DNA from: an uncultured Acidobacteriia bacterium
GTDB taxonomy: Bacteria > Acidobacteriota > Terriglobia > Bryobacterales > Bryobacteraceae
Reading direction: 5' to 3'
Length of the DNA stretch: 64,000 bases
Assembly (NCBI GenBank): GCA_903825445.1
Contig: CAIKAS010000320.1
Coordinates: forward strand, 1-64,000
The position numbers were made by a program, and so were the translations under genes. The notes beneath the pieces were generated by a model. The model worked only from the letters and a program-made list of their open reading frames with translations, made no database searches and had not been told where the DNA came from. Shown piece by piece: positions 1 through 64,000 of the stretch (position 1 is its first letter; each line of letters starts with the position of its first letter).

Positions 1-2241
1 CGTATCGAACTGCTCTCCGAGGTCGTTTTTGAAACCGACTCCCAAGGCGCCCTGACCTTCCTGAACCGTGCCTGGACCGAAGTACTTGGTCATGAGACGA
101 AGTCGAGTCTCAGTAAGCTGCTTCGAAATTTTGTAGCGCCGGAAGACAGGCCAATACTCGACAGTACCTTCGCAATAGTGTCAGGCCCCAATTCCGGCGT
201 GCGCCCACAAATCCGCATGCTCCACCGAAACATGGGCATGGTGTGGGTGGAACTCTCGGTTTCACGTCTCGATGATGGAGGCCTGGTCGGCACTCTCCAC
301 GATGTAAACACCCAGAGACTCGCGCAGGCGGAGGTCGCGATGCTCTCCCTCGTGGCAAGTTTCACCGACAGCCTCGTCATCATCTCTGACGCCGCCGGCT
401 GTATCGAGTGGGTGAACGAGGCCTTCAGCCGAAAAACCGGCTACTGCCTCCAGGATGCGGTCGGTCGCAAACCTGGCTCATTTCTGCAGGGGCCGGGGAC
501 GGACACCGCAACGGTCTCCCTCATCCATAGCCGCCTGCTTGAGCGGCGCTCCTTCCAGTGCGAAATCCTCAACTATACGAAATCGGGAGAGGAGTATTGG
601 GTGTCAATCCATATTTCACCCATCCTGAATGCTTCCGGCGATGTTCAGCGCTTCATTGCCATCCAGACCGATATCACCGAACTGAGACGTACTCAACAAG
701 ATCTGAAAGCTGCCAAAGAGGCCGCCGAGTCTGCCAGCGAGGCCAAGACGCAGTTTCTTGCCACGATTAGCCACGAAATGCGCACGCCGCTGAACGTAAT
801 TCTGGGAACAACTGAACTCGCTCTCGAAAACTCTCCGGGCGCCGAGCATCGGCATCACCTCACGCGAATTAACGAAAATGCGGAGGCTCTTCTGGGCCTG
901 ATCTCGGATTTGCTCGACGTTTCCCGCATCGAAGCTGGCCAGTTCGAGTGGGAACGTATCGCGTTCCCACTACGGACGTGCCTGCAAAAAGCGCTTGCAC
1001 CGATCGCGGAACGCGCCATTCGGAAAGGCCTGTCCTTTCACATCCATCTGGACGAACACCTGCCTGAAAAGGTGATGGGAGATCCCGTTCGTCTGCGCCA
1101 GATCGTGGTGAACCTGGCTGAGAACGCCGTCAAATTTACGGAGCGTGGCTTCATTCGCGTCGAAGCGAAGGCGATCACGCCCGGCCCTGGCCGCAATGAA
1201 ACAGGACTTGAGCTTCGGATCACCGACAGCGGTATTGGAATTCCCGAATCCATACGTCCCCGCGTGTTCGATCGTTTCTTCCAGGGGGATGGCTCCACGA
1301 CGCGGCGCAAAGGTGGTGCAGGCCTCGGCCTCAGCATCGTAAAGTCGTTGGTGGATGCCATGGGCGGTTCGATTCGCGTCGCCAGCGAACCTACAGCAGG
1401 TGCGGAGTTTCATGTTCTCTTGCCGCTCGAGCCAGTCAGCAGTGCGGAGGGCAACCTCCGTGAACTGACCGCTCCTCCAAATGGCCCTGATGCAATTCTG
1501 CACAGTGGCACAATTCGTATTCTCGTCGTGGAAGACAACGACGACAACTTCGCGATCGTACAACGGCACCTGAGCAATCGCGGATATCAGGTCGAGCGCG
1601 CCGTCAATGGTCGTCTCGGTGCCGACCTCGCCATGCGGAGCAGATTCGATCTCATCCTGATGGATCTGGAAATGCCCGAAATGGATGGCCTGCAGGCCAC
1701 CCAGGTCATCCGCGCGGCCGAAGGGAAAACCGCTGGACAGCCCGGCCCCGGGGTTCCGATTATTGCGTTAACCGCACACGCAGTCAAAGGCTATCAGGAA
1801 CGCTGTCTGCAATCCGGCTGCACCGGCTATCTCGCCAAGCCCATTCGGAAGCAGGCGCTGCTCGACGCAGTGGAGGCGGCTCTGTCCGAATCCGGCGCCA
1901 CGATCCCCGCGCAATCTGATGGCACCCGCCCAATCTATGTCGACATCGATCCGGATCTGGCGGACCTGGTCCCGCGTTTTCTTGAAAACTGCAGTCGCGA
2001 CGTCGCTCAAATTCGACAGACTGCCAGTACCGGGGACTGGGAGCAAGCTCTGCGAGTCGGCCATGGCATGAAGGGCTCCGCCCCCAGCTACGGCTTTGAC
2101 GAGATCAGCCACATCGCCAAAGAGATCGGGGCGGCTGCAAAGGCCCAGGATTCCCAGGCACTTCAGAGCGCCGCGGAGAGGCTCGCGACATATCTTCTGG
2201 CCGTTAGAACGCGCACCCGGCAGACAAGTGCCGCAGCGTGA
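1..2241 (+). CDS. hybrid sensor histidine kinase (PAS-PAS-HisKA-HATPase-REC-HPt), 5' partial
   Basis: The frame is open from the first base, so the gene begins upstream of the window; the ATG at 178 lies inside a PAS domain and is not the likely start. In the 746 visible residues the order is PAS (about 1-105), PAS/PAC (about 110-225), HisKA with the phospho-accepting His258 (SHEMRTPL), HATPase_c with N-box and G1 (TDSGIGIP), a receiver with Asp555 (LMDLEMPEMDG), and a C-terminal HPt domain with His688 (GHGMKGS). It should run an internal His-Asp-His phosphorelay; no membrane segment is visible. Its REC-HPt end closely resembles that of the H-NOX-associated kinase that converges on it (2715-6785), so the two are probably paralogues feeding related outputs. 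The true N-terminus and input are unknown. Confidence 0.93.
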   Translation, partial: RIELLSEVVFETDSQGALTFLNRAWTEVLGHETKSSLSKLLRNFVAPEDRPILDSTFAIVSGPNSGVRPQIRMLHRNMGMVWVELSVSRLDDGGLVGTLHDVNTQRLAQAEVAMLSLVASFTDSLVIISDAAGCIEWVNEAFSRKTGYCLQDAVGRKPGSFLQGPGTDTATVSLIHSRLLERRSFQCEILNYTKSGEEYWVSIHISPILNASGDVQRFIAIQTDITELRRTQQDLKAAKEAAESASEAKTQFLATISHEMRTPLNVILGTTELALENSPGAEHRHHLTRINENAEALLGLISDLLDVSRIEAGQFEWERIAFPLRTCLQKALAPIAERAIRKGLSFHIHLDEHLPEKVMGDPVRLRQIVVNLAENAVKFTERGFIRVEAKAITPGPGRNETGLELRITDSGIGIPESIRPRVFDRFFQGDGSTTRRKGGAGLGLSIVKSLVDAMGGSIRVASEPTAGAEFHVLLPLEPVSSAEGNLRELTAPPNGPDAILHSGTIRILVVEDNDDNFAIVQRHLSNRGYQVERAVNGRLGADLAMRSRFDLILMDLEMPEMDGLQATQVIRAAEGKTAGQPGPGVPIIALTAHAVKGYQERCLQSGCTGYLAKPIRKQALLDAVEAALSESGATIPAQSDGTRPIYVDIDPDLADLVPRFLENCSRDVAQIRQTASTGDWEQALRVGHGMKGSAPSYGFDEISHIAKEIGAAAKAQDSQALQSAAERLATYLLAVRTRTRQTSAAA

Positions 2242-2441
2242 AAGAATCTCACCCCAATCAGCTCCATTTAGCAAAACGAAACACCACCCTCCCAGAACCA
2301 GCACGAAACGGAACAGTTTGGACTGTAAAATGCCCGAGCAGCGGCGACCTCTCGACACTTTCTGTTTATTTTCAATACCTTACGGAAACCATGCGTGTTG
2401 GCAAGAGACTTGCCATTAGGAAGGGCAGAGGAAGAAACCTG

Positions 2442-2714
2442 ATGAATCCAACGATGATAGCCTTACTCCCCGCCGGCAGCATGAGCGCCTACTTTGCCAA
2501 CAATGGAATTATGTGGGGCGTGGCAGGAGAAACTGACCGCGCAGACGAAGAACTGGTAAGCACGCTGAACCTGCTGCGCCTCGCCGCAAAGACGGCACCT
2601 TCCCTACAGGTTGCCGACCTTGACAATGCCGCAGACAAACTCGCGGCTCATCTCCAGGGTGTCCGCGTACCCGACTCGTGCGCCGGAGCCGCTGGTGCCG
2701 GAGTCACGCAGTAG
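2442..2714 (+). CDS. small hypothetical protein with HPt-like C-terminal helix
   Basis: A 90-aa frame starts at ATG 2442 behind a purine-rich AGAGGAAGAA stretch; the same frame is open from 2238 but no better start is seen. The C-terminal half (DEELVSTLNLLRLAAK through ADKLAAHLQGVRV) is helical and resembles the last helices of the HPt domains of the two flanking hybrid kinases, but no HPt histidine motif (GH-x-x-KG) is present. It may be a non-phosphorylatable HPt relic or an unrelated small protein. Its stop codon abuts the stop codon of the convergent kinase gene. Coding status is uncertain. Confidence 0.4.
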   Translation: MNPTMIALLPAGSMSAYFANNGIMWGVAGETDRADEELVSTLNLLRLAAKTAPSLQVADLDNAADKLAAHLQGVRVPDSCAGAAGAGVTQ

Positions 2715-5700
2715 TCACTCCGTCTGCCAATTTAGACCTTCCAAATATGTGCCGAGGGCGAGCGCTGCGTCTCCCGCGGATGCCACATCCCCCTCCCGGG
2801 CGCGGGATTCGATAGTGGCTCCAAACCGGCTGATTTCGGTGAATCCGTAAGTGGTTCCTGTGCCCTTGAGATTGTGGCCGAGTTTTCGAACCTCGTCCCC
2901 TTCCCCGCGCGCCACGAGATCGCCAATTTCCGCTACATTCTTTCTCACGTTGGCAAGGTAGGTGGGGATCAGATCCGCGATATCGGGATCCACCAGCACC
3001 GGTGTAGATTCAAGCGTGCCGTGCGAAGACGGTTCCTCACCGCTGTGGAGTGCCGCCTTAGACCATTTCTTCACGGTGCTCAGCAGCGTCTCCTGCCGGA
3101 TCGGCTTGGTGAGATAATCGTCCATTTCGGCGGAATATGCCTGATCCCGATACTCCAGCAGGGCGTGGGCCGTGAGGGCCACCACAGGAATCCGCGGAGA
3201 ATTCTGCGACTTTTCGTGCTCGCGAATTCTCCGCGTCGCCTCAAAGCCGCTGCCATCCGGCAGCATGACATCCATCAATATCAGATCAAATCGATCTCTC
3301 TGAACCTTAGCCACGGCGTCTTCCACGGAGCCTGACAGGACTACCCGGTGCCCGGCCTTCTCGAGCACTCTTTGGGCGTAAACGGCGCTGTCGGGATTGT
3401 CCTCCACCAGCAACACGCGCGATGGCGAGGCGACCTGACTGGCGGAACTTGCTTCATGCGAGATGCGGGAAGCACTCTCCGGTGACACCCCCCGCATCGC
3501 GCGGCGTAGAACATTGTTCATCTTGGTGGGAGTGAGCGGGTGATCGACAGTTTCCACTGCACCATTTGGTGGAGCCCATCCTTCCTGAACAGAACCGTCC
3601 GCGGGCCGCATGCGAATGCACCGGACCTTTCCGCGAAGCGCCAGTACGCCGAATAAGCGCTTCAGCTCCCCCGGATCCCACGCCACCCCTTCTTCCATCA
3701 ACACGAGATCGCAGGGTTCATCCGACTCGATCCACCCGATGGCCGCCAGCGGATTTTCAAAAGGCACCACTGCAACACCAGCGGAAGTCCACGCCTCCTG
3801 CAGCAGGCGGGCATGCCGGAGGTCGGCCAGCAGGATCGCGGTTGGCATAGGGTGGCTAACTTCCGGCGCCTTGGGAGACGCCACCAGCGGAAGGTGTAGA
3901 TTCAGCGTGAAGCATGAACCGTGCGGATGCTCCGGCGTCAGTGTGAGGCTGCCACCCATCGCTTCCGCCAAGAGTCGCGAAATGCTCAGCCCCAGTCCTG
4001 TTCCTCCAGCCTGCCTGCCCGTTGCGGAGTCAATCCGATAAAACTTTTCGAACACGCGGGAAGAGTCCTGCTCCCCGATGCCAATTCCCGTGTCCCTAAC
4101 CCGAAACTCCAGTCCGGCTGTGTCCTGCCCGATCAGGCTCCAGCGAAGATTCAAAGTCACGTAACCCTGAGGAGTGAACTTCACTCCGTTACTGAGCAGA
4201 TTCACCAGAATCTGTCCGATCCGGTTGGCATCTCCCAGCACCGAAGGTGGCGCACCGGGTTCCACCGTGCAAACGAGCAAGAGTCCCTTCTGTTTGGCCC
4301 TCGTCTTCACAATCTCCAGCGCTCGTTCGCATACCTTCACCGGGTCCATTCGCTCCGTGACAATATCGACCTGTCCCGCCTCCACCTTGGAGACGTCGAG
4401 GAGATCGTTTATCAAATGAAGCAACGACTCCGATCCGGCCCATACTGTGTCGAGCATGCTGCGCTGATCGTGATCGAGTTTGGTTTCCCGCAACAGACCC
4501 GTCAATCCTGCGATGGAATTCAACGGCGTCCGGATCTCATGACTGATGGTGGCCAGAAAATCGCTCTTCGCACGGTTCGCCTGCTCCACCTCTTTCATGG
4601 CGCGCCGACGGTCCTCCTCCGCCTGCCGCCTCTCGGTGATGTCTCGCATCACACCAGTGATTACGCGCTCGCCGCGAATGTGCGATTTACCGAATGTAAT
4701 CTCGAGGGGAAACTCGTCCCCGTTTCGCCGCAAACCCATGATCTCGGCGGTCTTGGGCCCCTTAGATCCGGATGCGTTTCGCATAATACGAGCCAGAGCT
4801 CTGGCGTCCATGGTCTTGTACGAAGCTGCCATCAATTGCTTCAGATTCAGACCGATGAGTTCCCCGCCGTCATATCCAAAAATCCTGTGCCCGGTGTCGT
4901 TGGCAAACAGGATCGAATTGAGGCGGTTCACGACAATAATCGCGTCCGAGGCTGAAGACGAAATGACGCGATATCGTTCCTCGCTTTCGCGCAGTGCCTG
5001 CTCCGCCTGCCATCGTTCCGTGACGTCGCGATAGCTCCAGACCCGACCAATCACGACTCCTGAGTCCCGCTGAGGCTGCGTAGTTCGGGCAAGCACTCTG
5101 CCATCTTTGAAGTAGATCAGGTCTTCGCCGGATTCTTCCGGATGCTCATACCACCATCCGGCCCGGGAGACAAACTCGTCGGGATCGGCCACCTGCTGAG
5201 CTGCTGCCATCAGGCCAGCCGTGTGCTCTTCGAGCGGAGCGAGGTTGCTCCCCAGTTGCCACATCTCCACGAAACGCCGATTCCACGTTACAAAGCGGCG
5301 TTGCAGATCGACAACTAAAATCCCGTCAGCCGTCGATTCCAGCGTGGAGTGAAGCAACGACACCAGACGGCTGCGCTCCTTCTCCGCGTCCTGCCGCTCC
5401 ATGAACTGGCCTATCTGGTTGCCGAGCGTGGTGAGTGTATTCAGCAGCTCTTCATCTGGCTTTTCCGTGTTGCGGCTGTAGAATTCCATGACGCCGCAAG
5501 GCTGACCATCTACTCGAATCGGGAACGCGAAACCACTGCGGAGTCCGTCGCGTATCGCCGACTCGATTCTGACAAAATTCCCCTCACGCGCAAGTTCGGG
5601 CATCCAGCGTGGCGCGTTCGTTTCCCACACGGTCCCGGGGAGTCCAATGCCGGGCTTGAGTTCGAGACCTCGCGTGGCGTTCTCGAAGTGGGAATTCCGA

Positions 5701-6785
5701 AGCTCCCGCGGCGACCAGATCGTATGCGGGTACATTGCGGTGCCTGCGGGATTCAGCCGCCAGACCACACTGAATCGGTAGTCCATGGCCTCGACGATGG
5801 TATGCAGAATCTTATGTAATGCCAGTCCTGTGTCGATGGATTCGGCAAGAATAGTCGAGACCGCAAAAGCAAGGGTCTTTCGAAAGTCCGCCTGTTTCCG
5901 CGCTGTGATGTCGCGGTCCATCGCCATGAAGTTGGTGATCTTCCCGGACTCATCGCGCATGGGCTGAACCTCGAGGGCAACCCAGCGCTTCGTCCCGTTC
6001 TTGTCGTAGGTGACAAGCTCGCCCTTGAAGCCCTCGCCACGCCGGGTCCGGTTATTCATGCGGGCAACTATGGCGGGATCTGTCGCCTCACCGTAAAGAA
6101 TCTGACCCGGCTGTTTGCCTTTCACTTCCTCGGCCGAGTATCCGGTGGCGCGAACGAATCCCTCGTTCACCCACTCGATCGAACCGTTGGCATCCGTGAT
6201 CACCACGCCGTTGTCCGTGCGCGCGGCAATCATCGCCAGTTTTTGGAACTCGGCGGCCTGCGATGTGAGCTTTTGGTTCACCTGCTTCAGCGATTCGCGC
6301 TGATGACGAAGCTTATCGGTGAGCTTACGAAGGTCGTCCATGCCGAAACGCTGGGACTGGACAACCTGCATAAACTCCGGCATCGAGTCGTGGATCGCAA
6401 AATCCTCGAACGTGAGACCGGTCGCCCGAAACTGCCCGGCCTCGGGAAGCCAGGGCGAGCCGATGAAGGCGATGCCTTCGCGGCCCGGCATCGCCAGCAT
6501 CTGGCCACGCAGGCGCAATCCGCCTTCCATGGCCAGGACGATGAACAGCAACTTCTCGTGAGCCACGATCTCGTCATAGACGAAGGGGATCATCGGGCTG
6601 ACGAGGGCCCACTGCGCGGTGATGTCGGTGCCGACCTGCAAATCCGGAAAGAGCTTCGCCATCGATCGCCCTACTTCCGTGACTTTCATGTCGCGATCGA
6701 AGACGACGTGAAAAGGAAACAGGCTCCCGATCTGGTCGGGGGACAGATGGAGGCGTGACTCGTTACCAGCGGACGATGAATTCAT
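2715..6785 (-). CDS. H-NOX-associated hybrid histidine kinase (HNOBA-PAS-GAF-PAS-PAS-HisKA-HATPase-REC-REC-HPt)
   Basis: This 1356-aa soluble kinase opens with a haem-NO-binding-associated (HNOBA) domain, about residues 12-165, recognisable from LFPFHVVFD followed by a coiled coil (about 150-185). Then come PAS (about 180-300), GAF (about 305-460), two more PAS domains (about 475-720), HisKA with His749, HATPase_c, a degenerate receiver lacking the usual acidic pocket (about 985-1090), a canonical receiver with Asp1172, and HPt with His1304. The ATG at 6785 overlaps the 3' end of the H-NOX gene by 23 bases, so the two are translated from one message. In known systems the HNOBA domain is the contact surface for H-NOX, so NO bound by the upstream protein probably controls this kinase. 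HPt would pass phosphate to a separate regulator, plausibly the NtrC-type protein at 7312-8721. Confidence 0.93.
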   Translation of the reverse strand: MNSSSAGNESRLHLSPDQIGSLFPFHVVFDRDMKVTEVGRSMAKLFPDLQVGTDITAQWALVSPMIPFVYDEIVAHEKLLFIVLAMEGGLRLRGQMLAMPGREGIAFIGSPWLPEAGQFRATGLTFEDFAIHDSMPEFMQVVQSQRFGMDDLRKLTDKLRHQRESLKQVNQKLTSQAAEFQKLAMIAARTDNGVVITDANGSIEWVNEGFVRATGYSAEEVKGKQPGQILYGEATDPAIVARMNNRTRRGEGFKGELVTYDKNGTKRWVALEVQPMRDESGKITNFMAMDRDITARKQADFRKTLAFAVSTILAESIDTGLALHKILHTIVEAMDYRFSVVWRLNPAGTAMYPHTIWSPRELRNSHFENATRGLELKPGIGLPGTVWETNAPRWMPELAREGNFVRIESAIRDGLRSGFAFPIRVDGQPCGVMEFYSRNTEKPDEELLNTLTTLGNQIGQFMERQDAEKERSRLVSLLHSTLESTADGILVVDLQRRFVTWNRRFVEMWQLGSNLAPLEEHTAGLMAAAQQVADPDEFVSRAGWWYEHPEESGEDLIYFKDGRVLARTTQPQRDSGVVIGRVWSYRDVTERWQAEQALRESEERYRVISSSASDAIIVVNRLNSILFANDTGHRIFGYDGGELIGLNLKQLMAASYKTMDARALARIMRNASGSKGPKTAEIMGLRRNGDEFPLEITFGKSHIRGERVITGVMRDITERRQAEEDRRRAMKEVEQANRAKSDFLATISHEIRTPLNSIAGLTGLLRETKLDHDQRSMLDTVWAGSESLLHLINDLLDVSKVEAGQVDIVTERMDPVKVCERALEIVKTRAKQKGLLLVCTVEPGAPPSVLGDANRIGQILVNLLSNGVKFTPQGYVTLNLRWSLIGQDTAGLEFRVRDTGIGIGEQDSSRVFEKFYRIDSATGRQAGGTGLGLSISRLLAEAMGGSLTLTPEHPHGSCFTLNLHLPLVASPKAPEVSHPMPTAILLADLRHARLLQEAWTSAGVAVVPFENPLAAIGWIESDEPCDLVLMEEGVAWDPGELKRLFGVLALRGKVRCIRMRPADGSVQEGWAPPNGAVETVDHPLTPTKMNNVLRRAMRGVSPESASRISHEASSASQVASPSRVLLVEDNPDSAVYAQRVLEKAGHRVVLSGSVEDAVAKVQRDRFDLILMDVMLPDGSGFEATRRIREHEKSQNSPRIPVVALTAHALLEYRDQAYSAEMDDYLTKPIRQETLLSTVKKWSKAALHSGEEPSSHGTLESTPVLVDPDIADLIPTYLANVRKNVAEIGDLVARGEGDEVRKLGHNLKGTGTTYGFTEISRFGATIESRAREGDVASAGDAALALGTYLEGLNWQTE

Positions 6786-7305
6786 CGTGATCGGCTCCCG
6801 CCGACTTGCTTGCTATCTGCTCCACAGTCATCGGCGTCGAGAACCTCTGGCCCAGCCCTTTGAGCAAGCCAACCACGAACGGAGCGAGGCCGTCGCGATG
6901 CGACTGGTAGTGCATGTGAATCGAGTTTGGCTTGATGTCGCTGCAATAGAAGCGAGGCGGACTCAGGTGAGGGAAAATCATGCTGACCCGCGAGTGGAAG
7001 TTCGGCAGGTTCTCCAGAAACTCGCCGAGAGTTTTGCCGCCGGCCGCCATCATATCGCCGTAACCTTCCTGCGCCGTCTTCACAACCCAGTAAACCCCGA
7101 ACGCTTCGAGAACATCGGCCGGCGGCGTCTTCAGGATGCTGCTGGCCGCGCCCACCAGAGCGTAGGTCAGTTCGTCAGGATAGGCCTCCGTGCTGACGAA
7201 CACTTCGTCTTCAAAACCGGCCTTTTCTTTGACGCGTTCCCACGTCTCCTGGCCATAGCCGGAGACCACCATGTCCTCTATTGCCCTATTCACCATTCCG
7301 TACAT
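6763..7305 (-). CDS. stand-alone H-NOX haem nitric-oxide sensor
   Basis: The protein has 180 residues, the standard size of bacterial H-NOX. It starts MYGMVNRAIEDMV and continues with YGQETWERV, matching the family N-terminus. The proximal haem ligand is His104 (LPNFHSRV) and the propionate-binding Y-x-S-x-R motif is Tyr133-Ser135-Arg137. At the position aligned by eye with the distal tyrosine of oxygen-binding H-NOX (five residues after the Arg) there is Pro142, which points to a NO-selective pocket; this is inference. The gene starts 6 nt after the response-regulator stop and overlaps the HNOBA kinase start, so it is the middle gene of a sensor operon. Expected role: cytosolic NO detection and regulation of the partner kinase. 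Confidence 0.95.
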   Translation of the reverse strand: MYGMVNRAIEDMVVSGYGQETWERVKEKAGFEDEVFVSTEAYPDELTYALVGAASSILKTPPADVLEAFGVYWVVKTAQEGYGDMMAAGGKTLGEFLENLPNFHSRVSMIFPHLSPPRFYCSDIKPNSIHMHYQSHRDGLAPFVVGLLKGLGQRFSTPMTVEQIASKSAGADHDEFIVRW

Positions 7306-7311
7306 GTGAGC

Positions 7312-8721
7312 CTAAACTTTCCCCGACTGACGAATTGTCTCTATCCGCTCTTCCAGGCCGAACTTGCGGAGCATTCGATAAAAGCGCGTCCTGCCGATGT
7401 TCAGCTCCCGCATAACGGCGGAGGCATTGCCCTCATGAGTCACCAATGCGGCGAGCAAGAGACGTTTGGAGGCATCTTCCAAGGTCTTGGAGCCGTCATC
7501 TGAAAGCTCCGTTTCTGGCGCCGGAGCCGACTCGGCTTTGCGTCCGCGTACGCTCTCCGGCAGATCCTCTTCGCGAATGTCTTCGCCTTCGGCCACAACC
7601 ATGGCGCGCTGCATCACGTTCTGAAGCTCGCGAACATTGCCGCGCCAGTCATGTCTGAGAAGCAACTGAAGCGCTCCTGGCGAAAAGCCCGTGACGCGTG
7701 ACCCCATCGCTTCCCGATGCTCGCGAATGAAAGACTGCGCGAGCGCCGGGATATCGTCCGGCCGCTCCCGCAAAGGCGGGAGTTCCAGTTCGAATACGGC
7801 GAGGCGGAAGAACAGGTCTTCACGAAAGCGACCAGACTTCACATCGTCAGCGAGATTTCGGTGCGTGGCTGTGATGAGCCGGAAATCCGACTGCACCTGA
7901 AACGTACCGCCGAGCCTTTGAAAACTGCGCTCCTGCAGCACACGCAGCATTTTCGCCTGAACCGAAGGCGAGAGTTCGCCGATTTCATCGAGGAACAACG
8001 TGCCGCCATTGGCCTCTTCGAACTTGCCAATCCGGCGGTTCACCGCGCCTGTGAACGCGCCCTTCTCATGACCGAACAACTCCGATTCCAGGAGGCTCTC
8101 GGGAATGGCCGCTGAGTTCACGGCCACGAACGGTTTCCGGCTCCGGCTGCTCGATTGATGAATCGCGCGGGAGACCAGTTCCTTGCCGGTGCCACTCTCG
8201 CCGTGAATCAATACCGTCACGTCGCTCAGGGCGAGTCTATCGATTTGCCGGAAGACAGACTTCATCGCGGCCGACGTGCCAACGATGCCGGGATAGCCGC
8301 GGCCCTCGACTTCGCGCTCCAACTGCGAGACGCGGAAGGCAAGCCGTCCCATCTCGACGGCGTTCTTGAGCGTGGTCACCAGCTTCGGCTGGTCGAGCGG
8401 CTTGGTGAGGTAATCGTGCGCACCCAGCTTCATCGCGCGAACTGCCGTATCGGCTGAATCATCCGACGTCAGCACGATGATCGGGAGCGCCGTATGGTGC
8501 TCCCGAATTTTCTCGAGCGTTTCCAGGCCAGTGAGGCCTGGCATGTTCATATCGAGGCAAATGGCGGCGGGAACTTCTTCCGCCAGGGCCTCCAGACACT
8601 TGGCGCCATTGTTAAGCAGAACGACTTCAAAGCCCGCCCGCTCCAGCCAACGTCCGACGAGAATGCGGAGATTCTCGTCGTCATCGACGACGTACACCAG
8701 ACTTTGAAGTTCGACACTCAT
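7312..8721 (-). CDS. NtrC-family sigma54-dependent response regulator
   Basis: The 469-aa protein has an N-terminal receiver (about 8-120) with phospho-acceptor Asp57 and the acidic DDD cluster at 13-15. A sigma54-interaction AAA+ domain follows, with Walker A GESGTGKE (174-181), the RNA-polymerase-contacting GAFTGA loop (221-226) and Walker [10 protein letters not shown] (241-249). A Fis-type helix-turn-helix lies at the end (about 425-463, [15 protein letters not shown]). All motifs needed for ATP-driven activation of sigma54 promoters are present. It is the first gene of the unit with H-NOX and the HNOBA kinase and lies 50 bases downstream of smc, on the same strand. It is the natural output of the NO relay, though cognate pairing is inferred from gene order only. 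Confidence 0.95.
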
Positions 8722-8771
8722 GGGATCTCTGATGAGATTGTCTCACTCGCCAGATCCGAATGAGGTTTAGC

Positions 8772-11700
8772 TCAGGCCGCAGCGCCCTCTGCACCACGAT
8801 GCTGGAACTTCACGCTCACCAGCTTTGAAACACCGGCTTCCTGCATGGTGACTCCGTACATCGCCTGGGCCGATTCCATGGTCTTCTTGGAGTGGGTGAT
8901 GATGACGAACTGCGTATCGACTGACATCTCGGCCAACAGCCGCATCAGGCGACCAATGTTGGCCTCATCAAGCGGAGCGTCGACCTCATCCAGTACGCAG
9001 AAGGGACTCGGCTGGTACTTGAAGATGGCCATGAGAAGAGCCAACGCCGTAAGCGCTTTCTCACCGCCCGATAGCAGCAGAACGTTCTGCAGCTTCTTGC
9101 CGGGAGGCGAGGCGATCATGTCGATGCCGCTCTCGTTGATGTTCTCTTCGTCGGTCAGACGCATTTCGCCGGAGCCGCCGCCGAACAGCGTCTGGAAGCA
9201 CTGACGGAAATTCTCGTTGATGATCTTGAAGGCCTCGCTGAAACGGGCCTTCGAAATCTCGTCGATTTCTTTGATCGCGGTTTCGGTATCGCGGATGGAA
9301 TCGAGCAGGTCCTGACGTTGTGACGTGAGGAAATCCTGACGCAGCGAGGCTTCCTGGAATTCCTCGTAAGCCGTCGGATTGACGGAGCCGAGGTTTTCGA
9401 TCTTGGTGCGCGTTTCCTGGTAGAGCGCTTCCGTGGCCTGGAGGACTTCGGGCGTGGAATCGGCCGGAGCTTCGAGTTCGGCGACACCGACGGAAAGTTC
9501 CTTGCGGCTGGTCTCATCAAGGAACTGAAGTTCGGACTGGCGGCGGGTCAGTTCGACTTCGATCTCGCCCTTGTGCGTGTGGGCGGTTTCGATGCGGGCG
9601 CGCAGCACGCGGAGAGATTCATCGGAGGCGGCGAGCGACTCGCGATGCTTCACTTCTTCTTCGGCGAGTTCGAGCACGGTGCGCTCGGCGGCGGCAATCT
9701 GTTCGGTGAGCACGGTCAGCTTCTGATCGAGTTCAATATTTTCGGCCAGAATGCGGGAGCGGTTCTCGCCCCAGCGCTGGACATCCTGCCCAAGCGAAGT
9801 GCGGCGGGAGGACATCTGCTGGAATTGCTGTTCGAGTTTGGCCAGCGCGGCGCGTTCGCCACGGTGGCGCTCTTCCACGCCTGCAAGATTGGCGCGCAGG
9901 ATGGCGTGTTCTTCACCAGTGCGCTGGGCTTCGGCCTGTGCCCCTTCGAGTTGTTCACGGAGAGACTCGAGGGCGAGTTCACGCTCGGAGCGCTCGGCTT
10001 CTTTCTGCTCGGCGAGCGCCAGATTGCGGGCTCGGGTTTCGTGCGTGCGCTCTTCTTCGCGCTTCAGGCGATCCAGTTCCAGACGAGCCACGGAGACTCG
10101 CGAATTGGAACGATGGATTTCTTCGGCGGTGCGGCGCAGATCGTGATCGAGCGAGACGGCCTCTTTCTCGCGAGCCTGCTGCAACTGACGGAGGCGTTCT
10201 AGTTCGGCATTGAGCGACGCCATCTCGCTTTCCAGAGTCTCCAGTTCAGCGGAGCGGGCGATCAGGTCGGCCTCGCGGACGCCGAACTGGTCGGCATATT
10301 CGCGGAGTTCGCGCTTCAATACCAGGGGACCGCTCGACTGCTTGCGGCCACCGGTCAACATGCGGCCATGATAGGACTCGCCATCGGGCAGCAGGAAGTA
10401 AGCTTCGGGATGCGCGTCGGCCAGATTGCGGGCCTGATCGCGATCATGGGCGAGATAGCACTGGGCGAGGCGCGGAAGATTCTGCATCTGCCCGGTGAGT
10501 CCGTTGGTGAATTTGACGAAGCTGGAAAGGCGCGGCAAAGAAACACAGGCTGAAGCCTGCGCCACAGCTGGCACAGATTCCACTAAGAAGGTGGCGCGAC
10601 CTTCGAGATCGGTGCGGAGCAGATCCATGCTGGCTTCCGCGTCGTCCCAGTTTTTCACGACTACGTATTCGAGCTCGTCGTGGAGAAATTCTTCTGTCGC
10701 ACGCTCCCATAGCGGATCGACTTCAATGAAATCGGCCAGCACGCTGCCGTGGTCGAGGGCAGCCAGAAGCTGCTTGGTGGAATCACTTGTATAGGTGTGG
10801 TGCGAGAGGACGTTTTCGAGCGATTCGCGCTGCGCACGGAGACGCGAGCATTCGGCGCGGAGTCCATCGATCTGCACGCGGAGCTCCGCCGCCTGGGAAC
10901 GGCGGACGGCCAGCTCTTCTTCGGCTCCACGGCGATTGGTGGTGACGCTCTCAATCTCCATTTGACGCTGGGCGGCGTTTTCGGAGAGCTGCAGCTTGAC
11001 GGCGTCGAGCCGTTCGATTTCAGCGGCGGCGGCGGACTCTTCCTTCTGGAGGCGGGCGCGTTCGCGTTCGATGCCGCTGAGGTAAGTATCGGCCTGGGCG
11101 ACCTGGTTGCGAATGCCGGACGCTTCGCCCAGCAGGCGCAGAATCAGGTTACGAGAGGCGTCAATGGTCTGTTCGGACTGACGGATCTTGGCCTGTACTT
11201 CATCGCGCGCGCGATTCTTTTCCAGCAGGCTGGTGCGGAGTTCCTGGATCTCCTTTTCGAGATCGGCAACGACAGTGGCCAGCGCAGCGCGTTCGGCGAG
11301 ATTTTGTTCAATCTGCGATTCGAGATTGAGAGTTTCCTGATCGGCGCCAGACATGCGCTGCTCAATGGAGGCGGCTTCGCGAACCTGCGATTCGAGACGA
11401 CCGCGGGTCTTTGCGGAATCGACATTCATAGCCGCAAGCTGGCGGCGGAACTCCGTGAGCTGAGCTTCGAGCGCGTAGAAAACTTCCTGCGTCTTCTGGC
11501 GGGCGGCATCCTGATCGGCCGCTTCGGCGGTGGCGTCGCGGAGTTCGGTGGAGGCGGCTTCGAGCGCAGCAGCGGAGCGTTCGGCTTCCACTTTCAGCGT
11601 GACGTAACGACCGGCGAGCACGGTGCGGAGCTGGCCTTCGAGTTCACCCTTGAGTTCCTGATAGCGCTTGGTCTTGGAGGCCTGACGCTTGAGGGAATTG

Positions 11701-12533
11701 ACCTGGCGGGTGACTTCTTCGAGGATGTCGAAAACGCGGGCGAGGTTCTGGCGGGCGCTTTCGAGCTTGGCCTCCGCGAGGCGGCGGCGCGATTTGTACT
11801 TGGTGATGCCGGCGGCTTCTTCGATGACGGCGCGGCGATCATAGGGCTTGGACGAAAGAATCTGGCCGATGCGGCCCTGCTCGATGATGGCGTAGCTTTC
11901 CGGCCCGAGGCCGCTGCCCATGAAGATGTCCTGAATGTCGCGGAGGCGCGCGAGGCGGCCATCGATCAGGTATTCGCTTTCACCGGAGCGGAACAGGCGG
12001 CGGGTGATGGTGATTTCGCCCTGCCTGGCGCCGGGGTGATGGATGACGCCGTGGCCGCTGGCGGTGTGGATTTCGTGGACCTTGCCTTCCGCAACGGCAG
12101 CCGCGACCTCGGGGGACATTTCAGCGGGTTCGGCGGCGTTAGGATCAGCCGGAACTGCCTCGGCTTGCGCAACGTCGGCGGGCATGCCTGCGCCTTCGCT
12201 GACAGGGACGGGCTGCTCGGTCTTAGCCTTATCGGAGGTATCGATGAGGGGGAGCTGTTTGGCGCCGGGGTCGACGAGCACCATGGTGACGGAGGCCATG
12301 CCCAGGGGTTTGCGGGACTTGGTGCCGGCAAAGATCACGTCCTCCATGCGCGCGCCACGGAGGGACTTGGCGGACTGCTCACCGAGGACCCAACTTATGG
12401 CGTCACTCAGGTTCGACTTACCGCAGCCATTCGGACCGACGACAGCCGCGATTCCACCCCCGTTGAACTTCAATTCCGTGCGGTCACAAAAGGACTTAAA
12501 GCCCTGGAGTTCGACCTTTTTCAGCTTCAGCAA
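8772..12533 (-). CDS. smc: chromosome partition ATPase SMC
   Basis: The protein has 1253 residues; bacterial SMC is usually about 1150-1200. It has an N-terminal Walker A (GPNGCGKSN, 33-41), two long coiled coils separated by a hinge (about 530-700), and a C-terminal signature LLSGGEKALTAL with Walker B VLDEVDAPLDE (about 1150-1190). It condenses and segregates chromosomes as an ATP-driven dimer. The start is a TTG at 12533 supported by AGGAGAGG seven bases upstream. Two oddities explain the extra length: a Pro/Ala/Glu-rich insertion in the N-terminal head at about residues 90-170, before the conserved ITRRLFRSGESEYLI segment, and a short stretch in the hinge region encoded by a palindrome (see 10546-10559). 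Confidence 0.97.
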   Translation of the reverse strand: MLKLKKVELQGFKSFCDRTELKFNGGGIAAVVGPNGCGKSNLSDAISWVLGEQSAKSLRGARMEDVIFAGTKSRKPLGMASVTMVLVDPGAKQLPLIDTSDKAKTEQPVPVSEGAGMPADVAQAEAVPADPNAAEPAEMSPEVAAAVAEGKVHEIHTASGHGVIHHPGARQGEITITRRLFRSGESEYLIDGRLARLRDIQDIFMGSGLGPESYAIIEQGRIGQILSSKPYDRRAVIEEAAGITKYKSRRRLAEAKLESARQNLARVFDILEEVTRQVNSLKRQASKTKRYQELKGELEGQLRTVLAGRYVTLKVEAERSAAALEAASTELRDATAEAADQDAARQKTQEVFYALEAQLTEFRRQLAAMNVDSAKTRGRLESQVREAASIEQRMSGADQETLNLESQIEQNLAERAALATVVADLEKEIQELRTSLLEKNRARDEVQAKIRQSEQTIDASRNLILRLLGEASGIRNQVAQADTYLSGIERERARLQKEESAAAAEIERLDAVKLQLSENAAQRQMEIESVTTNRRGAEEELAVRRSQAAELRVQIDGLRAECSRLRAQRESLENVLSHHTYTSDSTKQLLAALDHGSVLADFIEVDPLWERATEEFLHDELEYVVVKNWDDAEASMDLLRTDLEGRATFLVESVPAVAQASACVSLPRLSSFVKFTNGLTGQMQNLPRLAQCYLAHDRDQARNLADAHPEAYFLLPDGESYHGRMLTGGRKQSSGPLVLKRELREYADQFGVREADLIARSAELETLESEMASLNAELERLRQLQQAREKEAVSLDHDLRRTAEEIHRSNSRVSVARLELDRLKREEERTHETRARNLALAEQKEAERSERELALESLREQLEGAQAEAQRTGEEHAILRANLAGVEERHRGERAALAKLEQQFQQMSSRRTSLGQDVQRWGENRSRILAENIELDQKLTVLTEQIAAAERTVLELAEEEVKHRESLAASDESLRVLRARIETAHTHKGEIEVELTRRQSELQFLDETSRKELSVGVAELEAPADSTPEVLQATEALYQETRTKIENLGSVNPTAYEEFQEASLRQDFLTSQRQDLLDSIRDTETAIKEIDEISKARFSEAFKIINENFRQCFQTLFGGGSGEMRLTDEENINESGIDMIASPPGKKLQNVLLLSGGEKALTALALLMAIFKYQPSPFCVLDEVDAPLDEANIGRLMRLLAEMSVDTQFVIITHSKKTMESAQAMYGVTMQEAGVSKLVSVKFQHRGAEGAAA
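10546..10559. repeat. small palindrome inside the smc hinge region
   Basis: The bases CAGGCT-GA-AGCCTG form a perfect 6-bp inverted repeat within the context CACAGGCTGAAGCCTGCGCC. On the coding strand it reads in frame as AQASACVS, at about smc residue 656. The sequence has the look of a mobile REP-like palindrome tolerated in frame, but only this one copy was noted in the window. Confidence 0.5.
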
Positions 12534-13107
12534 GTTACACCTCTCCTATACAACGCGCTCGGGGGAGCGTCACCATACTAACCGCGTTTGAGACAAAAGT
12601 AAAGTAGCAAGAACACACCATACAGGGTTTTCTACAGGATCTCCACAAGATGTTGTGTAGGGTATGGAGAAGCGGGTTTGGCTGCCCTAGGCGTGGGATG
12701 GTGGGTTCGCGGTGGGTTTGACACCTCAAACGGTGGGTTCGCCGAGGGTTCGTTGATGGTTCGTTTGGGGGGGAATGAACCCAAAGAGTTCCTTTGTTTT
12801 GTTAGAGTTTTTGGGTTCATTTCGCGCAGGCGTTTTTTGGGGCGGTTTTTGGGCGACTGGACGGGCGCGGATGGCGTTGATCGTATCGAGATACCGGATT
12901 GGACGTGTCGTGACATGATTCCGATTCCAGTATGCACCTGGAGAAGAGGCCTGATTCTCCATTGTTTATTGTTTTGTTGCGGTTAGATGTTGAAAATCGT
13001 TGTGACCGGGGTTTTGGCGGTGGAGGGAAATAGGCGAAGGGGTCCCGGTGCAATGGCGTCAGGGTTTCCTGAGTGGCCAGATGGGATAGGGGATGGGTAT
13101 GAGGGGA
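12534..13107. other. intergenic region, strongly G+T-rich on the plus strand, no supported gene
   Basis: Between smc and the MITE there is a stretch (about 12660-13060) that is very rich in G and T on the plus strand, with repeated GTGGGTTCG and GGTTCG words. Small Pro/Asn-rich frames are open on the minus strand (for example 12726-12962) but have no convincing ribosome site or recognisable domain. The smc ribosome-binding site lies at its left edge. I see no RNA gene. Confidence 0.6.
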
Positions 13108-13115
13108 GGCGGACG

Positions 13116-13265
13116 GAGGGTGTGCTGAATTCTGTGTAAACGGCTAATTCCGCCGAACCGGATTCACTGCCAGCTCAGGCTGCTGGCGAACCTTGACCGA
13201 GGGTAGCATGACTTCCTCCTACTGTTGCAGGAATTAGCCATTTACACAAAAACCGCTACACCCTC
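13116..13265 (-). mobile_element. 150-bp MITE (deletion derivative of an insertion sequence) with 8-bp target duplication
   Basis: The ends are 36-bp inverted repeats: GAGGGTGT, nine variable bases, then TGTGTAAAYGGCTAATTCC (left 13116-13151, right 13230-13265), with one mismatch in the 19-bp inner block. The element is flanked by a perfect direct repeat GGCGGACG at 13108-13115 and 13266-13273, the expected scar of transposition. On the minus strand, directly inside the right end, an AGGAGG sits five bases before ATG 13209, opening a 21-codon frame (MLPSVKVRQQPELA...) that stops inside the left repeat at 13144. This looks like the retained 5' end of a transposase gene whose remainder was deleted. 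The 8-bp duplication and end style fit an IS256-type parent; family assignment is inference. Confidence 0.85.
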
Positions 13266-13370
13266 GGCGGACGCCATTCATGCGCTGGGCATACTTCTCA
13301 GCGTGTCGCGTATTCTTCGGTCGTCGGCACCCACGGTTGCGGCCGGACACTACCACTCGGGTGATTGAAA

Positions 13371-13395
13371 TATATTTTCTATCAAAATCAATCAC
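13371..13395. promoter_or_regulatory. dyad upstream of the TonB-receptor promoter
   Basis: GTGATTGA (13371-13378) and TCAATCAC (13388-13395) form a perfect 8-bp inverted repeat in an A+T-rich stretch, about 37 bases upstream of the -35 box at 13432. It shares the GTGATT half-site with the second dyad downstream of the promoter. It is a candidate operator; the protein is unknown. Confidence 0.5.
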
Positions 13396-13431
13396 TTATG
13401 GCGTCGAGGGCTATAAGTACATCAATCCCCG

Positions 13432-13460
13432 TTGACAAAGCAACCCTTAAACTGTACTAT
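13432..13460 (+). promoter_or_regulatory. sigma70-type promoter of the TonB-dependent receptor gene
   Basis: TTGACA (13432-13437) and TACTAT (13455-13460) are separated by exactly 17 bases. Transcription would begin near 13467, giving a leader of about 280 nt before the ATG at 13749. Confidence 0.7.
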
Positions 13461-13475
13461 TCCTATAGGCAATGG

Positions 13476-13505
13476 GGTGATTTAGGACAGAGGTTGTAAA
13501 TCACC
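13476..13505. promoter_or_regulatory. dyad in the early transcribed leader of the TonB-receptor gene
   Basis: GGTGATTTA (13476-13484) and TAAATCACC (13497-13505) form a perfect 9-bp inverted repeat with a 12-base spacer, starting about ten bases after the predicted transcription start. It could be a roadblock operator or a leader hairpin. Its half-site matches the upstream dyad. Confidence 0.5.
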
Positions 13506-13748
13506 GGTCTCGAACGGGTACCGCGCCGAAATAGCAGCCTGTTCTTCGACTCACACTGCCGTGGCGTATCCCGACCCTGCGTTCGGGCCACGAATCAGGT
13601 ATCGACCATGAGTGTCTGGTCAACACCTGTCTGTGGCGCCCCTGTTTTTCACCGCAAAGTCTGGCAAAAGTGGCATCCGGGGAGTGGTACCTCGTCGTGG
13701 CTTCTTCCCTACGGTGTGCACCAGCGCCTTTAACAGGGACAAAAATCT

Positions 13749-16700
13749 ATGAATTCAAAACTAAATCTCAATCGGGCCATGGCTGCCTGGCTCCTTCTCT
13801 CCATTGCGCCACTGGCAATGGCTCAGTTCGCTGCCACAGGCGCGGTCTCGGGCCAGGTCAAAGACCCCTCGGGCGCCGTTGTTCAGGAAGCTTCCGTTCG
13901 GTTAATCGATACGGCAACCAAGGCAGTCAGAATCACAAAAGCAAATGACACAGGACGCTACAGTTTCAATAATGTGGAGCCGGGAACCTATGACCTCACA
14001 GTCGCAAGGCAAGGCTTTTCGCAGGCAGAGGTAAAAGCTCAGCAAGTGGAAGTTGGCCAGGCACTGACGCTCGACGTTGTACTGGCCATCGGCGCCACCT
14101 CCACGACGGTGGAAGTGGAAGCCTCGGCGGGGTCCGAACTGCAGACCACGAACTCCACCATCGGCTCAACACTTTCCGGCGATTCCCTGCTGCTGCTGCC
14201 GAACCTTGGCCGCGACGCTTCTTCGCTCGTCACGTTGCAGGTAGGTGTGGCGCCCGGCGGGCAGGTCGGCGGGACACAGAACGACCAGAGCTCCTTCCAT
14301 CTGGATGGCGGCAACAACAGTGACGACATGGCCGGCACCTACTCGACTTACACCACGAGTAATGGCGGTGGCATCTCCGGCGTGGCTCCAACCCCCGTCG
14401 AGAGCATAGAAGAATTCCAGGTTGGCGTCTCGAATCAAACCGCCGACTTCAACGGAGCCGCCGGTGCGCAGGTGCAGATGGTAACCAAACGCGGCACCAG
14501 TCAGTTCCACGGCGCACTGTACGATTACTATTTCGGCACCGACGTAGGCGCGGCCAATAGCTGGAAGAACGACCACACGCCGTCTGGAAATCTGCCCTAC
14601 ACTCCGCTCGCGGCGACACACAAGAATCGCTTCGGCGCCGCTTTGGGCGGTCCCGTGGCGCCGAAACTGATCGGCAAGAAGACCTTCTTCTTCACGAACT
14701 ATGAGGGCTATCGTTTCCCGAATAACACCACAATTGAAAAGACCGTTCCCACTGCGCTGATGCGCGCGGGTGTAATTCAGGTCCCGAACAGCGCAGGCGT
14801 ATACCAGGCCTACAATCTCAACCCCACCCCGGTAACGGTCAATGGCGTCACGTACCAGCCGGCGACATGCGCCGGCGGTGGGCTGTGCGACCCTCTCGGG
14901 CTCGGACTGAATCCGATTGTGAGTCAAATCTGGAATAAGTACATGCCTTTGCCGACTGATCCGCAGGCCGGCGATCATTACAACACCCAGGGCTACACAT
15001 CCAGCTTGAAGCTCCCGGTGAACTCCGATTTCGGTGTCATTCGCCTGGATCACGACATCACGGATCGCAACCATTTCTTTGTGAGCGACCGTTACTACGC
15101 CTTCCATTCGCAGACGTCCAGTCAGGTGGATATCGGCGGCGCGCTGCCCGGCGATGTCTTCGGACAGGCGGCCGCCAACGCCCCCCGTCCGCAGTACGAC
15201 AACTACCTGGTGGCAGGTTTAACCAGCACTCTGAAATCAAATTTGATCAACGATTTTCGCTTCAACGTCATCCGAAATTACTGGTCCTGGTCGGATCTGG
15301 GCGGAACCCCTCAACTGCCGGGTCTCGGCGGAGCTTTGGAAATAGGCGGCGAATCGTCCAACGCCCTGATTCCCTATAATGTGGATACGTCAAGTACCCG
15401 CCAGAGGGCCTGGGATGGCCACGATCAGTTCTATCGCGACGATCTCAGCCTGCTTCACCGGAATCACCAGTTCCAGTTCGGTGCTTCGTATCAGCGTGAC
15501 TACGATTACTACACGCGCAACGATAACGGCATTGCCACGGACGCTTCGCTGACCTATCAGGTCGGCACCGGCACCGGAATCGTCTTCCCCTCAACCGCCC
15601 TGCCCGTTGGTTTGCCATCCAGCCAGTTGTCGAACTATTCCACCCTTTATGGAGAAGTGCTTGGCATCGTTTCGCAATCGCAGGTCATGTATACCCGCAG
15701 CGGACCGAACCTGACTCTGAACCCGACCGGCGATCCTATCTCCATCCACGCCATTGTGCCCAGCTACAACGAATACTTCAGCGACAGCTGGAGAATACGG
15801 CCATCCCTCACACTCACCTATGGCCTGGGATATGCGATCGAAATGCCGCCCTACGAATTGCAGGGTAAGCAGGTGCAGTTTGTCGATTCGGCGGACCAGC
15901 CCATCAGCCTGCAGTCGTATCTTCAGCAGAAGCAGGTAGCCGCGCTGGCGGGCGGCGCCTATGACCCGACGATTGGCTTTGCCACAACGCCGAATGTGGC
16001 GGGAGGCGGCAAATATCCGTTCCATCCGTTCTACGGTCAATTCAGCCCGCGTCTCGCGGTTGCGTGGAGTCCCCATTCAAACGGCGGACTCCTGGGCCGT
16101 GTTCTCGGCAACGGTCAGACCGTGCTTCGCGGTGGCTACACCCGTATCTACGGGCGTCTCAACGGCGGCCGCGTGGTGGGCAGCCCCGTGCTTGGCGCAG
16201 GCCTGGAACAGGTGGTGCAGTGCATCGGCGTGACCGCATCGGGTACCTGTGCGGGTAACGGTGGCGCGAATCCCACCACGGCATTTCGCATCGGCACCGA
16301 CGGCCTTGTGGCTCCCCTGCCGGCTGTTACGCAGACTCTGGCTCAGCCTTATCTGCCAGGCGTCAACGGAAACGCGGCAGCCGGTGACGGCGCCGGTGTG
16401 GACGTGAATTTCCGGCCGGATCGCTCAGACGAATTCAACGTAACGATCCAGCGCGCACTTTCTCACAAGCTGAGCTTTGAGGTTGGCTACGTGGGCCGCA
16501 TCATCACCAACGAGTACAACCTCATCAACGTGGACGCGGTTCCCACCATGACCACGCTCAATGGTCAGAGTTTCGCCAACGCCTTCGCCAACCTCTACCA
16601 GGAGGTCGCGGGAGGGCAGGCGATTCAGGCGCAGCCCTTCCTCGAAGCGGCCCTGGGTGGCAGCACATCGTCATACTGCAAAGCCTACGCCAGTTGCACC

Positions 16701-17696
16701 GCGGCAGTAGCCGCTTTGCAAAAGACAAACATCGTCAACACCCAGGTCTACACATTGTGGGGTGCGCTGAATGCGGCTCCGTCATGGACGCTGGGACGCA
16801 CCCTGCTCGCCTCGCCCGGCGCTGCCGGCAGCGCGGTGACCACGCAGTTGCAATCCTACGAGCTGGCCGCCAGCAATGGCTGGGGCAACTACAACGCCGC
16901 CTTCCTTAGCTTTACGGCCAGAGACTGGCACGGTGTAACCGCCCGCTCCAATCTCACCTGGAGCCGTGCGATGGGAACCGGAGACTCGGCACAATCCAGC
17001 AGTTCCCAGACCGTAGTGGATCCCTGGGACTTACATGTAGGCTATGGCCCGCAATCGTACGACATCAAGTTCGTCTACAACCTGTCAATCCTGTATAAGG
17101 AGCCGTTCTTCAAGAATCAGAAAGGCGTACTTGGCCGCGTGCTCGGTGGATGGACGGTTTCACCGTTGTTCACGGCTCAAAGCGGCGCTCCTCTGGAAGT
17201 CAGCATCGGATCCGGAGCTACGGCAAACGCCCAGTCCTTCGGTGAGGAATATGGCAACAGCAACAGTGCGTCGGAGAACGCTGTATTGATCGCACCGTAC
17301 ACGGCGGGCAACTCGGCGCACTACAACGTCGTTGCCACCGGTGCGGGGACTAACGGTAACGCTGCCGCTGGTGGCTCAGGTATCAATATGTTCGCGAACC
17401 CGGCCGCGGTGCTGGCGGATTTCCGGCCGCTGATTCTGGGTCTCGATACCTCGTCTGGCGGGGCTGGCGTGCTCCGGGGCTTGCCAACCTGGAATTTGGA
17501 TGCAACGGCTTCTAAGGATTTCAGAATCCGTGAGGGCGTCGGCGCCACGATCATCATCCAGGCAAGCAACACGCTGAACCACTTCCAGCCGTCGAATCCC
17601 AGCCTCAACATCGACAGCCCGCAAACGTGGGGTGTGATCAGCGGCCAGGCCAACACTCCCCGGCAGATGCAGTTTGGATTGAGAATTCATTTCTAA
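13749..17696 (+). CDS. Oar-like TonB-dependent outer-membrane receptor
   Basis: The 1315-aa protein has a signal peptide (about 1-25, cleavage near AMAQF). A carboxypeptidase-regulatory-like beta-sandwich follows (about 30-115, with GQVKDPSGAVVQEASVRL and TGRYSFNNVEPGTYDL), then a plug domain and a long beta-barrel ending in a terminal Phe (MQFGLRIHF), as outer-membrane proteins do. This architecture is that of the very abundant acidobacterial receptors that import oligosaccharides or peptides across the outer membrane with TonB energy. The substrate cannot be read from sequence. It is followed by a strong hairpin at 17719 and then a secreted M14 peptidase. Expression appears controlled by the promoter at 13432 and its flanking dyads. 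Confidence 0.92.
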   Translation: MNSKLNLNRAMAAWLLLSIAPLAMAQFAATGAVSGQVKDPSGAVVQEASVRLIDTATKAVRITKANDTGRYSFNNVEPGTYDLTVARQGFSQAEVKAQQVEVGQALTLDVVLAIGATSTTVEVEASAGSELQTTNSTIGSTLSGDSLLLLPNLGRDASSLVTLQVGVAPGGQVGGTQNDQSSFHLDGGNNSDDMAGTYSTYTTSNGGGISGVAPTPVESIEEFQVGVSNQTADFNGAAGAQVQMVTKRGTSQFHGALYDYYFGTDVGAANSWKNDHTPSGNLPYTPLAATHKNRFGAALGGPVAPKLIGKKTFFFTNYEGYRFPNNTTIEKTVPTALMRAGVIQVPNSAGVYQAYNLNPTPVTVNGVTYQPATCAGGGLCDPLGLGLNPIVSQIWNKYMPLPTDPQAGDHYNTQGYTSSLKLPVNSDFGVIRLDHDITDRNHFFVSDRYYAFHSQTSSQVDIGGALPGDVFGQAAANAPRPQYDNYLVAGLTSTLKSNLINDFRFNVIRNYWSWSDLGGTPQLPGLGGALEIGGESSNALIPYNVDTSSTRQRAWDGHDQFYRDDLSLLHRNHQFQFGASYQRDYDYYTRNDNGIATDASLTYQVGTGTGIVFPSTALPVGLPSSQLSNYSTLYGEVLGIVSQSQVMYTRSGPNLTLNPTGDPISIHAIVPSYNEYFSDSWRIRPSLTLTYGLGYAIEMPPYELQGKQVQFVDSADQPISLQSYLQQKQVAALAGGAYDPTIGFATTPNVAGGGKYPFHPFYGQFSPRLAVAWSPHSNGGLLGRVLGNGQTVLRGGYTRIYGRLNGGRVVGSPVLGAGLEQVVQCIGVTASGTCAGNGGANPTTAFRIGTDGLVAPLPAVTQTLAQPYLPGVNGNAAAGDGAGVDVNFRPDRSDEFNVTIQRALSHKLSFEVGYVGRIITNEYNLINVDAVPTMTTLNGQSFANAFANLYQEVAGGQAIQAQPFLEAALGGSTSSYCKAYASCTAAVAALQKTNIVNTQVYTLWGALNAAPSWTLGRTLLASPGAAGSAVTTQLQSYELAASNGWGNYNAAFLSFTARDWHGVTARSNLTWSRAMGTGDSAQSSSSQTVVDPWDLHVGYGPQSYDIKFVYNLSILYKEPFFKNQKGVLGRVLGGWTVSPLFTAQSGAPLEVSIGSGATANAQSFGEEYGNSNSASENAVLIAPYTAGNSAHYNVVATGAGTNGNAAAGGSGINMFANPAAVLADFRPLILGLDTSSGGAGVLRGLPTWNLDATASKDFRIREGVGATIIIQASNTLNHFQPSNPSLNIDSPQTWGVISGQANTPRQMQFGLRIHF

Positions 17697-17718
17697 GGTG
17701 ACATCGGCATAACTTAGT

Positions 17719-17757
17719 CCGGCGCGGCTGGCTTTCACACGAAGCTTGCCGCGCCGG
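17719..17757. terminator. hairpin after the TonB-receptor gene
   Basis: CCGGCGCGGC (17719-17728) and GCCGCGCCGG (17748-17757) form a perfect 10-bp G+C-rich stem with a 19-base loop, 22 bases after the receptor stop. No U-tract follows, so termination is plausible but not certain. Confidence 0.6.
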
Positions 17758-17858
17758 ATTTCGGCATATTTCCATGATCAGGGTCCATAGGTTAACGACG
17801 TTTGTTAACTGAATTGCGTGTTTTTTGGCAGTTTGGATTTTAACCATGGAGGTTAACT

Positions 17859-20840
17859 ATGAAGTGCAGTGGAACGAAGCCCGCGTATTTATTGGTCGCC
17901 CCGGTCCTTACGGCGTTCCTGACCATGAATGTCGCAGCCCGGGCTCAAACGGGCGCTAAACAGCAGGAGACAAAAACAACCATCAGCCCGCCAGTGGTGA
18001 ATGGTCACACGGTGGGGGACGATTACTTTCTCGCCAACTACACGCAGTTGCTGGAGTATTGGAATAAGCTGGCGAAGGAATCCGACCGTATCAAACTGGT
18101 GGATCTTGGCAAGACGCCGGAAGGTCGGCCGTTCGTGATGGCCATCATCACCTCGCCTGCGAATCACAAGAACCTTGCTCGCTACAAAGAGATTTCTCAA
18201 AAGCTGGGACGCGCTGACGGCCTCACCGACGACCAGGCGCACGCTCTGGCGGCCGAAGGCAAGACCGTAGTCTGGATCGATGGCGGCCTGCACGCCACCG
18301 AATGCGTCAACTCCCAGGCGCTGTTCACCGAAGCCTACGACTTTCTGAGCAAGAACGACGCGGAAACGCAGCGCATCCTGAACGACGATATCCTCCTGCT
18401 GGTGCCTGCCAATCCGGACGGCATGGAACTGGTCTCCGACTGGTACATGCGCGAGAGCGATCCGTTGAAGCGCAACCTCAACCTCCCACGCCTTTACCAA
18501 AAGTACGTTGGTCACGATAACAATCGCGACTCCTACGTCGCCAATCAGGCCGAGACCGAAATCATCAACAAAGAAATGTACATCGACTGGATTCCCCAGA
18601 TCATGTACAACCAGCATCAGACCGGCCCGGCAGGCGCGGTGCTGTTCTTCTCCCCGTTCCGCGATCCGTTCAACTACAATCAGGACCCGCTGGTGCCGAT
18701 CGGCATCGACCTCGTCTCAGCCGCGGTGCACGAACGGTTTATCGAAGAAGGCAAGCCGGGCGCCGTCATGCGAACCGGCGCGCCCTATTCGACATGGTTC
18801 AACGGCGGTGACCGCACGACCACTGGCTTCCATAACCAGATCGGCGTGATGTCGGAAATCATCGGCAGCCCAACGCCGCTGAGCATCCCGCTCGTCTCCT
18901 CGAAACTGTTACCTAACGGCGATCAGCCTCTGCCTATCGGCCCGAAGCAGGAATGGCACCAGCGGCAGACCATCGAATACCTTCTCTCGGCCGATCGCGC
19001 ACTGCTCGATATTGCAGCGCGCTTCCGCGAAGAGTTCCTGTTCCGCATCTATCGCGCGGGCAAGAACTCGATTGAACGCGGCAACGAGGATTACTGGACG
19101 CTCACGCCGAAGCGCATCGCGGCGCTCGACGCCGCCTACGCGAAAGACCGCGCGGCGCAAGGCCTTAGCACCGAGACTGTCGCTGCGGCAGGCGGCGATA
19201 CGGACACTGGCGGCGGCGGACGAGGCGGCATCCCCACGAAGTACTGGGACCAGCTGCACACTCCGGAAGCACGCGATCCGCGCGGCTACATCATCCCGTC
19301 GGATCAGGCGGACTTCCTGACTGGCACGAAATTCGTCAACGATCTGTTGAAGGCAGGCGTCGTGGTGCATCGCGCTACTGCCAGCTTTCAAGTCGCGGGC
19401 AAGACCTACCCGGCTGGTTCGTACGTTGTGAAAGCAGCGCAGGCCTTCCGCCCGCACCTGCGCGATATGTTTGAGCCGCAGGATCACCCGAACGATCTCC
19501 AGTATCCCGGCGGACCGCCCCGGCCTCCGTACGACATTACTGGTTATACGCTCGCGTTCCAGATGGGCGTGAAGTTCGATCGCATCCTCGACGGCTTTGA
19601 CGGGCCGTTCGAAAAGATCGACGGCCTGCTGAAACCGCCTGCGGCGAAGGTCACCACGGTTTCCGGCACGTCTGGCTATTTCCTGAGTCACCGTATCGTC
19701 GATTCCTTTGAAGGAACCACAAAGCTGCTCGCTTCCGGCGAAGCCGTTTACTGGCTGAAGCAGGATGTCACGGCCAACAACAAGACGTATCCGGCAGGCA
19801 CGATCTACATTCCGGCCAAAGCCAGCACGGCTGCGGCTGTGGATAAGCTCGCCAAAGACCTGGGTCTGCCTTTCGAAGCAACTGCGCAGAAGCCGCAGGG
19901 CGACGCGCTCAAGTTGCGTCCCGTGCGCGTCGGTCTGTGGGATCGCTATGGTGGAAATCAGGACTCAGGCCAGATTCGCTGGCTGCTCGATCAGGCCTTC
20001 CCCATTACCTTCGATCGCGTTTATGCACCCACACTCGACGCCGGTGATCTGAAGAGCAAGTACGACGTGCTGATCTTCCCGACTGGCGCCTTGCCCGGCT
20101 CCGGTGGTGGACGCGGCGGTCGCGGTGGAGGCGGCGGTGCCGCAGCTGCTGGCACGGCGACGGGGGCAACTGCTGCGGGCGGTGGACGCGGTGGAAGCGG
20201 AGCCGCTGCCGCGGGTGCAACCACTGGTGCCGGGCGTGGCGGCGGAGGCCGCGGCGGCGCAGCGGCCGACATACCGGACGAATACAAAGACCAGGTTGGC
20301 ACCGTCACGGCTGCCAAAACCGGTCCTCAGTTGCAGAGCTTTGTCCAGGATGGCGGCACGCTGGTGGCTATCGGCAGTTCAGCTTCCTTCAACAACTACT
20401 TTGGACTTCCGGTAAGCAATGGTCTGACGGAGACGGGTCCGGACGGGACCGCGAAGCCGTTGACCACCACGCAGTTCTACGTACCGGGTTCCATACTGCA
20501 GGCGAGCGTCGACAACAAGCTACCGATCGCCTGGGGACTGCCGAATCAGCTGGACGTCTTCTTCGCCACCAGTCCCTCGTTCCGGCTACAGCCGGATGCT
20601 GCGCTGAAGGGTGTACGCCCTGTGGCCTGGTACGACAGCACGCAGCCTCTGCGCAGCGGCTGGGCGTGGGGCCAGGGCTATTTGAACGGCACAGTTGCAG
20701 CGGTGGAAGCCAGTGTGGGCAAGGGTGAGATCTATCTGTTCGGGCCGGAGATTACTTTCCGGGCACAGCCGCACGGTACGTTCCCGTTCCTGTTTAACGC
20801 CATCTACCTTTCGGGAGCTACGACTGTCCATCTGAACTAA
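17859..20840 (+). CDS. secreted M14-family zinc carboxypeptidase
   Basis: The 993-aa protein has a signal peptide (about 1-29, cleavage near ARAQT) and starts at an ATG preceded by GGAGG. The metallopeptidase core shows the HxxE zinc motif His145-Ala-Thr-Glu148, the NPDG and DNNRD substrate-pocket segments, a candidate third zinc ligand His253 (NQHQTG) and the catalytic Glu at about 333 (MSEIIG). The C-terminal half has no firm domain name and contains a Gly/Arg/Ala-rich low-complexity stretch at about residues 748-805 (20101-20275). It probably removes C-terminal residues from exogenous peptides in the periplasm or outside. It stands alone between two hairpins, so it is likely monocistronic. 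Confidence 0.9.
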   Translation: MKCSGTKPAYLLVAPVLTAFLTMNVAARAQTGAKQQETKTTISPPVVNGHTVGDDYFLANYTQLLEYWNKLAKESDRIKLVDLGKTPEGRPFVMAIITSPANHKNLARYKEISQKLGRADGLTDDQAHALAAEGKTVVWIDGGLHATECVNSQALFTEAYDFLSKNDAETQRILNDDILLLVPANPDGMELVSDWYMRESDPLKRNLNLPRLYQKYVGHDNNRDSYVANQAETEIINKEMYIDWIPQIMYNQHQTGPAGAVLFFSPFRDPFNYNQDPLVPIGIDLVSAAVHERFIEEGKPGAVMRTGAPYSTWFNGGDRTTTGFHNQIGVMSEIIGSPTPLSIPLVSSKLLPNGDQPLPIGPKQEWHQRQTIEYLLSADRALLDIAARFREEFLFRIYRAGKNSIERGNEDYWTLTPKRIAALDAAYAKDRAAQGLSTETVAAAGGDTDTGGGGRGGIPTKYWDQLHTPEARDPRGYIIPSDQADFLTGTKFVNDLLKAGVVVHRATASFQVAGKTYPAGSYVVKAAQAFRPHLRDMFEPQDHPNDLQYPGGPPRPPYDITGYTLAFQMGVKFDRILDGFDGPFEKIDGLLKPPAAKVTTVSGTSGYFLSHRIVDSFEGTTKLLASGEAVYWLKQDVTANNKTYPAGTIYIPAKASTAAAVDKLAKDLGLPFEATAQKPQGDALKLRPVRVGLWDRYGGNQDSGQIRWLLDQAFPITFDRVYAPTLDAGDLKSKYDVLIFPTGALPGSGGGRGGRGGGGGAAAAGTATGATAAGGGRGGSGAAAAGATTGAGRGGGGRGGAAADIPDEYKDQVGTVTAAKTGPQLQSFVQDGGTLVAIGSSASFNNYFGLPVSNGLTETGPDGTAKPLTTTQFYVPGSILQASVDNKLPIAWGLPNQLDVFFATSPSFRLQPDAALKGVRPVAWYDSTQPLRSGWAWGQGYLNGTVAAVEASVGKGEIYLFGPEITFRAQPHGTFPFLFNAIYLSGATTVHLN

Positions 20841-20857
20841 GACAGACAACAGACAGT

Positions 20858-20897
20858 CGCGATGGGGATCGGGAACGAACCCGGTCCCCCCATCGCG
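20858..20897. terminator. hairpin between the peptidase gene and soxC-like gene
   Basis: CGCGATGGGGATCGGG and CCCGGTCCCCCCATCGCG pair to form a long, slightly imperfect stem beginning 17 bases after the peptidase stop and ending just before the ribosome-binding site of the next gene. It may act as a terminator or as a translational control hairpin for soxC. Confidence 0.55.
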
Positions 20898-20915
20898 ATT
20901 CAAGGTGAGCAACAT

Positions 20916-22202
20916 ATGAATAAACGCCGAAACATCGACGCGGTCGTAAGAGGTGAATTCGCCGCCGGCAATGGACTGCTGAACCGTCGCATTCTCCTAG
21001 CGGGAGGACTTTTCGCAGCGGGCAGTGCCGCGACTATCGCTTCCGCACAATCCAATGACAGCGTCGGCGCGAACTCGCCCGAATGGATGAAGACGCCAGG
21101 CCGGGGCTTCTCGGGTTACGGCTTTCCCGCAAAATCGCAGAGTAAGGTGCAGCGCGATTACCCCACCGGCCAGGTGCGACCCACCACTTCCTCGCACACG
21201 CCGCTGCAGTTCCTCGAAGGCACCATTACACCCAACGGACTCCACTTCGAACGGCACCATAACGGCATTCCAGATATCGACGCGGATCGTCATGAGCTGG
21301 CCATCCACGGCCTGGTCAGCCGGCCGCTGGCTTTCTCGCTCGATGCGCTCCTGCGTTATCCCATGGAAACGCACATCCGCTTCATCGAATGCTCCGGCAA
21401 CTCCGGGAGCTACACTTCGGCACAGCCTTCGCAATCGTCTGCCGGCGCAATCAACGGACTGCTGTCCTGTTCAGAATGGACCGGCGTGCGGCTCTCGACA
21501 TTGCTCGCCGAAACCGGTGTCTCGCCCGGTGCGAAGTGGGTGATCGCCGAGGGCGCCGATGCGGCAGCGATGAGCCGCAGCATCCCGCTCGAAAAATGTC
21601 TTGACGATGCTGTGATCGCCCTTTATCAGAACGGCGAGGCCATTCGCCCCGAGCAGGGCTATCCGATGCGAATTCTGCTGCCCGGCTTTGAAGGCAACGT
21701 GAGCGTGAAGTGGTTGCGTCGTGTGAAGGTGACGGACGCGCCTGTCGACTCGCGGGAGGAGACCTCGCACTACACCGAACTGATGCCGGATGGCAAAGCC
21801 CGCCAGTACATGTTCCCGCAGGAAGTGAAGTCCGCCATCATCAAGCCTTCTTTTGGAATGACCATGAAGGGTCCGGGCTTCTACGAAATATCTGGCCTCG
21901 CGTGGTCAGGCGCCGGACGAATCTCGAAGGTTGAAGTCACAGCCGATGGCGGCAAGACCTGGGCGCTCGCGGCCCTGGGCGATCCTGTACTGCCGAAGGC
22001 GCTCACACGCTTTCGCCTGGCATGGAAGTGGGACGGCCAGCCCGCCGTACTGGCGAGCCGCGCCACGGACGAAAAGGGAGCGACGCAGCCAACCCGCGCG
22101 GCGTGGGCGGCTCAATACGCCGCGCGTCAGGGTTATCACTTCAACGGCGTGCAGAGCTGGGGCGTCGAGGCAGATGGGACGGTGAAAAATGTCTACATTT
22201 AG
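20916..22202 (+). CDS. soxC: SoxC-like molybdopterin sulfane/sulfite dehydrogenase, Tat-exported
   Basis: The preferred start is ATG 20916 behind AAGGTGAG, giving 428 residues; the frame extends upstream to 20862 but lacks a ribosome site there. The N-terminus holds a Tat signal (NRRILLAGGLFAAGSAA, cleaved near ASAQ). The oxidoreductase molybdopterin domain includes the molybdenum-ligating Cys159 (FIECSGNSG) and the SoxC-type block GRGFSGYGFPAKSQSK; a C-terminal Mo-co dimerisation domain follows. SoxC with cytochrome SoxD forms sulfane dehydrogenase in the periplasm, and a SoxD-like cytochrome gene overlaps this one. No soxXYZAB genes are nearby, so the physiological substrate (sulfite or a sulfane) is open. 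Confidence 0.88.
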   Translation: MNKRRNIDAVVRGEFAAGNGLLNRRILLAGGLFAAGSAATIASAQSNDSVGANSPEWMKTPGRGFSGYGFPAKSQSKVQRDYPTGQVRPTTSSHTPLQFLEGTITPNGLHFERHHNGIPDIDADRHELAIHGLVSRPLAFSLDALLRYPMETHIRFIECSGNSGSYTSAQPSQSSAGAINGLLSCSEWTGVRLSTLLAETGVSPGAKWVIAEGADAAAMSRSIPLEKCLDDAVIALYQNGEAIRPEQGYPMRILLPGFEGNVSVKWLRRVKVTDAPVDSREETSHYTELMPDGKARQYMFPQEVKSAIIKPSFGMTMKGPGFYEISGLAWSGAGRISKVEVTADGGKTWALAALGDPVLPKALTRFRLAWKWDGQPAVLASRATDEKGATQPTRAAWAAQYAARQGYHFNGVQSWGVEADGTVKNVYI

Positions 22203-22722
22203 ACCCGTCTCCCGCATGCTGGCCTGGATATGTCTGGTGGCAATTCCCGTAGCGGCGCAGCAGCCTAACCTCGGGCGTCCGCTCTCGCCGGAGGAAATCC
22301 GAAAGATTGATCTCACTATCGGGACGGACGGCGCCGGCTTGCCCCCTGGCAGTGGCTCCGTGGCGACAGGCGCCACCGTCTACGCGCAGAAGTGTCAGGT
22401 TTGCCACGGGCCGGAAGGCTCCGGCAAGCCGCAGGACCGCCTGACGGGAGGTGTGGGAACACTCGCCTCCGCCGCGCCCGTCAAGACGCCAGTCAGCTAC
22501 TGGCCCCGCGCAACCACGCTGTTCGACTACATCCGGCGCGCCATGCCGCTGCCGAGCCCACAATCGCTGACCAACGATGAGGTGTACGCGATCACCGCCT
22601 ACTTGTTATCCATCGACGGTGTGGTGGCGAAGGATGCAACGCTCGACGCCAAGACATTGCCGCAAGTCAAAATGCCCAACCGCGACGGTTTCGTCAGTTA
22701 CTGGCGCCTGCAAAAAAAGTAG
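22189..22722 (+). CDS. soxD: SoxD-like monohaem cytochrome c
   Basis: The 177-aa protein has a signal peptide (about 1-24) and a class I cytochrome c domain with haem motif Cys69-Gln-Val-Cys72-His73. A downstream Met (about residue 124, RRAMPLPSPQSL) is the likely axial ligand; this arrangement and the YAITAYLL segment are typical of SoxD. The gene overlaps the end of soxC by 14 bases, so the products are surely co-translated and probably form one enzyme complex, with this cytochrome taking electrons from the molybdenum centre. Confidence 0.88.
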   Translation: MSTFRPVSRMLAWICLVAIPVAAQQPNLGRPLSPEEIRKIDLTIGTDGAGLPPGSGSVATGATVYAQKCQVCHGPEGSGKPQDRLTGGVGTLASAAPVKTPVSYWPRATTLFDYIRRAMPLPSPQSLTNDEVYAITAYLLSIDGVVAKDATLDAKTLPQVKMPNRDGFVSYWRLQKK

Positions 22723-22840
22723 CGCCCTATCCCCGAAAACGAGGGAAGTTTGGGCCGCCTCCCTCCCCCCGCCGCGGGCTGAACGCCAGGAACAGGCCCT
22801 CGTCAAATGCCGGACACCGCGGGAAATGCCCGCAGTGTAC

Positions 22841-23692
22841 TTATTTGTCCTCCGAAATTGCTTTCTGAATCGCCTTGACGGTTTGATCCGTCTGCATTTG
22901 TAAGATCGTTTTGCCGTTTTCGATGGTCTTCTCTATGGGCTTGAGGTTCACCCCGTTCACAGTCAGCTGGTCAGCCTCGGTCCGCTCTTTGAGCCGCGCG
23001 CTCTCGGGATTCACGGCCATCAGAATGGAGGTGTTGTAGTAATTGTCGCTGAATCCGCCCCTGCCTTCGGTGATCCCCAGTTTGGTCCTGACATACTCAT
23101 TCACCGCCCGGCGGTCGTAGTACTCAGGTATAAAATGCACCCTGGAAGGACCGCCAGCCCACTTCGGCCCCAGTTCCTCGGCAACTTCCTTCATGCCTCG
23201 CTGCGCCCCCTGATGGTCGCCAATCAGGATAATCTCCTTGAAGCCGTCAACCTTGAGGGCATTACAGATATCGGTCAGCGTCGATTTATAGGCTGCCAGA
23301 GTAATGTTGAAATCACCCACGTAAGGTCCGCGCTGGCCGTCATCCGGTGGCACATATCGAACTACCGGGGCGATCAGGGCGTTTCCGAGTTTGCGCGCGA
23401 TCAGGTCGGTCTGGCCGCGCAACATGTTTTGATGTTTATCCAGAGTAATAAACGGCCCGGTGGCTTCGAGACCGCCCGCAGGCAGAATAACCGTGGTCTT
23501 GCCCGCCTTCATGGCATTTTTGATTTCGAGCCAGGTCATTTCCTCCATCAAAACGGTGTCCACGGCCCGGATCGCCGGTGGATTGGCGTAATCTTTGAGC
23601 ACGGGCGACTGGCCCTCACTCTGCGCCAGGGCTAACCCGCCGCCGACGGCGATCAGGCTCGCGCCTGCGATAATCCAACTGATTCTCTTCAT
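22841..23692 (-). CDS. secreted creatininase-family protein with altered metal site
   Basis: The start is ATG 23692 behind GGAGGAA (283 aa); a TTG at 23704 in the same frame is less likely. A signal peptide (MKRISWIIAGASLIAVGGG, cleaved near LALAQ) marks it as exported, unlike cytosolic creatininases. The creatininase fold is seen from ILPAGGLEATGPFITLD and the IILIGDHQG block. In classical creatininase the first block carries a Glu-x-His zinc pair; here it reads Glu-Ala-Thr, with a nearby Asp-Lys-His that may substitute. The substrate is unknown. A paralogue sits at 29420-30238, within the divergent operon. Its promoter region is shared with that operon (23705-23913). Confidence 0.82.
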   Translation of the reverse strand: MKRISWIIAGASLIAVGGGLALAQSEGQSPVLKDYANPPAIRAVDTVLMEEMTWLEIKNAMKAGKTTVILPAGGLEATGPFITLDKHQNMLRGQTDLIARKLGNALIAPVVRYVPPDDGQRGPYVGDFNITLAAYKSTLTDICNALKVDGFKEIILIGDHQGAQRGMKEVAEELGPKWAGGPSRVHFIPEYYDRRAVNEYVRTKLGITEGRGGFSDNYYNTSILMAVNPESARLKERTEADQLTVNGVNLKPIEKTIENGKTILQMQTDQTVKAIQKAISEDK

Positions 23693-23744
23693 AAGTTCCT
23701 CCAAGACGATCTAACGACACTTTAGGGCGTGCCCGGTGCCCGAT

Positions 23745-23774
23745 TTGACGCTAAGCATCATAATACCCTATACT
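23745..23774 (+). promoter_or_regulatory. sigma70-type promoter for the DUF1592 operon
   Basis: TTGACG (23745-23750) and TATACT (23769-23774) are spaced by 18 bases, with the start site expected near 23781 and a leader of about 130 nt before the GTG at 23914. The bases just downstream (CATAGGAATAGTGG) are partly complementary to the -10 region of the TonB-receptor promoter (ACTATTCCTAT shared on opposite strands); the meaning is unclear. Confidence 0.55.
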
Positions 23775-23913
23775 ACATAGGAATAGTGGACTATGGCTCG
23801 TTCACTTGAGTGGGTTGTGTCTTTTTTGCCTCCATGGCGGCTGGCAATTGGGACGTTGGTCGGTCGTTTTATTACCGCCCAACCTACACATATAAATTGA
23901 GTTAAGGATCCAT

Positions 23914-26325
23914 GTGGTCGAGCCAGCACGCACTTTATACTACAACCGTATTTTCCGCTACAGCCAGTTAGCGACAGCTCCCGCAGTCCTGTTTTTGGCT
24001 CTGACTTCCGCGGTCTCCGCCCAAACGCCGCAGCGCGCGACGGTTACGGCCTATTGCGCCGGTTGCCACAACGACAAGCTGAAATCCGCTGGTCTCTCCC
24101 TGACGGCGCTGGATCCGGATCACCCGGAGCCAAATGCGAAAGACTGGGAGAAGGTCATCCTGAAGATTCGCGCCGGCATGATGCCACCCGCCGGAGCCAG
24201 ACGCGACAACACGGCCATCAACGGCCTGGCCGATTCGCTCGAACATACTCTCGACCAATCCGCGTCGCGCAGCCCCAACCCCGGCCGCCCTGCCCTGCAC
24301 CGGCTGAATCGGGCCGAGTATGCCAACTCAGTTCGGGATCTGCTCGGTTTGAGTATCGACCCGGCGAATTGGTTGCCCGCCGACGATATGAGCCATGGCT
24401 TCGACAACATGGCCGAGGTTCTCAACATTTCGCCGACCCTGATGGACGGCTACGTTCGCGCCGCGGGCAAAATCAGCCGTCTCGCTGTCGGCGATCCCAC
24501 CGCAAGTCCTCAGGAAGAGACCTACCACCTGAACTCGGCGTTTTCGCAGACGCATCATGTGGAAGGCACACCGCTCGGCACGCGCGGCGGCATCGTATTC
24601 ACACACAATTTCCCCGCCGATGGCGACTACAGGTTCCGCATGACGCTGTACTTCACCACCAACACCCTGCTGTTCGGCACGTATGAGAAGGGGGAGCAAC
24701 TGGAAGTCGCGGTCAATGGGGAGAAGGTCGCGGTGATTCCCGTCAATCCCCGGATGAAAGTGGATGACGACATGAAGACGCCGCCCATCCACATCAAGGC
24801 CGGTCCCCAGGTGATCTCGGCGTCATTCATTCAGAAAAGCGAAGCGCCCGTGGACGATTTTGTGATGCCATTCGAGCAGAGCCTCGAAGATCTTTTCGCA
24901 GGCCAGACGATGGGCCTCACCGCGCTGCCTCACCTGCGCAACATCGCCGTGGTCGGCCCGTACAACATCACGGGCATCAGCGACACGCCGAGCCGCGCGA
25001 GGATCTTCACCTGCCACCCATCGAAACAGGAAGAAGAAATCGGCTGCGCGAAGAAGATTCTCAGCGATCTGGCACGCCGGGCTTACAGACGTCCCATCAC
25101 CGATGCTGATCGCGAAGATCTGCTTAGCGTCTATCAGACTGGCCGCAACACTTCTCAGCAAGGCAAAACCGGCGTCGATTTTGACTCGGGCATCCGCATG
25201 GCGCTTGAGTTCATTTTGGCCAATCCGCAGTTCGTCTTCCGTTTTGAGCACACACCACCCAACGCGGCGCCGGGCACGAATTTTCGCGTGAGCGATGTCG
25301 AACTGGCATCGCGGCTTTCCTATTTCCTATGGAGCAGCGCCCCGGACGATCGTCTGCTGACCCTGGCTGCGGCCGGGCGACTGCACGAACCCAAACAGCT
25401 TGAAGCCGAGGTTCGACGCATGCTGGCAGACCCGCGCTCGGAAGCGCTGATTTCCAACTTCGCCGGTCAGTGGCTCTATCTGCGTAACCTGAAAAGCGCA
25501 CAGCCCGACATTTTCACTTACCCCAACTTCGACGAAAACCTGCTTGATTCCATGCGGCGCGAAACGGAGTTGTTCTTCGGCAGCATCATGCACGAGGACC
25601 GGAACATCACCGATCTGCTCAGTGCCAACTACACGTATGTGGATGAGCGCCTCGCCCGTCACTACGGCATTCCCGATGTGGAAGGCAATCGCTTCCGCCG
25701 CGTCACGCTGACCGATCCAAATCGCTTTGGGTTGCTCGGCCAGGGGAGCATCCTCACCGTGACCTCCTTCGCCACGCGAACGTCGCCGGTTGTGCGCGGG
25801 AAGTGGGTGCTGGAGAATATTATGGGCGCGCCGCCGCCAAATCCCCCGGCCAACGTTCCGCCGCTCAAGGAAGCCGCTGCGGGAACGAAAGATGTTTCTG
25901 TCCGCGTGCGCCTCGAAGAGCATCACAAGAACCCCGTCTGCGCGGCCTGCCACACCAAGATGGACCCGATCGGTTTCGCTCTCGAGAATTTCGATGGCAC
26001 CGGTGTCTGGCGAACACGTGACGGTCTCGATCCGATTGATGCGTCCGGGACGATGGTCGACGGCACGCCGGTCAACGGTCCCGCAAGTCTGCGGGAGGCG
26101 CTGATGGCGCGCAGCGACGTGTTCATCCGCAACTTCACGCAGAGGCTTCTGACCTACGGTCTGGGCCGTGGCGTGGAGTATTACGACATGCCTGCCGTGC
26201 GGGAAATCGATCGCGACGCCGCGAAAGAGAACAACCGTTTTTCCGCAATCATTCTCGGCATTGTGAAGAGTGTTCCATTCCAGATGCGGCGCGCCGAGTC
26301 CGCTCCCGCAAACGCAGCCGATTAG
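23914..26325 (+). CDS. planctomycete-type cytochrome / DUF1587-DUF1595-DUF1592-DUF1588-DUF1585 protein
   Basis: The 803-aa exported protein begins at GTG 23914 behind AAGGA and has a signal peptide (about 1-36, cleaved near VSAQT). An N-terminal haem-binding motif Cys48-Ala-Gly-Cys51-His52 forms a PSCyt1-like cytochrome domain. The rest shows the ordered DUF1587, DUF1595, DUF1592, DUF1588 and DUF1585 modules (LHRLNRAEYANSVRDLL; RLSYFLWSSAPDD; MDPIGFALENFDGTGVWR) and a second CxxCH at Cys676-Cys679-His680. Such proteins are found with DUF1552 partners in planctomycetes and acidobacteria; their reaction is not established. It is the first gene of a five-gene operon. Confidence 0.9.
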   Translation: MVEPARTLYYNRIFRYSQLATAPAVLFLALTSAVSAQTPQRATVTAYCAGCHNDKLKSAGLSLTALDPDHPEPNAKDWEKVILKIRAGMMPPAGARRDNTAINGLADSLEHTLDQSASRSPNPGRPALHRLNRAEYANSVRDLLGLSIDPANWLPADDMSHGFDNMAEVLNISPTLMDGYVRAAGKISRLAVGDPTASPQEETYHLNSAFSQTHHVEGTPLGTRGGIVFTHNFPADGDYRFRMTLYFTTNTLLFGTYEKGEQLEVAVNGEKVAVIPVNPRMKVDDDMKTPPIHIKAGPQVISASFIQKSEAPVDDFVMPFEQSLEDLFAGQTMGLTALPHLRNIAVVGPYNITGISDTPSRARIFTCHPSKQEEEIGCAKKILSDLARRAYRRPITDADREDLLSVYQTGRNTSQQGKTGVDFDSGIRMALEFILANPQFVFRFEHTPPNAAPGTNFRVSDVELASRLSYFLWSSAPDDRLLTLAAAGRLHEPKQLEAEVRRMLADPRSEALISNFAGQWLYLRNLKSAQPDIFTYPNFDENLLDSMRRETELFFGSIMHEDRNITDLLSANYTYVDERLARHYGIPDVEGNRFRRVTLTDPNRFGLLGQGSILTVTSFATRTSPVVRGKWVLENIMGAPPPNPPANVPPLKEAAAGTKDVSVRVRLEEHHKNPVCAACHTKMDPIGFALENFDGTGVWRTRDGLDPIDASGTMVDGTPVNGPASLREALMARSDVFIRNFTQRLLTYGLGRGVEYYDMPAVREIDRDAAKENNRFSAIILGIVKSVPFQMRRAESAPANAAD

Positions 26326-26349
26326 CACCTGAACGGAGATCTGAAAACC

Positions 26350-27726
26350 ATGTACGTCACCAAAAAGCATTTGTCACGCCGCACACTTCTGCGGGGCGCG
26401 GGCGTCGCACTGGCACTGCCGCTGCTCGATTCCATGGTCCCCGCGCAGACGCCGCTGCGTAAGACCGCGGCCGCCGGGCGCACGCGTTTCGCCGCCATCG
26501 AAATCGTTCACGGTGCTGCCGGAAGCACACTGGACGGCACTACCAAACACTACTGGTCGCCCGCCGGCGAGGGCTCGGATTTTGAAATCACCCCGACTCT
26601 CCTGTCGCTGGCGCCATATCGGGACTACCTGACCATCGTCAGCGGTACGGATCTCAACAACGCCTCAGCGCTTTCGCCGCGCGAAGAAGGCGCTGATCAT
26701 ACGCGCTCATCGGCCGTCTTTCTGACCGCCGCGCATCCGAAGATGACCGAAGGCTCCGACATCTACCTCGGCACTTCCATCGACCAGATTTATGCGCAGA
26801 AGGCGGGGCAGGAAACGCCGCTGCCTTCCATTCAGCTCTGCATCGAAGATGTTGGTTCGCTCTCCGGCGCCTGCGGGTATGGATACAGCTGCGTTTATGC
26901 CAACACGATCAGCTGGGCGTCGCCCACGCAGCCGCTGCCCATGGAAATCGATCCCCGCGTCGCCTTCGAACGCCTGTTTGGCGATGGCGCGACTCCGGCG
27001 GAACGGCTCGCGCGCAGGCAGGCGGATCGCAGCATTCTCGACACCATTCGGCAGGAGATGGCGCGCCTCACGAAAGGTCTCGACGCCAGCGATCGCGGTC
27101 GCCTCAACGATTATCTGGATAGTGTCCGGGAGATCGAAGCCCGTATCCAGAAGGTGGAAAAATATAACTCCAGCGGCGAAGCGCGCGCGTTACCCGAAGC
27201 GCCGGTCGGCGTGCCGGATTCGTTCGAAGAGCATGTAAAGCTGATGTTCGATCTCCAGGTGCTGGCGTTTATGACGGACACCACACGCGTCTCGTCGTTC
27301 AAGCTGAGCCGCGACGTGAGTTCACGCGTGTACCCGGAAAGCGGCGTCAAGTCTCCGTTCCATGGCCTCTCGCATCACGGAGAAAACACCGATACCATCG
27401 CGGAATTCGCCAAGCTGAACCAGTACCACGTCAGCAAGGCGGCCTACTTTATCGACAAGCTGAAGAACACGCCGGATGGCGATGGCAATCTGCTCGACCA
27501 CTCGCTGGTACTCTACGGCAGCCCGATGGGCGACTCTCACATTCACGATCACAAGCGCCTGCCGATCTTCCTGGCAGGCAAAGCAAACGGCCAGTTGCGT
27601 GGCAATCAGCATTTCCGCGCGCCCGATGGCACGCCGGCCGCGAATCTGCTTCTTTCGGTTCTGCGGAAACTCGGCGTGGAAGATGTGGCAAGCATTGGCG
27701 ACAGCACAGGAGCACTGGCAATATGA
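26350..27726 (+). CDS. DUF1552 family Tat-exported protein
   Basis: The 458-aa protein carries a Tat signal (SRRTLLRGAGVALALPLLD) and the DUF1552 features AGEGSDFEITPTL, SVFLTAAHPK-like and LYGSPMGDSHIHDH. It begins 24 bases after the DUF1592-type gene, its usual genomic partner, so the two probably act together in the periplasm. It overlaps the ankyrin gene by four bases. No catalytic assignment can be made; the C-terminal His-rich segment could bind metal. Confidence 0.9.
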   Translation: MYVTKKHLSRRTLLRGAGVALALPLLDSMVPAQTPLRKTAAAGRTRFAAIEIVHGAAGSTLDGTTKHYWSPAGEGSDFEITPTLLSLAPYRDYLTIVSGTDLNNASALSPREEGADHTRSSAVFLTAAHPKMTEGSDIYLGTSIDQIYAQKAGQETPLPSIQLCIEDVGSLSGACGYGYSCVYANTISWASPTQPLPMEIDPRVAFERLFGDGATPAERLARRQADRSILDTIRQEMARLTKGLDASDRGRLNDYLDSVREIEARIQKVEKYNSSGEARALPEAPVGVPDSFEEHVKLMFDLQVLAFMTDTTRVSSFKLSRDVSSRVYPESGVKSPFHGLSHHGENTDTIAEFAKLNQYHVSKAAYFIDKLKNTPDGDGNLLDHSLVLYGSPMGDSHIHDHKRLPIFLAGKANGQLRGNQHFRAPDGTPAANLLLSVLRKLGVEDVASIGDSTGALAI

Positions 27727-29396
27727 GGAACAGAACCTGGTTATTGGCGGGCCTTGGAGTGGCCGGTCTCTGCACCGTAGGATTTTTATTCGGACAGGCG
27801 GCCGGCGATGGCTTCACTCCACTGCATAAGGCTGTTTCAGAGGACGATCTCCCTGCCGTGAAGCGGCTTCTGGCGGCTGGGGCGGACGCACACGCGGCCA
27901 CGATCCTCGGCCACGTGACGCCGCTGGCGCTCGCGGCCACCAACGGCGATGCCGCCATCATTCAGGCGCTGCTCACCGCGGGCGCCGGTGTGGAAGTTGC
28001 GAATGCTGACGGAGCTACACCGCTGATGCTTGCCGCGTCCTCCGGCAACGTGGATGCTATCAAGACACTGCTGGACCATGGTGCTTCGATCAATGCGAAG
28101 GAACCACTGCGCGGAGAAACGCCGCTGATGTTCGCGGCGGGACGGAACCGCGCCTCGGCTGTGAAGTTTCTGATATCGCGCGGGTCTGACCCCGCCGTCA
28201 CAAGCACGGTCGTGAAGCTGGAAAGGCCGGCCTTTGACGAAGACGGGAACCCCATCGTGCAGGCCGGGCGCGGCGGCGGTGCGGCTGGCGGGACAGATGG
28301 CGCTGCAGGATCAAGTGGCGCGGCGGGTGGACGCGGTGGTCGCGGCGGTGGCGCACGCGCGGGGCGGGGTGGAGGAGCCGCTGGCGGCAGCGGCGCGGCA
28401 GGCGGTTTCGCGGGCGGGCGCGGTGGTGGAGGGGGCCGCGCGAAGTCGACTGCGGCCACTGTATCCGGTGGTATGACGGCCCTGTTGCTCGCAGCACGCA
28501 ACGGTTACCTTGAAGCGTCGCGCGCTCTACTCGAAGCGGGCGCCGATGTAAACGAGGTCTGCGCGGGAGACAAGAGCTCTCCGATCGTGATCGCCATCGC
28601 CAACGGCCATTACGACTTGGCCAAATACCTGTTGGAACATGGCGCCGATCCAAATCTTGCCAGCATTGACGGCCTGGCGGCGCTCTACGCGGTGGAAGAC
28701 ACCGAATATGCGGAGGTGGGCTGGGCTCCCAATCCGATCACGGGACAGGAAAAGACGACCTATCTGGAACTCTTGAAGTTGTTGCTCGATCACAAGGCAG
28801 ACCCCAACGCCCAGTTGCAAAAGGCTCTGTGGTTCCGCCCGACTTCGCACAACCAGGAATGGGTGGACAAGAAAGGTATCACGCCGTTCTGGCGGGCTGC
28901 TATGGCTACCGACGTTGCCGCCATGAAAATTCTTCTGGCGGGCGGCGCGGATCCGAAGATCGCCTCAGCCGAAGGCGTCACGCCGCTCATGGTTGCGGCG
29001 GGGCTCGGCTGGGGTGCGAATGCGTCCCGCACGGTACCGGACGGCTGGCTCCCGGCGGTGCAGTTCCTTGTCACGGAGACGGGCGCGGACGTGAATGCCA
29101 AAGATACCTACAATTACACGGCACTGCACGGCGCGGCCTACCGGGGAGATAACGAGGTGGTCAAGTATCTGGTTTCGAAAGGGGCGAAGCTTGACGTCCG
29201 CAGCAAATCCGGACAGACCTTAACGGACATGGCCAACGGTCCCATGGTGAATGCGCATTTGCCGATCGACCATCCGGACACGATTGCGCTGCTTGAAAGC
29301 TTCGGCGCTCCGCCGCCCGAAGTACCGGTGGCCGGCGCTCCAAAACAGGGCCGCAGTGCAGCGGCTGCTGCGGCTGCCGCTACCACGACCAAATAA
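27723..29396 (+). CDS. exported ankyrin-repeat protein with Gly-rich insert
   Basis: The 557-aa protein starts at an ATG overlapping the previous stop (ATGA). A short hydrophobic N-terminus (WLLAGLGVAGLCTVGFLFG) suggests export or membrane anchoring. About five ankyrin repeats cover residues 30-160 and another block covers about 245-540 (TPLMLAASSGNVDAIKTLLDHGA and similar). The two blocks are separated by a Gly/Arg/Ala-rich insert (about residues 179-242, 28258-28446) resembling inserts in other secreted proteins of the window. A Pro/Ala tail ends the protein. A protein-binding scaffold in the operon is the safest reading. Confidence 0.88.
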   Translation: MRNRTWLLAGLGVAGLCTVGFLFGQAAGDGFTPLHKAVSEDDLPAVKRLLAAGADAHAATILGHVTPLALAATNGDAAIIQALLTAGAGVEVANADGATPLMLAASSGNVDAIKTLLDHGASINAKEPLRGETPLMFAAGRNRASAVKFLISRGSDPAVTSTVVKLERPAFDEDGNPIVQAGRGGGAAGGTDGAAGSSGAAGGRGGRGGGARAGRGGGAAGGSGAAGGFAGGRGGGGGRAKSTAATVSGGMTALLLAARNGYLEASRALLEAGADVNEVCAGDKSSPIVIAIANGHYDLAKYLLEHGADPNLASIDGLAALYAVEDTEYAEVGWAPNPITGQEKTTYLELLKLLLDHKADPNAQLQKALWFRPTSHNQEWVDKKGITPFWRAAMATDVAAMKILLAGGADPKIASAEGVTPLMVAAGLGWGANASRTVPDGWLPAVQFLVTETGADVNAKDTYNYTALHGAAYRGDNEVVKYLVSKGAKLDVRSKSGQTLTDMANGPMVNAHLPIDHPDTIALLESFGAPPPEVPVAGAPKQGRSAAAAAAAATTTK

Positions 29397-29419
29397 GATC
29401 CGGCAACGCGGAAACCCAG

Positions 29420-30238
29420 GTGAAGAACTTCAAATCAATTCTTGCTTCGGCGCTATTCCTCGCTCCCGCCCTGCTGGCGCAAACAAAGCCGCCGGTGGAT
29501 TTCGAGCTGATGACATGGCCCGAAGTGAAGCAGGCCCTTGCGGACGGCAAAACCACCGCGCTGATCATGAACGGAGGCACGGAGCAGCGCGGTCCGCAGG
29601 GCGTGAACGGGGCACACACGCTCATCGTTCACAGGCTGGGGGTGGAAATAGCCGAGAAGCTTGGCAATGCGATCGTCGCTCCCGTTATTCCGTTTTCGCC
29701 GAATCGCGCGAGTGCGGCGCTGCCCGGCACGATCGGCATTTCAACCGAGTTATTTGCCCGCCTGAACGAAGAAGTCGCGGAGCAGATGATCACCAACGGC
29801 TTCAGGAACATCGTGTTTCTGGGCGATCACGGCGGAGGCCAGACGGAGCTCGCCGCAGTCGCGAAGAAGCTGAGTGAAAAGTACGCGGACAAGGGCATTC
29901 GCGTGGTTCACGCCAATGAGTTCTACAGCAAAGTGGGAACGGACTTCGACAAGTGGCTCGCGGACAACGGCTACCCTGCTGGCTCCCATGCCTCCGTGAA
30001 AGACACTTCGGAGTTACTTTATCTAGGCGGCGATAAGGGCTGGGTTCGTAAGGACCTGATTGCGACGGCGGTTGGCGACCCCGTTCGCAAACCGGGCGAG
30101 GCTCGTGACCCGAACGCCCCGCGCGTAAACAATGGAATCGAAGGCGATGCCCGCCGGTCCACTCCGGAAATCGGCAAGAAGGTTTCTGATATTAAAGTCG
30201 ATTACGCGGTCGCTCAGATCCGCCAACTGCTAAAGTGA
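29420..30238 (+). CDS. secreted creatininase-family protein (paralogue)
   Basis: The 272-aa protein starts at GTG 29420 and has a signal peptide (about 1-20, cleaved near LLAQT). The creatininase fold is visible in the GGTEQRGPQGVNGAH block and the NIVFLGDHGGGQ block. As in the paralogue at 22841-23692, the usual His after Glu-Gln is replaced (here by Arg), while a His appears later in the block, so metal binding may differ from true creatininase. It is the fourth gene of the operon and overlaps the transporter start by four bases, suggesting that the transporter takes up its product or substrate; this link is inference. Confidence 0.83.
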   Translation: MKNFKSILASALFLAPALLAQTKPPVDFELMTWPEVKQALADGKTTALIMNGGTEQRGPQGVNGAHTLIVHRLGVEIAEKLGNAIVAPVIPFSPNRASAALPGTIGISTELFARLNEEVAEQMITNGFRNIVFLGDHGGGQTELAAVAKKLSEKYADKGIRVVHANEFYSKVGTDFDKWLADNGYPAGSHASVKDTSELLYLGGDKGWVRKDLIATAVGDPVRKPGEARDPNAPRVNNGIEGDARRSTPEIGKKVSDIKVDYAVAQIRQLLK

Positions 30239-31662
30239 GCGTTCTGAGCGAATCAGCGTCAGTCACGCAATCGGGAGAGCCGGAGGAGCGTCCTCAGTCC
30301 GCTATTCGGGAAACTCCGACCAACACGCGGCGCACCATTGTTACCTTTGGCGCGTCAATCGCATTTTTGTCTTTTCTGGACCGGGCCGCCATCAGCCAGG
30401 CGGCTCCTTCCATCTCGCGCGAGATGCATTTGTCGCCGGCGCAGATGGGACTGGTGTTTTCCGCGTTCGGCTTCACGTACGCGGCGTTTGAAATGCCGAG
30501 CGGGTGGCTTTGCGACCGGTTCGGAGTGCGGAATCTTCTCACCAGAGTAGTTATGCTGTGGTCGGTTTTCACCGCAGTGACAGGCGGTGCGTGGAACTTC
30601 CCCTCCCTGTTTGTCAGTCGGTTGTTGTTTGGCGCTGGAGAGTCCGGCTGCTTCCCAGGCCTCGCCTCCATGTTCCGTACATGGCTGCCGCCCCGCGAGC
30701 GAAATTCAGCGGAAGGAATTAAAGCGGCCTGCGCGCGATGGGGCGCGGCCATCGCCCCCGCTTTGATCACGGGTCTCTATGTCTGGTTCACGTGGCGACA
30801 GGTCTTCGTACTGCTCGGCCTGCTGGGCGTGGCACTGGGGGTTATCTTCGTGCGGTGGTACCGGGACGATCCTCGCCTGCACCCTTCGGTGAACGCCGCT
30901 GAATTGGCGCTCTTGCCTGTTCCGAAGACCCGTTCCGCATCGCATGGCAGCGGCACCGCGTGGAAGGCGATCGTCGCTTCGAGGAGCGTCTGGGCGCTCG
31001 GCTTGCAGTGGTTCGCCCATTATTATGGCTTCTACTTCTATATCACCTGGTTGCCCCTGTATCTCTATCGCGTACGAGGCCTGGATCTCCGTCATGGCGC
31101 TCTGGCAGCCGGCCTGCCCTTATTTACCGCGGGATTAGGCAGTCTGTTCGCAGGCTGGGCGACTTCGGCCCTCACAGCGCGCGTCGGCGGCACCGGTCGT
31201 GCTCGCAAACTGATGGGCTACATCTCTTACGGTGGCGCTGCGGCGCTGCTGCTCTTGTTTACTTGGGTGTCGAATCCGGTACTGGCGCTGATTGCCATGA
31301 GCTTGTCGAGCTTCGCCGCCGAATTTAGTGGCCCGATTTCGTGGACCACCGCCATGGACATCGGCGGAGAAAACGTCGGCTCCGTCGCTGGTTTTATGAA
31401 TACTCTCGGTCAACTTGGCGCCAGCGTCGCGCCGGCAGTTACCGGTTTTCTGCTCCAGCTAACTGGTAATGGCTGGAATTTTACGTTCTACGCATCGGCT
31501 CTGATCTACGCAGCGGGCGCGCTGTGCTGGATGATGATCGACCCGACCGCACCACTCAACATCAGTGAGCCTCCACAGGGCTCAAATGGATATCGAGAGC
31601 AGGGCCAAGACATCTCAGTCTGCTACGGACGTTTAGAGAGCCAGAACAGCGGTACCCGATGA
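30235..31662 (+). CDS. MFS transporter, anion:cation symporter (hexuronate/glucarate) type
   Basis: The 475-aa protein starts at GTG 30235 in a GTGA overlap with the previous stop. After a hydrophilic N-terminus of about 35 residues it shows twelve hydrophobic segments and the family marks FLDRAAISQAAPSI in helix 1 and GWLCDRFGVRNLL between helices 2 and 3. These place it with ACS-family carriers for organic acids such as uronates. It is the last gene of the operon; the C-terminal tail after about residue 445 is unrelated to the family and may be extra. The substrate is not readable. Confidence 0.87.
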   Translation: MSVLSESASVTQSGEPEERPQSAIRETPTNTRRTIVTFGASIAFLSFLDRAAISQAAPSISREMHLSPAQMGLVFSAFGFTYAAFEMPSGWLCDRFGVRNLLTRVVMLWSVFTAVTGGAWNFPSLFVSRLLFGAGESGCFPGLASMFRTWLPPRERNSAEGIKAACARWGAAIAPALITGLYVWFTWRQVFVLLGLLGVALGVIFVRWYRDDPRLHPSVNAAELALLPVPKTRSASHGSGTAWKAIVASRSVWALGLQWFAHYYGFYFYITWLPLYLYRVRGLDLRHGALAAGLPLFTAGLGSLFAGWATSALTARVGGTGRARKLMGYISYGGAAALLLLFTWVSNPVLALIAMSLSSFAAEFSGPISWTTAMDIGGENVGSVAGFMNTLGQLGASVAPAVTGFLLQLTGNGWNFTFYASALIYAAGALCWMMIDPTAPLNISEPPQGSNGYREQGQDISVCYGRLESQNSGTR

Positions 31663-31695
31663 GTGAACGAAAGGCAGCGAGGATTCCGTTGGCTT

Positions 31696-32091
31696 CTATT
31701 TCTTCGACGGCTCTACGTTGTCGCGGAGAAAGGAGGCGTAGTCGTCCTCTTCGAGAGTGCCCGCTGCCAATTCCAAGACAGCCTGCGCGGCATCTTCCTC
31801 GCTGGCGATGAAACGATAACCGTTGAGTTCAAGGAACAAGATTCCCACTACGAAGCCGGTGCGTTTGTTGCCGTCGACGAAGGGATGGTTGCGGACTATC
31901 CCGGCAGTGTAGACGGTCGCCATATCTATCACGTCCGCGGCATCGGCATAGGCAAAATGCTGTTGCGGCCGAGCCAGCGCCGATCTCAACAAACCAACAT
32001 CCCGAAGGCCCGACGCGCCGCCATGCAGGGCAAGCAGACGGTCATGGATGGCAAGCGCGTCCCGTTCCTCGATCCAGATCGGCTCTCTCAC
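31696..32091 (-). CDS. doc: Doc-family toxin (Fic fold)
   Basis: The 131-aa protein matches Doc in length and has the Fic/Doc active-site motif HPFVDGNKRTGF at residues 69-80. The Lys in GNKR is the Doc variant, which phosphorylates EF-Tu rather than adenylylating targets. All conserved motif residues are intact, so the toxin is probably functional. The gene overlaps the antitoxin gene by four bases and lies in a minus-strand operon controlled by the operator at 32330. Confidence 0.92.
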   Translation of the reverse strand: MREPIWIEERDALAIHDRLLALHGGASGLRDVGLLRSALARPQQHFAYADAADVIDMATVYTAGIVRNHPFVDGNKRTGFVVGILFLELNGYRFIASEEDAAQAVLELAAGTLEEDDYASFLRDNVEPSKK

Positions 32092-32315
32092 TTGGCAAGA
32101 ACGTGCAATGTATTGCGATAGCGGCTTATTATATCGTCGGCTTTAGTCATTTTATTTTGGAAGCCGGGATCGTACGGCGTGAGCTTGTAGGTACCGTCCG
32201 GAGCTTCAATCAGGAAAACAGCTTCGCCGTCAGCGGCGTGCAAGCGGTTGATGACTTCCTTCGGCAGGACGACGCCCAGCGAGTTCCCGAATTTGCGGAT
32301 CTTCAGTTCAACCAT
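32088..32315 (-). CDS. AbrB/MazE-type antitoxin of the Doc toxin
   Basis: The 75-aa protein begins MVELKIRKFGNSLGVVLPKEV, the classic swapped-hairpin AbrB/SpoVT DNA-binding domain, and ends with an acidic/hydrophobic tail (ADDIISRYRNTLHVLAK) suited to cover the toxin. The ATG follows GGAGG. It should neutralise Doc and, with it, repress the operon by binding the palindrome immediately upstream. Confidence 0.9.
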   Translation of the reverse strand: MVELKIRKFGNSLGVVLPKEVINRLHAADGEAVFLIEAPDGTYKLTPYDPGFQNKMTKADDIISRYRNTLHVLAK

Positions 32316-32329
32316 GGCGGGCCTCCGAT

Positions 32330-32349
32330 GTTATTACTATTGTAATAAC
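32330..32349. promoter_or_regulatory. operator palindrome of the Doc toxin-antitoxin operon
   Basis: GTTATTA (32330-32336), six bases, TAATAAC (32343-32349): a perfect 7-bp inverted repeat 15 bases upstream of the antitoxin start and just above its GGAGG. AT-rich dyads in this position are the usual autoregulatory targets of AbrB-type antitoxins. Confidence 0.65.
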
Positions 32350-32514
32350 TTTTTGGGTGCATGGCAAGAGAAATGAATTTGCGGACTCCTTTCGAGCGGG
32401 TACGGTTCGAAAACAGATTACGCGATGCTGTTCAAGACCTGAGGCCAGATCGATACAGACTGTTAAGGCGGGCGTTGGATACCCGGACTTTTCCCGAGCA
32501 AGCGGCTTGAGATA

Positions 32515-32626
32515 TTACGCTGCCGTCACCATCCGAGATGCTGCTGAATGACTTGATGAACTGTTGAGGAGCCGCAGTTTATTGGTGTAATACGGATCGC
32601 CCGGGGCGATCCATATCTCCGCGCAT
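32515..32626 (-). pseudogene. mazF (PemK-type) toxin remnant, frameshifted and truncated
   Basis: Reading the minus strand from ATG 32626 gives MRGDM, and after a one-base frame change at about 32613 gives WIAPGDPYYTNKLRLLN, together a good match to the first twenty or so residues of MazF-like RNases. The frame then runs into unrelated sequence and stops at 32515. It lies 22 bases downstream of a DUF3018 antitoxin, the normal place for its toxin. No catalytic core remains. Confidence 0.6.
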
Positions 32627-32648
32627 CAGTCTTTCTCTGTACTCGCCG

Positions 32649-32876
32649 CTACCACCGGAATCCCGGGGAGCGAGGGGAGATGGAAATGGAATCGATGAAT
32701 GCCTGGTCTTCCTTTGCTCCGGGGCTGCGATTGGCCGCGAGGCAGGCGCGACGAGCCGGGGCAATGAAGGCGGGCGAATCCATATCCGGAAGCCACATTT
32801 TGTGCAGCCGCATTCCCTTGCGCGGGTGGGCGCGACGGGCGGGAGCGGACGGCTTCGCGGTGTTAGGCCGGGGCAT
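32649..32876 (-). CDS. DUF3018 (MazE-like) antitoxin, copy A
   Basis: The 75-aa protein carries the DUF3018 core GMRLHKMWLPDMDSPAF and KEDQAFIDSIS. It is about two-thirds identical to copy B at 32984-33211, which lies 335 bases upstream on the same strand; the two arose by tandem duplication. Its cognate toxin gene downstream is only a remnant (32515-32626), so this is an orphan antitoxin. The Arg-rich N-terminus should bind DNA or RNA. Confidence 0.72.
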   Translation of the reverse strand: MPRPNTAKPSAPARRAHPRKGMRLHKMWLPDMDSPAFIAPARRACLAANRSPGAKEDQAFIDSISISPRSPGFRW

Positions 32877-32983
32877 GGCTTTAGTTTAGCGCCAATTCAG
32901 AAGGTTGAGAGACTCGATTCTGGTCCCAGGCAGGGACTGCCCGCGACGAGCGAGAGTCGCCGCGCTTTATTTACTGCCCGCAG

Positions 32984-33211
32984 CTACCTGCGGAATTCAG
33001 GAAGCGAGGGCAGGATTGAGATGGAATCGATGAAGTCTTGATCTTCCTTCGCTCCCGGACTGCGATTGGCTGCGAGGGACTGGCTGCGGGCCTCACGGAT
33101 GAATTCGGGAGAGTCCATGTCCGGAAGCCACATTTTGTCCAGCCGCATTCCCTTGGGCGGGTGGGCGCGACGGACGGGGGCGGGTGGCTCGCGGTGTTCG
33201 GGCCGGGGCAT
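32984..33211 (-). CDS. DUF3018 (MazE-like) antitoxin, copy B
   Basis: The 75-aa protein has the family core GMRLDKMWLPDMDSPEF with KEDQDFIDSIS and keeps more of the consensus (IREARSQSLA) than copy A. It has no toxin directly downstream; only a KRGD-like stretch in another frame hints that a mazF start once followed it. It probably represents the parental copy of the tandem pair. Confidence 0.75.
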   Translation of the reverse strand: MPRPEHREPPAPVRRAHPPKGMRLDKMWLPDMDSPEFIREARSQSLAANRSPGAKEDQDFIDSISILPSLPEFRR

Positions 33212-33273
33212 GGTTCTTGTTTAGCGCGATATCGGGGAACGGCGTTCGGTGAAGTCCCTGGCTGTCCGAGCTG

Positions 33274-33756
33274 TTATATGACGGCGCTTCCGTACTGGCG
33301 CATCGCCGTATCGCCCGTTAAGATGGTCAGCCCTTCGGCGTTGGCCTGGGCGATCAGCATGCGCTCGAAAGGGTCGCGGTGCATTGGCGGCAGGGTTTCC
33401 AGGGCGGCCAGAAGGGATGGGCGGATGGGCAGGAGGCTGACGCGATTCGTCTCGATCTGTTTCGTGAGCCACGGCGCGGCGGGCAGGGGGACGTCCAGTT
33501 TCCCAAGGCCGGACTCGATCAGGACTTCCCACATGCTGGCGACGCTGAGCCACAATTCGGTTGCCCCGTTGAGATAGATCCGCCGGTGGGTGGCCGTGAG
33601 CCTGAGGTCCTCCGCGATTGCCCAGAGGAAGACGTGGGTATCGCGAGTAGAACCCGGCGGGCGGAGACGCGACCAGACTGCGGACGGCGGAGGCTCAAAG
33701 CGACTTTCCTTCAAATTGGGCGAGTACGTCGTCTGGCAGCGGCTGGTTGAAGTCAT
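33274..33756 (-). CDS. PIN-domain (VapC-type) toxin, N-terminus disturbed
   Basis: The PIN domain occupies about residues 38-155 and keeps the four acidic residues Asp39 (DTHVFLW), Glu77 (MWEVLIESGLGKL), Asp128 (HRDPFERML) and Asp149 (LTGD), so the RNase site looks intact. The normal start (family form: a few hydrophobic residues before LDTH) is missing: in another frame the preceding codons read RRVLL, so a small indel near 33640 has moved the start out of frame. As drawn, translation would begin at ATG 33756, within the 3' part of the original antitoxin sequence and in an ATGA overlap with the shifted antitoxin stop. Activity is therefore uncertain. Confidence 0.7.
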   Translation of the reverse strand: MTSTSRCQTTYSPNLKESRFEPPPSAVWSRLRPPGSTRDTHVFLWAIAEDLRLTATHRRIYLNGATELWLSVASMWEVLIESGLGKLDVPLPAAPWLTKQIETNRVSLLPIRPSLLAALETLPPMHRDPFERMLIAQANAEGLTILTGDTAMRQYGSAVI

Positions 33757-33938
33757 CGGGCAGGACGAACTGGCCTTTGGCAGTACCGAGGATGCGGGGG
33801 GGCTGGCGCGGTTGCCACGGGGGTCAGACGGACCAGGGGTTTGCCTGAACGGACGACCTCTTCCCCGGCCAAGGCCTGGTCGAGGAGTTTTGAGAGGTGG
33901 GTTTTGGCCTCGTGGACGTTCATTCGGGTCATGACCAT
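33695..33938 (-). pseudogene. Phd/YefM-type antitoxin, frameshifted at a C7 run
   Basis: The first 46 residues (MVMTRMNVHEAKTHLSKLLD..., GKPLVRLTPV) are a Phd/YefM antitoxin N-domain. At a run of seven G on the plus strand (33796-33802) the frame shifts and the protein ends at 33753. With six bases in the run the frame continues RILGTAKGQFVLPDDFNQP to a stop at 33695, giving an 81-aa protein of normal length with the usual toxin-binding tail. The run may be a real mutation, a phase-variable tract or a sequencing error. It precedes the PIN toxin. Confidence 0.7.
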
Positions 33939-34237
33939 ATTATGGACTTAGTCATAATTTATGGTTCAGGTGGTTCGTCGGGCATTTGAGCCGGACACGT
34001 CAGGCAGCCCCGGCGGGATGGCTACAGGACGGTAGTATGAAGACGAAATACCGGGCTTTTCCAAATTACGACTGGTAGAGAAAAACGGGTCAGGTCAGGG
34101 CAGCGCGTATCAGAAGCTAATGGACAAACCCTCAATCCCGAGCGCAGGGCCTCGTGGATGTGGCCGCTGTTTTTTTGATGACACGCTGGCTAGAATGGAA
34201 GGCAACTCCCGCTTTCGGAAGGTCGTATAAAGCCGTG

Positions 34238-34984
34238 ATGATTAAGCGAATTCTGATCGCGCTGTTCATTTCTTCTCCGGTCATCTGCGCAGGCCCGCCG
34301 CCTGTGTTTGAAGTCGCTACGGTCAGGCCAGTGGCTGACCGAAGCGCGGTTGGTTCCCACGAGCTCGTGGAGAAGGATCGTCTGGATTTCTCGAATGTAA
34401 CACTGGAGACGTGCCTAATGCGCGCCTACCGCTTGCAGAACTACCAGATCATCGGACCTGCGTGGATCAGAGCCGAACGCTTCGTGATCACAGCGAAAGC
34501 CCCCGGCAGGGCGACTGAAGACCAAATCCTCTTAATGCTCCAAGCGCTGCTTGCGGATCGTTTTGGGCTCGCAGCCCACAGTGAGACTCGGTTGGTCAAG
34601 GTGCTCGCCCTCGTTGTCTCCCGTAACGGGGCGAAAATCGCAGAGGCGAGAGGCAGGGGGCCAACTTCGGTAGGCCCTGCCGACTCCGAAAACAAGGAAA
34701 CCGCATTCCGTCGGGTGACGATCCAACAGCTGGCCTTAAGACTAAGACGCTACGTGGGCCTGCCCATCATCAACGAGACGGTCCTCACGGGTCATTATGA
34801 CTTCAATCTGCCCCTTCCCGTTATGACGGCGTCGGGCCCTCAGGACTTGTCGGCCACAGATCCCGACTACGTTCCTTCCATCTTTACATCCCTGAAAGAG
34901 CGCCTCGGCTTGGAAATGAAGGCGAAAAAGTCTCCAGTTGACGTGCTCGTGCTTGATCACGTGGAAAGACCAACCGCGAATTGA
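34238..34984 (+). CDS. TIGR03435 (DUF3738) soil-associated secreted protein 1
   Basis: The frame is open from 34154 but ATG 34238 places a signal peptide at the start (MIKRILIALFISSPVICAG), giving 248 aa. The family blocks are present: FEVATVRPV, LMRAYRLQNYQIIGPAWI, ERFVITAKAP, LQALLADRFGLAAHSETR and the C-terminal KERLGLEMKAKKSPVDVLVLDHVERP. TIGR03435 proteins occur in very many copies in Solibacter-type genomes and have no established function. It is the first of three divergent copies within 4 kb. Confidence 0.88.
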   Translation: MIKRILIALFISSPVICAGPPPVFEVATVRPVADRSAVGSHELVEKDRLDFSNVTLETCLMRAYRLQNYQIIGPAWIRAERFVITAKAPGRATEDQILLMLQALLADRFGLAAHSETRLVKVLALVVSRNGAKIAEARGRGPTSVGPADSENKETAFRRVTIQQLALRLRRYVGLPIINETVLTGHYDFNLPLPVMTASGPQDLSATDPDYVPSIFTSLKERLGLEMKAKKSPVDVLVLDHVERPTAN

Positions 34985-35135
34985 AAAATGATATGGAGTA
35001 ACATTGCAAAGAGCACGTAAAGATCATCATCGATCTTCCACAGTGGTTCCGTCGAGTCCTTCCGTGGAGTCAGGCCGGCTTGGAGATTGAGACCGTCGTG
35101 AACCAAGCGAACAAGTCACAGTTCGGAGCGTACGC

Positions 35136-35514
35136 AGATCTCCGCCGCTTCTATCGGTTCCGGGGATCGACTGGCATGACGCATCCCAGAATGTGCTAAT
35201 CGGTCTTAGGTCGGATTGTCCTTTCTGCAAGGCCAGCATGCCCGGCTATCTAAAGTTGGCTCGGCTGCGAAGTTTCGAAAAAATGTCAGAATTTACGCTG
35301 TTTCCTCCGAAGACGAACGAGTAACTTCTCAGTTTCTGTTAAAATCCAGTCTGTCGATAGACGGCACACGAAAGGTCGACATGGCATCGCTGGGGATGTT
35401 GTCTACCCCACAGTGTACATAGTGGATAACGCAGGCATCGGCAGGAGTGAATTCTTCGGTTTGGGCCAAGATTCCGATGTCCTCGCAAAGTTGGACCCGC
35501 CGAGTCGCAAGTAG
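35136..35514 (+). pseudogene. thioredoxin-fold (redoxin-like) pseudogene with two frameshifts
   Basis: Three overlapping frames together read like one thioredoxin-fold protein. The first gives GIDWHDASQNVLIGLRSDCPFC and KASMPGYLKLARL with the redox motif Cys-Pro-Phe-Cys at 35217-35228, stopping at 35325. The second supplies VRIYAVSSEDERV and DMASLGML up to about 35400. The third gives TVYIVDNAGIGRSEFFGLGQ to the stop at 35514, with the Thr-Pro that normally forms the cis-Pro loop at the junction. No single frame is intact, so it is almost certainly dead. It sits between two TIGR03435 genes. Confidence 0.7.
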
Positions 35515-35526
35515 GAGATTAAGCTC

Positions 35527-36435
35527 ATGAGCATCCCAGAGATTTTTGCGTTGCGAGTTTTGATAAGGCGGCGTTTTCCCACACGGGCTTTAGTGACGGC
35601 TATGGCATGCCTGGCCGTCCTGCTTCTTCAATCTCCGGCTATGGCTGCTGACCATTTCGACATCGTATCGGTGAAGCCGGCGGAAATGCCGAGACCAATC
35701 CGCAGGCACTCCCCCGGGCGTATAGTGTATGAAGGAATTGGCGTGGCAGAGCTAATCAGAAAGGCTTTCGCGCTGCCGCAGTATCAGGTCGTATTGCCGG
35801 ACTGGGTGACGGGCATATTGAGAGATCATCCGGCCAAAGAGAAGGCGGATTACAGGTTCTTCACGATAGAGGCGACCATGTCGCCGAGCACTACCGACAC
35901 GGAATTCCAGTTAATGCTCCAGCACTTGCTGATCGAACGCTTCGGTCTTACGTTTCACAGGGAGACCCGACAGTTGGCCCAATATGAGCTAACCTTTGCC
36001 AACGGCGGCCCAGGAATGGCGGGCGCCAAATCTGTGTCGGATGATCCGCTATCGGGCCTTCCAGTTGACAATGAGGATCTTGCCCGGACGAAGCATCAAA
36101 ACAGAGACAGCCTGAACTTTGGGAAGGACGAGATGCGGGTGAGGGGAGACTACACGGTCGCCGGGATCGCGGAGTTATTCTCGGGCTATTTACGCCATCC
36201 AATGGTAGATCGGAGCGGTTCAGCAGAGTATTACACGATAGACCTCACATGGGGTTGGAGTCCCTACTCGAGTCCGTCTTTTGATGCGGGGATGACGAAT
36301 CGGGCCACGGATAGCGAGGCAAAAGAATTGTTCTCCGAGATGGAAAAAAAACTGGGCCTTAAGGTTACACTGCGCTCGGTTCCAACTGAGTTCCTTGTTG
36401 TTGACCGCCTCCGGCATGACGCAACGGAGAACTGA
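35527..36435 (+). CDS. TIGR03435 (DUF3738) soil-associated secreted protein 2
   Basis: The 302-aa protein starts at ATG 35527 behind TAGGAG and has a signal peptide after a basic N-terminus (LVTAMACLAVLLLQSPAMAAD). Family blocks: FDIVSVKPAE, LIRKAFALPQYQVVLPDWV, FQLMLQHLLIERFGLTFHRETR and EKKLGLKVTLRSVPTEFLVVDRL. The DWVTG segment replaces the usual PxWxxxxRFD block with a longer loop (ILRDHPAKEKADYRFFTIEA). Function unknown. Confidence 0.87.
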   Translation: MSIPEIFALRVLIRRRFPTRALVTAMACLAVLLLQSPAMAADHFDIVSVKPAEMPRPIRRHSPGRIVYEGIGVAELIRKAFALPQYQVVLPDWVTGILRDHPAKEKADYRFFTIEATMSPSTTDTEFQLMLQHLLIERFGLTFHRETRQLAQYELTFANGGPGMAGAKSVSDDPLSGLPVDNEDLARTKHQNRDSLNFGKDEMRVRGDYTVAGIAELFSGYLRHPMVDRSGSAEYYTIDLTWGWSPYSSPSFDAGMTNRATDSEAKELFSEMEKKLGLKVTLRSVPTEFLVVDRLRHDATEN

Positions 36436-36943
36436 TATTGCTGTAGCGGTTGCTCGGAGCGCGTCGATTTAATGGGGGGTTCTGTAGACACGCTTCGCCA
36501 GCAAGAATATTCTTGTGAGCCAGAATAAATCATCCGGATTATTCCCGTGGTTAGTGCTAGGTGAAGCATCTGTTTTCGATTTCTCATATTCCTTCCTTTC
36601 AGGTGCGCAGACTCATTGAATTGCCGGGAGTTTGCCCCACAGCGGTATCTGCAATCCGAGTTTAGGGAAGCTGTCAGGGGAAAAGCAATACAATGTCGTC
36701 GGGGATTTGGGCCAACCCGACTAAAGCCCGATTACCGGAAGCAACTGACACTCGCCGTTCGCAATTCCCGTCTTCGCGAGAGCGTTCCTGTCATCTTCGC
36801 CAGATGACGAAGCTGGAGACTGAAAACAATTCCGGACTGCTGCATTGACGGAATGCTTCAAAGATCCGTAATCTAAAGTTATATTGACGCGAACGGTCCG
36901 TATCGCGGTATGCGGCCAGTGCTGAAAGCGAGGAAACCCGAAG
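36436..36943. other. intergenic region without supported gene
   Basis: About 500 bases between two TIGR03435 genes. Only short, unsupported frames are open. A GAGG shortly before ATG 36944 is the ribosome site of the next gene. No repeat copy, RNA gene or relic was recognised. Confidence 0.6.
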
Positions 36944-37837
36944 ATGTTTGTGAAGTCATTCGTACTGGGCCTGATTGTCGTCGGCGGATCGAGTTGGGCA
37001 CAGAGCCCGGCAAGCGCGCGGTTCGACGTGGCTTCATTCAAGCCGGTTCAAGGGAACGGGTCTTTAAAGGCCCTCAATGGGGGTCCGGGGACACCCGATC
37101 CCGGCCGGATCTCATACGCGTCTGCGACGTTACGCCAAATCCTCGCCAAAGCATTCGGAGTTGAGAGCGATCAAATTGCAGGTCCCGCATGGATGGATTC
37201 TGAAAAGTACGAAGTCAGGGCGACAATGCCCACGTCTACATCGCCTGAAGGCTTCAAGATCATGCTCCAGGGACTCTTGACCGAACGTCTGGGGCTCGCT
37301 GTGCATCACGAGATGCGGAACCTTCCCGTATACGTGATAGCGCGTGGGAAAGGAAGTCTGAAGCTAGTTCCTTCAGCGGCGCTGAGAACTGGAGACACGG
37401 CCGCGCCACCAGACAACCTCCCCCAAGATCCGGATGGCTGCCCGGTCCTTCCGGCGGGCATTCATGGTTACGACGGACGAAGGAATGCTCAGGGCATCGA
37501 ATGCGACAGTTACGGAGGCTACACGATGCCCGAGCTTGCCCACACAGTAGCGGGTCTTCTCAAGCTTGGTCAGGGCCTCCGTCAACCGGCTCACGTCGTC
37601 GAACGAACCGGACTACAAGGTGCGTTCGACTTCAGGCTCAAATTTCACCTTGAATTGGTGGGTCCGGCGATGGCGGCTGCCTTGCCCTTGGACGGCACAG
37701 CCGGCGATCCGCTTGGGGACAACATGTCAAGTTTGGTAAGGGCTCTGGATCAGGTGGGGCTATCGCTGCGCAAGACCACGGAATCGTTAGACACAATCGT
37801 CATCGACAGAGTTGAACGTGTGCCGGTCGAGAATTAG
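36944..37837 (+). CDS. TIGR03435 (DUF3738) soil-associated secreted protein 3
   Basis: The 297-aa protein starts at ATG 36944 with a signal peptide (MFVKSFVLGLIVVGGSSWAQ). Blocks: FDVASFKPVQ, ATLRQILAKAFGVESDQIAGP, KYEVRATMP, FKIMLQGLLTERLGLAVHHE and MRNLPVYVIARGKGSLKL. This is the most canonical of the three copies. A C-terminal block LRKTTESLDTIVIDRVERVP closes the protein. Confidence 0.9.
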   Translation: MFVKSFVLGLIVVGGSSWAQSPASARFDVASFKPVQGNGSLKALNGGPGTPDPGRISYASATLRQILAKAFGVESDQIAGPAWMDSEKYEVRATMPTSTSPEGFKIMLQGLLTERLGLAVHHEMRNLPVYVIARGKGSLKLVPSAALRTGDTAAPPDNLPQDPDGCPVLPAGIHGYDGRRNAQGIECDSYGGYTMPELAHTVAGLLKLGQGLRQPAHVVERTGLQGAFDFRLKFHLELVGPAMAAALPLDGTAGDPLGDNMSSLVRALDQVGLSLRKTTESLDTIVIDRVERVPVEN

Positions 37838-37868
37838 TATTTACGCGTGATGACGTCGGGGGCCATCC

Positions 37869-38883
37869 TTGTTCAACCGTGCTGACATGATCATCCAAAA
37901 CGACCGTTGTGATCGTCCTGGATCGGGCAACCCGCCTCACTGGTCGGATGATCGGATACAGAAGGGCTGGCTACCGGTCGACATTGGAGGCGCGCCGCAA
38001 CCCGTGATCAGATGGATGCACTTCGGGACGAGCCATCTGACGGAACCGTTCTTCCAGGAACCCGTCGACGCAAGACGCAACCGTACTTTTGGCGCTGCCA
38101 ATGAAATCGAGACGAGAATATCTGTGCTCTACAAAGGTTCCGGCCATCTCACACGCACGGATCCGGCTGGCATTGTGTGCCACATGTCACGATGTGGCTC
38201 AACGTTGATTCTCAAACGCTCTCAAAGCTGCCGAGTCAGTTGTGGGACTCGGTGAACCGCAACTTTTTACTTGGTTGCTGAGTGCGTCCCGGCGTTCGTC
38301 CCACCATTGGGCGGAACTCGCCGCAAGATGCCTTGTCGAGCTGAATACGGTATTTGCGAATTACTTGGACGGCCCGCCAAGAACGTGGTAATCAAGGGCG
38401 GGGCAAGCGGCGTCTGGAATATCCACACCATCCGATCAATCTGGCCCAATGTTCCCTGCATCTTTGTGATTCGAAATCCCCTTGAAGTTCTTGTGTCGAA
38501 TCTCTCAAGACCTCCGCAGTGGCTCGTCGAGGATTTTGGTGCCTGGAGCGACCGCATGGGGTACCGCACCCGCGGAAGTGTTGAATGGGGATGCAGTGGA
38601 ACGTTTGGCATGGGGAGTCGGCTGGTTGTGTGAGGGCGGGCTCGAATTCGTAGGTGACAGGTGCGGCGTAGTTGAGTATGAAAGTCTAACTCCGGAGCTT
38701 GTCATGGGGATTTGCCGATTGTTTGGACTGCCCGTCAGCAAAGACCGGCAGCCAGTCCTCGAGGATGTGTTTAGGCTTTACGCCAAGGACCGAAGCCAGA
38801 CTTTTCGGGACGATACCGGCCGTTTCCGCGGCATCGCGCTTCTCGCCACCATCAACACCGTGAGCGACGTAATCACCACCTAA
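37869..38883 (+). pseudogene. sulfotransferase-family pseudogene with at least three frameshifts
   Basis: Successive frames combine into one sulfotransferase-like protein. The first (from 37869 or ATG 37887) ends in GIVCHMSRCGSTLI, the phosphosulfate-binding loop, near 38205. The second frame continues KAAESVVGLGEPQLFTWLL and WAELAARCLVELNTVFANYL to about 38380. The third reads KNVVIKGGASGVWNIH and IFVIRNPLEVLVSNLS to about 38515. The fourth gives VERLAWGVGWLCEGGLEFV and YESLTPELVMGICRLFGLP to the stop at 38883. No frame alone is functional. It resembles the MSRCGST-type sulfotransferases often paired with aspartyl beta-hydroxylase domains. Confidence 0.75.
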
Positions 38884-38899
38884 GCAGGCGGCAATCACG

Positions 38900-39301
38900 A
38901 TGGCGATGAGGGCGTGCGCTGATCGCTGGATCAGCGATTCGTGTCGCATCTACCTGTTCTCAGAGGGCTCAACGCATCTATACGTGGGGAGAACGAACAA
39001 CCTGCGCCAGCGGCTCGCCGGACACTGTCGTGTCAGCAGTTCGCATTTCAGTGCGACCTGCGCGTTCAGAATTGCCCGCGAGACGACCGAGCGGCTCAAG
39101 GCATCGTACTCGGCGACCGGCTCACGGGCGGCACTAGTGCTTGAGCCTGAGTTTGCCGCTGCATTCGCCAGCGCGAAAGCCCGGCTGGCTTCCTTGGACA
39201 TACGTTTCGTGGAAGAGCAAGATTCCGTCCGCCAAGCCCTGCTTGAAATCTACGTCGCAACGGCGTTGCGTACCCCTTACAACGACTTCGAGAAGCACTA
39301 G
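38900..39301 (+). CDS. small GIY-YIG nuclease-family protein
   Basis: The 133-aa single-domain protein shows the GIY-YIG fold: the first Tyr in IYLFSEG, the second in LYVGRTNNLRQRLAGH with the expected Arg, and the closing TPYNDFEKH. The catalytic Glu expected near the C-terminal third cannot be placed with certainty. It begins 17 bases after the sulfotransferase pseudogene. Such stand-alone domains occur in mobile or accessory islands; the target is unknown. Confidence 0.75.
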   Translation: MAMRACADRWISDSCRIYLFSEGSTHLYVGRTNNLRQRLAGHCRVSSSHFSATCAFRIARETTERLKASYSATGSRAALVLEPEFAAAFASAKARLASLDIRFVEEQDSVRQALLEIYVATALRTPYNDFEKH

Positions 39302-39360
39302 GAAGCCTCGGTTCGGAGATGACGGAAAATTATCCGGCCAAGGTTTCTGATAGGCGAGGT

Positions 39361-39385
39361 CGATATCGGTTAATATCGGTAGCGC
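39361..39385 (+). repeat. dispersed intergenic repeat CGATATC-N5-ATATCG, copy 1
   Basis: CGATATC GGTTA ATATCG GTAGCG C. It lies between the converging GIY-YIG gene and the unknown gene at 39410-40675, 60 bases after the former's stop. Confidence 0.6.
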
Positions 39386-39409
39386 TTACACGCGCTTCAG
39401 TAAACGTCC

Positions 39410-40675
39410 TCACTCAGCGGAAACCTCCCTAACATTCAGTTCACAATGCAGTTCCACAGCGTTTGCGGTAATTGTGATGGCCTCACGAAGCCTATCGCGG
39501 CGCACGTTCTCACGGAGCACGGCGACAGCGTTATCGGATTCAAGCAGCGACCGACCTGCCGGCCATAGGGAATGATCGTTCACCAGAGTCGCAACGGGCA
39601 CGCTCCTGGAGTGAGCCCGATTCGCCGCCACGCAAATTGCGCATAAGGAGTCATAACCGATGCCTGAAAATTCGACTTCGTCCTCATCTAGCAGAACGTA
39701 CACCAATCGATTCTCGGATAGACCAAGAGTTATCTCCTGAGGCGGAGCCAACGCATTGACGCTTTTGTCGAAAAACACCTTCAGCGGTTGTCGTTTCACA
39801 TCCTTCCAGGGTTCCGCCGGTCGCCTGACTTCGGCGCTCACTTTTAGCAATACTTCGATAGAGGTAGCTTCGTCGAGACTATAACCAACCCGATTGGCCG
39901 CATGGTTAAGGAGGCTCGTCGTGGCAGGGTCGATGGCCCACTCGGTCGCAGCAAATGTACCTAGGCTCGACGCCCCAGCGACTATGACAACGGTGAGATC
40001 GCGTCCGGCTGGCGAAACGCGGAAGCGCTGAACGAGGGCAAAGTCATGCCGTTCATCGCCAAATTGATACGCCTTGTGCAGTCTTGGCCCTGATTTCGGA
40101 CGGCGCTGTTGCACGCAATGAAAAGACTCCTTGGATGTCTCGGTCAGTGGCTGCCACAGAGGGCCAGATCCCTGATCGAAGCCAAACCGAAGCTTTTTCT
40201 GGAGTCCATCTATGAACCCAGATCCTCGAAACATTGTGGGCCGCCCGATGACACACAGAGCCGAAAGCTTGTCCAAACCAACTGCGCCCCATGGTGGCGT
40301 CTCGAGAGGTATGTGATGGAAGTCGGTTTGGGGAAAATGTTCTTTTGAGAGGTAACGCGCGAGAATTACTAGCGATTGTACGTCCCGGATGTGTTGACGG
40401 TCGCAAATGCCGATTACGGCGGCATGGGCATCGCTCGGCACCCTGAATGAGTCCCATAACGACCAGCCTAAACGCCCGGGGGGCATTGTCGCTTGCAAAA
40501 GGCTGACTATGCCGAAGGTCCGTACGGATAGGTCGGTTTCAAGTTTCAATAGCGAGTGCAGAAGGGCTAGATCCCGTTCGTCGAGGGCCAGACGGCTCAG
40601 CGCCCCCCAAGCGCCAAGTTTCTGTTGCGTATTGCCTTTTCTTAAATGTTCCAGTAATTCCGTCTTGGAGGTCAT
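39410..40675 (-). CDS. unrecognised 421-aa protein with helical repeat-like N-terminus
   Basis: I do not recognise the family. Residues about 1-70 look like a short alpha-helical HEAT-like segment (ELLEHLRKGNTQQKLGAWGAL, LALLHSLLKL). The middle contains ALVQRFRVSPAGRDLTVVIVAGASSLGTFAATEWA, a beta-strand and glycine-turn pattern seen in some effector or STAND-associated domains, but no motif is firm. The C-terminal part is mixed and neutral. No signal peptide. The gene lies between two accessory genes and converges on the GIY-YIG gene, so a conflict-system role is possible but unsupported. Confidence 0.7.
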   Translation of the reverse strand: MTSKTELLEHLRKGNTQQKLGAWGALSRLALDERDLALLHSLLKLETDLSVRTFGIVSLLQATMPPGRLGWSLWDSFRVPSDAHAAVIGICDRQHIRDVQSLVILARYLSKEHFPQTDFHHIPLETPPWGAVGLDKLSALCVIGRPTMFRGSGFIDGLQKKLRFGFDQGSGPLWQPLTETSKESFHCVQQRRPKSGPRLHKAYQFGDERHDFALVQRFRVSPAGRDLTVVIVAGASSLGTFAATEWAIDPATTSLLNHAANRVGYSLDEATSIEVLLKVSAEVRRPAEPWKDVKRQPLKVFFDKSVNALAPPQEITLGLSENRLVYVLLDEDEVEFSGIGYDSLCAICVAANRAHSRSVPVATLVNDHSLWPAGRSLLESDNAVAVLRENVRRDRLREAITITANAVELHCELNVREVSAE

Positions 40676-41013
40676 AGGCGCGGGGCAGTCGTCGTTCTAA
40701 ATGCATATTACCCGTTCTTGGGACACTTCGCTAGACATGCACGTACCCATGCACGTACCCAAAACCAGCCGGGTATGCGAATTCACGCTATGCGCCCGGT
40801 GGACTCTCCCTTGCGCCGCCGCATCGAGCCTCACGGGCAGCCGAAAAGTCTGGTTCTTTAGCTGCAATAGGCTTTATGTAGACACTTTCGCCTGACGTTC
40901 CCAAACTCGCCATCCGCCCACATCCACCCCCACGAAGCCAAGCAGCGAAACAGCTTTACTCTTGCCGAGTGCTTGCTTTTCTTAAACTCCAGCAAGCCCA
41001 GTGAGGAGAAAGA
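40676..41013. other. divergent intergenic region with a 12-bp tandem repeat
   Basis: Between two divergently transcribed genes. CATGCACGTACC occurs twice in tandem at 40737-40748 and 40749-40760. The 3' end carries the strong GAGGAGA ribosome site of the YdcF-like gene. Promoters could not be placed with confidence. Confidence 0.5.
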
Positions 41014-41748
41014 ATGAAAACGAAAAAATATGCCGACGTCCTGATCGGATGTGGACAGGGCGTTTACAAGAACGGCGGGTTCCCCGTCGAATACCCGGAT
41101 GCTGACGTCTACCTTTGGCACGGTATGGAAGCCCGCAACGTTGCAAACCGATTCAGGTATAACGTTATGGTGCTATCCGGCGGGCTCACACAGAAAGCCC
41201 ACCCCGACACTAGCGAGGCCGAGGGCATGCTGCAAATAATGACTGAGATGCAGGAGAGGCCTGCAGTTCGGCCCATTCTTGAGACCGCCGCGCTCGACAG
41301 TACCGAGAACGTGCTGTTTGGTCTCATGGCGGCAAGGCTGGCGTTAGACAAAACACCGATCCGACGAATCGGCGTCCACGTAGCGTGGCAGTTCAAGAAG
41401 CATCGCTTTAACCTCCTGGCACGCATGCTCGACTTGCATCCGAACTTTTATTTCCATGGCCTCGCATCTCATGACCGTGCAGACGCTGGCGAACGCGCGG
41501 TTGATGGCGAGCACGCCCTGGTCGGCTCGGTGCTGGAAGCGGGCGATCCGTTGCTCCTGTCCGACCGAATGGAAGAGAAGCGCCGCTCTCGTTTCGTCGG
41601 TGCTGACTACGCCGCGCGCACGGCTCACTATCGCCACCAGTTCCCGGCCGTGTTTGCCGCGGTGGACACGTTGCGGCGTGATCTCCTCGACGTTGCCAAA
41701 CAGCGCTCGCTCGCGGCAGCGGTTCGCGCGCACATCCTTCTGTCCTGA
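41014..41748 (+). CDS. YdcF/ElyC-type DUF218 domain protein
   Basis: The 244-aa protein starts behind GAGGAGA at optimal distance. Its core reads NVMVLSGGLTQKAHPDTSEAEGM and ILETAALDSTENVLFG, the sequence blocks of the DUF218 family (the acidic SEA motif and the TxEN motif). No membrane segment is seen, so it is the cytosolic YdcF type rather than SanA/ElyC. The substrate is unknown. A textbook terminator follows at 41766. Confidence 0.75.
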   Translation: MKTKKYADVLIGCGQGVYKNGGFPVEYPDADVYLWHGMEARNVANRFRYNVMVLSGGLTQKAHPDTSEAEGMLQIMTEMQERPAVRPILETAALDSTENVLFGLMAARLALDKTPIRRIGVHVAWQFKKHRFNLLARMLDLHPNFYFHGLASHDRADAGERAVDGEHALVGSVLEAGDPLLLSDRMEEKRRSRFVGADYAARTAHYRHQFPAVFAAVDTLRRDLLDVAKQRSLAAAVRAHILLS

Positions 41749-41765
41749 CGTGTTCGGCCCCCTCC

Positions 41766-41806
41766 CGGCCCGGCGGCGTCTGGTTTGACGCCGCTGGGCC
41801 GTTTTT
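41766..41806 (+). terminator. rho-independent terminator of the YdcF-like gene
   Basis: A 15-bp stem (CGGCCCGGCGGCGTC with GACGCCGCTGGGCCG, one G-U pair), a six-base loop and TTTTT follow the stop by 17 bases. Confidence 0.9.
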
Positions 41807-41845
41807 GCTGTCGGGGCGGCACGAACGGAAGTGGCATTCGATGGG

Positions 41846-41870
41846 TGATATCCGCTAATATCGGTAGCGG
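41846..41870 (+). repeat. dispersed intergenic repeat CGATATC-N5-ATATCG, copy 2
   Basis: TGATATC CGCTA ATATCG GTAGCG G, between the YdcF-like gene and the convergent slipin gene. Confidence 0.6.
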
Positions 41871-41998
41871 TTCAGCAGACCCTGTCCGCCGGTGACGATT
41901 CAACTGTCCTGTGGCAGATTCGCTCGACCCACGGGCAAAGGCAAGAACGACGATCCGCTGGATGTCTTAAGCGGAGGTCCGTGAGGCTCTGGCGTGCG

Positions 41999-42781
41999 CT
42001 ACGCGGGCGGCTCGCCGATCCCCTTGCCTTCCAGAAAACGCGACAGACTGCCCGCCATGTGAACAAACTCCGCGGGCATCATGATCACGGTGGTGCTGTT
42101 GTTCTCCGCGCCCACTTCGGACACCATCTGCATGCGCCGCAACTCAAGCGCCGCCGGATTGCCCACCATCAGTTGCGCCGCTTCTGCCAGCTTTTTGGAC
42201 GCGTCCAGTTCGGCCTCCGCCTTGATGATGCGCGCTCGCTTTTCGCGCATAGCCTCCGCCTCCATGGCCATGACGCGCTGCATATCCTGCGGAATTTCCA
42301 CGTCCTTCATTTCCAGCAGTTCGACCGCGACTCCCCAAGGCGCGATGTTCTCAGTAACGTTGCGACGCAGCAGCGCGTTGATCTGATCGCGCGCCTTCAG
42401 AACCTCGTCGAGATCGTGCTGCCCGATCACGTTTCGCAGGCTGGTGAGCGCGACCTGCTGGACGGCGACACGGAAATTCTCGACCGTCAACACAGCCTTC
42501 TGAGGGTCGCTGACGCGGTACCAGAGAACGGCGTTGACCTTCACGGTGACGCTGTCGCGCGTGATGGTTTCCTGCTGCTCAATGGGCGCGGTGACGACTC
42601 GCAGATCGACCCGGACTTCGTTTTCGACGCCCAGCGGAATCAGCCAGAATATGCCGGGTCCGCGCAGTCCCGTATAGCGGCCCAGGCGGAAGACCACGGC
42701 GCGCTCGTATTCCCGGGCAATACGAACACCGGACAGTAATACCAGGAACGCGACAATCGCCAAGAGCCCTATGAGATTCAT
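41999..42781 (-). CDS. slipin / stomatin-like SPFH membrane protein
   Basis: The 260-aa protein has one N-terminal transmembrane helix (MNLIGLLAIVAFLVLLSGV) followed by an SPFH/Band 7 domain (REYERAVVFRLGRYTGLRGPG, VDLRVVTAPIEQQETITRDSV) and a coiled C-terminal region rich in Ala/Glu (AMEAEAMREKRARIIKAEAE). This is the length and order of bacterial slipins, which scaffold membrane microdomains and often pair with an NfeD protease; no nfeD gene is beside it here. Confidence 0.93.
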   Translation of the reverse strand: MNLIGLLAIVAFLVLLSGVRIAREYERAVVFRLGRYTGLRGPGIFWLIPLGVENEVRVDLRVVTAPIEQQETITRDSVTVKVNAVLWYRVSDPQKAVLTVENFRVAVQQVALTSLRNVIGQHDLDEVLKARDQINALLRRNVTENIAPWGVAVELLEMKDVEIPQDMQRVMAMEAEAMREKRARIIKAEAELDASKKLAEAAQLMVGNPAALELRRMQMVSEVGAENNSTTVIMMPAEFVHMAGSLSRFLEGKGIGEPPA

Positions 42782-42888
42782 GACGCAAGCATACTACGAA
42801 ATCCGGACCGAAGCTTCTATTCCACTATCGAAACCACCTACTGTCACCTTCTCGGTGATACATCTGATCCAACGCAGGTAAGGGCTGC

Positions 42889-42912
42889 CGATATCGACGC
42901 GATGGCGGCGAT
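42889..42912 (+). repeat. dispersed intergenic repeat, divergent copy
   Basis: CGATATC GACGC GATGGC GGCGAT shares the first half of the repeat and the same spacing, with a degenerate second half. Position is upstream of the slipin gene. Confidence 0.35.
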
Positions 42913-42967
42913 AGGCACTGATATCGGAAGCTACCGAGTCGTGCCGACTTATATATTAGTTAGGCTG

Positions 42968-43390
42968 TTAGGCCCTTGTGGTCTCTGGCTTATGCCTGAA
43001 GGCGGCGCTCTGTTCGGCGGCGTTTGCGTTCCCAGAGGATGGAATCAACCTGCTTGCGATCAGGCCGCGAGCCGGGTTGGTTTTGATGCGGCCGGTCTCC
43101 GCCAGCCAACTGAACCACTGGATTGCCCCTCCAATTTTGGCCAGACGCGTGGCGAATGTTCTGCAACTGGTCCCAAGCCATTTGCCATAGTTCAGAAAAT
43201 CCGTTGTGTCGATGTCGTTCACGTTGGAATGGCCCGACTGCGAAGAACAGAAACGGACGAACTCATCCACGTAGCAGTTTTTTTGCTGAACCGTTACCAA
43301 CGTGCGGCCCCTGCGGCGGGCGTATGCGACGTAAGCCTCGCGTTCCTCACTTGGCAGGTATTCCCGAGCGGCCCGTCCACGTGCGCCCAT
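42968..43390 (-). CDS. truncated tyrosine-recombinase (core-binding domain only)
   Basis: The start is ATG 43390 (140 aa); a TTG at 43414 is an alternative. The protein is a phage-integrase SAM-like core-binding domain (AYVAYARRRGRTLVTVQQKN, FLNYGKWLGTSCRTFATRLAKIGGAIQWFSWLAETGRIKTNPARGL). It ends where the catalytic domain with its R-H-R-Y residues should begin, and no catalytic sequence is visible downstream in any frame. It is probably a relic of an integrated element, consistent with the pseudogene-rich surroundings. Confidence 0.7.
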   Translation of the reverse strand: MGARGRAAREYLPSEEREAYVAYARRRGRTLVTVQQKNCYVDEFVRFCSSQSGHSNVNDIDTTDFLNYGKWLGTSCRTFATRLAKIGGAIQWFSWLAETGRIKTNPARGLIASRLIPSSGNANAAEQSAAFRHKPETTRA

Positions 43391-43414
43391 AGGTTTCTCT
43401 TTCGATCCAGGCAA

Positions 43415-43749
43415 CCCTTATTGGCTCAACTGTACGGTTCCTGCCATGAAAAAGTCATGAAAACCATATAGGATCGGCTGGGTGACCAAAAGCCGAGGGG
43501 GTTTAGTCTTAAGAGCGTCAACACGGCTGCACCGATCAAACTGGCGCATTCCCGCCAAGTCTGTTGCGTGCGGCGGCGCATAGCAACACAACTCTGCGCT
43601 TTCCTGCGCAGCTTCCTCCGCAAGCCGGGGCTCATATCCACCAAAAACAGTCACACCGGGTAGACGGATTTGGATCGCGGATTGCTGACGGATAGCCGTA
43701 CGGCCTGGGCGAGCGTCGGCGAATCCGCCCCAAAAGGAACTAGCTCTCT
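43415..43749. other. intergenic region upstream of citrate synthase
   Basis: Short minus-strand frames (43418-43654, 43426-43644) are open but carry no recognised domain or ribosome site. A purine stretch (AAAGGAACT) lies before the citrate synthase start. Confidence 0.5.
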
Positions 43750-45057
43750 ATGCAAAACGAAACTCTTAGCGTGACCGATAATCGCACCGGACGCAGTTAT
43801 ACTCTGCCCCTGTTCCAGGGGAGCATCCGGGCTACCGACCTGCGGCAGATCAAGGTGGAGCCGGACGATTTCGGGGTGATGAGCTACGACCCCGCCTATC
43901 TGAATACTGCCTGCTGCCAAAGCTCGATCACATATATCGATGGCGACAAGGGAATTTTGCTCTATCGCGGCTATCCGATCGACGTGCTGGCGGAGAGAAA
44001 CAGCTTTCTTGAAGTAGCCTATTTGCTCCTTTTCGGAGAGTTGCCAGGCCCGGCGGCGCTTAAAGTTTGGGAAGACGACATCACGCATCATACGCTGGTG
44101 CATGAAAATATCAAGAAATTCATGGACGGCTTCCATCACGACGCCCACCCCATGGGGATGCTGGTCAGCACGCTTGCCGCTCTATCCACGTTCTACCCGG
44201 CCGCGAGGCACGTGAAGGATCACACTGAGCGGGATCTTCAGGTGCTGCGTCTGGTGGGCAAGATTCCAACGATCGCCGCATACGCCTACCGGCACAGCCT
44301 GGGACTTCCTTATGTGTATCCGGACAACAGCCTGGGTTACACGCAGAACTTCCTGAATATGCTTTGGAAGATGACGGCGCCGAAATACGAGGGCAATCCC
44401 GTTCTTGCCCGGGCGCTGGAAGTTCTTTTCATTCTGCACGCCGATCACGAGCAAAATTGCGGGACGACGGCGATGCGATGCGTCGGCAGTTCGCTGCCGG
44501 ACCCGTACGTCACGGCGGCTGCCGCGGCGGCGGGTTTATCGGGTCCGCTGCACGGCGGCGCGAACGAAGAAGTTCTCAAGATGCTGGACGAGATCGGCTC
44601 AGTGGACCACATTCCCGCGTACATTGACGCCGTTAAGGCGGGAAAGTTCAAACTCATGGGTTTCGGGCATCGGGTGTACAAGAATTACGACCCGCGCGCG
44701 CGCATCATCAAGCAGACCGCTGAGCAGGTGTTCGCTGTGACTGGCCGGAATGCGAAGCTCGACATCGCACTGGAACTGGAGAAGATCGCGCTGGAAGATC
44801 CTTACTTCATCCAGAGGAAGCTGTATCCGAACGTCGATTTCTATTCCGGCATCATTTATCAGGCGATGGGATTCTCGCCGGATATGTTTACGGTGCTGTT
44901 CGCTATCCCGCGAATGGTGGGCTGGCTCGCCCAATGGAAGGAAATGCTGGACGATCCGGAGCAGAAGATCGCGCGGCCGCGGCAGATCTATACCGGAAGG
45001 ATGCCGGAAACGGCTGGCGTCGCACCGCAGGTCAAGAACGAACTGGTTGGTGTGTAA
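43750..45057 (+). CDS. gltA: citrate synthase
   Basis: The 435-aa protein is a full-length type II citrate synthase. The catalytic triad is visible as His268 (GPLHGGAN), His307 (GFGHRVYK) and Asp363 (YPNVDFYSG), along with the HADHEQN block. It condenses oxaloacetate and acetyl-CoA in the first step of the TCA cycle in the cytosol. The gene stands alone and is followed by a strong bidirectional terminator. Confidence 0.98.
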   Translation: MQNETLSVTDNRTGRSYTLPLFQGSIRATDLRQIKVEPDDFGVMSYDPAYLNTACCQSSITYIDGDKGILLYRGYPIDVLAERNSFLEVAYLLLFGELPGPAALKVWEDDITHHTLVHENIKKFMDGFHHDAHPMGMLVSTLAALSTFYPAARHVKDHTERDLQVLRLVGKIPTIAAYAYRHSLGLPYVYPDNSLGYTQNFLNMLWKMTAPKYEGNPVLARALEVLFILHADHEQNCGTTAMRCVGSSLPDPYVTAAAAAAGLSGPLHGGANEEVLKMLDEIGSVDHIPAYIDAVKAGKFKLMGFGHRVYKNYDPRARIIKQTAEQVFAVTGRNAKLDIALELEKIALEDPYFIQRKLYPNVDFYSGIIYQAMGFSPDMFTVLFAIPRMVGWLAQWKEMLDDPEQKIARPRQIYTGRMPETAGVAPQVKNELVGV

Positions 45058-45079
45058 CCGCGAAGAATCTGTTTGACAG

Positions 45080-45100
45080 GCGGGGGATTCGGTCCCCCGC
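45080..45100. terminator. bidirectional hairpin between gltA and the PEP-CTERM gene
   Basis: GCGGGGGA-TTCGG-TCCCCCGC, a perfect 8-bp stem with a five-base loop, is centred between the stops of two convergent genes. Confidence 0.75.
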
Positions 45101-45103
45101 TAA

Positions 45104-45805
45104 TCAGGCCTGAATTCTATACTTCCGGGCGGCTCGTCCGATCACTACCAAGGCCGTGCCGAGGAGGAGAAAGCTGGCTGGCTCCGGGGCACTCGCCGCG
45201 ACGACCTGCACGTCGTCCAGTTTGCCATCCTCCGAGACAGTTACAGCGGTGTTGGAAGGATCGTCCGCAAAGGTCAGCGTTGTCGCTGACGAAGTAGCCG
45301 TGAATGCAAAAGAGTACGTTCCCCAGTTGTCCAACTGGAAGTACGACCCGTAGCCGGAATTCCCCGGCGGCGATACAGCGGTGGTGTTGAGGATATCACC
45401 GAGTGTGACGCCATCATCCACAAACACGTCCAGCGTCTGCGGATTCTGAAGACCTGTCGTTCCATAAGCAAACGACAAGTCGTAGGTATCACCGGCTGTC
45501 GTTGCCAGGACCTGACTCAGCACCATGTTCGCGACCACATCGCCGGCATTTAAGGAGACGGAATAGTTTCCGTCATAGGCGTCGCCGCAATAGGGCGACG
45601 CGAAACCCTGCTGACAAACCGAAGCGTTGCCAGTTTCGCTCCAGCCGGTAAAATCGCCGGTTTCAAAGCTTCCGTTGGTAACGATGTTACTCGCAAACGC
45701 GGCACCCGCCCCGACAAGAGCAACGGTCAGCACCACGAGAGTTCGGCGCATCAGAATGTCCGCGGCCTTTGAGGCGGCAGGTTGAAACGAATTTATATTG
45801 AACAC
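45104..45805 (-). CDS. PEP-CTERM anchored secreted protein
   Basis: The start is GTG 45805 behind AAGGAGGAG; an internal ATG at 45751 would begin right at the signal peptide (MRRTLVVLTVALVGAGAAFAS). The mature part has a galactose-binding-like domain (NGSFETGDFTGWSETG) typical of DUF642-type exported proteins. The C-terminus is a PEP-CTERM sorting signal: SAPEPASFLLLG, a hydrophobic helix, then RAARKYR. Such proteins are processed by exosortase during export with extracellular polysaccharide. Confidence 0.9.
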   Translation of the reverse strand: MFNINSFQPAASKAADILMRRTLVVLTVALVGAGAAFASNIVTNGSFETGDFTGWSETGNASVCQQGFASPYCGDAYDGNYSVSLNAGDVVANMVLSQVLATTAGDTYDLSFAYGTTGLQNPQTLDVFVDDGVTLGDILNTTAVSPPGNSGYGSYFQLDNWGTYSFAFTATSSATTLTFADDPSNTAVTVSEDGKLDDVQVVAASAPEPASFLLLGTALVVIGRAARKYRIQA

Positions 45806-46167
45806 TTTCTCCTCCTTCGGGCCCAGAGAAATCTGAACTCACTTACCGAAAATAGTAAAACAGACCCTTAATGAATTCAAGTTTAAAAAACATGAATGGC
45901 CGGATGCAGGTACTGGTACGCAACGCCCCTTCGGCCCCCGAACCTGCCTCAGGCGAACTCGTGTTCCTTGCGATGCCAGGGCTATACGCAGGAATTCGCA
46001 AGGCGCGGACCCGTGCAACCGCCCGATTGAAAACCCGATGTCTCCTGGGCCGCTGCGCAACCATTGCTTCCAGCGCTTGCCCGCAACAGCGGCGAGAAAC
46101 CAGGGTGCCAGGGGTTGAACGGGAAACCTCCGTGTTGCGCCAGAAGTGAGAGAGAGTCCGTTACGCT
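45806..46167. other. intergenic region without supported gene
   Basis: The GTG-proximal AAGGAGG of the PEP-CTERM gene lies at the left end. A 92-codon plus-strand frame (45871-46149) is open but lacks a ribosome site and any domain. Nothing else was recognised. Confidence 0.5.
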
Positions 46168-46416
46168 TCAGCACTCAACGCATTTCTGATTCATGAAGCG
46201 CAGAATGGCGATGCCGGAAAAGCGGATGGATCCGCCGGTTGCGTCCAGGCCGAGAAAAGGCGCACGGTGAGTGCCTGTAATGATGAAACGAAGAACGACG
46301 CGATCGTTGATCTGGATGATTTCCGCGGCATTGACACGGACGGACGGTTCAGATTCCGGGCGGGACGGTTCAGCAAAACACTCGAGAGCATTTTCGACGG
46401 TTTCTCTGTATGACAC
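46168..46416 (-). pseudogene. SnoaL-like cyclase fragment
   Basis: The last 50 residues of an 82-aa frame (NDRVVLRFIITGTHRAPFLG, GSIRFSGIAILRF) match the C-terminal half of SnoaL-type polyketide-cyclase-like proteins. The N-terminal half with the substrate pocket is missing from this frame and not found clearly upstream. It is probably a decayed gene end. Confidence 0.45.
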
Positions 46417-46694
46417 TCGTCTATCGCAATCCGCCTGAACAGAAGACCCTCGGTGCGCCGCCAGTATCGCTGCGTGAAAAACTCTGATCCGGAGTTCATT
46501 AGACGGGCCATGGTAAAAATGTTGGGAGGAGAGGCCCGGTTACGGCCAATCCACAGCTTCAAGCTTCACCGGCTTCACCAGCTTCACCAACCAGATCCCG
46601 GATTTCGCAACTGACCCGTTCCCTGGCCTTACGGGCCGCAGTTGTCGATCGACCCGCACTTGCAATCCTTCAAATCAGAAGACAGGACGTGTAC

Positions 46695-48020
46695 ATGTTT
46701 GGACGTGGTACCTGGGCCATTCTTGGGCTCGCGAAAGAGTCACTCGAAGCCTTCAGAACAAGTCTGGAAGACCGGACCATCATGGCGGGCTGCTCGCAGC
46801 TGGCCGCAGGCGCAGTCACGCGGCAGTTCAGTTCCGATGCCTTCGGGTTCAATCCTTTCCGCTCTCCCCGTCTCGACGAAGAATTTCCAGTGGGTCCGGA
46901 GCACCAGGAGGCACTCGCGCAGTATGCAATCACGGAGCACGAGGCGGGTTCCGGCGATACCCTTCCCGAGGAGGTGCTGGCCTGCGCGGGTTACGGGTCC
47001 ACTGAGGCGCAGTTTCAGCTTGACGCTGCTATGACCTGGTACGGACTGTGGGCCGTCTCGAATGAATGGAAAGACGTCAGCGATCTGGCATCCGTCAGGG
47101 AGCATCGTTCCTATGCGCTGCTGGAGCGGCCTTACCGTTTTCTGCAGGCGCTCGATAAGAAGTCGGTCGACCAGGAGACGCTCGGCGTCACGGCAGCGGT
47201 ACGCAAGCAGGTTCCGGTGCTTCTCGACTTCAACGAGGGCCGGGTCTACATTGAGAGCGGCGATCAGAAGCTCATCCACACCATTGTTGTACGGCTGCAG
47301 CAGTTAGGCGCTGAGATTATCCGGGTCGGCTGGGCGTACAATCATCCGAACTGGACGGCGGAGATTCTGAACCGGCTGTACGCGGGTACTCAGTATCAGG
47401 ACGACTTCGTCAAACGCGCCGATGAAGCCACGCGTTTCAAGCCGAAGGATATAGAAAAGCTGGAAGACCGGGAACTGGAGTCCATTGTCGCCGGCTTTTT
47501 CTCGATGACTCAGCTGGCATGCGATCTCTGGGTTGGGATATCCGGTCCGGCGCAGATCCGGCTCCACGACACCACCCCGCCCATCGGCGTGAAGGCGCCG
47601 ACTACAGCGACCACACTTCTCCAGATGACGAAAGATGCGAAAGTACTTTCGGGCGCCATCACGTTCCAGGAGCGAGTGTCTTTTATCGGCAAGGATGGCG
47701 GGCAGCGCACGTTCCGCAAGGACCTGCTCTGTATCGATGTGAACGACAAGATCAATCTCACGGATGCGGGCGCCGCTATGCTGCGCGGTTTTAATCTTCC
47801 ATCGCTGCGGAAGGATATCCTCCGCGAAATTCGTCAAACCAACGATGTGCCTGCGATCGAGCAGTTCTGGGGTAACTGGCTGCACGAATTGAGCAATGCG
47901 GTGCGAACGATTGAGGGGGCATTCCGCGAAATTCTGGATGTGGACGGAGATCAGGAGGCAGGCATCCTGCCGATGAAAATTGCGGTGACAGAACAGGCAC
48001 CGGAACTCGTGATTGCCTGA
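46695..48020 (+). CDS. unrecognised 441-aa protein
   Basis: I do not recognise the family. ATG 46695 is preferred over the GTG at 46689; both follow AGGAC. There is no signal peptide or membrane helix. Visible features are a mixed alpha/beta centre (VLLDFNEGRVYIES, TIVVRLQQLGAEIIRVGW) and acidic helical segments (KPKDIEKLEDRELESIVAGFF). The length, composition and codon use look like a genuine gene. The frame is intact and isolated: nearest genes are a gene fragment upstream and a GH28 gene 150 bases downstream. Confidence 0.8.
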   Translation: MFGRGTWAILGLAKESLEAFRTSLEDRTIMAGCSQLAAGAVTRQFSSDAFGFNPFRSPRLDEEFPVGPEHQEALAQYAITEHEAGSGDTLPEEVLACAGYGSTEAQFQLDAAMTWYGLWAVSNEWKDVSDLASVREHRSYALLERPYRFLQALDKKSVDQETLGVTAAVRKQVPVLLDFNEGRVYIESGDQKLIHTIVVRLQQLGAEIIRVGWAYNHPNWTAEILNRLYAGTQYQDDFVKRADEATRFKPKDIEKLEDRELESIVAGFFSMTQLACDLWVGISGPAQIRLHDTTPPIGVKAPTTATTLLQMTKDAKVLSGAITFQERVSFIGKDGGQRTFRKDLLCIDVNDKINLTDAGAAMLRGFNLPSLRKDILREIRQTNDVPAIEQFWGNWLHELSNAVRTIEGAFREILDVDGDQEAGILPMKIAVTEQAPELVIA

Positions 48021-48170
48021 GCATATGGATCGCGGGAGGCTCTGCGAGCGAGGAATGGCGGGAGAACATTACTGTAAGGCTTTCGGGGAAATGGGGGTGA
48101 GATGGCTCGCCGCAGAGACGTCCGGGCCCGCTTGCGCAATTTAAGGAGTACCATCTAATTTCGTAATCAT

Positions 48171-49544
48171 ATGGACAACAAACCTCTCTATGGCGGATCG
48201 GCAGAAGCCGGAGCCGAGATCGCTACTCTGACTCCCCATCCTAAGGATCTGCCAGCGTGTGCGGAGCGCTACTCCCGCCGCCGCTTCCACGCTCTCATCG
48301 CCTCGGCCCCATTTTGGTCGCTCGGAGCGAAGGCATTGGCAGCGCCCGGTCGCGAACTCCTCATTACGAAGTCCGGCGCGGTCGCCGACGACTCCACCGT
48401 CAACACCAAGGCCATCCAGGCTGCTATCAATCAGCTTGCCGCCCAAGGCGGAGGCACCGTTGTGGTCCCCAAAGGTGTCTTCGTCTCCGGTGCGCTGTTC
48501 TTCAAACCGAAGGTCAACCTGCGCCTCACCGAAGGCGCCGTCCTGAAGTGTTCCACTAACCTCTCAAACTTCCCCGCACAGCGGACCCGTATTGAAGGCC
48601 ACTTCATGGACAATTTCACTCCCGCCTTCATCAACGCGAAGAACTGCGACGGATTCCAACTCACCGGCGATGGCATCCTCGATGGCGCCGGCATGCCCGT
48701 CTGGGAGCTCTTCTGGAAGAATCGAGCCGAAGACAAAAATTTTGCGAACACCGGCATGCCACGGGCGCGGCTCGCGCTCATCGAAGACTCGAAGGATATC
48801 AGGATCGAAGGCATTACCTTCAAGGATTCACAGTTCTGGAACTGCCATCTCTACAATAATGATGGCGTTCTGCTGCATAACGTCCACTTTCAGGTGCCCG
48901 ACGACTATAAGCAGGCCCCCAGCACCGACGGCATCGACATCGACAGCTCCCGAAACGTTACCGTGGATGGCTGCGTATTCTCCATCACTGACGACTGTAT
49001 TGCGTGCAAAGGTTCCAAGGGGCCGCATGCCATGGAGGACAAGGACAGCCCGGCCGTGGAGCATATCCGCGTCCGCAACTGCACCTTCAAGCGCGGCGGC
49101 GGCGTTCTCACGTGCGGCAGCGAGGCCACCATCGTGCGCGATGTCATCGCGGAAGATTGCAGGATCACGGGCGGAGTCCGCATCGCCACGCTTAAGCTTC
49201 GCCCCGACACGCCGCAGCATTACGAGGACATCACCTTCCGAAACATCACTTCTGAAGGCCCCTCCAGCGGCATCATCAACATGGCGCCGTGGACTCAGTA
49301 TTTCGATCTCCAGGGCATGGAGCCACCGAAATCCATCGTTAAGAACCTGAAGTTTGTGGGCATCAAGGGCACATACACCTCCTTCGGCACCATCAAGCCC
49401 AACCCCGGCCAGACCGACATCAGCGATGTACTCCTGAAAGATTTCGACGTGACCATCAAGAATGACAAGCTCAACACGTCCGGTGTGACTAACCTGAAGT
49501 TCGAAAACGTCATCGTCAACGGTAAGCCTTACTCTGGATCTTGA
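48171..49544 (+). CDS. glycoside hydrolase family 28 (polygalacturonase-like), exported
   Basis: The 457-aa protein has a twin-arginine-like N-terminus (YSRRRFHALIASAPFW, cleaved near ALAAPG) and a right-handed beta-helix. The GH28 catalytic acids are Asp253 (STDGID), Asp274 and Asp275 (TDDCIACK). The usual Gly-His-Gly is replaced by CGSEA and the Arg-Ile-Lys by TLKLRP, which is common in rhamnogalacturonan- or xylogalacturonan-active and uncharacterised members. It probably cuts pectic polymers outside the cytoplasm. Confidence 0.88.
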   Translation: MDNKPLYGGSAEAGAEIATLTPHPKDLPACAERYSRRRFHALIASAPFWSLGAKALAAPGRELLITKSGAVADDSTVNTKAIQAAINQLAAQGGGTVVVPKGVFVSGALFFKPKVNLRLTEGAVLKCSTNLSNFPAQRTRIEGHFMDNFTPAFINAKNCDGFQLTGDGILDGAGMPVWELFWKNRAEDKNFANTGMPRARLALIEDSKDIRIEGITFKDSQFWNCHLYNNDGVLLHNVHFQVPDDYKQAPSTDGIDIDSSRNVTVDGCVFSITDDCIACKGSKGPHAMEDKDSPAVEHIRVRNCTFKRGGGVLTCGSEATIVRDVIAEDCRITGGVRIATLKLRPDTPQHYEDITFRNITSEGPSSGIINMAPWTQYFDLQGMEPPKSIVKNLKFVGIKGTYTSFGTIKPNPGQTDISDVLLKDFDVTIKNDKLNTSGVTNLKFENVIVNGKPYSGS

Positions 49545-49944
49545 GGGAATTTGCGATTCTCGGCTGAGGCCGTGCCGAGGTCGAGATCCGCCACAGAGAT
49601 CCAGCATGCGTGACGCCGAGCTTCGGGCGGATCGTCCACCACTCGTACAGTGCAATACCGCAGGTGATACGCGCTGCTCCCTTTGGCACCGCGAGGATCC
49701 GTTGACTTCAACCTGACGCAAAGCGCGCATTGGGTGGAAGTGCATCGCTGACGCGCCCGAGATGTCCCATTCCGGGAAGTTGCGCCAGACCACGCTTCGA
49801 CGGAACGATATCCGCCAATATCGCCAGCGATTTCTGCGGTGAAAAATCGGGTGTTGTGCTGGCAGGCCTGTGGCGAGTACTGCGAATTGTTCCGGCGGCG
49901 CAGATCCCATCCGGCGCGGATTTTTTGCGATACACTAACACACG
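49545..49944. other. intergenic region containing one dispersed repeat
   Basis: 400 bases between two plus-strand genes. It carries repeat copy 3 (49806-49830). No gene is supported. Confidence 0.6.
49806..49830 (+). repeat. dispersed intergenic repeat CGATATC-N5-ATATCG, copy 3
   Basis: CGATATC CGCCA ATATCG CCAGCG A. Confidence 0.6.
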
Positions 49945-50991
49945 ATGTTGAAAACCCGTCTGATACTCGCCGCTTTGGTCATGAGCGCTTCCCTGCCGGC
50001 ACAAACTGCCGACACAGGTACGGCGCACAAAGCTGCCGCGACGGCTCTGCTGGATCCGAATAATGTCGGCGCCGCGCATCTGGCCTGTCCTGCTTACATC
50101 TCCGCGGAGGCCGGGGCCTCCTATCCTCCGGGCGGTGGACCGGCCCAGGTCGCCGGAGCGGGTGGCCGAGGGGCTGGTGGTCGCGGCGCCAGTGGCGGAG
50201 GCACGGGGCGAGGGCCAGCGACCACCCCGCCGCGGGAGAACTGGTACGCCGAGGGAGGGCAGGTCTTTGACAACCTCTACATGCTCACCACCAAAGCGAA
50301 CACCGCATGGGCAATCAAGACGTCCGATGGCATCATTCTGATCGACACGCTGTTCGGTTACGCCGCGCAGGACGAAATCGTGGACGGCCTGAAGAAAGTG
50401 GGTCTCAATCCGGCGGACATCAAATACATCGTTGTCAGCCACGCTCACGGCGATCATGACGGCGCGGTGAAATTCCTTCAGGATACGTATAAACCGCGAG
50501 TCATCCTGTCTCCCAAAGACTGGGAACTCGCTGCGCGGGAGCCAAACCCATACACCCACGACATGGATGCCGTTGACGGACAAAAGCTGACTCTGGGCGA
50601 TACGACCATCACGATCTACATCACTCCAGGACACACTGGCGGTACGCTTTCTTTCCTGATTCCGGTCAGGGACCATGGTGTGCCGCACCTGGCCTTCGAG
50701 TGGGGCGGCACAGCTCTGGGCGCGAATACTTCGAAGGAGATGCTGCAATCCTATATTTCGAACGCTGGCAGGATGATGGATGTGGCCGCCGGCGCCGGAG
50801 CCGATATCCTGATCGGCAACCACACGGAATACAACGGTGCGCTCGAAAGGCTGGATCGTACGAAAGCGCGGAAGCCGGGCGACCCCAATCCGTGGTTAGT
50901 CGGTAAGCCTGAAGTGCTCAGGTACCTGACTGTTGTTCAGGAATGCGCAAAGTCCTGGCTGGCAATCGACGAAGGGCGGCCCTGGAACTGA
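49945..50991 (+). CDS. secreted metallo-beta-lactamase-fold protein
   Basis: The 348-aa protein has a signal peptide (about 1-20, cleaved near LPAQT), a Gly/Arg/Ala-rich linker (about 63-94), then a metallo-beta-lactamase domain. The zinc motif is His166-Ala-His168-Gly-Asp170-His171, followed by TPGHTGG and IGNHTEY. The His-x-His-x-Asp-His set is that of the binuclear B3-like and glyoxalase II-like hydrolases. Substrate unknown. A TACACT hexamer at 49931-49936 ends only eight bases before the ATG, so the message could be leaderless. Confidence 0.88.
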   Translation: MLKTRLILAALVMSASLPAQTADTGTAHKAAATALLDPNNVGAAHLACPAYISAEAGASYPPGGGPAQVAGAGGRGAGGRGASGGGTGRGPATTPPRENWYAEGGQVFDNLYMLTTKANTAWAIKTSDGIILIDTLFGYAAQDEIVDGLKKVGLNPADIKYIVVSHAHGDHDGAVKFLQDTYKPRVILSPKDWELAAREPNPYTHDMDAVDGQKLTLGDTTITIYITPGHTGGTLSFLIPVRDHGVPHLAFEWGGTALGANTSKEMLQSYISNAGRMMDVAAGAGADILIGNHTEYNGALERLDRTKARKPGDPNPWLVGKPEVLRYLTVVQECAKSWLAIDEGRPWN

Positions 50992-51010
50992 TGATCATGG
51001 CGAGTGGGGC

Positions 51011-51560
51011 ATGAACCACAGGGGAAGCATCGGCAGAACGATGTTCTGCGGGCTGGTGATAACCGTGGCACCCGCACTTGCCGCACCCATCACCTGGACC
51101 TTTACCGATGCCTTCGTGGATGGATCGCAAGAGGTGACGGGCAGCTTCGTTTTCGATTCGGGCACTTCGACGGTGCTGGATTTCAATTTTTCGGTCGCGG
51201 CGGGATTTTTCGTAGGGACTCCGCTTTCGTTTGATCCGAGCGATGCTTCGAACTGATGTCACCGCCAACTCTCCTTCAACTGGAGCCGTGATCGAGTTCA
51301 ATCAGTTCGCGGCTACTTCCTCGCCGCCACCCGTTGCAGGCGTTTTCGATTTGTGGCTGAACACGCAGCTCACAGATGCGGGCGGAGTAGTCTTAATAGC
51401 AACCAATACGGCTGAATATGCAAACAACAACCAAAGCGACTCCTTCTATCTGACCAGCGGCGGCACGGTGGTTGCTTCAGGCTCTGCACCGGAGCCGGCC
51501 ACAGCGGGCTTGCTTTTGGTGGGAATAGGATTGGTCGCGTTGGGGCGCAAACGTGCCTGA
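51011..51560 (+). pseudogene. PEP-CTERM protein gene interrupted by a frameshift
   Basis: The first frame (51011-51256) has a signal peptide (FCGLVITVAPALAAP) and a beta-rich start (ITWTFTDAFVDGSQ). It stops at 51254-51256. The second frame, from about 51258, continues TANSPSTGAVIEFNQFA and ends with a PEP-CTERM signal (SAPEPATAGLLLVGIGLVALGRKR). Removing one base near 51254 would join them into one protein of about 180 aa. The two halves together look like an exported PEP-CTERM protein broken by one indel, or a sequencing error. Confidence 0.65.
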
Positions 51561-51561
51561 A

Positions 51562-51586
51562 CGATATCCGCGAATGTCGCCGCAGT
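51562..51586 (+). repeat. dispersed intergenic repeat CGATATC-N5-ATATCG, copy 4
   Basis: CGATATC CGCGA ATGTCG CCGCAG. It begins two bases after the stop of the broken PEP-CTERM gene. Confidence 0.5.
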
Positions 51587-51824
51587 ATGTGAGCCTCAAG
51601 CCGAGCCTTTGAACTTTCGGACTTCCGGTTCAACTGTGAAATCAGTTTGTGGCGCTCGAACATTTGCAGCTCGGTGAGTGGCGCCCGACGACACGTTATG
51701 ACACGGACGATAGCTGCGGAGGCCCAACGGGGCCGTTTGCGGACGGATCTCCCGCCGATTTCCGAGCGAGGGAAAACGGCGTGGCGGGTGCCGCATCTTC
51801 CTTTGTTAGAATATCCGCCAGAAG

Positions 51825-52091
51825 ATGCCGATTTACGACTACCGGTGCACGCGGTGTGCCCATGAATTCGAACTGCTGGTGCTTCGGAACTCTCCCGTCC
51901 CGGCATGTCCGTCGTGTGACAGCCAGGATCTGGAACAGCTGCTGTCAGGGTTTGCCGTGAGTTCCGAGGGAACGCGCCAGGCGAGCCTTGACAAATTTCG
52001 CCGCAGCTACAAAGCAAGCGGGCAGCGCCGCGACGAACAGGCAGCTGCGGTGGAATACGAGAAAAAGGAAAGGGAGGAGCACGGCGGGTAA
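51825..52091 (+). CDS. FmdB-family zinc-ribbon protein
   Basis: The 88-aa protein starts MPIYDYRCTRCAHEFELL and continues with CPSCDSQDLEQLLSGF. The four cysteines of CxxC pairs (Cys8, Cys11, Cys28, Cys31) form the FmdB regulatory zinc ribbon. The basic, charged C-terminus is typical. Role unknown; members are found widely in bacteria. Confidence 0.92.
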   Translation: MPIYDYRCTRCAHEFELLVLRNSPVPACPSCDSQDLEQLLSGFAVSSEGTRQASLDKFRRSYKASGQRRDEQAAAVEYEKKEREEHGG

Positions 52092-52143
52092 ATAAACGCC
52101 GCCTCAGGTTTCTTCTGGCGATCCAGCACGGTGATGTTGACGC

Positions 52144-53355
52144 CTACTTCCTGATGGGATAACCCTGCCAGACATACTCCAACGCCAACGGGAGAGTCTG
52201 CATTCGGGTGGCCCTATCGACGTGTCCCGCATTCTTTGAGAACAAGAACTGGTAGTGATAGCCTTTTTCCGCCAGCACCTTGGCCATGTTTTCATTGGCC
52301 ACAACCCAATCGTGATAAACGTCGCGTCCGCCATTGTCCCGGTCGCCGACTTCCATCCAAAGGCGAATCGGTTTCACGGGCGAGTTCGGTATCAGGCTGC
52401 CGTGGAGTTCCCACGCGCCGTGTGGGGTGACGGTACTGACGGGCGACTCCTGGCCGACGAAGGTACCGGAGTAAGTGAGCACGCGGTGATAAAGCTCGCC
52501 GTGATACCAGGCCATGATCAGCGCCGCTGATCCGCCGGAACTGCCGCCTGTAGTGGCGCGGCCTTCGGGATCTTTGGTTAACTTCACGTTGGCTTTTTGT
52601 TCCACCAAAGGCAGCACTTCGTTTTCGACAAACTCGGCATACCTGGGGGACATGGTGTCGTACTCCAGGCCGCGTTCGCTGCCGGGCCCATCGCCACCAC
52701 CGTTGCCGATGGAGATGCAGATCATGACGGGCACGCGCTTCTGCGCGATGAGGGTGTTGAGCGCCGCGAACATTGTGGGGTCCGGACCATCGGCCCCGAC
52801 GATGAAGGGCGCGACTGTTCCGGGAATATATTGTTTGGGGACGTAGACGGCGACTTTGCGCGTGTAAGGGACGATGGGGCGGGGGGCGTCTGCTGAGGAC
52901 GCGGGCGGGAGCGCGGGCGGAGCGGCGGCGGGGGGTGGGCCACCGGCAACGGCACCGGAGGCGCCAAAAGCGCCACGACCACCGCCTCGGCCAAGTCTGG
53001 CCGGAACACCGGGATAATACTTGCTATCGGTGGACTCCATGGTGAAGTTGATGATTTCGCCCTGTGGCACGCCATCCTGATTGGTGATTTCCTGGGCGGC
53101 GGGATGCGTAGGGCCGATGATGAAATTGCCATCTTCTTTAGCAGTCGGAATGGTATTGTCCGGCAACTCTTTCGCCGTGACGTAGCCTTCGGTGTGCGGG
53201 TCACGCAGCGGATTGCCGCCGCGACCGGAGCCACCGCGACCGCCTGAAGCGCCGAATGCAAATCCGGGTGCGGGTGCGCCACCCTGGGGTGCCTGAGCAA
53301 TGACGAGAATTGCCACGGCTGTGAGGCCGACCGCGATGGTGAGAAATCGAAACAT
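52144..53355 (-). CDS. secreted enterochelin-esterase-like alpha/beta hydrolase
   Basis: ATG 53355 is chosen because AAGGAG lies six bases upstream; a TTG at 53361 is in frame. The 403-aa protein has a signal peptide (MFRFLTIAVGLTAVAILVIAQ). A Gly/Ser/Arg-rich stretch follows at about 28-45 and a Gly/Pro/Ala-rich one at about 120-165. The esterase-D/enterochelin-esterase core has the nucleophile elbow GGSSGGSAAL and a C-terminal His in NAGHVDRATR. It probably cleaves ester bonds on acylated plant sugars, given the GH51 and GH28 neighbours; that link is inference. Confidence 0.85.
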   Translation of the reverse strand: MFRFLTIAVGLTAVAILVIAQAPQGGAPAPGFAFGASGGRGGSGRGGNPLRDPHTEGYVTAKELPDNTIPTAKEDGNFIIGPTHPAAQEITNQDGVPQGEIINFTMESTDSKYYPGVPARLGRGGGRGAFGASGAVAGGPPPAAAPPALPPASSADAPRPIVPYTRKVAVYVPKQYIPGTVAPFIVGADGPDPTMFAALNTLIAQKRVPVMICISIGNGGGDGPGSERGLEYDTMSPRYAEFVENEVLPLVEQKANVKLTKDPEGRATTGGSSGGSAALIMAWYHGELYHRVLTYSGTFVGQESPVSTVTPHGAWELHGSLIPNSPVKPIRLWMEVGDRDNGGRDVYHDWVVANENMAKVLAEKGYHYQFLFSKNAGHVDRATRMQTLPLALEYVWQGYPIRK

Positions 53356-53458
53356 GACCAACTCCTTAGGACGTTAGAGTTATCCAAAAGCTGACCCTCT
53401 GAATATGGACCGGGGAAAGCCACCAACGATGTTATCGCAAGCAGGAGTTCGCCAGCGG

Positions 53459-53484
53459 CGATATCAACGAATATCGACAGCGAT
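53459..53484 (+). repeat. dispersed intergenic repeat CGATATC-N5-ATATCG, copy 5
   Basis: CGATATC AACGA ATATCG ACAGCG AT, between the divergent esterase and GH51 genes and 20 bases upstream of the GH51 promoter. Confidence 0.55.
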
Positions 53485-53504
53485 TCCGGCGGCGGACCAA
53501 AAGC

Positions 53505-53533
53505 TTGACACTCGCCCGTGCTGTCAATATGCT
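53505..53533 (+). promoter_or_regulatory. promoter of the arabinofuranosidase gene
   Basis: TTGACA (53505-53510), 17 bases, TATGCT (53528-53533). The start site would lie about nine bases before the ATG at 53549, leaving almost no leader. Confidence 0.65.
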
Positions 53534-53548
53534 ATTCCTGGTAAGCTA

Positions 53549-55108
53549 ATGAAAATCTCCAGACGCGGTTTTGCTCTCAGTGCGGCAGCAGTCGCTGCGG
53601 GCGCTCCAGCTATTCTACGCGGCCAGCAGGGGCCGCTCAAGGCCCGCCTAAAAGTGGATACGGAGCGTGTCGTCGGCGACATCGACCCGATGATCTACGG
53701 CAATTTCATCGAGCACCTCGGCCGCTGCATCGATGGCGGCATCTTCGAGGAGAAATCGCCGCTATCGGATTCCAACGGCTTCCGCAAAGACGTGCTCGAC
53801 GCCGTGAAGAAGCTCAATGTCACTCAGTTGCGCTGGCCGGGCGGCAACTTCTCATCCAACTACCACTGGACAGACGGCATTGGCGCGCGTGACCAGCGGC
53901 CTCCGCGGCTCGAAATGGCGTGGGGCACGGTGGAAAGCAATCGCTTTGGCACGCATGAATTCCTGAATTACGTGGAAAAGACCGGGTCACAGCCTTACAT
54001 CTGCGCCAACTTCGGCACCGGCACCTGGCTTGAAGCCCAGCAGTGGGTGGAATACTGCAACTCGTCCGAAGATACGGCGATGACCCGCCTCCGCAAACAG
54101 AATGGGCGCGCCGAACCATGGAAAGTTAAGCTATGGGGCCTTGGCAACGAAATGGATGGCCCGTGGCAGATGGGGCACCGCAGCGCGGAAGAGTACGGCA
54201 AATTCGCCCTTGAAGGCGCCAAGCTAATGAAGTGGACTGACCCCAGCATCAAGCTCGTCGCCGCAGGTTCCTCCAACTATCAGCCTGGTTCCGACTGGAC
54301 CGCATGGAACCGCACGATCCTCCAGTATCTGAACCAGCACGCGGATTATCTATCGCTCCACATGTACGTTGGCAACACCGCCGACGACTATGGCGACTTC
54401 CTGGCGAATTCACTTTTGCTCGACCAGCGAACCAAGACCGCGGAAGGCATCATCGACGCCTCGCTCTCCGGCCAGCCAGGCAACCGCAAGATCTACATCG
54501 CCTGGGATGAATGGAACGTTTGGTATCGGGCTCGCGGCAACTCGCAACGCGGCCGGCGAATTCTGGAAGAACACTACAACCTTGAAGACGCACTGGTTGT
54601 GGCCACCTTCCTGAATTCGTTCGTGAACCACGCCCACATCGTGAAAATGGCGAATATGGCCCAACTGGTCAACGTCATCGCCCCCATCTTCACGAACGAC
54701 CAGGGTATGTACCTGCAGACAATCTTCTATCCGCTGCAGCTGTTCGCTATGAACGCCAAAGGCAAATCTCTTGAGCTGTTCGTGGATAGCCCTAAATACA
54801 AGACGCCCCGCTTCGACGAAGTACCTTACATCGACGCTTCCGCCGCGTACGAAAACGGCTCCCTGGTGCTCAATGTCGTGAACCGGCACAAGACCCAGGC
54901 GATCGAAGTCGACATCGAGCTCGAAGACAAGCAGTACTCGGGTCCGGTAGCGGTGTCCGAAGTGAACGGACCGGACATCAAGTCTGAAAACGACTTCGGC
55001 AAGACGACGGTGAAGACCGGGGAACGCACTGTCGCCGCCGACCAGCGACGGCTCCGCTATAGCTTCCCGGCGCACTCCTTCACTCAGCTGAAAGTTAAGC
55101 TCGTCTGA
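53549..55108 (+). CDS. GH51 alpha-L-arabinofuranosidase, Tat-exported
   Basis: ATG 53549 gives a Tat signal at once (MKISRRGFALSAAAVAAG, cleaved near ILRGQ); the frame is open from 53405 but without a signal. The 519-aa enzyme has the GH51 catalytic acid/base Glu201 (WGLGNEMDG) and nucleophile Glu321 (IAWDEWNVWY), and the GNFIEHLGRCIDGGIFEE N-block. It removes arabinose side chains from arabinoxylan or pectin in the periplasm. A TTGACA/TATGCT promoter sits just upstream. Confidence 0.95.
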   Translation: MKISRRGFALSAAAVAAGAPAILRGQQGPLKARLKVDTERVVGDIDPMIYGNFIEHLGRCIDGGIFEEKSPLSDSNGFRKDVLDAVKKLNVTQLRWPGGNFSSNYHWTDGIGARDQRPPRLEMAWGTVESNRFGTHEFLNYVEKTGSQPYICANFGTGTWLEAQQWVEYCNSSEDTAMTRLRKQNGRAEPWKVKLWGLGNEMDGPWQMGHRSAEEYGKFALEGAKLMKWTDPSIKLVAAGSSNYQPGSDWTAWNRTILQYLNQHADYLSLHMYVGNTADDYGDFLANSLLLDQRTKTAEGIIDASLSGQPGNRKIYIAWDEWNVWYRARGNSQRGRRILEEHYNLEDALVVATFLNSFVNHAHIVKMANMAQLVNVIAPIFTNDQGMYLQTIFYPLQLFAMNAKGKSLELFVDSPKYKTPRFDEVPYIDASAAYENGSLVLNVVNRHKTQAIEVDIELEDKQYSGPVAVSEVNGPDIKSENDFGKTTVKTGERTVAADQRRLRYSFPAHSFTQLKVKLV

Positions 55109-55260
55109 CGGCCCGTGGCAGAAGTCTTAGAGCACCGCTTGCTGGCCTGCGCGGCTCAGCAGATCCAATGCATTGCAGAGCGGCGACGGTCACGAACCGT
55201 TTTTTACCGCGGGCTGCTATACTACACGGCGCCTGAATAAAAATAAGCCTGGAGATCCAA

Positions 55261-57477
55261 ATGTTTGACATGTCGAGATTCATCAGTTCCGGGCGGCTGG
55301 CCCGGGCGGCGGGAACCGTGGTGCTTCTCACCGGCGTCGGCGCCGGTCTTTTCAAGCTGTTGGCTCAGGCCCCGCCCGCTGCCGGCGATGGTGGTCCCAG
55401 TTCCGCTCTCTCGCGGTCCGTGCGTCCGTTTCTTGAAAGAAACTGCGTCGGGTGTCACAACACGGGGGTGCCCTCCGGACAGGTGGACATGCAGAAACTG
55501 CTGACCTCTACGACTTCTCTGCTGGACGATCGCGATACCTGGGAGAACATCGCTTTTCGGATGCGGTCCGATCAGATGCCACCCGCCGCAATTCCGCGGC
55601 CTCCAAAAACGGAAGTCGATGCAACCGTGGCGACAATCACTCGCACATTAGCCGCCAATCCCCGGCCAACAAGTGCCGCGCCGGTCTTATCGAAAGGACC
55701 TTTCACTAAGGACTGGGCGACGTACGCCTACGATGAGGAACGCACCGGCTGGGCCCGGGGAGAAACCGTAATCACGAAGGACAACGTGAAGAAGCTGCAG
55801 TTGCTGTGGAAGCTTCAGACCGACGTGAAGACGGACCCGATTAACCAATACGCCACGATGACCGACCCTCTGGTGATGAACAATGTGCAGACGAAGCAGG
55901 GGCCGAAGAAAGTACTTTATGTCGGCGGCGGCACGAACGAGCAGAACAAGATTTTTGCGATCGACGCGAATGCGGGAACCATTCTCTGGTCGAGAGACTA
56001 TCCGAATAAGGCAACCCCGGCCGCTGCGGCTTACGCTTTCTGCCCGAACAATATGAACGCAACGCCGGTGATCGATAAGCAGACTGGAATTCTGTATTTT
56101 CTCCCGACCGACGGAAAGCTTCGGGGCGTAAGTATTACCGACGGCGAAGACAGATTTCCGGCCACGAGCATCGTGCCGACGTTTACGCGGAATTTCAGCC
56201 TGAATCTGGTGGACGGCGTGATCTACACCGGCACGACGCGGGGTTGCCAGAATGCGACTTCGCAGATAGTGGGGATCGATGTGGCCGATCCGGATCATCT
56301 GGTGACGCATTTTTATACCAGTCACGGAAAAGGCTCCGGCCCGTGGGGACGCGCCGGTGTGACAAAGACCCCTTTCGGCGTGGTCTCGCAAACCGCGGAT
56401 GGCGCTTATGATCCAGCTTCCGGCCGGTGGGGCAATTCGGTGGTGGAACTGGACAGAAACGTTTCCGTGGTGGATTCGTTCGCTCCGCCGAATATGGACT
56501 ATCTGAATAAGTGGGATCTGGATCTGGGCTCGAGCAGCCCCGTTTCCTTTCCTTTCGACGACCGAACGCTGGTGGCATCGACGGCGAAGGAAGGCGTAAT
56601 TTATCTGATGGACGCCAAGAACCTGGGTGGTGCGGATCATCGCACACCGCTCTATACATCGCCCCGCTGGTCGAACGATCCGGTGTTGTATGGCTACCAC
56701 GGAATGTGGAGCGTGATGTCGACTTGGGTGGATGCTCAGGGCAAGCGATGGCTCCTCGCGCCTTACTACGGTCCGCCTGCGAAAGACACGATCGGGCAGT
56801 TTCCCAAGACTCACGGGCCGACGGTGAACGGACAGCTGATGGCCTTCACGGTGGAAGGAACCGGAGCCAAACCGACGCTGGTGCCGCAATGGGTTTCGGC
56901 CGATCTCGATCTGCCTGGCGTGGCGGTGGTGGCGAATGGCGTGATTCTCATTCTGGCGAACGGCGACAGAGGCGCGACCCTCGTATCCGGGGGTGGCGGC
57001 GGCATCGCTGGAGGACGAGGTGGCCGAGGCGGCGTCGGCCCGGCTGCTAATGCGTCGGAAGATCCGGCAGCGGCTGCGGCAGCCCTGGCTGCAGCGACTG
57101 GACGAGGGGCTGTTGGCAGCAGTGCTGGCGGGCGGGGTGGACGTGGTGCAGGTGGTGGCAGCGGTGCAGCCGGTGGCCGTGGGGGAAGGGGTGGTGGACG
57201 CGGCGGCAACGCACTGGAGGCAAGCGTTCCGGGCAACGAACGGGATGCCGCGTGGCGAGCTATCAATACTCAAAAGGCAGGACAGCGCTACTCCGGTGGC
57301 CGGGATACGACACACGCCGTTCTGTATGCTCTGGATCCACAGACGGGAGACGAACTGTATTCCAGCGGCGACGCCATCGATAGCTGGAATCACTATGGCG
57401 GCATTGCCGTTTCCGGGGGCGTTGTCTACCTGAGTTCGTGGGACGCGCGAATCTACGCTCTCGGTATTAAGCAGTAA
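55261..57477 (+). CDS. cytochrome c-PQQ beta-propeller fusion protein
   Basis: The 738-aa protein starts behind GGAGATC and has an uncleaved or signal-like N-helix (ARAAGTVVLLTGVGAGLFKLL). A PSCyt1-like cytochrome domain contains the haem motif RNCVGCHNTG. An eight-bladed PQQ-type propeller follows (LQLLWKLQTDVKTDP, GTILWSRDY, ALDPQTGDELYSS). A Gly/Arg/Ala-rich insert (about residues 576-655, 56986-57226) splits the propeller before the last blades. It is probably a periplasmic quinoprotein dehydrogenase or an electron-transfer subunit; no substrate is implied. A TATACT box at 55218 may be its -10 element. Confidence 0.85.
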   Translation: MFDMSRFISSGRLARAAGTVVLLTGVGAGLFKLLAQAPPAAGDGGPSSALSRSVRPFLERNCVGCHNTGVPSGQVDMQKLLTSTTSLLDDRDTWENIAFRMRSDQMPPAAIPRPPKTEVDATVATITRTLAANPRPTSAAPVLSKGPFTKDWATYAYDEERTGWARGETVITKDNVKKLQLLWKLQTDVKTDPINQYATMTDPLVMNNVQTKQGPKKVLYVGGGTNEQNKIFAIDANAGTILWSRDYPNKATPAAAAYAFCPNNMNATPVIDKQTGILYFLPTDGKLRGVSITDGEDRFPATSIVPTFTRNFSLNLVDGVIYTGTTRGCQNATSQIVGIDVADPDHLVTHFYTSHGKGSGPWGRAGVTKTPFGVVSQTADGAYDPASGRWGNSVVELDRNVSVVDSFAPPNMDYLNKWDLDLGSSSPVSFPFDDRTLVASTAKEGVIYLMDAKNLGGADHRTPLYTSPRWSNDPVLYGYHGMWSVMSTWVDAQGKRWLLAPYYGPPAKDTIGQFPKTHGPTVNGQLMAFTVEGTGAKPTLVPQWVSADLDLPGVAVVANGVILILANGDRGATLVSGGGGGIAGGRGGRGGVGPAANASEDPAAAAAALAAATGRGAVGSSAGGRGGRGAGGGSGAAGGRGGRGGGRGGNALEASVPGNERDAAWRAINTQKAGQRYSGGRDTTHAVLYALDPQTGDELYSSGDAIDSWNHYGGIAVSGGVVYLSSWDARIYALGIKQ

Positions 57478-57688
57478 TAGCGCAAAGGTGGAACAAGTTG
57501 CTGCGCGCCGACGCTTAATGGTTGCTCTGGACGTAAACGCTTTATCGGAAGTGGAGTCCCTTCGTGTGCAATTGCCGAAATCTCCTGACAACCACGGCGG
57601 CAACGGGCGTCTCGCGCTGGCCTCTCCATCGAGAAAGTCCCGCTCAAATGATCGGCTCTCTTCTCCATCTGCCGAGGTTGGCTTGATT

Positions 57689-58987
57689 TCAGCGCGCTCT
57701 CCGCGCGGTCGCGCTCTTGATTTCCGAAATCGCCCTGCTTAAAGCGTCAACCGAAGAAATGACGAGCGTTCTGCCGTTCATGCGTTGAACCGATTCTTTG
57801 ATGGGATCTGGCACTTCAAGGCTCGGATCGGTTGCGGGGCTGCCCATTCTGGCTCGCCCGCCACCTCCTCCTGGCCCCGGGGATTGGCTCTGCTCTCCAC
57901 ATGGCGATCCCGGGTCACAACCACCTCGTTCACCCGGCAACGGCGCGCCTTCTGTCAAACGCGGGAGATTTTCATTTGTCGGAGGCGCTCCGACACGGTA
58001 AGGCAGGTAAAACAAACGAGGCGATTGCCCGAATCCCGACCGAGGCATTCCGAGCGGCATCTTTTCTGCGCTTTCTGCCGGAAGTCCCAGGAAGATGACG
58101 GTGTCAGGCGATGGCACGCCATGGAACTCCTTGTTCTCGAGGTCTTTGATTAAATTCCAGCCGCCAAACGGATTCTGCGGACTATTGGAATTGACAATCC
58201 ATTGGGACGTCGTATCGGCGATATGGACGATGCCAACTAAATCTGTCGTCATGCAGTGGTCTTTGCGAAAGAGCTCTCGACGTTGGTCCAGATTGAAAAT
58301 AACTAAACGCACATTGGCTTCGGGCAACGCTTCCAGAATCGACGACAGGATAGTCACCAAGGTGGCCCATTGGCCGCCCGAAGACTTCGTGCGATCGGAG
58401 GTCGGTAAGGCGGCATTCATCAGGATCGTGACGTAACGCGTCCTGGCTATTGTGGCCTTGGGCAGTTCAGGATGCCAGAAAAAGTCTCCCACAGTTCCCC
58501 GGGGCATAATGACCATCGGGGGACGCTCGCGTTCGCTCGGATGCGCGTCGAGGGCCCAATCTTGCTGGCAGACGCGCCCAAGATCGTCCCGCATGCTCCA
58601 TTTCACGTCATAGTGGCCCTCTCCGGTGAAAAATGCCCCTGTCGCAACCGCGACAAAGCTGGGCTGTGGAGGAGCAGGAAGATCTATGAACTCGACAAAG
58701 TAAACCGGCTGACCACCTACCGGCGTCACTCGAAACACAATTTGCCACTGGTGCGCAGCACCAACATATGCGTCGAGCGAGGCACGTACCGTGTAATTTG
58801 ATTGAAATCGGAACCCGAAATTCAATTTAGGCTTGGCGAAGTCAACTGTGCAGCGAAGAGAGTCGAAACTCTGGCCAGAGCTGAACCGGTCCATGCCGTT
58901 GGGCAGTCTGTCGACACTGGTGACCTGCTGTGCGAGGGCAACCGTCGCTAAAAACGGGATCACTACGATCCGCCGCATGTAATTCAT
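57689..58987 (-). CDS. acidobacterial VWFA-related exported protein
   Basis: The 432-aa protein has a signal peptide (about 1-19, cleaved near VALAQ) and a middle region (RYVTILMNAALPTSDRTKSSGG, QWATLVTILSSILEALPEANVRLVIFNLDQ) resembling the TIGR03436 VWFA-related acidobacterial domain, although the MIDAS residues are not preserved. The C-terminal third has a Pro/Gly-rich linker (GERGGCDPGSPCGEQSQSP). Function is unknown; extracellular adhesion is a guess. Confidence 0.7.
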   Translation of the reverse strand: MNYMRRIVVIPFLATVALAQQVTSVDRLPNGMDRFSSGQSFDSLRCTVDFAKPKLNFGFRFQSNYTVRASLDAYVGAAHQWQIVFRVTPVGGQPVYFVEFIDLPAPPQPSFVAVATGAFFTGEGHYDVKWSMRDDLGRVCQQDWALDAHPSERERPPMVIMPRGTVGDFFWHPELPKATIARTRYVTILMNAALPTSDRTKSSGGQWATLVTILSSILEALPEANVRLVIFNLDQRRELFRKDHCMTTDLVGIVHIADTTSQWIVNSNSPQNPFGGWNLIKDLENKEFHGVPSPDTVIFLGLPAESAEKMPLGMPRSGFGQSPRLFYLPYRVGAPPTNENLPRLTEGAPLPGERGGCDPGSPCGEQSQSPGPGGGGGRARMGSPATDPSLEVPDPIKESVQRMNGRTLVISSVDALSRAISEIKSATARRAR

Positions 58988-59131
58988 TATCTCAGTTTTA
59001 CGGGAAGGCGACCGTCGTCAGTAATATCGGATGGTATTCCGGTCAAGATCGGTTCGGGCGGACGGCGCTATCCCAGATATGAGGCGGCGCACAACATCAA
59101 ATCCAACTCTGTCCGCGTGTTGTAGGATGAC

Positions 59132-60976
59132 TTGGTGAGTTTTCCTTCCTTCTCTGAGACACTGATGCCTGGTGCGCGATTTATGGTGTTTGTCCTTTGT
59201 TGCGGTACCTTGATGCCGGTTGGGGCACAAACAAGTAATCAACCCAAGTACACGATTGCGTATTCCGGATTCGCACCTCTGAACGCCGACATCTTTATCG
59301 CTGACGCCGACGGACGCAATCCAAAGCCATTCCTCGCGAATCCAGCCGAGGATTTCAACGCTTCGTTTTCGCGGGATGGAAAGTGGATCGTGTTCACTTC
59401 CTACCGCAATGGTTCGGCGGACATCTACCGCGCGCATCCGGACGGTACGGGACTGGAACGGCTGACTGACGATCCATCGTTCGACGATCAGGGGGCGCTT
59501 TCGCCGGACGGGCGGACGCTGGCATTCATTTCGACCCGAAGCGGCCATGCGGAACTCTGGACGCTGGATCTGGCCACTAAAAAAGTTCGCAACATTACTA
59601 ACCATGCCGGCGGCCACTTCCGGCCTGCGTGGTCGCCTGACGGGCAGTGGATCGCCCTCTCGTCGGATCGCGATTCGCCGCAGCCGCGACGCCCCGATGG
59701 ATTCGAGACAATCCAACAAACGGAGATCTACGTACTGCGTCCCGACGGCTCCGGCTGGAGGCAACTGACGCACACTAATTCCTATGCCGGCAGTCCGAGC
59801 TGGTCACCCGATGGGAAACGAATTCTGTTTTACAAGGCCAGCTTTGCCGACGTGATCAGCATCTCCGACCCCCGCCATCTGCGGGCCACTACGCAAATCG
59901 CGGAGATCGATGTCGCGTCCGGCGAGGAGAAGGAGTTGACGCACGGCAAAGGCGAAAAGTGGTCGCCACACTTTTTGAGCGGCAGCGCCGTGGGGCGTAT
60001 CGGATACTTTAGCGGCGGTCCGGAAGGCGGACTTGAGTTCACGAATGGCGAGGCCGGAGCGCGCGGCGAATTCAACAGCCCGGATTGGTCTTCCGACGGG
60101 CGCAGGATGGTTTACTTCCGCGATGTCGGTCAGAACTGGCCACCGGTGATGGAAACGCCCAGTAAGGATTCGCGATTCCGCTTGTTGCGCACGGGTATCT
60201 TTCCGAGTTTCTCGCCCGACGGAGAGCGGCTCGTGTTCACCAACGGGCAGGCTGCGCTCTCCCACAATGGCCTGGTGGAGGCGAGCGCGGATGGATCCAA
60301 CCGCTGGCTAATACACGACAATCTGCAACGCAATACGACGGCGCCCGCCTGGTCACCCAAGGGCGATTGGATTGCATTCGGCCTGGGCGCCGCGTTTCAG
60401 GGATTCCTTGGCACCGGGGCTGCGGTGAGTTCGACGATCGCTCTTATTCGTCCCGACGGCTCCGGCCTCAAGGAGATCACTCAAGGGGAGCGCAACGACG
60501 GATTCCCGAGCTGGTCTCCGGACGGAAAGCGCGTGGTATTCCGCACCGCCGATAAAGCCGGCAAGGGGTTGCGCATCGCGGATATTGAAAGCGGTGAGAT
60601 CAAGACGCTGACCGCAGGCGATCACACTGACAATTTTCCGGACTGGTCGCCAAAAGGAGATTGGATCTGTTTTACCAGTAACCGCGAGGATCAGGATTAT
60701 GAGATCTACCTGATTCGCCCGGACGGTACGGGGCTAAAGCGGCTGACGCACTTGCCTGGCATCGACGCGCACTCGACCTGGTCACCCGATGGCGAATGGA
60801 TCGCGTTCGCATCGGGCCGCGCCGGGTTCAAGGACGAGATGGCACTTCATCCGCACAACCCGCAATCGTACGGCGAGATTACGGTGATGCGGGCGGATGG
60901 ATCGGAGATCACGGGCCTGACCGATAATCCCTGGGAAGACGCGACTCCACGCTGGGCGCCGCTCAAGAAGAAGTGA
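59132..60976 (+). CDS. TolB-like PD40 beta-propeller protein, exported
   Basis: TTG 59132, GTG 59135 and ATG 59165 are possible starts; the signal peptide (ARFMVFVLCCGTLMPVGAQ) fits the last. The body is a series of PD40/TolB repeats, each with a WSPDGKWIAF-like core and a DIYRAHPDGTGLERLT-like block, together forming one or two propellers. TolB-like domains bind protein partners at the cell envelope. A three-blade C-terminal block ends ADGSEITGLTDNPWEDATPRW. Confidence 0.85.
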   Translation: MVSFPSFSETLMPGARFMVFVLCCGTLMPVGAQTSNQPKYTIAYSGFAPLNADIFIADADGRNPKPFLANPAEDFNASFSRDGKWIVFTSYRNGSADIYRAHPDGTGLERLTDDPSFDDQGALSPDGRTLAFISTRSGHAELWTLDLATKKVRNITNHAGGHFRPAWSPDGQWIALSSDRDSPQPRRPDGFETIQQTEIYVLRPDGSGWRQLTHTNSYAGSPSWSPDGKRILFYKASFADVISISDPRHLRATTQIAEIDVASGEEKELTHGKGEKWSPHFLSGSAVGRIGYFSGGPEGGLEFTNGEAGARGEFNSPDWSSDGRRMVYFRDVGQNWPPVMETPSKDSRFRLLRTGIFPSFSPDGERLVFTNGQAALSHNGLVEASADGSNRWLIHDNLQRNTTAPAWSPKGDWIAFGLGAAFQGFLGTGAAVSSTIALIRPDGSGLKEITQGERNDGFPSWSPDGKRVVFRTADKAGKGLRIADIESGEIKTLTAGDHTDNFPDWSPKGDWICFTSNREDQDYEIYLIRPDGTGLKRLTHLPGIDAHSTWSPDGEWIAFASGRAGFKDEMALHPHNPQSYGEITVMRADGSEITGLTDNPWEDATPRWAPLKKK

Positions 60977-61040
60977 AATTGATCTGCAGGTCAACCTGGC
61001 AAGTGCGATCTCGTCCAGTCAATTAAAGAAACGGAGTACA

Positions 61041-61853
61041 ATGCCGTACAACAACAGAACGACTCGCATGAGAACTTCCGATCCATCGTCAGCGTCAGCG
61101 CGATTACTCCTGCTCGCGTTAACCTGCGGGCTGGGTTGTCAGGCTCAGTACGTTGGGATCTCTGCAAATCGTCCAACCGGCTCTGCATCTGTTTCTGCCA
61201 ACGGACTGGTCGCATCCTACGATATGGAGAGTCTCACGGAGGATGGCCACCTGCGTGACTTTAGCGGAAACCGGAACAACGGCACATTTACGCGCAATCA
61301 GCTCGTTGACGGTCTGTTTGGAAAAGCGCGACACTTTTCCTCGGTTGAGGATCGTGTGTCGCTCGCTTCAAATCCGACTTTAGATATCAAGGGGCCGCTC
61401 TCGATTGTGGCCTGGGTGAGGATCGCAACACCAGGACTGCATCAACACATCGTTGCATGCGATAACCGCTTCGCTTTTTGGTTCACGCCGCTAGATCAGC
61501 TGCGGCTCGTCGATACCAAGGCGGATGGCTTGATGACGTACTGGCGGGTGGCCAAAGACCGCTGGTACAGTCTGATCGGAGTATTTGACGGGACCGAGGG
61601 CGACCTCTTGACGCAGTCGAACATACGTATTTATGTCGATGGCGAGACTGTCCCCGTTGTTCAGGGTCGGGATATCACTGGCATTTGGGGAAAAGGACCT
61701 CTATTCCCGACAGATGCATGCTCCATCGGTTTCGAATCGCACCAGGGCCTGCCGGACCACCAGAACCTTCCCTTTAGTGGAGACATCGACGAACTGCTCA
61801 TCTTTAATCGCGCTCTGACCGAGCCTGAAGCCCGGGCGCTCGCCAAACATTGA
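61041..61853 (+). CDS. LamG/concanavalin-like domain exported protein
   Basis: The 270-aa protein has a signal sequence with a lipobox-like or Cys-containing end (LLLLALTCGLGCQAQ). A single LamG-type lectin domain fills the rest: VASYDMESLTEDGHLRDFSG, GPLSIVAWVRI, RIYVDGETVPV and the closing SGDIDELLIFNRALTEPEA. It is a carbohydrate- or protein-binding jelly roll. It follows the TolB-like gene by 64 bases and may be co-transcribed. Confidence 0.85.
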   Translation: MPYNNRTTRMRTSDPSSASARLLLLALTCGLGCQAQYVGISANRPTGSASVSANGLVASYDMESLTEDGHLRDFSGNRNNGTFTRNQLVDGLFGKARHFSSVEDRVSLASNPTLDIKGPLSIVAWVRIATPGLHQHIVACDNRFAFWFTPLDQLRLVDTKADGLMTYWRVAKDRWYSLIGVFDGTEGDLLTQSNIRIYVDGETVPVVQGRDITGIWGKGPLFPTDACSIGFESHQGLPDHQNLPFSGDIDELLIFNRALTEPEARALAKH

Positions 61854-61869
61854 AGTGTTTCCTGTTGAC

Positions 61870-63480
61870 CTACTGCTCGCTCCAAATCATGGCGACGTGA
61901 TCGCGGTCCGCGCTGTTGCGGTTATCGGTGTAGATGCGCCCGTCGCCGTGCCATGCAGAGGACCCCGCAATGCTCCAGTTCGTAACGAGGTAATTGGTCA
62001 GGTCCGAATCTCTGTGGTCCACGTCTTTGACCCAAACGCTGCCGAACGCTTCGCGAAACGAAGTAAGTACGTTGCGCGCGAATTCGGACTCAAGATCAGC
62101 GTCGAGGATCATATTGGCTGCAACCCGGCCGGAAATGGCGCGGACGCCGCGGAAGAACTCAGTGGTGACCAGTTCGTCGGGAATGCCCTCACCGTTGTAG
62201 GCATCGAGCAGAGTAAAGTCGTAGTGCCTGCCTTGCTTTTGGAACTGGCGCAGAGCCGAGCGTGCCGAAACCGGAAAGAAGCGCACTTTGGTGGACAGTG
62301 GTTCCAGCAGAAAATGGCGTTCGGCGATCTCTCGCACCGAGGGGTCCACGTCAACTGTATCGACTCGTGCGACGAAGGGCATGGCGGCGGCATCGCGCGG
62401 GAAAGTGAAACCGGCGGCGCCGATGGTCAGTACGGTTTCGCTGCGCGTTTCGTTCAAGACCAGATCCGCTTCGCGCACGTAGGGGAAGTAACTCTCGCGG
62501 GTATCAGCGTAGACACCTGAGGCGTGGGCTCCATTCAGGACCATGATGCGTTCGGGCCGGCCCTGATCGTTCCTGGTTTCGAGGACGCGAATGGATTGGT
62601 GAGCGCTATCGAAGGCGAAACTATATTGCCCGCGCGAAATGTGGGAGCGCTCAACCAGCACGGCCCCAGCGCCCGTGCCTGTGGCTACCAGGCTCCACAG
62701 CAGAAACGCCAGGTCGATTCGCGACGGGCGGAGACGATCAAACGCCATCCAGACCGCAATCACGACGAGCGATCCGCCAAGCACATACGTAGACGCCTGA
62801 ACGCCCAGCCACGGGAATAGATAAACCGGCGTGACAATTCCACCCGCCACGGAGCCGAGTGTTGAGCAGAACAGCACCTTTCCGGACGCCTTACCCGCTT
62901 TGCCGTCGGTGTTGATTAGTTCGGCAAGCATCGGTACTGTTTGCGATGCCAGATAGACTGGCAGGACAAACAGAGCGGCGGCGGTTGCTCCCAATGCCAT
63001 CGGCAAACTCAGGCCCACGTCGAGCGCCTTCTCAAGAAGAGTCGCTTCGAAGGGAAAAGTCAGGCAGACATAGAAAGCAGCCGCGAGCAGGAGATTCCGG
63101 GCGAGAGCCGCGTGTATTTTCTGAACTGTCCAGCGTGAAGACAACTCACCGCCGCGACAGTAGCCCGCGCTCAGGGCGAACAAGACAGTACCGAGCACGA
63201 TTCCCGTGAGAGTCATGCTCGACCCAACCACCGGGATGGCCAGGCGAATGGCAATGACCTCCACGGAAAGCGTGGAGAAGCCCTCAACGAAGGCAACGCT
63301 CCAGATCTTCAGGTTCACCCGCGCGAGATCCAAGTTGAATTGTAGACGCGCGTAATAGCTGGGTTCATGACCGCACCAGGCGACCCATGCGCTTACGTGC
63401 CTGGCGAACCCTGTGGCCGGAGTTCGTTCGTTACCGTGCGATCCTGCGACGCCCGGCCACCAGCACACCCAGACCGGCAA
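61870..63480 (-). CDS. membrane-anchored spermidine-synthase-like protein
   Basis: The frame encodes up to 536 aa. About eight hydrophobic helices (FVEGFSTLSVEVIAIRLAIP, LTGIVLGTVLFALSAGY, LALGATAAALFVLPVYL-like) are followed by a spermidine-synthase/SAM methyltransferase-like domain (ETVLTIGAAGFTFPRDAA, ARVDTVDVDPSVREIAERHF, YDFTLLDAYNGEGIPDELVT). This resembles the integral-membrane spermidine-synthase-like family, whose enzymatic role is not settled. The start is uncertain: the first 50 or so codons overlap the PEP-CTERM gene end (63431) and a GTG near 63318 just before VNLKIWSVAFVEG is a plausible true start. Confidence 0.8.
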   Translation of the reverse strand: MPVWVCWWPGVAGSHGNERTPATGFARHVSAWVAWCGHEPSYYARLQFNLDLARVNLKIWSVAFVEGFSTLSVEVIAIRLAIPVVGSSMTLTGIVLGTVLFALSAGYCRGGELSSRWTVQKIHAALARNLLLAAAFYVCLTFPFEATLLEKALDVGLSLPMALGATAAALFVLPVYLASQTVPMLAELINTDGKAGKASGKVLFCSTLGSVAGGIVTPVYLFPWLGVQASTYVLGGSLVVIAVWMAFDRLRPSRIDLAFLLWSLVATGTGAGAVLVERSHISRGQYSFAFDSAHQSIRVLETRNDQGRPERIMVLNGAHASGVYADTRESYFPYVREADLVLNETRSETVLTIGAAGFTFPRDAAAMPFVARVDTVDVDPSVREIAERHFLLEPLSTKVRFFPVSARSALRQFQKQGRHYDFTLLDAYNGEGIPDELVTTEFFRGVRAISGRVAANMILDADLESEFARNVLTSFREAFGSVWVKDVDHRDSDLTNYLVTNWSIAGSSAWHGDGRIYTDNRNSADRDHVAMIWSEQ

Positions 63481-64000
63481 ACATTAGTCCGATCGTGCCG
63501 GGCTCCGGAGTTGAGGCAGCAACATATGCTGAGTCAACCGTCAGCGTTTCCGAACAGGTATCGCATCCGCCGCCGGCTAGTCCCTCCGCGAGCCAGATTC
63601 CGTTGACCGATTCGGTTTGAAGGGACGTATAGGTCGTGAGCCAGTAATCCAGTGAATGCGCATCGGACTGGCCTCCCTGCAGATACTTTCCCGTCTTATT
63701 GTCATACAGGTTAAAGAGCGTCGTGCCGGCGTCAATACTCATATTGGTCTGCCCCGCTCCATTTATGCCGAGGTTTTGGAATTCGATCAAGAGAATCTGA
63801 TCGGTGGCATTGGCTTGACCTAATGAGTCACTGGCGTCGGAAAAAGACAGCATGAAGTAGGGACTATCGTCCGCCTGATCCGCGGTGAATGTCACCGTGG
63901 CGGACACGGCTGGCAAGTTACCGAGCGTCAAACCAGCGGGAAGCGATTCGGTGCTGGGGCCGTTGGGGTCATCGCTGGTATTCCACATGAGCTTGGCGTA
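63431..64000 (-). CDS. PEP-CTERM exported protein, 5' partial
   Basis: The frame is open to the last base of the window, so the signal peptide lies beyond it. The visible part (about 190 aa) is a beta-rich extracellular domain with a Cys pair (GGGCDTCSETL) and ends in a PEP-CTERM sorting signal (STPEPGTIGLMFAGLGVLVAGRRR). It overlaps the longest possible frame of the spermidine-synthase-like gene by 50 bases. Confidence 0.85.
   Translation of the reverse strand, partial: YAKLMWNTSDDPNGPSTESLPAGLTLGNLPAVSATVTFTADQADDSPYFMLSFSDASDSLGQANATDQILLIEFQNLGINGAGQTNMSIDAGTTLFNLYDNKTGKYLQGGQSDAHSLDYWLTTYTSLQTESVNGIWLAEGLAGGGCDTCSETLTVDSAYVAASTPEPGTIGLMFAGLGVLVAGRRRIAR

Follow-up and report, generated by a model that had tools for sequence, protein, structure and literature searches.

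According to He et al. (2017; PMC5615132), PSCyt3 genes of Verrucomicrobia usually adjoin one family of unknown genes, and some planctomycete-specific cytochrome (PSCyt/PSD) genes carry carbohydrate-binding modules (CBMs), for which a carbohydrate role was suggested. Cbp2D of Cellvibrio japonicus is described in the relevant passages of two papers (PMC8981238; PMC12542752) as a secreted protein of several domains, among them two cytochrome domains with CxxCH, the Pfam domain DUF1587 and a CBM; its single deletion delayed growth on insoluble cellulose, and it was counted among six required genes. We infer, though not from sequence, that the X132 domain of the Cbp2D/Cbp2E system (PMC10916295) corresponds to DUF1592/1588. 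The periplasmic ankyrin protein AnkB of Pseudomonas aeruginosa is genetically tied to the heme enzyme KatB, as summarized in a section of a review (PMC10294975). The initial annotation of the DNA studied here had called DUF1592/DUF1552 pairs of unknown function. No reaction for them was found published in the main texts of one open-licence collection, but the label needs qualification in view of the DUF1587 domain and the cellulose growth phenotype of Cbp2D.

We analysed a stretch of 64,000 nucleotides (the window) in which such a pair is followed by an ankyrin gene, a creatininase-fold gene (CRE-A) and a transporter gene of the MFS type. The first four of these genes recur together in distant bacteria, and this recurrence suggests a little-studied periplasmic machine that probably handles sugars or similar compounds.

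Layout and gene content of the operon

The five genes lie on the plus strand between positions 23914 and 31662 and are spaced by 24, -4, 23 and -4 bases (Table 1). These coordinates agree with the operon that had been proposed initially, and Pfam matches for all five genes bear out the identities assigned to them (DUF1592, DUF1552, ankyrin, creatininase-like, MFS). The second creatininase-like gene that had been placed divergently upstream (g0) was also recovered, and the suggested export of the ankyrin and creatininase-fold proteins is in line with Sec-like leaders, which we read by eye at the N-termini of genes 1, 3 and 4 and of g0. Scans for promoters and terminators yielded approximately chance numbers (2 found vs. 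2.0 by chance and 10 vs. 7.9, respectively).

The host, a soil bacterium, is represented by a draft genome (96% complete, 9% contamination) with 12 DUF1552 genes. A Pfam search of this genome recovered two creatininase-family genes in total, both of them at the 22841-31662 locus. Since these two genes sit together here and since the association recurs in distant genomes, the locus reflects more than chance. No glycosidase was found among the ten window genes that were scanned against Pfam.

Table 1. Features of the operon and its surroundings in the window
Feature	Coordinates	Strand	Basis
Outer-membrane TonB-type receptor, tentative associate	13749..17696	+	70% identical relative directly upstream of operon in L082; Pfam of L082 copy
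M14-type peptidase-like protein, tentative associate	17859..20840	+	78% identical relative (704 residues) directly downstream of MFS gene in L082
Divergent gene g0, second exported creatininase-like protein (predicted), 287 aa, E..T..KH..GDH site	22841..23704	-	ORF, Pfam Creatininase 73.5 bits
Gene 1, exported (predicted) DUF1587/1595/1592/1588/1585 protein (planctomycete-type PSCyt3/PSD), 803 aa	23914..26325	+	ORF, Pfam
Gene 1, first CxxCH heme-binding motif (predicted), residues 48-52	24055..24069	+	H52 invariant, C48/C51 at least 90% in 20 rows
Gene 1, CBM-like beta sandwich (predicted), residues ~195-353	24496..24972	+	AlphaFold2 model; Foldseek, VIA-align matches to CBM6/35/36
Gene 1, second CxxCH motif, residues 676-680, PSCyt3 part	25939..25953	+	C676, C679, H680 invariant in 20 rows
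Gene 2, DUF1552/HXXSHH protein, 458 aa, distant DUF1501 relative	26350..27726	+	ORF, Pfam, profile comparison
Gene 2, twin-arginine-like motif SRRTLLR, residues 9-15	26374..26394	+	By eye; R10, R11 invariant in 20/20 aligned DUF1552
Gene 3, ankyrin-repeat protein with N-terminal leader, 557 aa	27723..29396	+	ORF, Pfam
Gene 4, CRE-A, exported (predicted) creatininase-fold protein, 272 aa	29420..30238	+	ORF, Pfam, model
Gene 4, rewired metal-site segment, E55, R57, H66 (canonical E34, H36, D45)	29582..29617	+	63/63 CRE-A rows
Gene 4, second site segment, D136-H137 (canonical G119-H120)	29825..29830	+	63/63 CRE-A rows
Gene 5, MFS transporter, ACS/galactonate-transporter-like, 475 aa, lineage-specific member	30235..31662	+	ORF, Pfam MFS_1 200 bits

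In gene 1, the Pfam domains PF07626, PF07637, PF07631, PF07627 and PF07624 all scored above cut-off and followed each other in this order, which identifies a DUF1592/PSCyt3-PSD protein. Its two CxxCH motifs predict covalent heme attachment, and both were present in 17 of 19 relatives, the other two (L088, L107) having one each as called. When we inspected the AlphaFold2 model (mean pLDDT 77.7), the CBM-like domain matched CBM6/35/36 with Z 8-10. This likeness is confined to the fold, Foldseek gave no E-value below 0.001, and jelly-roll proteins unrelated to CBMs scored nearly as high. For the rest of the model there was no fold match among the matches listed, all of which were taken by one domain, and PDB sequence searches with genes 1 and 2 yielded no credible match.

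Gene 2 matched PF07586 (DUF1552, now HXXSHH) with 299.1 bits (cut-off 30), and residues H338, S341, H342 and H343 of the H-x-x-S-H-H motif were invariant in 20 rows. Its twin-arginine stretch was read as SRRTLLRG. Profile comparison of DUF1552 with DUF1501 gave 95.3% over 350 columns (reversed control 0.3%); DUF1501 and sulfatase were connected at 88.5%, DUF1552 and sulfatase directly at 2.0%. Going by these profiles, DUF1552 is perhaps kin to the sulfatase/alkaline-phosphatase group via DUF1501.

Linkage of CRE-A to the core genes

The DUF1592, DUF1552 and ankyrin genes form a recurrent core. In the closest DUF1552 clade, for which at most 11 candidates were scored per genome, a DUF1592 gene precedes DUF1552 in 20 of 22 loci and an ankyrin gene follows it directly in 19 of 22 (window included); one locus ends after the DUF1552 gene (L076) and two are without a DUF1592 or ankyrin neighbour (L062, L078).

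For CRE-A, we inspected the loci of the best 80 of 165 relatives. For ORF calling we simply took the longest frame, and labels came from BLAST matches to the window genes, so that distant paralogs (E > 1e-8) were missed. Duplicate DNA (L041 = L081, L042 = L082, L043 = L083 and others) entered the 80-locus counts as one set only, and the clustering of neighbours was cluttered by shadow ORFs. Here, we found at least one core gene near CRE-A in 27/80 loci and all three in 20/80. The canonical creatininase loci of relatives gave 0/20 (Fisher p = 8e-4 against 27/80); these controls, about half of the creatininase matches at E ~1e-15 to 1e-11, were chosen without a fixed rule and include one locus (L229) with a g0-like gene in addition. 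A DUF1552 gene was present in 23/80 CRE-A loci, compared with about 2.4 of any kind expected from the gene density of the window's genome, which served as the sole reference. The linkage spans Acidobacteriota, Gemmatimonadota and Armatimonadota, with three main arrangements of the genes. Mapping the labels linked and unlinked onto the CRE-A tree requires a minimum of 12 changes, six of them forced by starred branches. This number is below the mean for shuffled labels (20.2), which indicates that the unlinked label is clustered and that the linkage is partly due to shared descent. Among 151 genomes, CRE-A occurred in 13, the close DUF1552 clade in 11 and both in 8 (p = 3.5e-8), with identity thresholds set after the search lists had been viewed and a CRE-A fragment of G012 left out. 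The neighbourhood survey of DUF1552, creatininase and MFS genes that the initial annotation had called for thus came out positive for its creatininase part (27/80 loci, three phyla), the gene co-occurring with the pair in a module that recurs across phyla, and negative for its MFS part (3/80). Taken together, the linkage of genes 1-4 is well supported.

These data also bear on an alternative in which one transcript joins two partly independent units, the core and an exported creatininase with a transporter for a separate small-molecule pathway, their adjacency being a matter of regulatory convenience. No core gene was present in the available sequence of 53/80 CRE-A loci, many of them cut by contig ends, and the neighbours varied, which suggests that CRE-A also works without the core. 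Moreover, none of the 11 core copies examined in G112 adjoins CRE-A (one has a g0-like gene on its contig), and near relatives of the MFS gene are found away from the core in G012, G013 and G048. However, linkage was repeatedly found in several gene orders and three phyla and was lacking in the controls, and the two partners share 8 of 13 CRE-A genomes and 8 of 11 genomes with the DUF1552 clade. We therefore consider two separate units unlikely, but give them serious weight.

The MFS gene, a lineage-specific addition, is linked in the window and in three of the 80 CRE-A loci (L081, L082, L089), and a distant MFS gene was seen in 2/20 control loci. Considering these counts and the relatives apart from the core, the idea of a module ending in uptake was not supported as a general one, and the whole five-gene operon was rejected as one conserved unit. 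Gene 5 scored 238 bits (cut-off 395) with TIGR00893 (D-galactonate transporter subfamily), the best of 25 families listed of 36; this subfamily is presumably the ACS type of MFS carriers.

In L082, the genes for the TonB-type receptor and the M14 peptidase-like protein lie on either side of the operon, for which reason we list the two as tentative associates. As general members they were rejected, the receptor being no commoner near CRE-A (13/80 loci) than near controls (5/20) (for which one more receptor query was used) and the M14 gene being found once in 80 CRE-A loci. In two genomes the M14 gene is found along with the operon, and receptor and M14 gene occur together without it in G054. 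Amides or peptides would fit the M14 neighbour and the creatininase fold just as well.

The altered site of CRE-A

Gene 4 matched PF02633 (Creatininase) with 130.3 bits (cut-off 31.3), and comparison of its structural model with creatininase gave Z 24.3, which predicts a creatininase fold. The reference structures (PDB 1j2t/1q3k) are presumably those of the P. putida enzyme, and we take E34, H36, D45, H120 and E122 to be its two-metal ligand set. At these positions gene 4 has E, R, H, H and G. In an alignment of the window sequence with 62 others from the 80 loci, free of shorter or redundant ones, E55, R57, H66, D136, H137, H190, D195 and T196 were kept in 63/63 rows; at the first five of these positions canonical creatininases have Glu, His, Asp, Gly/Ser and His. 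The region of H190 and D195-T196 presumably corresponds to the family's H-A-G-x-x-E-T-S segment with the catalytic histidine. Since E55, R57, H66, D136 and H137 are kept in all rows, the site is rewired and not decayed, and the changed metal site noted at the outset is both real and conserved. To judge from these residues, it probably binds one metal, with R57 where the histidine of the second metal would be, and would represent a clean case of a two-metal hydrolase fold changing its chemistry. No paper on exported creatininases in Acidobacteria was found in the main texts of one open-licence collection.

Assignment of gene 4 to a named enzyme was rejected in each case, as its scores remained below the equivalog cut-offs for creatininase (TIGR04448, 55.5 bits, cut-off 235), MftE (TIGR03964, 43.8 bits, cut-off 172) and IolN (NF041098, 43.3 bits for residues 26-142 only, cut-off 245). 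For g0, creatininase was likewise rejected (TIGR04448, 42.8 bits, cut-off 235).

If the creatininase-like proteins were peptide or amide hydrolases, as MftE is in mycofactocin maturation, the module might mature or recycle a peptide or cofactor of the cytochrome and would not serve nutrition. MftE is a creatininase-fold relative with a weak NCBIfam match, and an M14 peptidase-like gene accompanies the operon in two genomes. However, the MftE score is too low for assignment, no radical-SAM enzyme was found among the ten scanned window genes (larger genes, not small peptides), and M14 gene and receptor also occur without the operon, which makes such a maturation role improbable. It is quite improbable that CRE-A is a non-catalytic binding protein (pseudoenzyme) through which the core senses solutes or metals. 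In favour of this view, R and G stand in place of H36 and E122 of the second metal, and H in place of D45; against it, the site residues including H190 and D195-T196 are invariant, and the solved family member 3no4 also has G at position 122.

Proposed function and comparison with known systems

Our preferred reading, held with somewhat less than even confidence, is that the operon specifies a cytochrome-linked machine by which a carbohydrate-like substrate is degraded in the periplasm, with CRE-A hydrolysing the product and MFS import in this lineage. The catabolic role and the uronates, lactones and amides named in the initial annotation have the standing of candidates. The putatively two-heme DUF1592 protein would hold a carbohydrate-like ligand with its CBM6/35-like domain and would feed the respiratory chain with electrons that stem from this ligand or a partner reaction. 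The DUF1552 protein, of the twin-arginine type, may be its hydrolase-like or structural partner, and the exported ankyrin protein might be a scaffold or heme-enzyme helper, by analogy with AnkB and catalase. CRE-A would be a creatininase-fold hydrolase with a site rebuilt around Glu55, His66, Asp136 and His137, its candidate substrates being core products of ring, lactone or amide-like type, and in this lineage the ACS-type MFS protein would carry an acidic product into the cell.

In a more far-reaching version, which we regard as doubtful though not far-fetched, CRE-A would represent a novel catalytic branch within the creatininase fold. It would serve in the periplasm as the dedicated partner of a redox complex of the DUF1592, DUF1552 and ankyrin proteins, by which a sugar-like ring is opened oxidatively. 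The CRE-A site would hold one metal through the histidines H66 and H137 and one or both of the carboxylates E55 and D136, R57 filling the second metal position. If true, cytochrome-linked carbohydrate degradation of a new kind would be spread across Acidobacteriota, Gemmatimonadota and Armatimonadota. DUF1592/DUF1552 pairs are abundant. Joined by a conserved enzyme whose active site can be read, by an ankyrin protein and sometimes by a transporter, the pair becomes a testable system of four or five genes.

Stress protection, with the ankyrin protein guarding the heme protein from oxidants as AnkB does for KatB and the other genes repairing oxidised periplasmic molecules, is highly improbable, for although a periplasmic ankyrin has a heme-enzyme precedent (review section of PMC10294975) and the DUF1552 gene RB9955 appears in a table of Rhodopirellula genes regulated under changed conditions, Pfam matched none of the operon's genes to a catalase or peroxidase family, and CBM-like domain and transporter fit nutrition better.

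Gene 1 and the genes described in passages of PMC5615132 share the kind of PSCyt/PSD domains, but these passages mention no ankyrin, creatininase-fold or MFS gene beside the pair, and the window has all three. Like gene 1, Cbp2D combines two CxxCH motifs and DUF1587 with a CBM or CBM-like domain; it differs by its X158, X183, FN3 and CBM2 domains and, in the passages cited above, by an LPMO as proposed partner. Electron donation to an LPMO in the manner of Cbp2D was rejected for the present host, whose draft genome (96% complete) gave 0 matches to PF03067 (LPMO_10; AA10 LPMO) at E 0.001. With AnkB and KatB, as the review section presents them, the locus shares a periplasmic ankyrin protein beside a putative heme protein, a likeness drawn from this setting and not from the repeats; the partner there is a catalase and the operon differs. 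MftE and IolN are weak family matches to gene 4, far below their cut-offs. With creatininase (1j2t/1q3k, PF02633), CRE-A shares the modelled fold (Z 24.3) and equivalents of E34 and H120, but it is predicted to be exported and has exchanged H36 for R, D45 for H, G119 for D and E122 for G.

Gene content and genomic setting

The initial annotation had described an operon of five genes spaced by 24, -4, 23 and -4 bases, and our gene calls in the window confirmed both the genes and these distances. Pfam searches identified gene 1 as a full PSD/PSCyt3 protein (DUF1587, 1595, 1592, 1588, 1585), gene 2 as DUF1552, a family now named HXXSHH, and genes 3, 4 and 5 as ankyrin repeats, creatininase-family protein and MFS transporter, respectively. 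The draft genome of the window (6.27 Mb) carries 12 DUF1552 genes and only two creatininase-family genes (Pfam search), both of which lie in the window (gene 4 and the divergent g0). Judged by gene 4, the closest named relative was a Bryobacteraceae MAG (L081, 82% identity), with the qualification that records very close to the window's genome may be absent from the comparison.

D-galactonate transporters form the subfamily nearest to the MFS protein, whose score nevertheless falls below the cut-off of that subfamily. Relatives of this transporter (53-71% identity) stand away from the DUF1592-DUF1552-ankyrin core in three genomes (G012, G013, G048), and in G012 the gene adjoins a fragment of a CRE-A gene, CRE-A being the exported creatininase-fold subfamily that includes gene 4. 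The CRE-A/MFS pair has been partially lost in this genome. At locus L082, the gene order is receptor, DUF1592, DUF1552, ankyrin, CRE-A, MFS and M14; in genome G054, receptor and M14 genes occur together without the operon.

Coordinates of features in the window and at three comparison loci
Feature	Location	Strand	Remarks
Receptor gene	13749-17696		70% identical to the receptor flanking the operon at L082; upstream of operon
M14 gene	17859-20840		78% identical to the M14 gene flanking the operon at L082; upstream of operon
SoxC-type sulfite dehydrogenase with small cytochrome c gene	20862-22722	+	549 bits (NCBIfam cut-off 420); genes overlap; this molybdoenzyme-cytochrome pair sits between M14 gene and g0
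g0	22841-23704	-	Second creatininase-family protein (Pfam); divergent
Operon, genes 1-5	23914-31662	+	
Doc-type (Fic family) toxin gene	31696-32091	-	Directly past MFS gene, opposite strand
Core copy and genes after it (genome G112)	L073:4165-6984		Then 2Fe-2S protein and molybdopterin-binding large subunit
g0-like creatininase and gene after it (genome G041)	L059:4956-5675		Then 2Fe-2S protein as well
CRE-A (genome G012)	L208:~12065-12349		C-terminal fragment only, in-frame stop; beside open MFS relative

Structural features of the encoded proteins

The structural model of gene 4 (mean pLDDT 92.1) matched creatininase with a Z-score of 24.3 (rmsd 3.4, 240 residues), and the next unrelated chain reached 8.5. 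The five metal positions of creatininase, which we take to be E34, H36, D45, H120 and E122 (titles of mutant structures mention E122), are occupied in gene 4 by E55, R57, H66, H137 and G139, and D136 precedes H137. In the seven canonical relatives of the same alignment, E, H and D are retained, and the second segment reads N-G-H or S-S-H. In all 63 CRE-A rows, E55, R57, H66, D136, H137, G139, H190, D195 and T196 were invariant. Since the solved family member 3no4 likewise has glycine at the E122 position, this exchange alone is not special. Taken together, the residue pattern suggests that CRE-A may have a one-metal site. g0 and its relatives show a second version of the site, which in most of them reads E..N..KH..GDS; g0 itself has T and GDH at the respective positions.

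Gene 1 carries two CxxCH motifs, and 17 of its 19 relatives have both. The gene 1 model, of mean pLDDT 77.7, includes a beta-sandwich (residues 195-353) whose best matches were carbohydrate-binding modules (CBM families 6, 35 and 36; Foldseek E-values 2.4e-3 to 4e-2, none below 0.001; structural alignment Z 8-10 over about 105 residues, rmsd about 3). Unrelated jelly-roll proteins reach Z 8-9 in the same match list and thus, this likeness is a statement on fold. For gene 2, profile alignment with DUF1501 gave 95.3% over 350 columns (reversed control 0.3%). DUF1501 matched sulfatases at 88.5%, but the direct comparison of DUF1552 with sulfatases yielded only 2%.

Conservation of the core and linkage of CRE-A

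The closest DUF1552 clade (at least 59% identity, a cut-off that we chose at a visible gap) comprises 22 loci including the window, 11 of which come from one class-level relative, G112. A DUF1592 gene is located upstream of DUF1552 at 20 of the 22 loci and an ankyrin gene directly follows at 19, some of these loci being cut by a contig or region end. As exceptions, L076 stops after DUF1552, and L062 and L078 show neither DUF1592 nor ankyrin genes. The same order was found in slightly more distant relatives (L080 of G142, L172 of G078). Among the other 11 DUF1552 genes of the window's genome, 10 have DUF1592 adjacent or near and the eleventh begins at a contig end; no ankyrin gene directly follows DUF1552 in any of the nine copies with readable DNA beyond, and at one locus (L162) an ankyrin gene lies divergently upstream of DUF1592. 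The G112 genome (4.7 Mb) holds a further core copy (L184) beyond its clade loci, which brings it to at least 12 close copies (L065-L075, L184), several of them adjoining TonB-type receptors, and it contains 10 g0-like creatininase matches. This is a strong lineage expansion. A g0-like gene lies divergently near the core copy at L184 and on the same contig as the core at L073.

The genome_contigs collection was scanned for CREATININASE-like (CRE-A) genes, and the best 80 of 165 relatives were kept with flanks of up to 10 kb per side (1.23 Mb in total). At least one core gene was present near CRE-A at 27 of the 80 loci and all three at 20; the 53 loci where no core gene was seen count against linkage. 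None of 20 control loci, ordinary creatininases from relatives, all with an E-x-H ... D motif, had core genes nearby (Fisher p = 8e-4; 1.6e-3 without the three loci nearest the window). DUF1552 was observed near CRE-A at 23 loci versus about 2.4 expected from the gene density of the window's genome. Among 151 genomes, CRE-A occurs in 13, the close DUF1552 clade in 11 and both in 8.

The core precedes CRE-A in the window, L081, L082, L089, L128 and others, follows it at nine loci (L084, L107, L113, L126, L127, L134, L135, L138, L140) and is divergent at seven (L083, L088, L093, L094, L098, L124, L155). In a CRE-A tree with 63 members, of which 26 are linked, the linkage label has to change 12 times or more, and well-supported branches force 6 of these changes. 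Despite these changes, the label is clustered (12 versus a shuffled mean of 20.2), so that both inheritance and repeated gain or loss contribute to the linkage pattern.

TonB-type receptors were found near CRE-A at 13 of the 80 loci and MFS genes at 3. Small VOC/glyoxalase-type proteins were encoded at 11 loci (L083, L084, L093, L094, L103, L105, L111, L124, L155, L157, L159), 7 of these with core genes; with its exported-looking N-terminus, this protein is a possible further member of the module. A reaction-centre-type cytochrome c with two CxxCH motifs directly precedes CRE-A at 5 of the 53 core-less loci (L110, L116, L118, L120, L137), the copy at L116 scoring 52.6 bits in Pfam. Three core loci (L084, L093, L103) have weaker relatives at distances of up to about 8 kb, and no such gene was detected at the 20 control loci.

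Proposed function and comparison with known systems

The simplest reading that draws on all these findings is that the operon products would form a periplasmic cytochrome-linked machine acting on a carbohydrate-like substrate, a product of which would be hydrolysed by CRE-A. The core pair DUF1592/DUF1552 is already known; a passage of He et al. 2017 (PMC5615132) places PSCyt genes next to unknown genes and proposes a carbohydrate role. Our search of open-licence papers retrieved no publication joining DUF1592/DUF1552, ankyrin, creatininase and MFS genes, and none on creatininase, Acidobacteria and periplasm. Neither the two partners of the core pair (ankyrin and creatininase) nor the rewired site seems to have been described in the literature searched.

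According to sections of two papers (PMC8981238, PMC12542752), Cbp2D of Cellvibrio japonicus combines two cytochrome domains with a CBM and a DUF1587 domain, and its deletion slowed growth on cellulose. This phenotype lends independent support to a role of DUF1592-type proteins in polysaccharide use. The X183 domain of Cbp2D is described as supplying electrons to two bacterial LPMOs (excerpt of PMC8981238), but the X183 domains of a Teredinibacter protein failed to feed that protein's LPMO (excerpt of PMC10916295). A Pfam-type search of the window's draft genome gave no LPMO_10 match. For gene 3, part of a review (PMC10294975) offers a precedent in periplasmic ankyrin proteins that aid catalases.
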